The notes under the pieces: model-generated
Told to the model about the DNA's origin: nothing
Seen by the model: the letters and a program-made list of their open reading frames with translations, nothing else
The model's database searches: none
Source of the DNA: a virus
DNA length: 23,839 nucleotides
IMG/VR virus record: IMGVR_UViG_3300023110_002430
Span: 1-23,839 of that record
Strand: one strand, 5' to 3'
Part shown: positions 1 through 23,839 of the stretch, one piece after another
Numbering within the stretch: the first letter of the stretch is position 1
Layout: each line of letters opens with the position of its first letter
Position numbers and translations under genes: made by a program

Positions 1-227
1 TAGAGTCAGAATATAAAACAATAAGTAACACTGGTTGGTATCATAAGATGTATCAAATCATGGTTGCTTTAGCAGGAAATGCTTTGAAAAATCAATATCC
101 AATCACCGCACAACAAATGGCAGAGTTATGTAGAGAACTAGATATTGAAACTGGAAACTGGTATGCAAATCGTCCATTAGAAGTAGAAGCAGATAGAGCA
201 TTGGAGTACGCTTATAGAAATGTCTAA
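1..227 (+). CDS. 3' end of an unidentified phage protein (partial)
   Basis: An open frame enters from the left edge (first full codon at 3) and runs 74 codons to a TAA at 225-227. The visible C-terminal part is mostly helical-looking and polar, with a Trp-Tyr-His-Lys stretch and an Ala/Glu-rich end, and shows no membrane segment. Its stop overlaps the start of the next gene by 8 bases, the tight packing seen through the window, which supports it being a real gene. I do not recognise the family and assign no function. Confidence 0.6.
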   Translation, partial: ESEYKTISNTGWYHKMYQIMVALAGNALKNQYPITAQQMAELCRELDIETGNWYANRPLEVEADRALEYAYRNV

Positions 228-996
228 AATCGTATTAGTCACAGGTGGATTTGATCCTATACATTCAGGTCATATTTCTTATTTAAGTCAAGCTAAAAAA
301 TTAGGAAATAGATTAGTAGTTGGATTAAATTCTGATGAATGGTTAGCAAGAAAAAAAGGGAAAGCCTTTTTACCATATGAAGAGAGGGTAGCAATTGTTG
401 AAGCGCTTGAAATGGTTGATTGGATTATTGAGTTCGACGATTCTGATAATAGTGCTATTAACGCTATTGATAAGATTCTTTCTGACACTATGGACACTGT
501 TGTATTCGCTAATGGCGGAGACAGAAATAATGAAAATACTCCTGAGTTTTTAAAATATCAAAATCATCCTGATGTAGAATTTGTTTTTGGTGTTGGTGGT
601 GATAAAACAAATTCTTCTAGTTGGATATTAGATGAATGGAAAACACAAAAAACACTTAGAGATTGGGGTTATTGGAGAGTGTTAGATGATAAAGGAACAG
701 TGAAAGTAAAAGAACTTGTAATAAATCCAGGCTGCAGTTTAAGTGATCAAAGACATTATCATAGAAGCGAACATTGGTATATATTAGAAGGTTCTATGAA
801 AATGGATATTGAAAGAGGTGATATTATTTCAACCAATGTTGGTAGAGACGAAACGATAATTTTAAAACAACATCAGACTTATATTATACATAGAGAAGAT
901 TGGCATAAAGCTTATAATCCATTTGATAAACCTTGTCACATATTAGAAGTTCAATACGGAACTAAGTGTATTGAAGAAGATATAGAAAGAAGATGA
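220..996 (+). CDS. Fusion: HldE-C-like sugar-phosphate nucleotidyltransferase + ManC-like cupin
   Basis: 258 aa in two parts. Residues 1-about 140 resemble the cytidylyltransferase fold of D-glycero-beta-D-manno-heptose 1-phosphate adenylyltransferase (HldE C-terminal half): GGFDPIHSGH nucleotide-binding motif at 9-18, then the VGLNSDEW stretch and a GGD element near 99-101. Residues about 148-250 resemble the C-terminal cupin of type II mannose-6-phosphate isomerase/GDP-mannose pyrophosphorylase (ManC): WGYWRVLD, an RHYHRSEHWYILEG metal-binding motif near 178-191, and a late EVQYG element. The first half would activate a sugar phosphate with NTP; the cupin could isomerise or bind the sugar. 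The exact sugar cannot be read from sequence. The stop shares ATGA with the next gene. I know of no standard enzyme with this order, so the fusion itself is notable. Confidence 0.85.
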   Translation: MSKIVLVTGGFDPIHSGHISYLSQAKKLGNRLVVGLNSDEWLARKKGKAFLPYEERVAIVEALEMVDWIIEFDDSDNSAINAIDKILSDTMDTVVFANGGDRNNENTPEFLKYQNHPDVEFVFGVGGDKTNSSSWILDEWKTQKTLRDWGYWRVLDDKGTVKVKELVINPGCSLSDQRHYHRSEHWYILEGSMKMDIERGDIISTNVGRDETIILKQHQTYIIHREDWHKAYNPFDKPCHILEVQYGTKCIEEDIERR

Positions 997-1148
997 TAAA
1001 AGCAGAAAAAGAAATTATTTGGCATCTTACATGTACTCAATGTAAAGGACATTGGAGTTACGCTACAATGGAAGAAAACTATTGTATTGAAAGAGGTAAC
1101 TTACATTGTCCACATTGTGGTAAAAAAGAATCCGTAAAAAAAACGTAA
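993..1148 (+). CDS. Zinc-ribbon microprotein
   Basis: 51 aa, starting at an ATG that overlaps the stop of the preceding gene as ATGA. Two cysteine pairs, C14-x2-C17 and C39-x2-C42, form a classic zinc-ribbon arrangement, with aromatic residues (HWSY) between them and a Lys-rich tail. Small zinc-ribbon proteins like this are common in marine T4-like phages. Role unknown; binding to nucleic acid or to a host protein is possible but not shown. Translational coupling to the upstream gene is likely from the overlap. Confidence 0.75.
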   Translation: MIKAEKEIIWHLTCTQCKGHWSYATMEENYCIERGNLHCPHCGKKESVKKT

Positions 1149-1176
1149 GTGATTGTTTTTAAATGAAACAAAATGG

Positions 1177-1205
1177 TGTACAATTCATAAGAACTGTGGT
1201 AGTAT
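1177..1205 (+). promoter_or_regulatory. Promoter of the shared TTTACA-N17-TAGTAT class
   Basis: -35 TGTACA (1177-1182), exactly 17 bp, -10 TAGTAT (1200-1205) preceded by TGTGG. Four other sites in this window (11160, 19093, 20260, 23743) share the same elements and exact spacing. Transcription would start near 1212 and serve the gene starting at 1236. Confidence 0.8.
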
Positions 1206-1235
1206 AGTAATTATGAATGGATGGAAGGCGATACA

Positions 1236-1832
1236 ATGTGCAAAGCTAAAGACAATCATTATGAAATATACTCTGCAATTTTAACAGTGGCTAAACAACT
1301 TGAACCACTATATGGTACTAGTGATGAAATCGATGGTGTAATTACTTTCTCACTAGGCAACGCACTCTTCGGTGCACCTAATATTTTTAATGGAATGTGT
1401 ACGCCATCGTGTCAATTTACTCAAAAACCTGGACCAGGTAGAGACACAACATGGGAACATATATGGGGTCGTAAAAATTCATCAATCACAATTATAGAAC
1501 AAATTCGTAAAGGCAAAAGCGATAAATTTTTAGTTAATCTTATTAAGTCTCGTTGTAGAGTTGCTATTACTTTGAAGACAGAAAATCAAGCTCTGAAACC
1601 ATATCAGAATGATGAAGAACTAGCAAAGAAACATCCTCGACAAGCATATAAAGCAGCGGGACTTACTTGGGTTAATTGGGTTGGAAACAAGGTTTACAAT
1701 ATTGAAGGAATAACTTATAATACTCGTGAGGCAATATTAAACGATTATGATTTAACTCCTGAACAATTGACATACCGTTTAAGCAAAGCCGCGACAAAAT
1801 GGAAGGACTGGACAATTGAAAGAATCAATTAA
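1236..1832 (+). CDS. Unidentified protein with a possible C-terminal HTH/NUMOD-like module
   Basis: 198 aa from the ATG at 1236, which has a GGAAGG ribosome site 7 bases upstream. An in-frame ATG at 1221 lies only about 9 bases past the predicted transcription start and lacks a ribosome site, so I prefer 1236. The last 45 residues (Gly-Ile-Thr-Tyr, then a helix, LTPEQLTYRLSKA, then WKDW) look like the nuclease-associated modular helix-turn-helix found at the ends of some phage endonucleases. I see no clear catalytic nuclease motif in the N-terminal part, which contains two Cys and a TWEHIWGRKN segment. It is first in an operon with a DUF1599-like gene. Function unassigned. Confidence 0.7.
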   Translation: MCKAKDNHYEIYSAILTVAKQLEPLYGTSDEIDGVITFSLGNALFGAPNIFNGMCTPSCQFTQKPGPGRDTTWEHIWGRKNSSITIIEQIRKGKSDKFLVNLIKSRCRVAITLKTENQALKPYQNDEELAKKHPRQAYKAAGLTWVNWVGNKVYNIEGITYNTREAILNDYDLTPEQLTYRLSKAATKWKDWTIERIN

Positions 1833-2178
1833 AGTATTACAGCGTGCAGCTGAAATTCAAAATAAAAAAGGTAATGATTACCAAAATCCTAATTCACGAG
1901 TACGTCAAGCAATGTACTATCCTCGTGGTTGTGCTACTATTCTAGATACCATGCAAGCTAAAGTATTACGTATTCAATCTGTGCTTGAAGCAATGGAATT
2001 GGATAGGAATTATAATCCTAATTTCGAATCCCTTGAAGATTCATGCATAGATATAATTAACTATGCTTCATTCTTTATTGCATATATGAATGGAAACATA
2101 GATGGTCAGAATCCTGAGCATGATTTTTTAAATAGACCTAAAAGGAAAACAGATGAATCAGAAAACGTGGACAGCTGA
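1816..2178 (+). CDS. DUF1599-like (nucleotide modification associated domain 1) protein
   Basis: 120 aa, starting at a TTG (1816) with GGAAGGA about 9 bases upstream; it overlaps the previous gene by 17 bases. The helical pattern KKGNDYQNP..., then ILDTMQAKVLRIQSV, then SLEDSCIDIINYASFF matches what I recall of DUF1599/Nmad1, an all-alpha family often found with phage nucleotide-modification genes and distantly like MazG/dUTPase-type NTP pyrophosphatases. The acidic residues of the second and third helices would fit a metal site. In this genome, which also has a dCMP hydroxymethylase-like gene, a role in cleaning or shaping the dNTP pool is plausible but inferred. Confidence 0.65.
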   Translation: MKESIKVLQRAAEIQNKKGNDYQNPNSRVRQAMYYPRGCATILDTMQAKVLRIQSVLEAMELDRNYNPNFESLEDSCIDIINYASFFIAYMNGNIDGQNPEHDFLNRPKRKTDESENVDS

Positions 2179-2362
2179 TATTGGCGAAGATTCAAATGGA
2201 GAATTAGTAGTTAATTTACCATCAGATATTCTTAACCAAATGGGATGGGATGCTGGTACTGAATTAATTTGGGAAGAACATAACGACGGAACATGGAGTT
2301 TTAGAAAAAATGAGAATCCTGATAATGGGACTGCCGGGAGCGGGGAAAACACACCTAGCTAA
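2153..2362 (+). CDS. Small AbrB/SpoVT-like protein
   Basis: 69 aa with AAGGAA ahead of the ATG. The core (residues about 5-50: alternating beta strands with GELVVNLPSDILNQMGWDAGTEL) resembles the swapped-hairpin AbrB/MazE DNA-binding fold, where a strand leads into LP..l...GW..G. Such proteins are usually dimeric DNA-binding regulators or antitoxins; no toxin partner is visible here. Its 3' end overlaps the next gene by 53 bases, and the disordered Asn/Gly-rich tail lies inside that overlap, so the tail may not be functionally constrained. Confidence 0.7.
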   Translation: MNQKTWTADIGEDSNGELVVNLPSDILNQMGWDAGTELIWEEHNDGTWSFRKNENPDNGTAGSGENTPS

Positions 2363-2732
2363 AAGGTTACAAATTCATTTAAATTGTGCTTGGTATAATG
2401 CTGATAAGATTAGAGAGCAAGCCAATGATTGGGACTTTACTCCATCTGGCAGAAATAGACAAGCAGAAAGAATGAATACTCTTGCATTATTTGAAGGATC
2501 TCGTGGTCGTACTGTTATTTGTGATTTTGTTTGTCCTACTGGAGAAACACGTAAACAGTTTATAGCTGATATTACAATATGGATGGACACAATAGAAGAG
2601 GGTAGGTTTGATAATACTAATAAAATATTTGAAAGACCTACAGAAGTTGATTATCATGTAAAGTCTTTTATGTCTGATGAAGAAATAATTAACTTCGCAA
2701 AAGTATTAAGAGAGGATTTTCCGGGTGTTTGA
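2310..2732 (+). CDS. P-loop kinase, adenylylsulfate kinase-like
   Basis: 140 aa. Residues 7-14 (GLPGAGKT) are a Walker A loop, followed by KRLQ, a WYNADKIRE segment typical of small-molecule kinases of the CysC/AAA-kinase group, and a conserved VICDFVCPT strand. It is shorter than bacterial CysC (about 200 aa) but close to phage kinases annotated as adenylylsulfate kinase-like. Substrate unproven: the LID region is poorly defined. It overlaps both neighbours, and the next gene encodes a nucleotidyltransferase, an arrangement that suggests consecutive phosphorylation and nucleotidylation of one small molecule. Confidence 0.75.
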   Translation: MRILIMGLPGAGKTHLAKRLQIHLNCAWYNADKIREQANDWDFTPSGRNRQAERMNTLALFEGSRGRTVICDFVCPTGETRKQFIADITIWMDTIEEGRFDNTNKIFERPTEVDYHVKSFMSDEEIINFAKVLREDFPGV

Positions 2733-3135
2733 TCATAAAAAACCAACAACGCAAATGCTAGGTCGATGGCAGCCTTGGCATGCTGGGCATACAGAATTAT
2801 TTAAAAGAGCTTTAGCAGAAACTGGTCAAGTTGCTATTATGATTCGAGATGTTGGTGGTATTATTGGATCTGATGCTGGTGGTGGAAGAACTGTAGCACA
2901 AGATGATAATCCTTTTGACTATAGTCAGGTTGTACAAAATATTCAAGTCGCATTACATAAAGAAGGTTTTGCATATAACGAGAAATACATTATTATGAAA
3001 GTTCCTAATATTGTAGACATTAGTTATGGGAGAGGTGTAGGTTATACATTCACTGAACATGATTTAGGAAAAGACATACACGATATTAGCGCTACAAAAA
3101 TTAGAGCTCAGCTACGTAAGGATGGTAGACTTTGA
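2725..3135 (+). CDS. Small nucleotidyltransferase, HxGH/ISxTxxR type
   Basis: 136 aa from a GTG start at 2725 overlapping the kinase gene by 8 bases. LGRWQPWHAGHTELFKRA (12-29) is the HxGH ATP-binding motif in the variant form GRxQPxHxGH seen in NMN adenylyltransferases; ISATKIR near 124-130 is the matching C-terminal ISxTxxR motif. The enzyme would transfer NMP from NTP to a phosphorylated acceptor and release pyrophosphate. NMN is a candidate acceptor, but a sugar or alditol phosphate is equally possible given the sugar genes around it. One of three nucleotidyltransferases of this superfamily in the window. Confidence 0.8.
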   Translation: MFDHKKPTTQMLGRWQPWHAGHTELFKRALAETGQVAIMIRDVGGIIGSDAGGGRTVAQDDNPFDYSQVVQNIQVALHKEGFAYNEKYIIMKVPNIVDISYGRGVGYTFTEHDLGKDIHDISATKIRAQLRKDGRL

Positions 3136-3698
3136 AAAATTTTATTGGTATATACGACAATTCCATTAGTGATGAATTGATACAAGACTATTTTGATTAT
3201 TGGGATAATAATCAAGTTTTTGTTAAATCTGGTATGGTTGGAAATAATGGAAAGGTTGTTGTAAATACTGATGTAAAAGATTCACAAGATTTAACATCTA
3301 ATAATCTTCCAGGTGAGTTGATTATGAGGTATCAAACCTCGTTACAAAAAGTTTTAAATGAATATTTAAAAGAATATGAACATGCTAATAACGTTGATCA
3401 ATTTAGAATTATACAAGAATATAATTTTCAATGCTATCCTCCAGGCGGAGGTTTTAAAACTTGGCATCATGAATTAGCTCATCATAGAACAGATGGAACT
3501 CGACATTTAGTTTTTATGACATATTTAAATACTGTTAAAGATGGTGGCACTGAATTTTTATATCAAGATTTAAAAGTTGATGCTGTCAAAGGTAGGACAA
3601 TAATTTGGCCACCAGGTTTTACACATACTCATAGAGGAGTAATAGCTCAAGAACCTAAAGCAATTTTAACAGGATGGTGGAGCTTAGTACCACAATGA
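3132..3698 (+). CDS. 2OG-Fe(II) dioxygenase, prolyl-4-hydroxylase-like
   Basis: 188 aa, TTG start in a TTGA overlap with the upstream stop. The double-stranded beta-helix signature is clear: H112-x-E114 inside TWHHE as proximal iron ligands, LVFMTYLNTVKDGGTEFLYQ (126-145), GRTIIWPPGFTHTHRG (154-169) carrying the distal His, and K176 placed to bind the 2-oxoglutarate carboxylate. HxE rather than HxD is less common. Such P4H-like oxygenases are frequent in marine T4-like phages with unknown substrates. It does not look like the TET/JBP DNA-base oxygenases, although a C5-cytosine methyltransferase-like gene is present elsewhere; a protein substrate is the default expectation. Confidence 0.85.
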   Translation: MKNFIGIYDNSISDELIQDYFDYWDNNQVFVKSGMVGNNGKVVVNTDVKDSQDLTSNNLPGELIMRYQTSLQKVLNEYLKEYEHANNVDQFRIIQEYNFQCYPPGGGFKTWHHELAHHRTDGTRHLVFMTYLNTVKDGGTEFLYQDLKVDAVKGRTIIWPPGFTHTHRGVIAQEPKAILTGWWSLVPQ

Positions 3699-3880
3699 GT
3701 CTCCATATCTTTGCATCGCCAATGGTAGCATTTTTTATGATACTCATATGGGCAGCATTGTTTGGTGATACTGTATTCTTTCTAATAGAAAATAATATGA
3801 TTGAAGAATGGATTATTTGTATACAGATTTATATTTCAATAATGTTATTAGTAAAATTTAAAAGGACTTTGTATAAATGA
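3695..3880 (+). CDS. Small membrane protein, two predicted helices
   Basis: 61 aa from the ATG at 3695, which shares ATGA with the oxygenase stop; an upstream in-frame start at 3674 lies inside the oxygenase and is less likely. Two hydrophobic stretches (about 8-30 and 38-55) separated by an acidic turn, and a basic tail (KFKRTLYK), predict a double-spanning inner-membrane protein. Family not recognised. Its stop overlaps the start of kdsA. Confidence 0.6.
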   Translation: MSLHIFASPMVAFFMILIWAALFGDTVFFLIENNMIEEWIICIQIYISIMLLVKFKRTLYK

Positions 3881-4662
3881 GAATTATCGCCGGACCATGT
3901 CAACATGAAACCTTTGAACAAAGTTTAGAAATCGCTTTACATTGTAAAGATGTTTGTGATAAGTACGAAGCTGAATATTATTTTAAAGCTAGTTTTGATA
4001 AAGCAAATAGAACAAGCTTGACTGGAAAACGTGGTCTTGGTATGCCAATGACTCTACATCATTTCCGTGATTTAAAAACCGAAATACCTGGTCTTAAAAT
4101 TCTTACTGATGTTCATAGTGTAGAACAAGTTAGACAATTGGGGTATCAAGGTAGTGGAAATCTAGTAGACGTACTACAGATTCCAGCATTTCTCTGTAGG
4201 CAAACAGATTTAATTGTTGAAGCTTGTAGAACAGAGAAAATAGTAAATATAAAAAAAGGTCAATTTCTAGCGCCTTGGGATGTTACAGGAATTTTAAGTA
4301 AAACACAAGGTGCGAAAGAAGTATGGATAACTGAAAGAGGTACAAGTTTTGGATATAATAACCTTGTTGTCGATTTCACTGGTGTTGACTATATGCTTAA
4401 TAATTATGACTGCGATATTGTTCTCGATGTTACTCACTCTGTCCAAAAGCCCGGCGGAATTGGACATTGCTCGGGCGGTGCTCCTATTCACGTGCCTGGG
4501 TTGGCTCGTTGTGGGGCTGCTTTGGGGGTCACTTCCTTCTTTATCGAAGTCCACCCTATGCCTGAATCCGCACCCAGTGATTCGGAAAGTATGCTTAGAT
4601 TAGATGATTTTGAAAGAGTTGTAGATGAAATCCACCGCTATTCTTATTCCAGCGAGATATGA
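3877..4662 (+). CDS. kdsA: 3-deoxy-8-phosphooctulonate synthase, metal-dependent class
   Basis: 261 aa, near the usual 265-285. Condenses phosphoenolpyruvate with D-arabinose 5-phosphate to KDO-8-phosphate, the first committed step to the LPS inner-core sugar KDO. Motifs: IAGPC at 4-8, KASFDKANR (37-45), QIPAFLCRQTDL (101-112), KKGQFLAPWD (126-135), RGTSFGYNNLVVD, DVTHSVQ (184-190), FIEVHP. C8, H187, E224 and D235 match the metal ligands of the Aquifex-type (class II) enzyme; the E. coli metal-independent class has Asn instead of that Cys. It overlaps kdsB by 38 bases and lies in one run with a PEP carboxykinase that could supply PEP. The stretch near 4430-4575 uses markedly more G/C at third positions than the rest of the gene. 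Confidence 0.95.
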   Translation: MRIIAGPCQHETFEQSLEIALHCKDVCDKYEAEYYFKASFDKANRTSLTGKRGLGMPMTLHHFRDLKTEIPGLKILTDVHSVEQVRQLGYQGSGNLVDVLQIPAFLCRQTDLIVEACRTEKIVNIKKGQFLAPWDVTGILSKTQGAKEVWITERGTSFGYNNLVVDFTGVDYMLNNYDCDIVLDVTHSVQKPGGIGHCSGGAPIHVPGLARCGAALGVTSFFIEVHPMPESAPSDSESMLRLDDFERVVDEIHRYSYSSEI

Positions 4663-5302
4663 GTCAAGTAGATACCCTGGTAAGCCATTAGTTAATCTTG
4701 GTGAAATGACTATGATTGAAAGAGTGTATGAGACTTGTGCTGATACAGGTTTAGATACATATGTACTTACTGATGACTATAGAATTGCTTCATTATTTAA
4801 TGACAATAATTGTCGATTAGATACTACAGAATATAATAATGGTACAGAAAGATGTGCCGGAGCGCTCGATAAAATACCAGAATATGATCAGTACATAAAC
4901 GTTCAAGGTGATATGCCTGATGTGAATAAGCATATGATTAATAAAGTAATATGGCATTTAAAGCATTACCCTATCACTACTCTTTTCACCGATATGCCAG
5001 AAAAAATGCGAAATGATCCTAACTCTGTAAAAGTAGTAAGAGGTGGAGATAAAGCCCTTTGGTTCGGAAGAGGAATGGCAGGCTATGGCGATTGGCATTT
5101 AGGAATTTATGGATATAAAAGAAATCCTTTACAATTCTATAGCAAGTATGGTATAATAGAAGAAGAAAGAATAGAACAACTAGAGCAATTGCGCTGGTTA
5201 AAAACAGGTTGGGACATAGGTATACTGCATACTGAATTTAATGGAATAGAAATTAATACACCAGAAGATGAAAAAAGGTGGAATGAAAAATGGCTAATAT
5301 AG
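4625..5302 (+). CDS. kdsB: CMP-KDO synthetase
   Basis: 225 aa, slightly short of the usual 240-255. Transfers CMP from CTP to KDO, giving CMP-KDO. Diagnostic motifs: IPARYESSRYPGKPL (8-22), the VLTDD metal-site strand (47-51), NGTER (72-76) and INVQGDMP (91-98); the C-terminal WDIGILHTEFNGIEINTPED segment matches the family's W...GIdT..D end. It follows kdsA with overlapping frames and overlaps the PEP carboxykinase start by 13 bases, so the three are likely co-translated. No KDO transferase is visible in the window; the product may feed host LPS enzymes or a phage glycosyltransferase elsewhere. Confidence 0.93.
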   Translation: MKSTAILIPARYESSRYPGKPLVNLGEMTMIERVYETCADTGLDTYVLTDDYRIASLFNDNNCRLDTTEYNNGTERCAGALDKIPEYDQYINVQGDMPDVNKHMINKVIWHLKHYPITTLFTDMPEKMRNDPNSVKVVRGGDKALWFGRGMAGYGDWHLGIYGYKRNPLQFYSKYGIIEEERIEQLEQLRWLKTGWDIGILHTEFNGIEINTPEDEKRWNEKWLI

Positions 5303-6480
5303 AAATAATAACTAACCCAACTGGCAGATCTCCTGAGAATAAAATATTTTATGGAAACTTAGCTAGAAAACTAGATTTATCAAGACCAAAATATAATAAG
5401 ATAGGCGAAGAAAAATATTTTTGGGAATTTTATGAAGATTTAAATGAATACAATTATAAACATTACTTGCATTTTTATACTTCTCGTCGCGGTTTTGCTG
5501 TCTTAACTAATGATGATAGACATGCTCAATTTGTAAGAAACATGTTTTCAGTAGTAGATGATCCAACTGAACATTATGCAGAATGGAAAATTATTCACAA
5601 CACTGAAATTAATTGTCCACCTACAATTGCTGTACATTTAGATGAAAAAATTATGTTAATTGGTGGAACTACTTTTCTAGGTGAAATTAAAAAAGGAGTG
5701 TTTGGTATTTTAGGATTTGAATTACCAGACGAAAATGTTTTACCAATGCATTGTAGTGCTTTTACTTTTAAGGATAAAACTAATCTTATGTTTGGATTAA
5801 GTGGAACAGGTAAAACAACATTAAGTAGTGATCCTCAATTTGGTTTAATTTCAGATGATGAAGTATCTTGGAATGAAGAAGGCATCGCAAAAGTTGAAGA
5901 AGGCTGCTATGCTAAATCAGAAGGTTTGTCACCTGAAACACATCCAACTATTTTTAATGCTGTGGAAGCTGCAAAAAAAGCTGAAACATTAGTAATAGAA
6001 AATCCTGGTGCTGCTAATGCTAGATTAAGTTATCCTTTAAAGTATGTAGAAAATGCATATATAAATGATACACAATTCAAACATCCTAATAATATATTTT
6101 TTCTAACAATGGATGCTACAGGTAGTTTTCCTCCAGTAAGTAAAATTTCTGGAGAAACTGTAAGACGGTTCTTTGAAACTGGATATACAAGTCAAATGCC
6201 AGGCACTGAAGCAGGTGTTGAAGAAATTAAAAAAATATTTTCACCATGTTATGGATCACCTTTTATGCCTAGAAATGTAAATGTATATAGCGATATGTTA
6301 ATGGAAAAAATAGAAGAACATGATGTTAATGTTTATTTAATTAATACTGGTATGGATAAAAAAGGTAAAAGATTTCCATTAGAATTTACTCGTAATTGTG
6401 TAACAAATTCTCTAATTAGAGGAGCCGAAGATAGAAGCGAAGAAGTCTTAGAAATCTTAGAAAGGATGATAAATGGGTGA
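5290..6480 (+). CDS. pckA: ATP-type phosphoenolpyruvate carboxykinase, shortened form
   Basis: 396 aa against about 530-540 in bacteria. Converts oxaloacetate and ATP to PEP, CO2 and ADP. Motifs in order: TGRSPENK at 11-18 (bacterial TGRSPKDK, oxaloacetate-binding Arg), GTTFLGEIKKGVFG (126-139, metal-binding Lys), LPMHCSA (151-157, metal-binding His), kinase-1a P-loop GLSGTGKTTLS (169-179), ISDDEVSW (187-194, kinase-2), GCYAKSEGLSPE, ANARLSYP (242-249), PPVSKIS, PGTEAG, GSPFMP and a TRNCV end. The first 50-60 residues of the bacterial enzyme and part of the C-terminal domain are missing, but every catalytic motif I can place is retained. PEP is a KdsA substrate, so its position after kdsAB suggests local supply. 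Confidence 0.92.
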   Translation: MANIEIITNPTGRSPENKIFYGNLARKLDLSRPKYNKIGEEKYFWEFYEDLNEYNYKHYLHFYTSRRGFAVLTNDDRHAQFVRNMFSVVDDPTEHYAEWKIIHNTEINCPPTIAVHLDEKIMLIGGTTFLGEIKKGVFGILGFELPDENVLPMHCSAFTFKDKTNLMFGLSGTGKTTLSSDPQFGLISDDEVSWNEEGIAKVEEGCYAKSEGLSPETHPTIFNAVEAAKKAETLVIENPGAANARLSYPLKYVENAYINDTQFKHPNNIFFLTMDATGSFPPVSKISGETVRRFFETGYTSQMPGTEAGVEEIKKIFSPCYGSPFMPRNVNVYSDMLMEKIEEHDVNVYLINTGMDKKGKRFPLEFTRNCVTNSLIRGAEDRSEEVLEILERMING

Positions 6481-6559
6481 AGTATTTACAGCAATTAGTA
6501 TCCTGGCAATTATAATTATTGGATTTTATATTATTGCAGTAACGGAGATGAATAAATGA
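6473..6559 (+). CDS. 28-residue single-span membrane microprotein
   Basis: Encodes 28 aa between pckA and the cupin gene: its ATG overlaps the pckA stop, and its TGA overlaps the next start as ATGA. After a short MGEV lead, residues 5-23 are continuously hydrophobic (Ile/Ala/Gly-rich), then comes VTEMNK. The double overlap and an AAGGATG element just upstream support translation. Function unknown; a membrane peptide modulating a host or phage membrane protein is conceivable. Confidence 0.55.
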   Translation: MGEVFTAISILAIIIIGFYIIAVTEMNK

Positions 6560-6942
6560 AAGCAGGAAAAGTATGGGGCACTACTGAGCTTATTGAAGCA
6601 AATGGTGCATTAGAGTTTCATCGTATTGAAATGGAAGAAGGCGGCGTGTGTTCTAAACACTTACATCGTTATAAATGGAATGGTTTTTATGTCGAATCTG
6701 GTAAGATGCTTATTCGTACATGGCAACGTGATTATGATTTAGTTGATATTACTATTCTTCATGAAGGTGATTATCACAAAGTTAAACCTGGTCTTTATCA
6801 TCAATTTGAGTGTCTTAAAGAAGGCGTAGCATATGAGCTATACTGGGCAGAATTTAATCATAATGATATTGAGCGTGAAACTGTTGGTTATCATATTGAT
6901 GATGATAGTGATCCATTTAGTGTAGATAAAATAGGTTGTTAA
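6556..6942 (+). CDS. Small single-domain cupin protein
   Basis: 128 aa. The conserved cupin barrel is visible: motif 1 around KHLHRYKWNGFYVESGKM (34-51) with two His as metal ligands, and motif 2 around GDYHKVKPGLYHQFECL with a third His. It resembles sugar-binding cupins such as phosphomannose isomerase-like or dTDP-sugar isomerase-like small proteins rather than a dioxygenase, but the reaction is not determined. Its position between pckA and a nucleotidyltransferase places it in the sugar-acid block, and it recalls the cupin half of the fusion at 220-996. Confidence 0.8.
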   Translation: MKAGKVWGTTELIEANGALEFHRIEMEEGGVCSKHLHRYKWNGFYVESGKMLIRTWQRDYDLVDITILHEGDYHKVKPGLYHQFECLKEGVAYELYWAEFNHNDIERETVGYHIDDDSDPFSVDKIGC

Positions 6943-6943
6943 T

Positions 6944-7381
6944 ATGAAAGTAGGATTTACATGTAGTACGTTTGACTTGCTTCATGCTGGTCATATCGCA
7001 ATGCTAAGAGAAGCAAAAGAACAATGCGATTGGCTTATTTGTGGATTGCAAGTAGATCCGTCTTGGGATCGTGAAGAAAAAAACTCACCTATTCAAAGTG
7101 TAGTAGAAAGATACAAACAACTTTCTGCAGTAAAATATGTAGATGAAATCATTGTTTATTGTACAGAATCCGATTTACTTGATATAATAAACATGTATCC
7201 AATTGATGTACGTATACTTGGTGATGAATATAAAGATAAAGATTTTACTGGCAAAGATGAATGTAGACGTAGAAATATTTCTTTATATTTTAATAAACGA
7301 GACCACAGATTTTCGTCATCAGATTTGCGTAAAAGAGTATTTGAAAGAGAGCTAGAAAAAAATGATTCTCCAAACGGTTAG
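6944..7381 (+). CDS. Cytidylyltransferase-like protein (TagD/HldE-C group)
   Basis: 145 aa, close to glycerol-3-phosphate cytidylyltransferase (about 130). TCSTFDLLHAGHIAMLREAKEQCD (6-29) is the CTP-binding HxGH region, VERYKQLSAVKYVDEI the second conserved block, DVRILGDEYKDKDFTG the acceptor-site region, and HRFSSSDLRKRV (about 120-131) the RxSSxxL-type C-terminal motif. The enzyme would form a CDP- or ADP-linked sugar or alditol. It overlaps the next gene by 20 bases. Confidence 0.85.
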   Translation: MKVGFTCSTFDLLHAGHIAMLREAKEQCDWLICGLQVDPSWDREEKNSPIQSVVERYKQLSAVKYVDEIIVYCTESDLLDIINMYPIDVRILGDEYKDKDFTGKDECRRRNISLYFNKRDHRFSSSDLRKRVFERELEKNDSPNG

Positions 7382-8060
7382 TGACATACGTCAATTTTTT
7401 ATTGATGAACTAAATGATGAAGCCTTTACTATAGATAAAACAGGTCAAAAAACTATTGAGTTAATTGGTGCTAATTTTTTATGCACTGAACCTGCTATTT
7501 TTGGTACACCTAGTCAAGAATATATTAACAAAGAAATAGCTTGGTATGAATCAGGTTCAACAAACATTTATGATATAAATGGTGTTGATTCAGATGCACC
7601 TCCTCAAGCATGGCAATACGCAGCAAATAAACATGGTGAAATAAATTCTAATTATGGTCACTTACTTTTTTCTGAAAAATATCATTATCAATTCCAACAT
7701 GCCTTTGATGAATTACAAGCTAATCCAGATTCACGTCGTGCACAAATGATTTATAACCGTCCATCAATATGGTGTGAATATAATGAAGGCGGTAAATCTG
7801 ATTTTATTTGCACTAATGCACAAACATTTTATATTCGTGATGGCATACTTTCAATGGTATCTCAAATGCGTTCTAATGATGTTGTTTATGGATATAAAAA
7901 TGATTATGCTTGGGCACAATACTTAATGGATAAATTTGTAAGAGAATGGAATTCATTAGCAGAAATTTATGGTGAACATGGTCCTATTGAAAAAGGTATG
8001 TTAATGTGGCAAGTCATGAATTTACACGTGTATGAACGTCACTTCCATTTAGTTAAATAA
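7362..8060 (+). CDS. dCMP hydroxymethylase-like enzyme (thymidylate synthase fold)
   Basis: 232 aa, close to T4 gp42 (246 aa). Catalytic Cys is C150 in FICTNAQ; general-base Glu is E58. The position that is Asn177 in E. coli thymidylate synthase (dUMP-selective) and Asp179 in T4 gp42 (dCMP-selective) is D181 here, inside GYKNDYAW; the Cys-to-Asp spacing of 31 equals gp42 (C148 to D179). The SRRAQMIYNRPS block binds the nucleotide phosphate. The predicted reaction is dCMP plus methylene-THF to 5-hydroxymethyl-dCMP. A separate ThyX gene at 18171 would cover dTMP synthesis, which supports this one not being a thymidylate synthase. The stretch 7470-7900 is typical AT-rich phage coding sequence. 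Confidence 0.85.
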   Translation: MILQTVSDIRQFFIDELNDEAFTIDKTGQKTIELIGANFLCTEPAIFGTPSQEYINKEIAWYESGSTNIYDINGVDSDAPPQAWQYAANKHGEINSNYGHLLFSEKYHYQFQHAFDELQANPDSRRAQMIYNRPSIWCEYNEGGKSDFICTNAQTFYIRDGILSMVSQMRSNDVVYGYKNDYAWAQYLMDKFVREWNSLAEIYGEHGPIEKGMLMWQVMNLHVYERHFHLVK

Positions 8061-8069
8061 GGATATGGA

Positions 8070-8753
8070 ATGAAAGAATTTAGATGTGGTCCTGAATGGG
8101 ATGAAAGAATTGTAAAACTAAATCCAGCTAAAAAGATTGGTGTGTTAATGTCATCAGGCGCTGACAGCACTACACTTTTTAAATTATTATGGGACAATTT
8201 TCCTGATACAGAAATTAGAATTTTTAATGTACAGACTTCATGGGATCCTAAGAAACCTTTAATTGAAGAAATCCTTGAAAAATTTGACGTTGATTTAGAA
8301 TTAGAAATCATCGGAGAAAAGTATCATAATTGGGAAATGAAAAATCATTTTGCTAGACTTATGCTTGCGTTTCAAGATGTAAGAAATGATGAAGATATTG
8401 AAGAACTTTATTGTGGAAATATTTTGCCTCCACATCCTCAATGGTTTCCTCGTTGGAATGTAGACCAAAAGGGAATGGCAAAACGCCCATGGCTAACTAA
8501 TGATAAATTTTGGAAGAATCCGTTTGAACATATTGAAAAATATCATGTAATTGATTTAGGAAGACGGAATGGATTTGACTATATTTATGACACAACTATT
8601 TCATGTAACACTCACGCCACTGAACCTTGTGGTTATTGTATGGGGTGTAGAGAATTAGAATATGCATATGATCAATTAGATAATGAAAAAGGTCTATCTC
8701 TTGATGAGTGTGCTAAAATTGCAGTAAATATGTATGGAGATATAGGATGGTAG
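8070..8753 (+). CDS. QueC-like ATP pyrophosphatase with zinc site
   Basis: 227 aa. SSGADS at 28-33 is a PP-loop (SGGxDS family), and a C-terminal Cys cluster, C179, C187, C190 and C193 (PCGYCMGC), matches the zinc site of 7-cyano-7-deazaguanine synthase (QueC). QueC makes preQ0 from carboxy-deazaguanine using ATP and ammonia; in some phages preQ0 derivatives enter DNA. QueD, QueE, FolE and DpdA are not visible here, and the middle of the protein (GNILPPHPQWFPRWNVDQKG) is not typical QueC, so it could be a related amide- or nitrile-forming enzyme with another substrate. It sits between the dCMP hydroxymethylase-like gene and a methyltransferase. Confidence 0.7.
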   Translation: MKEFRCGPEWDERIVKLNPAKKIGVLMSSGADSTTLFKLLWDNFPDTEIRIFNVQTSWDPKKPLIEEILEKFDVDLELEIIGEKYHNWEMKNHFARLMLAFQDVRNDEDIEELYCGNILPPHPQWFPRWNVDQKGMAKRPWLTNDKFWKNPFEHIEKYHVIDLGRRNGFDYIYDTTISCNTHATEPCGYCMGCRELEYAYDQLDNEKGLSLDECAKIAVNMYGDIGW

Positions 8754-9304
8754 ACTTAGTTGAAAAATATAATCATGCTGCTAAGACATATTATGAAGAA
8801 AAATATGTTGATGGCGGATGGGAAAACAACATCTATATGCAAGATGAGAAAGATGCTCATGAGTTTTGGATGGAGAATATAGAAGAGGGAAAAATTATTT
8901 CATTAGGTGTTGGATCCGGACAAGACATTCCTATCTTACAATGGCCTGGACCAGAAAATTTTACAGGATATGATTTATCTCAAGGCATGTTAAATAATGC
9001 TAAAGAAAAGTTTAAAGATTATAACTTTGTTTTAGCTGATTGTAATGAAAATATAGATGATAGCTGTGATGTTCTTGTTAGTTTATTTGGTGTACCTAAT
9101 TACATAGGTCTTCCTAAGTTGTTGGAGCACTATAGAAATTTTAATGCTCAGCATGCTTTTTTTATATTTTATGCAGAATGGTATGATGATGGCATTGCTG
9201 AAGAATACCATAAATACACTAAAGAAGAATTACAAAAATTGTTGTATCCTTATAATCCTATTATTAAACAACTAAATGAAAATTATTATATCGTTAAATG
9301 GTAG
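8747..9304 (+). CDS. Class I SAM-dependent methyltransferase
   Basis: 185 aa. Motif I is IISLGVGSGQD (50-60), motif II contains the acidic GYDLSQGML at about 73-81, and VLADCNENI the next acidic loop; the later half FFIFYAEWYDD and YYIVKW completes the Rossmann core. No DNA target-recognition motif (NPPY, DPPY, PCQ) is seen, so a small-molecule or protein substrate is more likely than DNA. It overlaps the QueC-like gene by 7 bases; the coupling suggests a shared pathway. Confidence 0.8.
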   Translation: MVDLVEKYNHAAKTYYEEKYVDGGWENNIYMQDEKDAHEFWMENIEEGKIISLGVGSGQDIPILQWPGPENFTGYDLSQGMLNNAKEKFKDYNFVLADCNENIDDSCDVLVSLFGVPNYIGLPKLLEHYRNFNAQHAFFIFYAEWYDDGIAEEYHKYTKEELQKLLYPYNPIIKQLNENYYIVKW

Positions 9305-9454
9305 ATGTTAATAAAATTTTACATTACTTGGATATGGCATATTAGTACTTGGAAGTTTAAAATTACACCTAAAGAAGTTAGATGTAATAATGAAACTACC
9401 AGGTATTATTCTATTAGAATAGGACCTATCTGGATGAAGTGGTATGTAAAATGA
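9305..9454 (+). CDS. Small Trp-rich, basic protein
   Basis: 49 aa, ATG directly after the methyltransferase stop; its TGA overlaps the next start as ATGA. Seven Trp or paired aromatic clusters (TWIWH, STWKF, IWMKWY) and many Lys suggest a small membrane-surface or nucleic-acid-contacting protein. No family recognised. Accepted because of the exact end-to-end packing with both neighbours. Confidence 0.5.
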   Translation: MLIKFYITWIWHISTWKFKITPKEVRCNNETTRYYSIRIGPIWMKWYVK

Positions 9455-9699
9455 ACTGGTTAATAGTAGTAATATTTGGAACATTGCAAGGCGATGTTTA
9501 TATTTTTGAAAAGCCTAGGTTTGAAACTAGAGAAGAATGTATGGTTAGTATTAGAGATCCATTAGATCAAATCGCGTATCTTGGAAAATTAAAAGAAGAA
9601 TATGGAAAAGACATGCCAATATTAGCAGTAAACTGTTTGCAAGAAAAAGTAATAAAAGAAATATTAAAAAAATCTTTTGGTGAAGAGCAAGAAGTATGA
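9451..9699 (+). CDS. Small exported protein, paralogue of those at 21085 and 22240
   Basis: 82 aa from the ATG at 9451 (ATGA overlap), preferred to an in-frame start at 9439 inside the upstream gene. Residues 1-12 (MNWLIVVIFGTL) form a short hydrophobic signal-like start; the mature part contains F-E-T-R-E-E-C and later AVNC. The same plan, hydrophobic start, then an aromatic-(S/T)-x-x-x-C helix start, then a final strand ending in Cys, is seen at 21085-21312 and 22240-22413. The two Cys could form a disulfide in the periplasm. Function unknown. Confidence 0.65.
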   Translation: MNWLIVVIFGTLQGDVYIFEKPRFETREECMVSIRDPLDQIAYLGKLKEEYGKDMPILAVNCLQEKVIKEILKKSFGEEQEV

Positions 9700-10130
9700 A
9701 ATGGGATATACGATATTTAAAATTAGCAGAAGAAGTATCTAAGTGGTCTAAAGATCCATCTTCTCAAATCGGTGCTATTGCTGTAGGATCTAAAGGTCAA
9801 GTTTTATCTCAAGGATATAATGGTTTTCCTAGAGGAATAACAGATTCTCTTGATAGATATGCAGTGAGAGAAACTAAATACAAGTACATAGTACATGCTG
9901 AACAGAATGTAATTTATAACGCAACATACAACGGAGTATCATTAGATGGAGCTACCTTATTTGTTCATGGCTTGCCTGTTTGCAACCATTGTGCTCTTGG
10001 TGTTATTCAGGTAGGAATAAAAAGAGTTGTTATGCCAAGACAAAAAATAAAAGAACAGTGGGTCGAGTCATGGAATATGACTAAACAATTATTTGATGAA
10101 GCAGGCGTAGAGTATGAATTCATTTGCTGA
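9696..10130 (+). CDS. dCMP deaminase
   Basis: 144 aa. Zinc-dependent deamination of dCMP to dUMP. HAE at 67-69 supplies His and the proton-shuttling Glu, and PVCNHC (94-99) the two Cys ligands; the N-terminal helix plus KDPSSQIGA and GYNGFPRG segments are typical of T4 gp cd-like enzymes. T4-like phages use it to make dUMP for thymidylate synthase; here the acceptor enzyme would be ThyX. ATGA overlap with the upstream gene and a 17-base overlap with the radical SAM gene. Confidence 0.92.
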   Translation: MKWDIRYLKLAEEVSKWSKDPSSQIGAIAVGSKGQVLSQGYNGFPRGITDSLDRYAVRETKYKYIVHAEQNVIYNATYNGVSLDGATLFVHGLPVCNHCALGVIQVGIKRVVMPRQKIKEQWVESWNMTKQLFDEAGVEYEFIC

Positions 10131-10839
10131 AATGTATTCCAAAATTATAGAGGGATACAGATGGACAGTAATAAATGTAGACACTACTCATAGGTGTTTA
10201 CTTCAATGTCAGTTTTGTTCACGCCAATCTGAAGTTCAAGGACAACCTATGATTTCTGATTATAGGAAATCTTATGGTGATTTAAAATCAAAAGAATTGA
10301 GAAAGTTAACTAACTTCGTAAGAAGTGGCATTTCATTTTGTGGTCAGATTTCTGATCCTATCTATCACAAAGATTTTATTTCATTATTGTCATCAATAGA
10401 TGATGTAACATATTTAGAAAAAATCGAAATTCATACAAATGGATCTGGAAAAAAACAAGAGTATTGGGATGAACTTGTAGATGTAGCTTGGCAACTTCCA
10501 ACTAGAATAGAATGGCACTTTGGTATAGATGGCATAGATGAAAAAGCAGCTATTCATAGAGTTGGCCAAGATTTTCATTCAGCTTTTGAGGCAATGAAAT
10601 ATGTAGCATCAAGGCAAAGAAGAGAACCTGAATGGGAAAGGTGGAGAGTCATTTGGCAATACATTCCATTTGCATATAATGAACATGATATTATGAAAGC
10701 AAAAGAAATGGCAGATGAAATAGATGTAGAATTAATATTACTTACTTCAGGTAGGTTTAATCCTGACAGTCCAGTTGCTCCTCCTACAAATATAAATTTA
10801 ATTTCTAAAAAACTATTTGGTGAGAAAAAAAGAGTATGA
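10114..10839 (+). CDS. Radical SAM core protein
   Basis: 241 aa. C28-x3-C32-x2-C35 (CLLQCQFC) binds the 4Fe-4S cluster; SFCGQISDP and later IEIHTNGSG and GIDGIDE are the barrel strands that bind SAM. Related radical SAM proteins with a C-terminal SPASM domain are widespread in marine T4-like phages, substrate unknown. Here the protein stops after the core, and the SPASM-like part is a separate overlapping gene (10836-11150). A run of seven A (10825-10831) lies just before the stop, and the downstream frame is -1, so a fused product by frameshifting is possible. Confidence 0.88.
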   Translation: MNSFAEMYSKIIEGYRWTVINVDTTHRCLLQCQFCSRQSEVQGQPMISDYRKSYGDLKSKELRKLTNFVRSGISFCGQISDPIYHKDFISLLSSIDDVTYLEKIEIHTNGSGKKQEYWDELVDVAWQLPTRIEWHFGIDGIDEKAAIHRVGQDFHSAFEAMKYVASRQRREPEWERWRVIWQYIPFAYNEHDIMKAKEMADEIDVELILLTSGRFNPDSPVAPPTNINLISKKLFGEKKRV

Positions 10840-11150
10840 AACTTTATCCTCAATGTTGGAGCGTAACAATGGAAGGCGATTATAAACCCAATGATGGATT
10901 TCCTGGTGCAGGAAATGGTTTAGCCTTTACTGCTTCAGGGCATCTTCTTCCTTGTTGTTATTTAGATAAGTATCACAACTATAAAAATAATACTAAAAAT
11001 TTATGGGATGATGAATTAAGAGTTGATCGAAATGATGACATTCTTGATATTATAGAATCAGAACAGTGGTATAACTTTCACAAAGAATTATATGAACATC
11101 CTGAAAATGCATGTAAAGAATGTCACATGCATTGTTCTTCACCAAAATAA
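10836..11150 (+). CDS. SPASM-like auxiliary iron-sulfur domain protein
   Basis: 104 aa, ATGA overlap with the radical SAM stop. Cys at 7, 40, 41, 93, 96 and 100, with GLAFTASGHLLPCCYLD in the middle and a final C-x2-C-x3-C, resemble a SPASM domain: G-x-hydrophobic-PCC followed by NLW and a Cys-rich end. It very likely acts with the upstream protein as a two-subunit enzyme or by frameshift fusion. The gene is followed by a promoter for the AGT operon. Confidence 0.78.
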   Translation: MKLYPQCWSVTMEGDYKPNDGFPGAGNGLAFTASGHLLPCCYLDKYHNYKNNTKNLWDDELRVDRNDDILDIIESEQWYNFHKELYEHPENACKECHMHCSSPK

Positions 11151-11159
11151 AAAAAATAG

Positions 11160-11188
11160 TTTACATTTGTGTAAAAATATGTTAGAAT
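11160..11188 (+). promoter_or_regulatory. Promoter of the shared class upstream of the AGT-like gene
   Basis: -35 TTTACA (11160-11165), 17 bp, -10 TAGAAT (11183-11188). The downstream leader contains TCATAAATAC near 11201 and an AAGGAA ribosome site before the ATG at 11246. It would drive the glycosyltransferase, epimerase, dehydrogenase and methyltransferase genes. Confidence 0.8.
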
Positions 11189-11245
11189 TATATTTAATAA
11201 TCATAAATACGTATATCACACACTTGTAAATTTAAGGAATCATAA

Positions 11246-12493
11246 ATGACTAGAATTGCTATTATCCTTGGTCGTGGTACTGAAGGCTGCGGTGTAACAC
11301 AATGTGCTATTCAAATGCAAAAAGTAACAGGAGCAGATATCTATTCTGCAATTGATAAAAAATGGGGACGAGCTAAAGGATTAGAAATTGATCAAAAAGA
11401 ATTTGTAATGGGTACGCAGTGGGAATTAACTGCAGATGTTATTAATTCAATGTATGATTTAGCAATCATTTATTCAGTACCTTCTAAGTCTCATCCACAA
11501 GATTGTCAAGATAATTTTGTACCATTTTTACAGAGACTAAAAATACGTAAAGCGTTTATTAATGTAGACCATAAAGCTGCTTCAATAGCACGTAATGCTA
11601 ATCTAAAAGAAGTTTGCGAAAATGTTGATGTCATTATGACTCACAGTCTTGAAAATGATTTCTCAAAATTTATGAAGAAAAATAGAATCCAAACTCCATT
11701 AACTAAAATGGGTTTGGGTTTTGATTATGAGGATCACCGTCAAAAGTATTGGCGACCAATTGAAGAACAACAGCATAATATGGTTCGTTGGATTGGTCGT
11801 ACTGCAATGTGGAAAGGTCCTAGTTTAATGATTGATTTCCATCAAGATGCTTTGATGGAGCAAGGATTTATAACTGTCCTTGAAGGTTTAGAAGCTTCTA
11901 TACAATATCCTCTTGTTTTATATCGTGATAATAAAGAAGATAATCCTGTTGATCGCCGCATGGTTGAAAATTATTTTAGACCAGAAAAGAAATTTAATGA
12001 AGTCAAGTTTACACCTGACTTGTATGGTAAAGAAGAAACCAATAAAGGTGCTTATCTATATCCTCAATACATAAATAATGAGGCAATGATGAGAATGGCA
12101 CGTTCAGCATTTGGTTCAGATCTTTATCATTTAAAAGCAGAAACATATGGTAACAATATTGAAAATTGTCATGCTGAATGTATTGCATCTGGCACTGTAC
12201 CATTATTCCATAAACATTTCTGTGATAACGTAATACACCCTGTACAGGGTGATCCTATTAGTCAATGCAAAAATTCTGGCACTCTTGGTGTTGACTATAC
12301 TAATTTTAAAGAGTGTCAAGAAATGATGACAAAACTCAAAAACGATCCGTCTATGAGAGATGATTGGAGAGAAATGGCATTTGAATTTTGGAAACAACAC
12401 TCCAATGGTGAGGATGTTGTAAATGAAATTATTGATCTTGCTATTAACACAACTGAAAACCAACCACAAGGACTAGAGGAATTTTTCGTATGA
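11246..12493 (+). CDS. T4 alpha-glucosyltransferase (AGT)-like DNA hmC glycosyltransferase
   Basis: 415 aa, against 400 in T4 AGT. T4 AGT transfers glucose from UDP-glucose to 5-hydroxymethylcytosine in DNA. Recognised by an N-terminal RGTEGCGVT block (10-18) next to the Rossmann start, a DH at 108-109 in the position of the T4 catalytic-loop His, RWIGRTAMWKG (181-191) whose R and K would bind donor phosphates, TVLEGLEAS (210-218), and AECIASGTVPLFHK (310-323). These match T4 AGT from memory, in order and spacing. The GT-B fold is expected. The next genes encode UDP-sugar epimerase and dehydrogenase, so the donor may be a modified UDP-sugar. Overlaps the epimerase start as ATGA. Confidence 0.88.
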   Translation: MTRIAIILGRGTEGCGVTQCAIQMQKVTGADIYSAIDKKWGRAKGLEIDQKEFVMGTQWELTADVINSMYDLAIIYSVPSKSHPQDCQDNFVPFLQRLKIRKAFINVDHKAASIARNANLKEVCENVDVIMTHSLENDFSKFMKKNRIQTPLTKMGLGFDYEDHRQKYWRPIEEQQHNMVRWIGRTAMWKGPSLMIDFHQDALMEQGFITVLEGLEASIQYPLVLYRDNKEDNPVDRRMVENYFRPEKKFNEVKFTPDLYGKEETNKGAYLYPQYINNEAMMRMARSAFGSDLYHLKAETYGNNIENCHAECIASGTVPLFHKHFCDNVIHPVQGDPISQCKNSGTLGVDYTNFKECQEMMTKLKNDPSMRDDWREMAFEFWKQHSNGEDVVNEIIDLAINTTENQPQGLEEFFV

Positions 12494-13449
12494 AAATTTT
12501 AGTAACAGGTATTGCCGGCATGATCGGCTTTCACGCAGCCAGGCACTTCGCAAAAAATAATTGGGAAGTATGTGGCTTAGACAATTTTAATGATTATTAC
12601 GATCCACAATTAAAAGAAGATCGTGCTAACATTTTACAAGAAGAATATAATGTTCCTATTATGCGAGGGGACATTGAAGACTTTAAAGTAATTAATGACA
12701 ATACGTCATTTATGAAAGATGTAGATATTGTATTACACTTAGCTGCATATGCAAATCCAAGACACGCTCTTGAAGAACCGCAACCATATATTGATACTAA
12801 CATAACTGGAACACAACGTATTATAGAAGTATGTGAAGAACTAAACATACCAGTTGTATATGCATCAAGCTCCTGCGTTATGCATGGACAGCCTTTACCT
12901 TGGAATGAACATGATCGACCAGATTTACAAAACAATCCATATGGTTGGTCTAAACGAGTAAATGAATGTCAGTTTTCTCATTCTAAAATTTCACGTTCTG
13001 CAGGCCTTCGCTTCTTTACAGTGTATGGACCATATGGTCGACCAGACATGGCTCTATTTAAATTCACAGATGGAATCGTTAAAGGTGAACCAATCACACT
13101 TTATAATTATGGTGATATGAAACGTGATTTTACCTATGTACAAGACATCGTAGATGGTATAGAATTAGTAGTAGATAAAGCTATGAATGAAACCAATCAA
13201 GAATGGCATGAAATCTATAATATTGGTTATGGCCAACAGGTTAATCTATTAGATTTTGTAGATGAAATTGAAAAAAATCTTGATCGGAAAGCAGAAAGAG
13301 AATTAGCGCCTAAACATCCTGCAGATGTCCCTGAGACGTGGTCTGACACTACTAAATTACAAGCGTTAGGTTATAATCCTAAAACTTCTATAACAGATGG
13401 TGTTAAAGAATTCATTACATGGTACAAAAGTTATTATGGAGTTAATTAA
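12490..13449 (+). CDS. UDP-glucuronate 4-epimerase-like SDR protein
   Basis: 319 aa. Extended short-chain dehydrogenase: TGIAGMIG (6-13) binds NAD, HLAAYANPRHALEEP follows, ASSS supplies the catalytic Ser, and YGWSK is the Y-x3-K pair. GLRFFTVYGPYGRPDMALF, YNYGDMKRDFTYV and HPADVPETWSDT closely match LpsL/WbpP/GAE-type UDP-glucuronate 4-epimerases rather than GalE. Expected reaction: UDP-GlcA to UDP-GalA. It is placed between the AGT-like gene and a UDP-glucose dehydrogenase-like gene, which would make its substrate. A related C4-carboxylate decarboxylase or GDP-sugar activity cannot be excluded from motifs alone. Confidence 0.87.
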   Translation: MKILVTGIAGMIGFHAARHFAKNNWEVCGLDNFNDYYDPQLKEDRANILQEEYNVPIMRGDIEDFKVINDNTSFMKDVDIVLHLAAYANPRHALEEPQPYIDTNITGTQRIIEVCEELNIPVVYASSSCVMHGQPLPWNEHDRPDLQNNPYGWSKRVNECQFSHSKISRSAGLRFFTVYGPYGRPDMALFKFTDGIVKGEPITLYNYGDMKRDFTYVQDIVDGIELVVDKAMNETNQEWHEIYNIGYGQQVNLLDFVDEIEKNLDRKAERELAPKHPADVPETWSDTTKLQALGYNPKTSITDGVKEFITWYKSYYGVN

Positions 13450-14267
13450 TGAGAATGACAATTGTTGGCCACGGGTTTGTTGGCAAAGCTGTGGATTATG
13501 GCTTTTCAAATAAAGCTATTACTAAAACTATCATCGATCCTCTCTATAATACTACTTTAGATGATGTAGAATTAAGTGAAGATATAACGTTTGTTTGTGT
13601 TCCTACACCTATGGGTAAAGATGGATCGATCGATTGTTCTATTGTAGTTGATACTGTAACAAAACTTTTGCTACGTAGATCAGGAATCATTGTTATTAAA
13701 TCAACTGTGACACCTGACATAATTGAAAAATTTTCAAGACGCGGTGGAGGTGCTAGAGTAGTTTACAATCCTGAATTTTTAACTGAAAAAAATGCATGTG
13801 AAGATTTTGTAAATCCATCTATGCATATTTTTGGAGGAAATCCAGAAGCTACAGAAAGATTAGAACAAATCTATAAAGACTTTAGCTTATGCAAGCCGTG
13901 TCCTGTATATCACATGACGTCCACTGATGCAAGCTTTGTAAAGTATGGAATTAATTGTTTCCTTGCATCAAAGGTCTTATGGATGAATCAATTTTATGAT
14001 GTCATAGAAAACTTTGGAGGAAATTATGGTGTTATCAGTAACGCAATTGGAACAGATCCAAGAATTGGTAGGTCTCATATTACTGTGCCTGGGTTTGATG
14101 GCAAGCGTGGCTTTGGTGGCGCTTGCTTCCCAAAAGACACAGCAGCGTTTGCGAACTTTGCGAAATCTTTTTCCGTTTTAGAAAAAGTTATCGAAGAGAA
14201 TAATAAGTATCGTAATTGTTATGATAAAGATGAAAGAGAAAAGGCTCAGAATGTAAATTATGGTTAA
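13449..14267 (+). CDS. UDP-glucose 6-dehydrogenase-like, shortened
   Basis: 272 aa against about 390-450 in bacteria. N-terminal Rossmann GHGFVGKA (7-14), VPTPMG, IKSTVTP, YNPEFLTE, then an NCFLASKVLWMNQ helix with the conserved Asn/Lys, and GFGGACFPKDT near 223-233 with the catalytic Cys. It would oxidise UDP-glucose to UDP-glucuronate with two NAD. The C-terminal UDP-binding domain of cellular enzymes is absent, yet all catalytic residues I can place remain. ATG follows the epimerase stop with one shared base; the stop overlaps the next gene by 8 bases. Confidence 0.88.
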   Translation: MRMTIVGHGFVGKAVDYGFSNKAITKTIIDPLYNTTLDDVELSEDITFVCVPTPMGKDGSIDCSIVVDTVTKLLLRRSGIIVIKSTVTPDIIEKFSRRGGGARVVYNPEFLTEKNACEDFVNPSMHIFGGNPEATERLEQIYKDFSLCKPCPVYHMTSTDASFVKYGINCFLASKVLWMNQFYDVIENFGGNYGVISNAIGTDPRIGRSHITVPGFDGKRGFGGACFPKDTAAFANFAKSFSVLEKVIEENNKYRNCYDKDEREKAQNVNYG

Positions 14268-15450
14268 GTATGCAAGTATAGTTCCACTCATTGGTGGAGA
14301 AACAATAGCAATGCAAAATGTATTTGGGACAAAACCTGAATATATATTATCATATACGGACTTTGAAGCAAATGACAGCCAACTTCTTAATTATTACGAC
14401 AATAGCGTTCCTTATTATAAGCTTGACGTGGGTGGTCTTGCGCCTCATAGTGTCGATGTTGTCAACACTGTTTGCCCTTGCGCTGGCTTGTCTTCCCTTT
14501 CTCCTAGCAGCAATGCTGATAGCAGCACTAATGACTGGATGGTCAAGTCAGCAGAATATGTTTTGGAATCAATTCAGCCAACAGTTTTTTGGGGAGAAAA
14601 TGCTCCAAGATTAGCAAGCAAAATGGGTGAAAAGGTTGTAGCACAACTTCGTCAACTAGCAAGAAAAAATGGTTATACCTTTAGCATTTATAAAACTAAA
14701 TCTATTTTACATGGACTAAGTCAAATTAGAGATAGAACTTTCTATTTTTTCTGGAAAGGTAACTCAATTCCAAGATTTAATTTTTATAAAAGACAATATG
14801 AAAAAATTGAAGACACTATTCGTTCTGCTGCAACCAATGAAGCAGATCCAATGTTTGAAACTTTAACAAATAGTAAGACTCCATCTGAAGAACCTTTTTA
14901 TCAATACGTATTACAAGAAATGCATGGTGGTATTAGTCATATGGAATTTTTCAATTTAATTGAAAAAACAACCAATCCATTGCATTATATTGAAGACAAA
15001 GGTGTTGATTACGAAGATGTAGCAAAATGGATGGACGATAATGGCCATGAAAATCATGCACGTAAATGTCGTAGGATGGGTGAAAAGCTAAAAGCTGGTG
15101 GTAACATTATGAGAAAAACTACAGAAGTTGGTAAAAATTATATTGGTGCTTTTGTTGGTCATTTTCCAATGGAACTTACTCATCCAGATCAAGACAGATA
15201 TTTAAATATTAGAGAAGCTTTGTCAATTATGAAAATGCCTAAGGATTTTCAATTAGTAGGTGGTCGAAAAAACATTAATATGATTTGTCAAAACGTTCCA
15301 GTAACTACTGCACAAGACATGGCTGAAAATGTAAAAAGATTTTTAAGCGGTGATGCTTGTCTTGTTGAGTCAGATTTCGTAATTCAAGATAATAAATCAG
15401 AAACCTTTTGGTCTGAAAAACAACCGGCAACATTAGAAGCATTTATGTAA
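14260..15450 (+). CDS. C5-cytosine DNA methyltransferase-like protein
   Basis: 396 aa. Motif I-like PLIGGETIAMQNVFG (9-23), motif IV with catalytic C74 in VNTVCPCAGLSSLSP (68-82; canonical PPCQGFS), motif VI-like GENAP (112-116; canonical ENV), motif VIII-like QIRDRTFYFFW (155-165), and a C-terminal CQNVPVTTAQ resembling motif X. It would form 5-methylcytosine, or act on a related target, through the Cys adduct. The Q of PCQ is Ala here. If phage DNA carries hmC in place of C, a C5 methyltransferase would have little phage substrate, so host DNA or another acceptor may be the target. Third-position G/C rises sharply at 14395-14535, over the catalytic motif. Confidence 0.83.
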   Translation: MVKYASIVPLIGGETIAMQNVFGTKPEYILSYTDFEANDSQLLNYYDNSVPYYKLDVGGLAPHSVDVVNTVCPCAGLSSLSPSSNADSSTNDWMVKSAEYVLESIQPTVFWGENAPRLASKMGEKVVAQLRQLARKNGYTFSIYKTKSILHGLSQIRDRTFYFFWKGNSIPRFNFYKRQYEKIEDTIRSAATNEADPMFETLTNSKTPSEEPFYQYVLQEMHGGISHMEFFNLIEKTTNPLHYIEDKGVDYEDVAKWMDDNGHENHARKCRRMGEKLKAGGNIMRKTTEVGKNYIGAFVGHFPMELTHPDQDRYLNIREALSIMKMPKDFQLVGGRKNINMICQNVPVTTAQDMAENVKRFLSGDACLVESDFVIQDNKSETFWSEKQPATLEAFM

Positions 15451-15460
15451 GGAGTATCCT

Positions 15461-16513
15461 ATGTCTATTATGGATAAATTAAAAAAGAACTCAAAGTTAA
15501 ATCATACTGAAGTTCTTGCAGAATCAAAATTTTTTACTGAAAAAGATATGGTTCCAACAGACGTTCCAATGGTGAATGTTGCATTATCAGGATCAGTTGA
15601 CGGTGGGCTAGCACCTGGTCTTACTGTTTTAGCTGGCCCTTCAAAACATTTTAAAACATCCTTTGCTCTTTTAATTGCTGGAGCATATATGAAAAAACAT
15701 CCAGATTCTGTTATGCTTTTTTATGATTCAGAATTTGGTTCGCCTCAAAGTTATTTTGAACAATTTGGCGTAGATACAAATAGAGTATTGCACACTCCTA
15801 TTACAAACGTAGAAGAATTAAAGTTTGATTTAATTGCACAACTAGAAAATTTGGATAGAGATGATAAAGTTGTAGTAGTTATAGATTCCATTGGCAATCT
15901 TGCTTCAAAGAAAGAAATGGAAGACACTCTCAATGAAAAATCTGTAGCAGATATGTCTCGCGCTAAAGCTCTCAAAGGTTTATTTCGTATGGCAACACCT
16001 TATCTTGCTATGAAGAATATTCCTTTACTTGCAGTAAATCATACATATAAAGAAATTGGATTATTTCCTAGAGATATTGTTGGTGGCGGAACAGGCATTT
16101 ATTATTCAGCTGACAATATCTGGATTCTCGGCAGACAACAAGACAAAAAAGGTACCGAGATTCAAGGTTATCATTTTGTTATTAATGTGGAGAAGAGCAG
16201 GTATGTTAAAGAAAAGTCTAAAATTCCTATTACTGTTTCCTGGGACGGCGGTGTTCGCAATTATTCTGGGTTGCTTGACGTGGCTCTTGTTGGTGGGTAC
16301 GTTACTAAACCTTCAAATGGCTGGTATGCAGCGGTTAATATGGAGACAGGTGAAATTGGCCAAAAGGTTAGGCATGATCAAACTTTAGAAAAAGAATTTT
16401 GGGATAGCATTTTTGCTAATACTAATTTTAAAGAGTTTCTAAAAAAACAATATTCAATTGGATACCAAGATCAAGTATCAATGGATGCTATTGTAGAGGA
16501 AGTAATTGAATGA
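15461..16513 (+). CDS. uvsX: UvsX-like recombinase
   Basis: 350 aa. RecA-fold strand-exchange protein of T4-like phages. Walker A is GPSKHFKTS at 59-67, the T4-type variant; the Walker B-like strand is VVVVIDSIGNL near 117-127; a PDSVMLFYDSEFGSP segment and NHTYKEIG loop follow. The start is supported by an AGGAGT ribosome site before ATG 15461. In T4 it drives recombination-dependent replication. It directly precedes a small unknown gene and the replicative helicase. An ORF in the +1 frame covers its C-terminal third and has a hydrophobic segment (see findings). Confidence 0.93.
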   Translation: MSIMDKLKKNSKLNHTEVLAESKFFTEKDMVPTDVPMVNVALSGSVDGGLAPGLTVLAGPSKHFKTSFALLIAGAYMKKHPDSVMLFYDSEFGSPQSYFEQFGVDTNRVLHTPITNVEELKFDLIAQLENLDRDDKVVVVIDSIGNLASKKEMEDTLNEKSVADMSRAKALKGLFRMATPYLAMKNIPLLAVNHTYKEIGLFPRDIVGGGTGIYYSADNIWILGRQQDKKGTEIQGYHFVINVEKSRYVKEKSKIPITVSWDGGVRNYSGLLDVALVGGYVTKPSNGWYAAVNMETGEIGQKVRHDQTLEKEFWDSIFANTNFKEFLKKQYSIGYQDQVSMDAIVEEVIE

Positions 16514-16797
16514 ACCATAAAGAAAATATTGATTATGAATTGATTCCATCATCTACAGATGATAATCATTGGAATGTGAGATTTTTAACAGGAGATTATA
16601 TTGAAACTGTAATTGCCTATGGTAAAATCGCACTGGAAGGTGATGGACTCGATGAAACAGATACTAGGATGACATTTAACTTAGAAATTGTTGAAACACC
16701 AGATCAAGATTTAACAGAAGACAATGAAGAGTTTCAACGTTATGCTGGTGACATATTAATATCAATTATTTCTGAATCACTTGAAGGATACAAATGA
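16510..16797 (+). CDS. Small acidic protein between uvsX and the helicase
   Basis: 95 aa, ATGA-type overlaps with both neighbours. Acidic, predicted mixed beta/alpha: a central VRFLTGDYIETVIAYGKIALEGD part and a C-terminal helix FQRYAGDILISIISESL. No catalytic motif or membrane segment. Its conserved-looking location inside the recombination/replication cluster suggests an accessory role in replication, but I do not recognise the family. Confidence 0.75.
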   Translation: MNHKENIDYELIPSSTDDNHWNVRFLTGDYIETVIAYGKIALEGDGLDETDTRMTFNLEIVETPDQDLTEDNEEFQRYAGDILISIISESLEGYK

Positions 16798-18161
16798 ATT
16801 CCATTGAACAAACTATAATTAAAAACATTATTACTAATGAAACGTTTATGAGAAAAGTCTTGCCTTTTATTAAGCCAGACTATTTTGAAGGTACGTATCA
16901 AAAAATATTTAAAGAAGTCGCAAAGTTTGTTGCTAAATATAATAAGATTCCAAATGAAGAATCATTTAAAATTGAAATTGAACAAAGCGAATCATTTACT
17001 GAAGAGCAATATCGACATGCTATAGAAATCATCCCGCAATTATTTGATAAAGAAGAAAGCGATCAACAATGGCTTTATGATACTGCAGAAAAATGGTGTC
17101 AAGATCGTGCACTATATAACGCTATCATGGAATCAATAACTATTATTGATGGCAAACACCAAAGTTTATCTAAGAATGCTTTACCAGATATTCTAACCAA
17201 AGCATTAGGTGTTTCTTTTGATACGAATATTGGACATGATTATATAGAAAATTCTGATGAACGATATGAGTTTTACCACCGCGATGAAGAAAGACTTCCA
17301 TTTGACCTTGACTTCTTTAATAAAATCACTAAAGGTGGTTTACCAAATAAAACACTTAATATTTGTCTTGCAGGCACTGGTGTTGGTAAGTCTTTGTTTA
17401 TGTGTCATTGTGCTGCTGCGAATTTAGCAGATAATAAAAACGTGCTATATCTTACTATGGAAATGGCTGAAGAAAGAATTGCTGAACGTATTGATGCTAA
17501 TCTTCTCGATATACCAATTGATCAAATTCCAAATTTAAGTAAGTCAATGTATGCCGATAGAGTGACAACATTATCTAAAAAGACAAGTGGTAAACTAATT
17601 ATAAAAGAGTATCCAACAGGTCAGGCCAATGCAGCACACTTCCGTGCCTTGCTCAATGAGCTTAAGTTAAAACGATCATTTGAACCTGATATTATATACA
17701 TTGATTATTTAAATATTTGTGCATCAAGTAGAATGAAAGGAATGGGCGGTGCAATTAATTCATACAACTACATTAAAGCAATCGCTGAAGAAATACGTGG
17801 CCTTGCGGTCGAGTTCGACGTTCCGATCGTCTCTGCAACGCAAACGACTCGTTCTGGTTATTCTAACACAGATGTTGGGCTTGAAGATACGTCCGAATCT
17901 TTTGGATTACCCGCAACCGCAGACCTCATGTTCGCACTCATCTCAACAGAAGAACTAGAAGGTATGGGTCAACTTGCAGTTAAACAATTAAAGAATAGAT
18001 ATAATGATCCAACATATAAAAAACGTTTTGTGATTGGTGTAGATCGATCTAAAATGAAATTATATGATGTGGATGATAAAGAACAAACTTTAATAGATGA
18101 TACGCCTACATTTGATAAAACAGATGTTGGAAATAAATTTGCTGATTTTAAATTAAACTAG
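16794..18161 (+). CDS. Replicative DNA helicase, gp41/DnaB-like
   Basis: 455 aa, about the size of T4 gp41 (475). N-terminal helical domain (1-140) for hexamer and primase contacts; RecA-like motor from about 160. Walker A AGTGVGKS at 193-200, TMEMAEERIAERI (H1a region), DIIYIDYLNI (Walker B, about 300-309), SATQTTRSGY (H3-like), and a KNRYNDPTYKKRFVIGVDRS end. ATP-driven 5'-3' unwinding at the fork. Third-position G/C is unusually high between 17795 and 17945, over the conserved SATQTTR to ATADLMFALIS stretch. Confidence 0.93.
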   Translation: MNSIEQTIIKNIITNETFMRKVLPFIKPDYFEGTYQKIFKEVAKFVAKYNKIPNEESFKIEIEQSESFTEEQYRHAIEIIPQLFDKEESDQQWLYDTAEKWCQDRALYNAIMESITIIDGKHQSLSKNALPDILTKALGVSFDTNIGHDYIENSDERYEFYHRDEERLPFDLDFFNKITKGGLPNKTLNICLAGTGVGKSLFMCHCAAANLADNKNVLYLTMEMAEERIAERIDANLLDIPIDQIPNLSKSMYADRVTTLSKKTSGKLIIKEYPTGQANAAHFRALLNELKLKRSFEPDIIYIDYLNICASSRMKGMGGAINSYNYIKAIAEEIRGLAVEFDVPIVSATQTTRSGYSNTDVGLEDTSESFGLPATADLMFALISTEELEGMGQLAVKQLKNRYNDPTYKKRFVIGVDRSKMKLYDVDDKEQTLIDDTPTFDKTDVGNKFADFKLN

Positions 18162-18170
18162 GAGAACTAA

Positions 18171-18857
18171 ATGCATGCACGTCTCATATCCTATAGCCAA
18201 CCCTCAGGTCGTATCCACGCAGGAGAACTTGGTTACGCGGGGCTTGATAACATCCAAGACCTCGTCGCCTATTGCGCCCGTGTCTCCAATCCACAAAACC
18301 AAGCTAACACCAAAACAACAACAAAGCTACTTAAATATCTCATCAAGCACAAGCACTGGTCACCATTCGAAATGGCAAGCGCCTGCCTCGAAGTCGAAAC
18401 CACAAGAGACATTGCCCGACAATTCCTTCGACACCGCTCCTTTTCCTTTCAAGAGTTTTCTCAGCGGTATGCTGACATCCGCGATCTTAATGACAATTTT
18501 ATTTTAAGAGAAGCACGATTACAAGACACTAAAAATCGTCAAAATAGTATAAGTATTAATGATAAAGAATTACAAATGCAATGGGAAGGATACCAACAGA
18601 GTGTTATCAATCAAGCAAAAGCAGCATACGAATGGGCAATTGAAAACGGGATTGCCAAGGAACAAGCCAGGGCTGTTTTGCCGGAAGGAAACACAGTCTC
18701 TCGTCTTTATGTTAATGGCACCATTCGTTCTTGGATACATTACATTGATTTGCGCACGGCAAATGGGACACAAATGGAACATATCGAATTGGCAAAAGAA
18801 ATAGCAAAAGCAATATCTGCAATTTATCCTAGTATAATGGAGATCTTAGATGGGTAA
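18171..18857 (+). CDS. thyX: Flavin-dependent thymidylate synthase
   Basis: 228 aa, typical for ThyX. Converts dUMP to dTMP with methylene-THF, FAD and NADPH. The signature RHRxxSxxExSxRY is RHRSFSFQEFSQRY at 87-100 (Gln for the usual Asn); the second conserved block PEGNTVSRLYVNGTIRSWIHYIDLR lies near 180-204, ending with the usual Ser-less, Arg-rich dUMP site. GGAG precedes the ATG. About the first 315 bases use C-rich synonymous codons quite unlike the flanking genes; composition then drops abruptly near 18485 and rises again at 18650-18760, so the gene looks compositionally mosaic. Confidence 0.95.
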   Translation: MHARLISYSQPSGRIHAGELGYAGLDNIQDLVAYCARVSNPQNQANTKTTTKLLKYLIKHKHWSPFEMASACLEVETTRDIARQFLRHRSFSFQEFSQRYADIRDLNDNFILREARLQDTKNRQNSISINDKELQMQWEGYQQSVINQAKAAYEWAIENGIAKEQARAVLPEGNTVSRLYVNGTIRSWIHYIDLRTANGTQMEHIELAKEIAKAISAIYPSIMEILDG

Positions 18858-19068
18858 AAAATTATCAACATGGTATTCACAACTTAATGATGATTATTGT
18901 GAAGTTCATTTTGATTATAAAGAAGAATATGCTTATATTAAATACTTTAATTCAGGCGGAAAAATTTTTTTTACAGAAGATTTTAAAGGTAAATCAATTC
19001 ATTATGTAAATGATGCCGCTGATAATTGGACAACAGGTATAAAAAAACTTGATAAAAAACGTAAGTAG
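18850..19068 (+). CDS. Small unidentified protein after thyX
   Basis: 72 aa; start overlaps the thyX stop by 8 bases. Aromatic-rich beta-like core (WYSQLNDDYCEVHFDY, AYIKYFN, IFFTEDFKG) and a Lys-rich tail. No motif, signal or membrane segment recognised. Last gene of this operon; the shared-class promoter follows. Confidence 0.6.
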   Translation: MGKKLSTWYSQLNDDYCEVHFDYKEEYAYIKYFNSGGKIFFTEDFKGKSIHYVNDAADNWTTGIKKLDKKRK

Positions 19069-19092
19069 TTGATTTCTAAAGAAACAAAAAGG

Positions 19093-19121
19093 TTTACAAT
19101 CGTTATTTTCTGTGGTAGAAT
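19093..19121 (+). promoter_or_regulatory. Promoter of the shared class upstream of the lysin
   Basis: -35 TTTACA (19093-19098), 17 bp including TGTGG, -10 TAGAAT (19116-19121). Transcription would begin near 19128 and give a short leader before the ATG at 19147. The GGTTTACAATCG string recurs at 23741. Confidence 0.85.
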
Positions 19122-19146
19122 ATACTATAAAAAATGAGGCAGTAAA

Positions 19147-19635
19147 ATGAAACTATCAAGCTTACTTTCTGGTGCTGTTAATTGTGCTATCGTTATTTCA
19201 ATTGCAACACTAGCATCCGCTCGCGCAGCTGATGTAGAAAAATTTGTTAAATCATTTTCTGATGATGACAGATATTGCATACAGCAGAATGTTTATTTTG
19301 AAGCACGCAATGAAAGCATGTTAGGTCAAGCTTCTGTAGCATGGGTCACTCTAAATAGATGGAAGTCTGAAAAATTTCCCAATGACGTATGTGATGTTGT
19401 ATGGCAAAGAAAACAATTTAGCTGGACGCATGATGGTAAATCAGATCGTCCTAAAGAAATAGAAGCATGGGAACGTGCTGGTCGTGTTGTAAAAATGGTA
19501 TTAGAAGATTATGCATGGGGAAGAGAAGATCCGACTGCTGGAGCAACTCACTATCATGCAACATATGTAAAACCATATTGGGTTGCATCGCTATCAGAAA
19601 TTAAGAAAATTGGTACACATATTTTCTATAAATAA
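19147..19635 (+). CDS. SleB/CwlJ-type cell wall hydrolase with signal peptide (probable endolysin)
   Basis: 162 aa. Residues 1-28 form a signal peptide: basic start, hydrophobic VNCAIVISIATLA, and an ARAA-type cleavage site. The mature part has NVYFEARNES (48-57) with catalytic E52, GQASVAWVTLNRW, PNDVCDVVWQRKQFSW (79-94), and a terminal ATHYHATYV...WV....KIGTHIFYK, the full Hydrolase_2 (SleB) core. It cleaves peptidoglycan, probably as a lytic transglycosylase. A secreted endolysin would reach the cell wall through the Sec system. Small membrane proteins follow at 21395-22595 and are holin candidates. Confidence 0.9.
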   Translation: MKLSSLLSGAVNCAIVISIATLASARAADVEKFVKSFSDDDRYCIQQNVYFEARNESMLGQASVAWVTLNRWKSEKFPNDVCDVVWQRKQFSWTHDGKSDRPKEIEAWERAGRVVKMVLEDYAWGREDPTAGATHYHATYVKPYWVASLSEIKKIGTHIFYK

Positions 19636-19640
19636 TTTAT

Positions 19641-19844
19641 ATGGAGTACTTATATGTTACACCCTGTATCGGTGTTTGTCGAATTGATAAAGAAACAAAG
19701 AAATGTCATGGGTGTGACAGAACCATTGAGCAAATATCTCAGTGGATTAATTATTCACATGAGCAAAGAATGAAAATAATGAAGGAACTTGGTTATGGAA
19801 AACGGAGACTCAAGCGTAGGTCTAGGACAAACAATAACAATTGA
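19641..19844 (+). CDS. DUF1289 family small Cys-rich protein
   Basis: 67 aa. TPCIGVCRIDKETKKCHGCDRT (7-28) is the DUF1289 signature with Cys at 9, 13, 22 and 25, followed by ISQWINYSHEQRMKIMKELG, the family's W...s.eeR..i helix. DUF1289 proteins are small iron- or zinc-binding-looking proteins common in proteobacteria; their function is unclear. The last 12 residues are basic and Asn-rich and overlap the next gene. The ribosome site is weak; translation is probably coupled to the lysin gene. Confidence 0.85.
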   Translation: MEYLYVTPCIGVCRIDKETKKCHGCDRTIEQISQWINYSHEQRMKIMKELGYGKRRLKRRSRTNNNN

Positions 19845-20181
19845 TACGTCAGATTTTGAAGACTATAAAGATTGGGGACCTACTCTTACATTTGTTAGTG
19901 AAAGCACCGATTACAAGTTTAATGAAGGTGCTCTTATTGAAGAATTTAAAAAATACATTGACTCAACTTATGATGCTCATTATGCTAAAGATAAATTTCA
20001 AGCTACAGAATTTATTATAGATGGTGGACATGGTACTGGATTTTGTATGGGTAATGTATTAAAATATGCTCAGCGCTACGGTAAAAAAGGTACTGCCGCT
20101 GATGCAAGAAAGGATCTTTTGAAGGTATTACATTATGCCCTCATCCAACTCTACATACACGATACGGAAGTACAAGAATAG
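19795..20181 (+). CDS. DUF3310-like protein
   Basis: 128 aa from the ATG at 19795, which has AAGGAA 7 bases upstream; a TTG six bases earlier in frame is less likely. The C-terminal half has FIIDGGHGTGFCMGNVLKYAQRYGKKG..ADARKDLLKVLHYAL, the DUF3310 pattern (phage protein annotated as a putative nucleotide kinase, function unproven). The N-terminal 60 residues are acidic and not recognised. It overlaps the DUF1289 gene by 50 bases. Confidence 0.8.
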   Translation: MENGDSSVGLGQTITIDTSDFEDYKDWGPTLTFVSESTDYKFNEGALIEEFKKYIDSTYDAHYAKDKFQATEFIIDGGHGTGFCMGNVLKYAQRYGKKGTAADARKDLLKVLHYALIQLYIHDTEVQE

Positions 20182-20290
20182 TTCAAAATACGTTGCCTAT
20201 GATGATAGTACTGGCAAAGTGATAATTATATCACAGTATAAAAAAATAATTTTTAGCCATTTACAATCCTTGGGATATGTGGTTAAATAA
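20135..20290 (+). CDS. Possible small protein overlapping the tmRNA promoter
   Basis: 51-codon frame from ATG 20135 (AAGG 9 bases upstream) to TAA 20288-20290, overlapping the DUF3310 gene by 47 bases. The product starts Ser/Thr/Tyr/Lys-rich, then has a beta-like YVAYDDSTGKVIIISQ and a helix. Its last codons run through the -35/-10 elements of the tmRNA promoter, so either the gene or the promoter constrains this stretch. Long 3' overlaps also occur at 2310 and 19795, which supports it being real, but without a recognised family it is uncertain. Confidence 0.4.
   Translation: MPSSNSTYTIRKYKNSSKYVAYDDSTGKVIIISQYKKIIFSHLQSLGYVVK
20260..20288 (+). promoter_or_regulatory. Promoter of the two-piece tmRNA gene
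   Basis: -35 TTTACA (20260-20265), 17 bp ending TATGTGG, -10 TTAAAT (20283-20288). Expected start near 20294-20295, exactly where the acceptor piece begins, so the 5' end of the mature acceptor RNA may be the transcription start itself. Confidence 0.75.
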
Positions 20291-20293
20291 ACA

Positions 20294-20347
20294 AGTAGAT
20301 GTTAGAGGGTATTCAGGACCGCGGGGCGGTACCGCGCAGCTCCACCA
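20294..20347 (+). ncRNA. ssrA: tmRNA acceptor piece (permuted gene, first half)
   Basis: This is the 3' part of a standard tmRNA encoded ahead of the 5' part. CAGCTCC at 20337-20343 followed by ACCA is the tmRNA acceptor-stem 3' strand with an encoded CCA end. It pairs fully with GGGGCTG at 20459-20465, including the G3-U wobble that marks alanyl-tRNA synthetase substrates. A T-stem precedes it: CGCGG (20320-20324) pairs with CCGCG (20332-20336) around a 7-base loop that is not the usual TTCRANN. GTAGA at 20295-20299 can pair with TCTAC at 20490-20494 of the other piece, a likely helix P2. The 3' end must be released by processing of the intervening segment. Confidence 0.85.
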
Positions 20348-20458
20348 TAAACACTTGGAGAATGAAATGAGTGATATAGTTACATATTTGTCATTGAGAC
20401 TTGTACAGTACGGATTGGTAATTGTACTATTTGGAAGTTTATTAGAAGTGTTTTTGAT
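20348..20458 (+). other. tmRNA intervening (excised) segment
   Basis: About 111 bases between the CCA end of the acceptor piece and the GGGG start of the coding piece. In alphaproteobacterial two-piece tmRNA such a segment is removed, leaving two RNAs held by base pairing. Here it carries a ribosome site and almost all of a small ORF, which is unusual. Confidence 0.75.
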
Positions 20459-20471
20459 GGGGCTGAAATAG
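20367..20471 (+). CDS. 34-residue hydrophobic ORF inside the tmRNA intervening segment
   Basis: ATG at 20367 with GGAG six bases upstream; stop TAG at 20469-20471, inside the first bases of the tmRNA coding piece. The product has a polar start (MSDIVTYLSLRL) and a hydrophobic stretch from about residue 15 to 32 ending in GLK, consistent with a single-span membrane peptide. Codons look like those of neighbouring phage genes. Translation of the uncut precursor would compete with tmRNA maturation. It could be chance in AT-rich DNA, but the well-placed ribosome site argues for a real product. Confidence 0.45.
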   Translation: MSDIVTYLSLRLVQYGLVIVLFGSLLEVFLMGLK

Positions 20472-20600
20472 GATCGACTGGTATTTGAGTCTACGAAAAT
20501 CAAATGCAAACGATAACTTTGCACCATCTGGTTACGCTCTAGCAGCATAACACAGGGGGTTGGCCACTTACCTAGCAACAGAAAAGTGGTGAATTCGCAC
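20459..20600 (+). ncRNA. ssrA: tmRNA coding piece with proteolysis tag ANDNFAPSGYALAA
   Basis: Starts GGGGCTG (20459-20465), followed by GGATCGACTGG, the tmRNA 5' domain signature. The resume codon GCA is at 20506-20508, and the tag reads ANDNFAPSGYALAA with TAA at 20548-20550. The ANDN start is shared with alphaproteobacterial tags and the ALAA end is the ClpXP degron. After the tag, CCACTT (20564-20569) and AAGTGG (20584-20589) form a 6-bp stem. The 3' boundary is approximate. With the acceptor piece it would rescue stalled ribosomes and tag their products; SmpB is not encoded in this window and is presumably the host's. The next gene starts about 20 bases on. Confidence 0.92.
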
Positions 20601-20621
20601 AGAAATAGTAAAGGAAGAAAA

Positions 20622-21002
20622 ATGAAAATTGCAGCATTAGCCGCAGTATCGGCAATTACGTTAGCTGCTTGCGCAGCAGAAGAAGCAGAAGCAGCTGACA
20701 TCGGTGTACTAGGACAAACGTTGTCTATTGGAGCTACAGTAGATACAAACTATGAAACCGGCGTCGAAGAATGGTCAATGGAATTTGAACCACACGCTGG
20801 TTGGAAAGCATGGGGAACTGATTTTAAAGTATCTAGTACTTTTGATGTTTTAGAGCTAAATAGTGGCGACGACATCTTTGAAGGATTAGATTTTGAAGTT
20901 GGTTATCAGCTTTTTGATGGACTCCGTGCTTATGGGGAAGTTAGCACTGATGCAGATTTAGAGTTTGGTAACACCACTGTAGGGGTTGCATTCTCATTCT
21001 AA
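20622..21002 (+). CDS. Outer-membrane beta-barrel-like exported protein
   Basis: 126 aa from ATG 20622 with AAGGAAG upstream; an earlier in-frame start at 20586 lies in the tmRNA. Residues 1-25 are a signal peptide with LAAC (a possible lipobox, C18) and an alternative AEAAD cleavage site. The mature part alternates polar and hydrophobic residues in short strands with Gly/Asp turns (EEWSMEFEPHAGWKAWG, LDFEVGYQLFDGLRAYGEV) and ends in VGVAFSF, the terminal Phe typical of barrels recognised by BAM. At about 105 mature residues it is small. It may alter the host outer membrane, for example to block superinfection (inference). Followed by a terminator. Confidence 0.75.
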   Translation: MKIAALAAVSAITLAACAAEEAEAADIGVLGQTLSIGATVDTNYETGVEEWSMEFEPHAGWKAWGTDFKVSSTFDVLELNSGDDIFEGLDFEVGYQLFDGLRAYGEVSTDADLEFGNTTVGVAFSF

Positions 21003-21010
21003 TATAAATA
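21003..21010 (+). promoter_or_regulatory. TATAAATA, T4-like late promoter candidate
   Basis: Exact match to the T4 late -10 consensus, immediately after the stop of the outer-membrane-like gene. Similar exact copies lie at 19627-19634 and 21308-21315, each just before a gene. In AT-rich DNA a few copies are expected by chance, so the call is weak. Confidence 0.25.
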
Positions 21011-21022
21011 TTAGTATCGGGT

Positions 21023-21068
21023 CGTTCCGTAATGAACGCGCAGGGGGCCACGGTTAGCTCCCTTTTTT
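21023..21068 (+). terminator. Rho-independent terminator with preceding hairpin
   Basis: GGGGGC (21043-21048) pairs with GCTCCC (21057-21062) around an 8-base loop, followed by TTTTTT (21063-21068). A second hairpin, CGTTC/GAACG (21023-21027, 21034-21038), lies just upstream. It ends the tmRNA/outer-membrane-protein transcript. Confidence 0.82.
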
Positions 21069-21084
21069 ATTTTAGGAGACAGTC

Positions 21085-21312
21085 ATGTTATGGACAGCAG
21101 CAATCTTACTTTGTATACCAGATATAGAACCAAGTTTTGAAACTTGCAATGTGCTATTTAATTCGAAATTTAAATATAGTACAGAAGTACAATGTTACGA
21201 AGCTCTAGCTAGACAAATGAATTTTATGATAGAAAATAATCAATTGTATGGCCATGAATTTGTTGAAGCAAAATGTACTGTTTGGGGTGCTTCGAAGGAC
21301 GGTGAAGTATAA
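21085..21312 (+). CDS. Small exported protein of the two-Cys family
   Basis: 75 aa with an AGGAGA ribosome site. Hydrophobic start MLWTAAILLCIPD, then YSTEVQCYEALARQM and VEAKCTVWG: the same plan as 9451-9699 and 22240-22413. Four Cys in all (10, 21, 37, 65). Likely periplasmic or membrane-tethered; function unknown. The last codons contain TATAAATA (21308-21315). Confidence 0.7.
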   Translation: MLWTAAILLCIPDIEPSFETCNVLFNSKFKYSTEVQCYEALARQMNFMIENNQLYGHEFVEAKCTVWGASKDGEV

Positions 21313-21315
21313 ATA
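21308..21315 (+). promoter_or_regulatory. TATAAATA, T4-like late promoter candidate
   Basis: Exact late-type -10 string overlapping the stop codon of the upstream gene and 80 bases before the gene at 21395. The rest of the gap (21316-21394) shows no other clear signal except the GAGG ribosome site. Confidence 0.3.
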
Positions 21316-21394
21316 GATAAAAGGTGGTAATTACTTGAATACTTTGTTATTATCTGTAATTTAAGATAAATGAAACGATATAACGAGGTGTTTA

Positions 21395-21862
21395 ATGATA
21401 GACCCTATAAGCGCCGTAGGTGTAGCGACTGCTGCCTTTAATGGAATTAAGCAAGCGGTTGCTCTTGGTAAAGATATACAAGATATGTCAGGTCAACTTG
21501 GCCAATGGTCAAAAGCAATTTCTGATATTAATTTTGCAGCAGAGCAAGATAAAAAACCTCCTTGGTGGAAAAAGCTAGGAGGTGGTCATCAGGCAAATGC
21601 TGTTGAATCATGGATGCAAAAGAAAAAAGTAGATGAGATGCGTGAAGAACTCCGCAGCTATATTTCTTTATACTATGGTCCATCTGCATGGAAAGAAATT
21701 GTTCACATTGAAACCCAAATGCGTAAAGAACAAAAAGAAAGAGAATACGCAGCAATCGAACGTAAACAAGCAATAATGGAATGGCTTGTTGGAATTGGCT
21801 TATTTGTTACTTCAGTCGCGATAATGGTAGGGTTTGTTTGGATTTTTAATCAGGCGCCATAA
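21395..21862 (+). CDS. Coiled protein with C-terminal membrane anchor
   Basis: 155 aa, GAGG upstream. The N-terminus is Ala/Gly-rich helix (ISAVGVATAAFNGIKQAVALG), the middle is polar with a Trp-Lys segment (PPWWKKLGGG) and a long charged helix (about 75-128), and residues 130-150 are a single membrane span (WLVGIGLFVTSVAIMVGFVW). One span at the C-terminus with a large cytoplasmic helix could fit a lysis or membrane-scaffold protein. Family not named. It starts a run of four membrane-type genes downstream of the lysin. Confidence 0.75.
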   Translation: MIDPISAVGVATAAFNGIKQAVALGKDIQDMSGQLGQWSKAISDINFAAEQDKKPPWWKKLGGGHQANAVESWMQKKKVDEMREELRSYISLYYGPSAWKEIVHIETQMRKEQKEREYAAIERKQAIMEWLVGIGLFVTSVAIMVGFVWIFNQAP

Positions 21863-21863
21863 T

Positions 21864-22229
21864 ATGTGGAATAAATTTAAAAAATGGATTACAATAGACC
21901 ATTGCGTTGATTTATTTGTAGATATTATTTTAATCATTTGGGATGTTATTACTAGCCCTATACTCATAGTTATGAGAATATTAAGATGGGTATTAAGTGA
22001 TTGGTTAACTGCAACCTTAAAGAAATGGGCTCGATGGATAGCTCATTGGTTTGAACATAAAGCTGAATTAAGAAAAGAAAAAGGAATAAGTTTTATAAGA
22101 GCATATTGGTGGGCATTTGTTTTTGCCCCTTTTCTTTTCTTAATGCTTCTTTTTGCGGGTGCTATATTATTTGGATTAGCTGAAGGAATAGGATATATAT
22201 TAGACGACATAGAAAATATGTTAAAATAG
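21864..22229 (+). CDS. Multi-span membrane protein (holin candidate)
   Basis: 121 aa from ATG 21864, one base after the upstream stop; the longer frame from 21834 lies in the previous gene. Hydrophobic segments at about 14-42 (split by SP) and 83-112 are separated by a basic amphipathic region rich in Trp, Lys and Arg (LKKWARWIAHWFEHKAELRKEKG). Size and topology are compatible with a holin for the SleB-like lysin, though signal-bearing lysins need only a pinholin or none. Unproven. Confidence 0.65.
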   Translation: MWNKFKKWITIDHCVDLFVDIILIIWDVITSPILIVMRILRWVLSDWLTATLKKWARWIAHWFEHKAELRKEKGISFIRAYWWAFVFAPFLFLMLLFAGAILFGLAEGIGYILDDIENMLK

Positions 22230-22239
22230 AGGTTATAGT

Positions 22240-22413
22240 ATGTGGGTACTCGTATGGCTAGCTTTGACTAGCTCACAAGAGATGAAGACTTATCATTTAG
22301 GAAACTATACTGATAAAGATTCATGTGTAAAAGCAATGAGCAAAGCTTCAGTGCTTATTACAGACAAAAATCAAACCCTAGACTGTTTTTGGGTTAAACT
22401 ATCGGAGGAATAA
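22240..22413 (+). CDS. Small exported protein of the two-Cys family
   Basis: 57 aa. MWVLVWLALTSS start, then YTDKDSCVKAMSK and TLDCFWVKL: same plan as 9451-9699 and 21085-21312, with just two Cys (29 and 49), which defines the core pair of the family. Ribosome site is AGAGGTTATAGT before the ATG. Function unknown. Confidence 0.65.
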   Translation: MWVLVWLALTSSQEMKTYHLGNYTDKDSCVKAMSKASVLITDKNQTLDCFWVKLSEE

Positions 22414-22415
22414 CC

Positions 22416-22595
22416 ATGGACTGGTTAAAATCTAAAATTGCTTGGTTAAAATCAAAAGTTACTGAAAGATCTAGCTTAGATGGAGTAATAATGATCGGCG
22501 GCGGAGCTGCTATCATTGTCTTTCCACCTTTCGCAGAATTGATAGCATATGGTGCTATTGCTGTAGGTGCTTATACGATTTGGCGTAAAGGATAA
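22416..22595 (+). CDS. Small amphipathic plus membrane-span protein
   Basis: 59 aa with a strong GGAGGAA ribosome site. Residues 1-18 hold a repeated WLKSK motif (DWLKSKIAWLKSK), an amphipathic helix; residues 23-55 are Gly/Ala/Ile-rich and hydrophobic (VIMIGGGAAIIVF, then AYGAIAVGAYTIW), ending WRKG. Compatible with a pinholin-like or other membrane peptide. Function unproven. Confidence 0.65.
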   Translation: MDWLKSKIAWLKSKVTERSSLDGVIMIGGGAAIIVFPPFAELIAYGAIAVGAYTIWRKG

Positions 22596-22610
22596 TTAAA
22601 AAAATATATT

Positions 22611-23255
22611 ATGGCTTTTTTAATTCACCCTTTACCCCCCATCCATGTCTATGTTCGAAAGGAATATCTTTATGACTTAGAACATGGGCATGGAGAATTT
22701 ACACCAGGGATATGGATAAGCGTAAAGAGCGTAAAGTATAAAGCACTTTATTTTGAAACACTATTAACTGACTATGGAGCTCTTTATGACAAACTACCAA
22801 TTTCCGCGTTTGTTTGGAAAACGGATCATGACGAGCTTCTTCCTCTTGATGTTCTTCAGCTTTGGGATTGTTTTGATTACGACATTACCGTTGTCCAAAA
22901 ACCAATCTTGTCACGATGCGAATTTTTTGGAAAAGACAAACGTATGCATGCCGGTGAATATGAATTCACAATCGATAATTGTCACCGCGATACTTCCATC
23001 CTTGACACCAACTTCAGCGAACACGACCCTGAGCACAAATCATTTAATGTTATTAGACTCGACAATGGTCAATTCGCTGCTCAGCCTAATAATAGGGTTC
23101 TCTTCAGAGATAGCTCCTTAACTATCGATAATTTATTAAGACCTGACTTTAAAGTATGTACACAAAATTATGCTGTTGAAACTGAACCAAAGTGGTCAGT
23201 TGGACATACTGATGAATGGCAATATAAAACTAAAGAAGAAGAAGCTAATGAATGA
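22611..23255 (+). CDS. Unidentified soluble phage protein
   Basis: 214 aa, no signal or membrane segment. Contains GEFTPGIWISVKSVKYKALYFETLLTDYGALYDKLPISAF, a DCFDYDI acidic segment, GEYEFTIDNCHRD and a WSVGHTDEWQYK end; aromatic- and Asp/His-rich. I have an impression of a conserved protein of T4-like marine phages, but cannot name a function. The ATG at 22611 has a poor ribosome site. Most of the gene (22600-23100) has higher third-position G/C than its neighbours. The stop overlaps the next gene as ATGA. Confidence 0.75.
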   Translation: MAFLIHPLPPIHVYVRKEYLYDLEHGHGEFTPGIWISVKSVKYKALYFETLLTDYGALYDKLPISAFVWKTDHDELLPLDVLQLWDCFDYDITVVQKPILSRCEFFGKDKRMHAGEYEFTIDNCHRDTSILDTNFSEHDPEHKSFNVIRLDNGQFAAQPNNRVLFRDSSLTIDNLLRPDFKVCTQNYAVETEPKWSVGHTDEWQYKTKEEEANE

Positions 23256-23440
23256 CAATAGCTTTATCTGCAATTTTGGCAACACATATTTGGATGGGAA
23301 ACTACAATGGACTTGTCAAAGTTTGCGAATATCGACCTGCAAGAAATATTTCTCGATTCTATAATCATTATCCTCCTAAAAGATACATTCCCTTTGATTC
23401 AAATTGTCCTCTTTATATTGTAGTAAAAAGAAGAAAATAA
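23252..23440 (+). CDS. Small basic protein with hydrophobic start
   Basis: 62 aa, ATGA overlap with the upstream stop. A short hydrophobic start (MTIALSAILATHIW), CEYRPARNISRFYNHYPPKRY in the middle and SNCPLYIVVKRRK at the end; two Cys (25 and 52). The two-Cys plan recalls the small exported family, but the interval and motifs differ, so I keep it apart. Confidence 0.6.
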   Translation: MTIALSAILATHIWMGNYNGLVKVCEYRPARNISRFYNHYPPKRYIPFDSNCPLYIVVKRRK

Positions 23441-23445
23441 TTTTC

Positions 23446-23459
23446 TGTTACCGGTAACA
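23446..23459. promoter_or_regulatory. Perfect 14-bp palindrome, LacI-family-like operator
   Basis: TGTTACCGGTAACA is its own reverse complement, with a central CG. It lies in the gap before the gene at 23508; TATAAT at 23478-23483 is a good -10, and GTAACA inside the palindrome (23454-23459) would be its -35 with 18-bp spacing. A dimeric regulator bound here would block that promoter. The form fits LacI-family operators (GntR-type sites read ATGTTA...TAACAT). Confidence 0.6.
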
Positions 23460-23507
23460 AAATTTCTCTCACACATATATAATTATAAGCAATGAAAGGA
23501 GAGTTAT

Positions 23508-23723
23508 ATGACGCCTTGGATGCGGAAAGAAGCTAACCGATTACACTGGTTAGTAAAAGGCCACCTAATAAATCCTAAAGCTTCCGACGAAGAAGTAGAA
23601 GGTACCTACAATTCTTATATGAAAAGACTATGGGGAAACTGTGAAAGAGCTGAGTATGGTGAAATTGGATTTGAAGCTGCTTGGAAAAAAAGAGAAGCTG
23701 AAACTTTTATGCAAAAAAAATGA
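23508..23723 (+). CDS. Small unidentified charged protein
   Basis: 71 aa, strong AAGGAGAG ribosome site. Helical and charged with several Trp (PWMRKEANRLHWL, YMKRLWGNCERAEYG, FEAAWKKREAE); no known motif. It stands alone between the palindrome-bearing promoter and the next shared-class promoter, so it is a single-gene unit with its own control. Confidence 0.7.
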   Translation: MTPWMRKEANRLHWLVKGHLINPKASDEEVEGTYNSYMKRLWGNCERAEYGEIGFEAAWKKREAETFMQKK

Positions 23724-23742
23724 AAAAAATGCACTTTAGGGG

Positions 23743-23771
23743 TTTACAATCGGTTTAAAATATGGTAGTAT
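23743..23771 (+). promoter_or_regulatory. Promoter of the shared class at the right end
   Basis: -35 TTTACA (23743-23748), 17 bp ending TATGG, -10 TAGTAT (23766-23771). Expected start near 23778; GGAG at 23793 precedes the ATG at 23805. Confidence 0.85.
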
Positions 23772-23804
23772 ATTCTTATCAAATGAAATGATGGAGATTA
23801 TATT

Positions 23805-23839
23805 ATGGCACATGAAGTAGAAACAATGGCATACGCTGG
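23805..23839 (+). CDS. Start of a DUF932/TIGR03299-like phage protein (partial)
   Basis: Only 11 full codons are inside the window: MAHEVETMAYA. This start is the hallmark of the phage/plasmid-related TIGR03299 (DUF932) family, which normally continues with G-E-x-P-W-H-G-L-G. It has its own promoter and GGAG ribosome site. The call rests on these few residues and needs the next bases. Confidence 0.6.
   Translation, partial: MAHEVETMAYA

Follow-up and report, generated by a model that had tools for sequence, protein, structure and literature searches.

A short PEP carboxykinase of a marine T4-like phage encoded next to KDO-type sugar genes

Introduction

In marine viruses, genes for KDO/LPS synthesis and for gluconeogenesis are already known. 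kdsA and kdsB have been listed as marine viral AMGs (PMC10653327), as has pckA (PMC12448302), and a T4-like genome of 179 kb was reported to contain aceBA plus KdsA (PMC5332604). In the literature on marine viral AMGs, no description was found of a pckA-kdsA operon, of a clade of short PEP carboxykinases (PEPCKs) or of chromosomal copies of such a gene, and a search for the Tyr207 position treated below and for phage gluconeogenic modules found nothing either.

The DNA analyzed here, hereafter called the window, is the whole stretch of 23,839 nucleotides of a virus record. It encodes an ATP-type PEPCK in direct continuation of kdsA and a kdsB-like gene. The window was compared to other phage loci and to bacterial genomes sharing the short PEPCK.

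Results

An IMG/VR virus record of 23.8 kb, the window harbors the T4-type genes AGT (DNA alpha-glucosyltransferase) and uvsX. Its source is a marine T4-like phage; the label "phage", given in a preliminary description of the DNA, agrees with the virus contig and with these two genes. The same description had reported that kdsA, kdsB and pckA overlap end to end. Its coordinates were right, all three genes lie on the plus strand and the overlaps comprise 38 and 13 nt (Table 1). The three ORFs are intact and each is under purifying selection, with dN/dS values of 0.03-0.14 for pckA and 0-0.23 for kdsA/kdsB.

Table 1. Features in and around the kdsA-kdsB-pckA block of the window
Feature	Position	Strand	Evidence
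Short ORF, 68 aa, 4-nt overlap with kdsA start	3674..3880	+	also in sister contigs L002-L004
kdsA, class II (metal-type) KDO-8-phosphate synthase, 261 aa	3877..4662	+	PF00793 1.8e-48; NF003543; PDB 3fs2 8.7e-68
kdsB-like cytidylyltransferase, 225 aa, Asn211 for Mg-ligand Asp	4625..5302	+	PF02348 3.6e-23; PDB KdsB 1gq9 3.4e-24
pckA, short ATP-type PEPCK, 396 aa	5290..6480	+	PF01293 1.1e-93; AlphaFold model; conserved catalytic residues
Small cupin, travels with kdsAB	6556..6942	+	PF07883; neighbourhood counts
RfaE-domain-II-like nucleotidyltransferase, frequent in kdsAB island	6944..7381	+	TIGR02199 1.4e-18 (below cut-off); neighbour counts

Elsewhere in the window, an RfaE-II-like nucleotidyltransferase is fused to a mannose-6-phosphate-isomerase-type cupin (220-996). 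Positions 7362-15450 are likely a DNA-modification cluster, which comprises a thymidylate-synthase-like gene, a putative dCMP-deaminase-like ORF, the T4-type DNA alpha-glucosyltransferase, a sugar epimerase, a C5-cytosine methyltransferase-like gene and a UDP-sugar dehydrogenase-like gene in which the N-terminal domain is incomplete. At 10114-11150, a radical SAM gene precedes an ORF of its own for the SPASM domain. Two such pairs lie side by side in both L006 and L016.

The PEPCK of the window belongs to a family of proteins with approximately 395 aa, compared to approximately 530 aa in cellular enzymes, that was detected in at least 101 virus contigs (IMG/VR scans gave 24, then 101). Nearly all phage relatives have about 395-410 aa, the longest ORFs ranging from 393 to 444 aa, plus one fragment of 365 aa. 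The window protein scored 315 bits against PF01293 (cut-off 26.5) and failed the equivalog TIGR00224 for the full-length enzyme (268 bits, cut-off 590). In 18 aligned phage PEPCKs, R13, K134, K135, H154, K175, T176, D190, R245, R361, T367, the lid and the P-loop GLSGTGKTTLS are invariant. HMMER alignments assigned the phage residues to K212, K213, H232, K254/T255, D269, R333 and R449/T455 of E. coli, while R13 presumably corresponds to E. coli R65, as both would lie in a TGRSP motif. The sole exception among the catalytic residues checked is Tyr207 in the substrate pocket, where 64 of the 65 distinct phage proteins have Phe. An AlphaFold model of the window PEPCK (pLDDT 88.5) matched Thermus PEPCK with a Z score of 37.9 over 377 aligned residues, and the sequence absent from the phage protein is therefore mainly located at both ends. 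Among the matches listed in the structure-library comparison there were only PEPCKs, which is no argument against other folds.

Taken together, the phage enzyme shares the fold of cellular PckA (E. coli, Thermus) across nearly the full length of the model (Z 36-38) and keeps the equivalents of the P-loop, Arg65, Lys212/213, His232, Asp269, Arg333, the lid and Arg449/Thr455. By contrast, it is devoid of approximately 50 N-terminal and 70 C-terminal residues, contains Phe instead of Tyr207, is only about 30-34% identical and forms a separate clade in the tree. With a PF01293 match far beyond chance, the fold and most catalytic residues retained, the initial assignment as pckA holds. A truncated pseudogene was rejected because of the uniform short length and the purifying selection, and bacterial pckA contaminating virus contigs because of the distinct clade and of phage replication genes in the neighbourhood. 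Several GenBank matches to "phage" PEPCKs (Salmonella, Escherichia and Staphylococcus records) look like bacterial DNA. The PEPCK of the huge phage LR756504.1 (636 kb) is, like the short form, encoded on a phage record, but it is full-length (approximately 528 aa) and cellular-like, has Tyr at position 207 and falls outside the short clade.

KdsA passed the NCBIfam model NF003543 for KDO-8-phosphate synthase (305 bits, cut-off 242) and was slightly under that of TIGR01362 (296 bits, cut-off 314). The class II metal ligands Cys, His, Glu and Asp are present as C8, H187, E224 and D235 and invariant in nine phages, so that the kdsA call could be upheld. The phage protein keeps every metal and substrate motif inspected of the class II enzymes of Aquifex and Brucella, but it differs from them in forming a phage clade and in being encoded beside kdsB and, in the window lineage, pckA.

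The KdsB-like protein is the weakest of the three assignments. It belongs to the KDO cytidylyltransferase family (CTP_transf_3 match, 3.6e-23), and the NCBIfam models that fit it best are without exception those of KDO cytidylyltransferases, with scores below their cut-offs (best 165 vs 193 bits). KdsB is reported to catalyze the rate-limiting step in LPS synthesis, and in the Aquifex enzyme Mg-A is held by two strictly conserved Asp residues, D95 and D219 (PMC3149649). The phage clade retains the first, whereas the second is Asn in all 82 scorable homologues, and QGDM replaces QGDE in nearly all of these proteins. The phage protein thus shares the fold family, the CTP-loop motif and the first Mg ligand (QGD) with CMP-KDO synthetases (KdsB/KpsU), but deviates by QGDM, by the Asn and by scores below the NCBIfam cut-offs. 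Because of the Asn it was classed as KdsB-like only. The loss of a strictly conserved metal-binding Asp makes its sugar uncertain; judging from the sequence, activity or substrate may differ, the enzyme either using a sugar other than ordinary KDO or holding the metal differently. The preliminary description had called the gene kdsB and had credited the phage with the first and last steps to CMP-KDO. The family and the first step, KdsA, stand, while for the last step the profile scores and the Mg ligand depart from KdsB and CMP-KDO is only the presumed product.

Linkage was counted over 45 distinct phage pckA lineages (<95% identity). The locus contained a class-I aldolase in 15 of them, kdsA in 12 and GAPDH in 11 (the aldolase was narrowly under the Pfam cut-off in a family check, 22.0 vs 22.2); PMM and MetK likewise adjoin pckA in some loci. 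Where pckA and kdsA share a locus, they usually overlap or touch, or kdsB alone lies between them. The order is kdsA-kdsB-pckA in the window and L014, kdsA-pckA-kdsB in L009, L010, L011 and L029, kdsA-pckA in L005 and L007, and pckA-kdsA in L006 and L008; in L031, kdsA is 9 kb away. The kdsA-linked pckA genes mostly form one ten-member clade which includes the window and is variable in internal order, while L014 and L016 lie on other branches of the pckA tree. Since L014, which has the window's gene order, is on a separate branch, the linkage arose or survived at least two times. One strand of L007 (2446-6925) contains GAPDH, a HAD-like gene, the class-I aldolase, kdsA and pckA in a gluconeogenesis-like phage cluster.

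On the other hand, kdsA was found in only 8 of 34 long pckA records and is lacking, e.g., in those of 147, 151, 172, 177 and 245 kb, and 20 long kdsA/kdsB phage records contained no pckA. In virus contigs, kdsA and kdsB (>550 each) are far commoner than pckA. Within five ORFs of 114 distinct phage kdsA loci, kdsB was present 98 times, the small cupin 77 times and pckA 11 times, which indicates that the KDO module consists of kdsA, kdsB and cupin, with PEPCK as an optional addition. An obligate linkage of pckA and kdsA, as raised by the question in the preliminary description of whether pckA always adjoins kdsAB, was rejected: the link is real, but it is a minority pattern (12/45 pckA lineages, 11/114 kdsA loci), and long related phages carry pckA without kdsA, an occurrence that the preliminary description had itself named as evidence against its reading.

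As aldolase and GAPDH are as common as kdsA and as unlinked records exist, PEPCK looks like a general gluconeogenic valve of phages, coupled to KDO-type sugar synthesis in the window lineage. It is less probable than not, though, that the enzyme has nothing specific to do with KDO and is simply a carbon valve toward hexoses, pentoses and dNTPs, brought next to kdsA by a shared hypervariable island. Such a role would fit the aldolase, GAPDH, PMM and MetK neighbours and the long records possessing only one of the two partners, but co-occurring pckA and kdsA genes mostly overlap or flank kdsB only, in four arrangements on at least two tree branches, and the overlapping ORFs argue for shared translation.

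The remaining steps of the pathway were looked for as well. As had been noticed before, the window contains no evident kdsC, kdsD or KDO transferase gene. The longer contigs of the same population, L002 and L004 (41 and 53 kb), gave no match to TIGR00393, TIGR01670, PF04413 or PF05159, which extends the absence of the tested families to larger relatives. No match to KdsD (TIGR00393) or KdsC (TIGR01670) was obtained in 34 long pckA records, nor to KdsD in 20 long kdsA/kdsB records. A KdtA- or KpsC-type transferase was likewise not found in the phages, PF04413 and PF05159 (KdtA- and KpsC/S-type) having no match in 33 mixed records. The viral records are possibly fragments, none being rated at least 90% complete, and as their completeness is unstated these absences are provisional. 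They suggest that KdsC, KdsD and the KDO transferase are supplied by the host.

A scan of bacterial genomes revealed seven relatives of the short PEPCK, five in alphaproteobacterial genomes (L249, L250, L251, L252 and L254; four of the single-cell AG- series and one MAG) and two on phage-like contigs in MAGs. The latter (L248 and L253) are likely phage contigs binned with bacteria. L248 (PBPT01000016.1, 335 kb), from a Neomarinimicrobiota MAG, has a pckA identical to that of virus contig L025 and a KdsA-family match near 312 kb, and is probably a jumbo phage. In each alphaproteobacterial genome, the short gene (5001-6194 in the stretches of L249, L250 and L254) is the only PF01293 match. It is flanked by what we take, from the sequences, to be rapZ/hprK on one side and an acyl-CoA dehydrogenase gene on the other. 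Six relatives of the same order have etfB (where the stretch reaches it), etfA, a hydroxyacyl-CoA dehydrogenase gene, rapZ, hprK, a full-length pckA and an acyl-CoA dehydrogenase gene, in this succession. Compared with these relatives, identity is about 30-70% for the flanking genes, but only 33-37% for pckA. The other 120 genomes sampled from this order all possess a full-length PEPCK (in one case in two pieces). Phylogenetically, the short copies of the bacteria fall well inside the phage clade, with several forks of strong support (100/99) preceding them. Misbinned phage DNA was rejected for the alphaproteobacterial contigs, as their gene order is that of the relatives and, on contigs of up to 139 kb, GAPDH is the sole other match to the phage cluster.

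Discussion

The best explanation of the data, and one that we regard as somewhat more probable than its negation, is a three-gene PEPCK-KDO unit in the window phage, with PEPCK serving elsewhere as a general gluconeogenic entry enzyme. kdsA, the kdsB-like gene and pckA would constitute one expression unit. Flux would run from host oxaloacetate and ATP to PEP and CO2 by the short PEPCK, KdsA would use PEP and host arabinose-5-P to form KDO-8-P, host KdsC would remove the phosphate and the KdsB-like enzyme would activate the sugar with CTP. In this scheme, the phage would provide the carbon as well as the committed and activation steps, and leave the rest to the host. In the wider family, PEPCK may be paired with whatever PEP- or triose-phosphate-using enzyme the phage has (KdsA, or GAPDH plus aldolase). 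Points that speak against this explanation are the low frequency of the coupling, the Asn at the Mg ligand of the KdsB-like proteins and the Phe at the Tyr207 position of PEPCK. The earlier proposal that PEPCK delivers PEP for KdsA is in this respect partly sustained: it is chemically sound and the adjacency recurs in several orders, but across the family PEPCK is not KDO-specific.

The end product may be destined for LPS, virion or DNA. In most Gram-negatives KDO is committed to LPS, and six of the seven bacterial genomes sharing the short PEPCK encode PF04413, the KDO transferase family. A remodeling or maintenance of the host LPS during infection, be it for superinfection exclusion or for envelope integrity, is therefore a serious possibility, albeit short of probable; a lock-out of this kind has been published for phage LPS genes (PMC5332604). 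It is weakened by the lack of LPS transferases of the tested families in the phage. It is also conceivable, but should be treated as tentative, that the product of the module is a KDO-like sugar destined for a glycan of the phage itself, on virion proteins or DNA, rather than for host LPS. The KdsB-like clade is unlike cellular KdsB at the metal ligand, a related 121-kb genome has several short ORFs near its structural genes that resemble, by eye, glycosyltransferases or methyltransferases, and in the distant cyanophage S-SCSM2R kdsA and kdsB are situated in a glycosyltransferase-rich region. The occurrence of these genes in a cyanophage contrasts with cyanobacterial LPS, which is reported to be without KDO (PMC4515613). 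However, identity between the S-SCSM2R genes and those of the window is only 30-39%, and the KdsB of this cyanophage retains Asp at the second Mg-ligand position. Moreover, no CMP-KDO-dependent transferase of the two families tested was found, which leaves room for retaining beta-KDO transferases of other families.

For the chromosomal copies, the canonical pckA locus, the absence of a second PF01293 match and the nesting in the phage clade suggest a virus-to-host replacement, and the simplest reading is that a phage-type pckA took the place of the native gene. We consider it quite probable that a minimal PEPCK evolved in phages replaced pckA in place in a marine alphaproteobacterial lineage and there runs the entry into gluconeogenesis in free-living cells. 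The reverse direction is possible, in that phages may have drawn repeatedly on an unsampled bacterial source. The low dN/dS values and the position as sole PF01293 copy at the native chromosomal locus also support the presumed enzymatic activity of the short PEPCK.

In size, the enzyme of the phage clade is below all PEPCK entries matched in this analysis. Its association with kdsA and kdsB ties, in marine phages, an enzyme of central carbon metabolism to genes for sugar synthesis and offers a testable view of where PEP comes from in infected cells. The chromosomal short pckA, if the replacement is true, would clearly exemplify how hosts can obtain a housekeeping enzyme from a virus.

Follow-up and report, generated by a model that had tools for sequence, protein, structure and literature searches.

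A putative gene cassette for DNA hypermodification in a T4-like marine phage, with a candidate phage-made hexuronate donor for hydroxymethylcytosine

We sought to determine how the DNA of a virus might be modified by a gene cluster lying in a 23,839-nucleotide stretch of sequence (IMG/VR record IMGVR_UViG_3300023110_002430; hereafter the window). The original prediction had proposed glycosylated hydroxymethylcytosine (hmC). Homology, catalytic residues, the tree, the predicted fold and the arrangement of the genes all point the same way: glycosylated hmC is the best-supported reading of the sequence, and we regard it as very probable. If glucose was the sugar intended, that part fared less well: the hydroxymethylase and AGT-family genes uphold the modification, but the linked genes, of UDP-glucuronate type, favor a sugar other than glucose. 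With somewhat less confidence, we favor the view that the locus is a DNA hypermodification cassette of a marine T4-like phage, comprising hmC, a clamp-held AGT and a hexuronate donor made by the phage. The first step of such a pathway depends on the following genes.

7362..8060, + strand: T4 gp42-type dCMP hydroxymethylase, 232 amino acids (phmmer, active-site residues, tree)
18171..18857, + strand: ThyX, a separate route to dTMP (PF02511, E = 5.3e-42)

The 7362 protein is 48% identical to T4 gp42, and phmmer matched it to T4 dCMP hydroxymethylase (1b49) with E = 2.5e-62, compared with 1.4e-4 for the best thymidylate synthase. Glu58, Cys150 and Asp181, which had been predicted at gp42 spacing in a ThyA-fold enzyme, were all present and aligned with positions 58, 146 and 177 of E. 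coli ThyA, where Asp replaces Asn177; the equivalent residue in gp42 is Asp179. This Asp, together with Thr for His147 as in gp42, was found in 63/63 relatives. Phylogeny, the proposed means of separating a gp42-like enzyme from a dUMP-specific ThyA, placed the protein with gp42 and away from ThyA with support of 100/100, in a tree whose outgroup branches are long. These results identify the 7362 product, by homology, as a gp42-type dCMP hydroxymethylase. A dUMP hydroxymethylase was rejected, since the SPO1 enzyme retains Asn177 in the same alignment and groups elsewhere in the tree. If the protein were instead a thymidylate synthase of the usual kind, with the AGT homologue acting on another target, then the thymidylate synthase label of phrog_160, which the protein matches, would be correct, and the marine phage S-TIM5, annotated with an alpha-GT, would be a precedent: it has an AGT homologue, and we detected no hydroxymethylase in it. 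AGT homology alone is thus no proof of hmC. The large score gap, the invariant Asp177/Thr147 pair, the position in the tree and the presence of ThyX, itself part of the prediction, nevertheless led us to reject a plain thymidylate synthase, and we consider this explanation extremely improbable.

The glycosylation step would be carried out by the transferase.

11246..12493, + strand: AGT-family DNA glycosyltransferase, 415 amino acids, with the C-terminal clamp-type peptide GLEEFFV (profiles, fold)

All three predicted AGT blocks were located in this protein (GRGTEGCGVT at residue 9, RWIGRTAMWKG at residue 181 and ITVLEGLE at residue 209). It matched T4 AGT (1xv5) with E = 3.8e-40 at about 28% identity, PF11440 with E = 9.7e-31 (107.5 bits, cut-off 25) and phrog_2888 with E = 5.2e-69. 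The predicted fold was GT-B, and in the structure comparison suggested as a check nine T4 AGT chains ranked at the top. Most conserved residues of T4 AGT are shared; of its HDH motif (H114-D115-H116), D108-H109 is retained and His114 is replaced by Val107. A pattern scan of sequenced bacterial genomes found no AGT relatives. Sequence and predicted fold together establish the protein as a homologue of the T4 alpha-glucosyltransferase.

The C-terminus of this protein resembles those of two other proteins of the virus, one of them encoded in the same operon.

14260..15450, + strand: DNA C5-methyltransferase homologue (C5MT), 396 amino acids, tail ATLEAFM (PF00145, E = 9.4e-18)

The virus's own DNA polymerase, read from an overlapping identical contig, ends in ATLEDFFV, and the polymerases of relatives share this type of tail. 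Such tails were found in 52/53 AGT relatives and 61/66 C5MT relatives, compared with 2/561 proteins of other families taken as controls. The AGT of RB32 ends in FDIITK, with no clamp-type peptide. Judged by its composition, short, hydrophobic and acidic like the end of the DNA polymerase, the tail is a T4-type sliding-clamp peptide. T4 AGT binds the sliding clamp gp45 (PMC13216743). Since AGT and C5MT both carry polymerase-like tails, we predict that the modifying enzymes are likely tethered to the replisome through the clamp.

We then considered which sugar is transferred. Two genes follow AGT.

12490..13449, + strand: UDP-glucuronate 4-epimerase-like SDR (EPI), 319 amino acids (residues, solved relatives, synteny)
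13449..14267, + strand: UDP-glucose 6-dehydrogenase (UGDH), 272 amino acids, without the C-terminal domain (domains, motif)

Consecutive genes overlap by 4 nt (AGT/EPI), 1 nt (EPI/UGDH) and 8 nt (UGDH/C5MT). UGDH has the catalytic GFGGxCFPKD motif and the NAD-binding and central domains, and stops after the latter, so that the C-terminal UDP-binding domain is missing. We compared 87 viral contigs that carry the hydroxymethylase and extend at least 6 kb beyond it: EPI occurred in 45/45 contigs with AGT versus 2/42 without it (Fisher 9e-23, a value in which shared ancestry overstates independence), and UGDH in 44/45 versus 4/42. The gene directly after AGT was EPI in 75/76 evaluable contigs, the exception being a split AGT hit, and in three contigs where UGDH had been relocated (L079, L101, L118) UGDH was nevertheless present on the contig and EPI still adjoined AGT. 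Because EPI and UGDH are coupled to AGT and EPI tracks it, the donor may well be UDP-glucuronate or UDP-galacturonate rather than glucose, a proposal to which we assign about an even chance. If the modification were instead T4-like glucosyl-hmC, then AGT would use host UDP-glucose while the dehydrogenase and epimerase served another pathway. The T4 fold and conserved residues of the transferase fit this explanation, as do three contigs with EPI and UGDH and no AGT (L056, L061, L068) and Phage C48C1, which keeps the epimerase, the dehydrogenase and a mutase module with neither hydroxymethylase nor AGT, so that the donor genes can have another function. T4, however, needs no phage UGDH, the EPI–AGT link survives rearrangement, and other nucleotide-sugar enzymes occupy the same slot in sister clades; we therefore rate glucosyl-hmC as rather unlikely.

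The epimerase also bears on whether the sugar could be a pentose, with the SDR decarboxylating the UDP-GlcA made by the dehydrogenase to UDP-xylose or UDP-arabinose. Pentoses on hmC are known from T4-like phages (RB69, PMC6024577; Thanatos, PMC12838424). Of the residues diagnostic for 4-epimerases in B. cereus numbering (PMC7984243, PMC12338863), EPI has Thr/Ser126, Ser127, Tyr149, Thr178 and Arg185, and only Ser128 is altered in the AGT-linked members. The change is to Cys, though, and not to the Glu of decarboxylases; Thr178 and Arg185 are retained, and among the closest relatives of known structure are the UDP-GlcA 4-epimerases BcUGAepi and MoeE5 (PMC7984243). Pentosyl-hmC is accordingly very improbable.

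A further possibility is that the dehydrogenase, epimerase, Kdo-type and cytidylyltransferase genes supply sugar nucleotides for envelope glycans, as in the LPS remodelling proposed for pelagimyophages (PMC7029224). The window does encode Kdo-8-P-synthase-like (PF00793) and CMP-Kdo-synthetase-like proteins, and restriction systems are rare in SAR11 (PMC7029224). Against this, the operon's transferase is a homologue of DNA glycosyltransferases with a clamp-type tail, hydroxymethylase and DNA methyltransferase genes adjoin, and the locus lies between DNA polymerase and UvsX. We judge host-surface remodelling improbable.

Returning to hmC glycosylation, we compared the AGT slot among relatives. 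Of the sequenced phages, C48C1, whose host is not stated, is the closest (DNA polymerase 62%), ahead of Pelagibacter phage HTVC008M (49%); the alphaproteobacterial host of the original prediction thus finds no support. A cyanophage origin was rejected, as six related contigs gave no match to PF00124 (photosystem), with S-TIM5 as positive control. The slot is occupied elsewhere by an AGT-like protein with a HAD/phosphotransferase-like protein, a 365-aa protein with UDP-galactopyranose mutase, an NTP_transferase with a 414-aa clamp-tailed protein or, in L008, TAGT. The best Foldseek match of the 414-aa protein (L017/L050 clade) was T4 BGT at E = 0.004, a hint from a poor model (pLDDT 62). These modules would predict other groups in sister clades, galactofuranose being the clearest. 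It is conceivable, at slightly under even chance, that marine T4-like phages decorate hmC by swappable, clade-specific modules, each a phage-made donor with a replisome-tethered transferase, the group here being a hexuronic acid with its negative charge, which would make the base glucuronosyl- or galacturonosyl-hmC.

Three further genes are counted with the cassette, the last two tentatively.

9696..10130, + strand: dCMP deaminase (PF00383, E = 2.9e-18; phrog_174, E = 4.4e-41; synteny)
6944..7381, + strand: cytidylyltransferase-like gene, possibly part of the cassette (PF01467, E = 6.5e-15)
1816..2178, + strand: NMAD1-like small protein, weak candidate for a nucleotide pyrophosphatase (PF07659, E = 0.037, below cut-off; alignment)

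In most relatives the deaminase gene comes after that for the hydroxymethylase. The cytidylyltransferase-like gene overlaps the hydroxymethylase start by 20 nt and is its frequent neighbor in relatives; the NMAD1-like gene often adjoins it there. The T4 partners gp1 (dNMP kinase) and gp56 (dCTPase), which we had been advised to look for, did not turn up in six longer related contigs, each of which may be a fragment, and the NMAD1-like protein was rejected as a gp56 relative for want of profile similarity. That protein and a PRA-PH-type protein encoded upstream in the window are candidates for the missing activities.

In the proposed pathway, the phage hydroxymethylase would convert dCMP to hydroxymethyl-dCMP, as homology and active site suggest, and hmC would then enter phage DNA. 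There the AGT-family transferase, by family and fold, would glycosylate it; its tail probably keeps it attached to the sliding clamp, and modification would then follow the replication fork. The dehydrogenase would convert UDP-glucose to UDP-glucuronate and the epimerase UDP-glucuronate to UDP-galacturonate, so that hmC probably bears a hexuronic acid and not glucose. Against this reading stand C48C1 and the three AGT-less contigs described above, the Cys at the Ser128 position of the AGT-linked epimerases, the missing C-terminal domain of the dehydrogenase, the Val in place of the first His of the HDH motif, and the negative search for gp1 and gp56 in the six contigs. If the pathway operates as proposed, hmC glycosylation is not confined to enteric T4 phages and extends to marine phages, whose sugar genes have so far been read as LPS genes and whose hydroxymethylases of this type often bear the label thymidylate synthase. 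Cytosine decorated with a carboxylate sugar by way of hmC would be something new, and it would matter for restriction, CRISPR, packaging and the sequencing of marine viruses. The clamp peptide, for its part, offers an easy sequence mark by which to find enzymes of these phages that modify DNA in step with replication.

The T4 glucosyl-hmC system (gp42, AGT/BGT, gp1, gp56) shares with this locus the gp42-type hydroxymethylase, an AGT-family transferase of the same fold and a link to the clamp, known for T4 AGT and predicted here. Unlike T4, the window joins its AGT gene to phage genes for an epimerase and a UDP-glucose dehydrogenase; its AGT itself carries a clamp-type peptide, which T4-type AGT lacks, a C5-methyltransferase homologue is encoded, and gp1 and gp56 went undetected in the related contigs. 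RB69 arabinosyl-hmC (PMC6024577) likewise combines hmC with a proposed phage-made donor, in a module between DNA polymerase and UvsX, but its donor genes differ, and its ORF003c is unlike the AGT-homologous transferase of the window. Bacillus phage SP-15 (PMC5977210) also has a UDP-glucose dehydrogenase and, as proposed here, a glucuronate-derived sugar on its DNA, carried as phosphoglucuronolactone on a modified uracil side chain and not on hmC. Pelagimyophages (PMC7029224), which we liken by published description, include UDP-glucose 6-dehydrogenase among their genes, and their group C is reported to have two 'thymidylate synthases' and a dCMP deaminase; those genes were read as nucleotide and LPS metabolism. 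The MetaGPA phages with 5-carbamoyl-hmC (PMC8670742) share the Asp177 hydroxymethylase, dCMP deaminase and PRA-PH-type protein, with a carbamoyltransferase in place of the glycosyltransferase found here. Coastal phages with dCMP hydroxymethylase are thus already known, and since that work tied Asp177 enzymes from coastal and sewage phages to cytosine modification, the description of glycosyl-hmC as not generally expected for phages of AT-rich marine alphaproteobacteria is not supported. What is new here relative to the first reading is the coupled donor genes, the clamp-type tails and the dCMP deaminase and C5-methyltransferase genes.

The original prediction, of glycosylated hydroxymethylcytosine (hmC), had placed a hydroxymethylase at 7362 and an AGT-type glycosyltransferase at 11246, and both open reading frames are present there, within the following gene set.

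7362-8060, + strand: putative dCMP hydroxymethylase (7362 protein)
9696-10130: dCMP deaminase
11246-12493, + strand: AGT-family glycosyltransferase (11246 protein)
12490-13449: UDP-glucuronate 4-epimerase-like SDR (EPI)
13449-14267: UDP-glucose 6-dehydrogenase (UGDH)
14260-15450: C5-methyltransferase homologue (C5MT)

The 7362 protein matched the T4 dCMP hydroxymethylase structure with E 2.5e-62, whereas no thymidylate synthase in the PDB did better than 1.4e-4, and its top phage matches were T4-type gp42 hydroxymethylases (47.8% identity). Alignment showed that it has Glu58, Cys146, Arg166, Asp169, His207 and Tyr209 (E. coli ThyA numbering), and that it follows the gp42 pattern of Asp at ThyA position 177 and Thr at 147, as do 63/63 non-redundant relatives; SPO1 dUMP hydroxymethylase, unlike the 7362 protein, keeps Asn177. 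The choice between dCMP and dUMP is set by Asp179 in T4 (PMC6400193), and in MetaGPA ThyA positions 177 and 147 were the best two separating modified from unmodified contigs (PMC8670742). Grouping with dUMP-specific ThyA had been named as the outcome that would count against the assignment. The tree instead placed the 7362 protein with gp42, apart from ThyA and SPO1 (support 100/100, with very long outgroup branches), and the assignment is therefore not refuted on this ground. These results suggest that virion DNA would contain hmC. The suggested search for T4 dNMP kinase (gp1) and dCTPase (gp56) yielded no homologues in six relatives, which are possibly fragments. Photosystem genes, sought in six relatives, were not found there.

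The 11246 protein belongs to the AGT family and would probably glycosylate this hmC. It scored 107.5 bits against Pfam PF11440 (cut-off 25), was also assigned to the family by PHROGs, and gave an AGT-family match at E 3.8e-40 in a PDB sequence search. The top matches of its AlphaFold model (mean pLDDT 82.5) were nine T4 AGT chains at E 1.7e-30 to 7.9e-28, after which values jumped to 3.5e-9 for other GT-B enzymes. Within the T4 HDH motif His114 is replaced by Val, while Asp115 and His116 are kept, as are Glu306 and Glu311. An AGT homologue also occurs in cyanophage S-TIM5 (6754-8034), across whose whole genome no dCMP hydroxymethylase was detectable.

From AGT to C5MT each gene runs into the next, sharing 4 nt for AGT/EPI, 1 nt for EPI/UGDH and 8 nt for UGDH/C5MT, and UvsX starts 10 nt beyond C5MT. 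The solved protein nearest to EPI is 5u4q, which was deposited as a dTDP-glucose dehydratase; the UDP-glucuronate 4-epimerases BcUGAepi and MoeE5 come next. The carboxylate-holding residues are kept in EPI except for Ser128, which is Cys in AGT-linked members (residue roles: PMC7984243, PMC12338863). UGDH has the catalytic motifs and lacks the C-terminal domain. Two IMG/VR scans returned at least 599 stretches with hydroxymethylase relatives and 88 with AGT relatives, and the best 80 of each were taken. Of the hydroxymethylase contigs, 87 extend at least 6 kb downstream; in these EPI was found in all 45/45 that carry AGT and in 2/42 that lack it (P = 9e-23, although shared ancestry and a few near-duplicates mean that the events are not independent), and the corresponding counts for UGDH were 44/45 and 4/42. 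EPI directly follows AGT in 75 of 76 evaluable contigs; in three contigs (L079, L101, L118) UGDH has been relocated upstream yet is still present, and EPI remains beside AGT.

Between the hydroxymethylase/deaminase pair and C5MT lies a slot whose enzymes differ by clade.

Modules found in the slot.
AGT and EPI, mostly with UGDH: 50 contigs
NTP_transferase and a 414-aa protein: 13 contigs
365-aa protein and UDP-galactopyranose mutase (PF03275, 1.2e-52): 9 contigs
AGT-like protein and HAD/phosphotransferase-like protein: 6 contigs
TAGT glycosyltransferase (PF20691, 5e-19): contig L008
Inositol-phosphate synthase with 5-hmdU-kinase helical domain: contig L074
PLP-type and other uncharacterized enzymes: about a dozen contigs

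We read EPI and UGDH as the donor supply of the window AGT, which would then transfer a hexuronate to hmC, mainly because the slot carries a different nucleotide-sugar enzyme in each of several clades. A serious rival for the donor genes is an LPS role: it has been argued that restriction systems are rare in SAR11, and sugar genes of this kind have been interpreted as LPS genes (PMC7029224). EPI and UGDH may also serve another role, since Phage C48C1, the nearest sequenced phage (UvsX 76%), has EPI/UGDH and a mutase module with no hydroxymethylase or AGT match, and three AGT-less contigs likewise carry EPI/UGDH. The C48C1 mutase is 60% identical to that of the sister clade, in which the mutase lies next to the 365-aa protein (L009:1851-3952, L062:4036-6134) and for which we predict galactofuranosyl-hmC. 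At L074:11756-15796 the inositol-phosphate synthase and two clamp-tailed proteins, one bearing the 5-hmdU DNA kinase helical domain, lie between deaminase and C5MT. Three hydroxymethylase contigs with neither AGT nor C5MT (L056:2998-5843, L061:11108-13944, L012:6083-8979) encode, besides a PLP-type enzyme, a protein of the phrog_13881 type (tested for L012) and another whose C-terminal residues are LDEFMV or LTEFMV, a gene set possibly directing non-sugar hypermodification of hmC.

C5MT accompanies nearly all sugar modules and is missing from most PLP-type or uncharacterized ones. In C5MT and its relatives PC, EN and QxRxR are intact, and motif I is altered to an invariant PLIGG. A fully hmC genome should offer this enzyme no substrate, and therefore substitution may be partial or C5MT may act on something else.

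In the window AGT ends in GLEEFFV and C5MT in ATLEAFM, resembling the clamp peptide, the C-terminal tail of T4-type sliding-clamp ligands. For the DNA polymerase the C-terminal residues are ATLEDFFV in the same virus and ATLEDFFG in C48C1; in the T4-type phage RB32 gp43 ends SLDFLFG and gp55 SLDFLYEAND. The strict motif was present in 52/53 AGT and 61/66 C5MT relatives, and in 2/561 tails from seventeen further protein families encoded in or around the cassette. It occurred in 161 of 1288 distinct ORFs, of which 118 were assignable (59 C5MT, 57 AGT, one PEPCK, one ThyX); the remaining 43 were mostly DNA polymerases, 414-aa proteins, TAGT and other module enzymes. A D12-class adenine methyltransferase of C48C1 (16295-17179) also has a clamp-type end, STLDAFFG. 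In T4 the motif binds the clamp and is exchangeable among gp43, gp33 and gp55 (PMC2988020), and we infer from the tails, with fair confidence, that AGT and C5MT would be tethered to the replisome. T4 AGT binds gp45, an interaction that is not the main cause of the T4 alpha-glucosylation share (PMC13216743); the T4-type AGT of RB32, unlike the window AGT, has no clamp-type tail.

Between hydroxymethylase and deaminase the window has an insertion (8070-9304) that encodes a PP-loop protein resembling QueC, together with a small methyltransferase; these were seen at that position only in the closest relatives of the window. A radical SAM core and a SPASM-like domain form two separate, overlapping ORFs (10114-11150), and such pairs lie upstream of AGT in several relatives as well (L057, L108). 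A Kdo-8-P synthase-like gene, a CMP-Kdo-synthetase-like gene (recognized by eye) and a gene for an ATP-type PEP carboxykinase follow one another at 3877-6480, a sugar and metabolic set unusual for a phage. The viral contig G006, which overlaps the window and is identical across shared genes, carries just upstream a DNA polymerase, a phosphomannomutase-like protein and a PRA-PH-like protein. The cassette therefore sits between DNA polymerase and UvsX, as does the proposed arabinose module of RB69 (PMC6024577).

Follow-up and report, generated by a model that had tools for sequence, protein, structure and literature searches.

The window, the whole 23,839-nt stretch of viral DNA that was analysed, belongs to a marine-type, T4-like phage, and the genes neighbouring the locus described here encode UvsX, a DnaB-type helicase (68% identity to that of phage C48C1, Kyanoviridae), ThyX, and an endolysin; the region is identical in the virus contigs L004, L009, and L033. 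At 20295-20594 the window carries a permuted tmRNA gene of the alphaproteobacterial type, which is recognized by two Rfam covariance models. In the Rfam cmscan, RF04321 (tmRNA_permuted) matches 20295-20550 with 87.2 bits (E=8.6e-16; gathering cut-off 47), and RF01849 (alpha_tmRNA) matches 20257-20594 with 72.1 bits (E=4e-18; gathering cut-off 50). The features of the locus are the following:

20260..20288, plus strand: possible, weak sigma-70-like promoter, TTTACA-17 nt-TTAAAT (read from the sequence)
20295..20347, plus strand: acceptor (3') piece of the tmRNA (Rfam; cofold)
20295-20299, plus strand: P2 strand GTAGA, part of the acceptor piece
20320-20336, plus strand: T arm with loop GGCGGTA, part of the acceptor piece
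20337-20343, plus strand: acceptor strand CAGCTCC, followed by ACCA at 20344-20347 (jointly CAGCTCCACCA), acceptor piece
20348..20458, plus strand: intervening segment, 111 nt, absent from the mature two-piece tmRNA
20357..20360, plus strand: Shine-Dalgarno-like GGAG, 6 nt 5' of the ATG
20367..20471, plus strand: predicted family A microprotein gene, 34 aa, MSDIVTYLSLRLVQYGLVIVLFGSLLEVFLMGLK (relatives, selection)
20459..20594, plus strand: coding (5') piece of the tmRNA (Rfam; 3' end approximate)
20459-20465, plus strand: acceptor strand GGGGCTG, coding piece, where GAAATAGGATCGAC also lies
20490-20494, plus strand: P2 strand TCTAC, coding piece
20506..20550, plus strand: proteolysis tag frame ANDNFAPSGYALAA with stop TAA
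20564..20589, plus strand: terminal hairpin CCACTT...AAGTGG, its loop being the CCTAGCAACAGAA that alpha tmRNAs conserve (Rfam; cofold)

A preliminary description of this DNA had placed a two-piece permuted tmRNA of alphaproteobacterial type on a phage, with its acceptor end at 20337-20347 and its 5' end at 20459-20465. These placements are accurate, the gap being exactly 111 nt; both the alpha_tmRNA model that it had named and the model of the permuted class score above their gathering cut-offs, and the T4-like neighbours agree with the phage setting. The acceptor stem that it had drawn, G3-U included, likewise forms in full across the break (G1-C, G2-C, G3-U, G4-C, C5-G, U6-A, G7-C), and the tag is confirmed in the frame at 20506-20550, with a ClpXP-type AA ending. 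In 171 of 171 distinct phage-type tmRNA genes every acceptor pair from 1 to 7 is standard, and pairs 5 and 6, the only acceptor positions left unconstrained by the tmRNA search pattern, covary. ARAGORN makes no call of the window tmRNA, and blastn of this tmRNA against 50,697 phage records gave no match. As a gene, it is a further case of the already published phage-borne permuted tmRNAs, which the Melnitz report describes from marine phages, with 53 two-piece cases counted among phage genomes (PMC9004378); the RF04321 model was built in a 2025 census (PMC11915505).

Other parts of the preliminary description fare less well. The promoter that it assigned to the gene was not found in a strict promoter scan at the window tmRNA, and only the degenerate TTTACA-17-TTAAAT stands where relatives have a good promoter, TTGACA-17-TATAAA occupying the matching position in L127 and Melnitz. 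Its use of the tmRNA as a pointer to the host group is weak: Melnitz has an alpha-type tmRNA and yet infects an OM43-clade methylotroph (PMC9004378), so the host cannot be read from the tmRNA type. It also proposed that the phage controls ribosome rescue late in infection, which is unsupported here; for the Melnitz gene, early expression was argued by the authors of that report (PMC9004378).

Elsewhere, the window encodes an unusual auxiliary metabolic gene, a phage phosphoenolpyruvate carboxykinase of the ATP type (5290-6480, 396 aa; PF01293, E=1e-93). Adjoining genes for a KDO-8-phosphate synthase-like protein (PF00793 family) and a CMP-KDO synthetase-like protein (PF02348) lie at 3877-5302 and, with neighbouring cytidylyltransferase-like genes, constitute a sugar-nucleotide cluster in a phage. 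There are also two thymidylate synthase genes (7362-8060 and 18171-18857; ThyA-type, PF00303, and PHROG 85, ThyX-like) and a DNA alpha-glucosyltransferase gene (11246-12493; PF11440), the latter suggesting that the phage DNA is glucosylated.

The 111-nt gap, which the preliminary description treated as an empty spacer, instead carries a conserved protein-coding frame. The ends of the segment pair with each other (AAACACTT at 20349-20356 with AAGTGTTT at 20446-20453; cofold) and thereby lengthen the acceptor stem. The GGAG and the ATG at 20367 follow directly 3' of AAACACTT, and from this ATG the frame spans the whole segment, to end at a TAG (20469-20471) within the GAAATAGG motif of the tmRNA, 13 nt into the mature 5' piece. 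We term its product family A, of which ten distinct sequences are available (the window, L011, L307, L127, L368, L370, L375, L379, L380, and L381). The leader TAAACACTTGGAG is conserved in nine of the ten, and a leader pattern that ignores the peptide recovers nine of them, including L307, which was first seen via a peptide pattern. When used as a peptide-blind scan (CTCCACCATAAACACTTGGAG...ATG), the leader returned 25 contigs with just two peptide families, namely, A and a C-type family shared with Melnitz.

The family A frame is open in all ten sequences, and both other forward frames are stopped in all ten. Across the five disjoint closest pairs, pS is 0.35 versus a pN of 0.08 (Fisher p=4e-10), indicating purifying selection, and ten residues (M1, T6, Y7, L8, L10, L17, G23, L25, V28, and G32) are invariant. 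L380 no longer has the downstream TAG, and a new TAG has arisen in the acceptor stem, where it is fully compensated (CTACTCC/GGGGTAG), so that the frame still terminates. With degenerate peptide patterns run on 2.9 million viral contigs, family A was found only in tmRNA spacers. The tmRNAs that bear it have differing gene neighbourhoods. We therefore regard the ORF at 20367-20471 as a protein-coding gene under protein-level selection, the translation of which is predicted. A longer start at 20277 (64 aa) is ruled out by stops upstream of the ATG in L307, L368, and L379. A minus-strand ORF at 20261-20701 (146 aa) was also rejected: across the stretch of the family A ORF, stops interrupt two of the minus frames in 10 of 10 relatives and the third in 6 of 10.

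What speaks against the coding reading is that the family A ORF is short and has no Pfam or PHROG match; neither resource has a family for the A, B, or C peptides, and tblastn of the A and B peptides against the 50,697 phage records gave chance hits only. The locus has no Rfam intron family and no endonuclease domain of the kind expected for an intron-borne homing endonuclease ORF. The family A peptide is predicted to form one helix (residues 2-33, pLDDT 92.7) with a maximal 19-residue hydropathy of 2.14; on this model it is most likely a single helix in the host inner membrane, a membrane role for it being a guess from composition.

Family A is not the sole occupant of this position. Spacers fetched solely by tmRNA patterns hold further conserved peptide families, B, C, and D. 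Family B (MDEVLLWQFRQKCVEYICINNYSIYHARLIMMGAK type; 15 sequences) has a pN/pS of 0.19, and the corresponding values are 0.25 for C, 0.24 for C2, 0.08 for C3, and 0.35 for D, with 0.50 for C4, where there are few changes. The C types end in a (K/R)YLG motif, and the C peptide is basic; the Melnitz-type C family has a pS of 0.17 versus a pN of 0.03 (p=0.0012) and a length change of 24 nt that is in frame. Family D has no obvious Shine-Dalgarno site, and its peptide looks like a single membrane helix (peak hydropathy 2.73); its only match in Pfam/PHROGs is a sub-threshold one to DUF7535. With low certainty, the A and D peptides may be seen as accessory host-interaction peptides. The stop of families A and B lies 13 nt past the expected RNase P cut, whereas C and D terminate ahead of the 5' piece or elsewhere. 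Family member counts are inflated, as peptide-directed searches contributed to them; the figures for enrichment and selection, on the other hand, come from pattern sets blind to the peptide.

The Melnitz SsrA gene itself (MZ577095.1:44732-45184) has a TAAACACTTGGAG leader like that of the window, and its spacer contains a family C ORF that starts at 44844 (MFKWLSKTRLVVITRDYFRERNRKADAKIPKYLSG..., MFKWLSKTRLVV...) and is 100% identical in four isolates. This ORF is absent from the Melnitz annotation, the record having SsrA only, and the searched passages of the corresponding report are silent on it (PMC9004378); no report of an ORF in a tmRNA intervening segment was found in the open-licence literature. 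Family B, in turn, occurs in the spacers of beta-type tmRNAs (L221, L247, L275, L277, L284, and L287) and, elsewhere among phage contigs, as a stand-alone gene that in some cases lies directly 3' of a tRNA. In L241, L250, and L252, the ATG of the stand-alone gene comes almost directly after the CCA end of a tRNA-Gly. Spacers after CCA ends may constitute a wider niche for family B-type genes.

The slot as a whole is enriched in reading frames. An ATG-initiated ORF of at least 25 codons is present in 33 of 65 dereplicated phage spacers, versus 7.1 expected from dinucleotide shuffles, and 13 of these 65 spacers have an ORF with a strong Shine-Dalgarno site, versus 0.41 expected. Alphaproteobacterial spacers show no such excess: ORFs were seen in 6 of 23 (4.2 expected) and, in a second set where most spacers are just 15-45 nt, in 2 of 19 (3.0 expected). 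Four tmRNA spacers (L018, L021, L024, and L030) contain a T-arm-like sequence (e.g., GGTTCAAATCC); a hidden tRNA in them was rejected, as there is no Rfam tRNA match, and tRNA-derived cargo is possible. Eight permuted tmRNA matches occur in the single assembly G003 (the genome of L053, Rhodobacteraceae bacterium Water_Bin34), probably reflecting several phage contigs binned with a host.

Comparisons between loci point to exchange of the payload. Between L127 (family A) and L115 (family D), identity reaches 97.3% in the 300 nt upstream and 99.7% in the 350 nt downstream, yet only 61% in the spacers. The tmRNA bodies of L296 (family B) and L379 (family A) are 95% alike, compared with 63% and 67% for their wider flanks (windows that extend beyond the body by ~240 nt on the upstream side and ~210 nt on the downstream side). 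Family A is hosted by tmRNA bodies down to 64% alike, and the tmRNAs closest to that of the window (L002, L012, and L026; 86-87%) have 90-nt spacers without such an ORF. Taken together, these observations indicate that the payload is an optional, replaceable cassette. Further, since about half of the phage spacers, including those of L002, L012, and L026, lack such an ORF, the peptide is dispensable for the tmRNA.

From these sequence patterns we consider it probable that the phage has a permuted tmRNA gene that looks functional and that the segment discarded from it has a second role, as a slot into which small-protein genes can be exchanged. Translation of the peptide would begin immediately after the processing stem, on a precursor that is nascent or still uncut, and would compete with tmRNA maturation. 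For families A and B, a given transcript would serve either as an mRNA or, once cleaved, as a tmRNA; with the stop on the far side of the expected RNase P site, no single molecule could yield both a complete message and a mature tmRNA. The cleaved-out spacer would then be a nonstop mRNA, the product of which could be tagged by the phage's own tmRNA. Given where the C and D frames end, this mRNA/tmRNA switch cannot be what the slot is generally for, and fast RNase P processing may leave little translatable precursor. A more ambitious version, which we put forward only tentatively and are inclined to doubt, is that of a dedicated microprotein exchange site in which translation and maturation are mutually exclusive and the nonstop spacer feeds phage trans-translation as a self-limiting switch.

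The same geometry could be read in terms of a regulatory leader, where translation of the spacer blocks RNase P and ties tmRNA maturation to free ribosomes, with the peptide having no job of its own. With the start just 3' of the processing stem and, for A and B, the stop within the mature 5' piece, any ribosome that translates the frame has to unwind the acceptor stem. However, the ten invariant residues of family A point to conservation of the peptide itself, beyond a mere open frame; family B is found away from any tmRNA, and the stops of C and D do not fit such an arrangement. We consider this reading unlikely.

Another concern is the compactness of the tmRNA body. Its 5' end and resume codon are separated by just 47 nt (20459-20505), versus ~80 in most, and the gap from P2 to the resume codon is 11 nt, the region being deleted relative to the alpha model; this leaves no room for pseudoknot 1, which is typical of two-piece tmRNAs (PMC3985003). 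The body might thus be degenerate or a decoy that mainly inhibits the host tmRNA, or a mere processing frame carrying a small gene. Against this, the ALAA end of the tag, the acceptor stem, and the G3-U are all intact, and the 47-48 nt spacing recurs in ~11 distinct phage tmRNAs (e.g., L002, L012, L121, L131, L132, L194, L199, and L214). In this compact class the P2 pairing is kept as either GTAGA/TCTAC or GAAGA/TCTTC, i.e., with a U-A to A-U change (cofold). Membership in the tmRNA class stands despite the missing pseudoknot, as pseudoknots differ between lineages and both covariance models match, and we hold a degenerate or decoy body to be more improbable still than the leader. Finally, that the spacer is non-coding and the ORF a chance frame in an ordinary phage permuted tmRNA gains something from the 7.1 short ORFs expected by chance in 65 spacers and from the ORF-less spacers of the nearest bodies, but it is very improbable, being largely refuted by the frame-specific substitution pattern, the stops in the other forward frames in 10 of 10 sequences, the several independent conserved families, the stand-alone copies of family B, and the in-frame 24-nt length change of the Melnitz-type family.

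On the preferred reading of a slot for exchangeable small-protein genes, the segment of permuted tmRNAs that has been treated as waste would hold selected protein genes in many phages, including an overlooked one in a published isolate. It also yields a set of microproteins found by position rather than by homology, all of which would be missed by annotation pipelines that mask RNA genes. The arrangement offers a natural test of translation and RNA processing competing on one transcript, and the Melnitz spacer ORF makes the idea testable in culture.

Among known systems, the closest parallels are the SsrA genes of Melnitz and the pelagiphage Mosig, which are likewise permuted tmRNAs of marine myophages (PMC9004378). 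Melnitz differs from the window in having a family C rather than a family A payload and a glutamine riboswitch downstream of SsrA, which the window lacks. Extra genetic cargo in a removed segment also has precedents: some tmRNA genes contain group I introns that encode homing endonucleases, and the spacer of one permuted tmRNA holds a tRNA-Ala (PMC11915505). In contrast to those cases, the phage slot has neither an intron nor an endonuclease, and its cargo is a small-protein gene of ~26-60 codons in a processing spacer. With the alphaproteobacterial two-piece tmRNAs (RF01849/RF04321), the window gene shares the permuted order, the G3-U, GAAATAGGATCGAC, a tag of the form ANDN...ALAA, and the CCTAGCAACAGAA hairpin; it departs from them in residing on a T4-like phage, in lacking room for pseudoknot 1, and in its long, protein-encoding spacer, most sampled bacterial spacers being 15-45 nt. 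A broader analogy may be drawn to the dual-function bacterial RNAs SgrS/SgrT and RNAIII/delta-haemolysin, in which an RNA function and a small protein come from one transcript. The phage locus similarly combines an RNA role with a predicted small protein; unlike in those RNAs, the peptide is encoded in a part that is discarded at maturation, and the same position is shared by different families.
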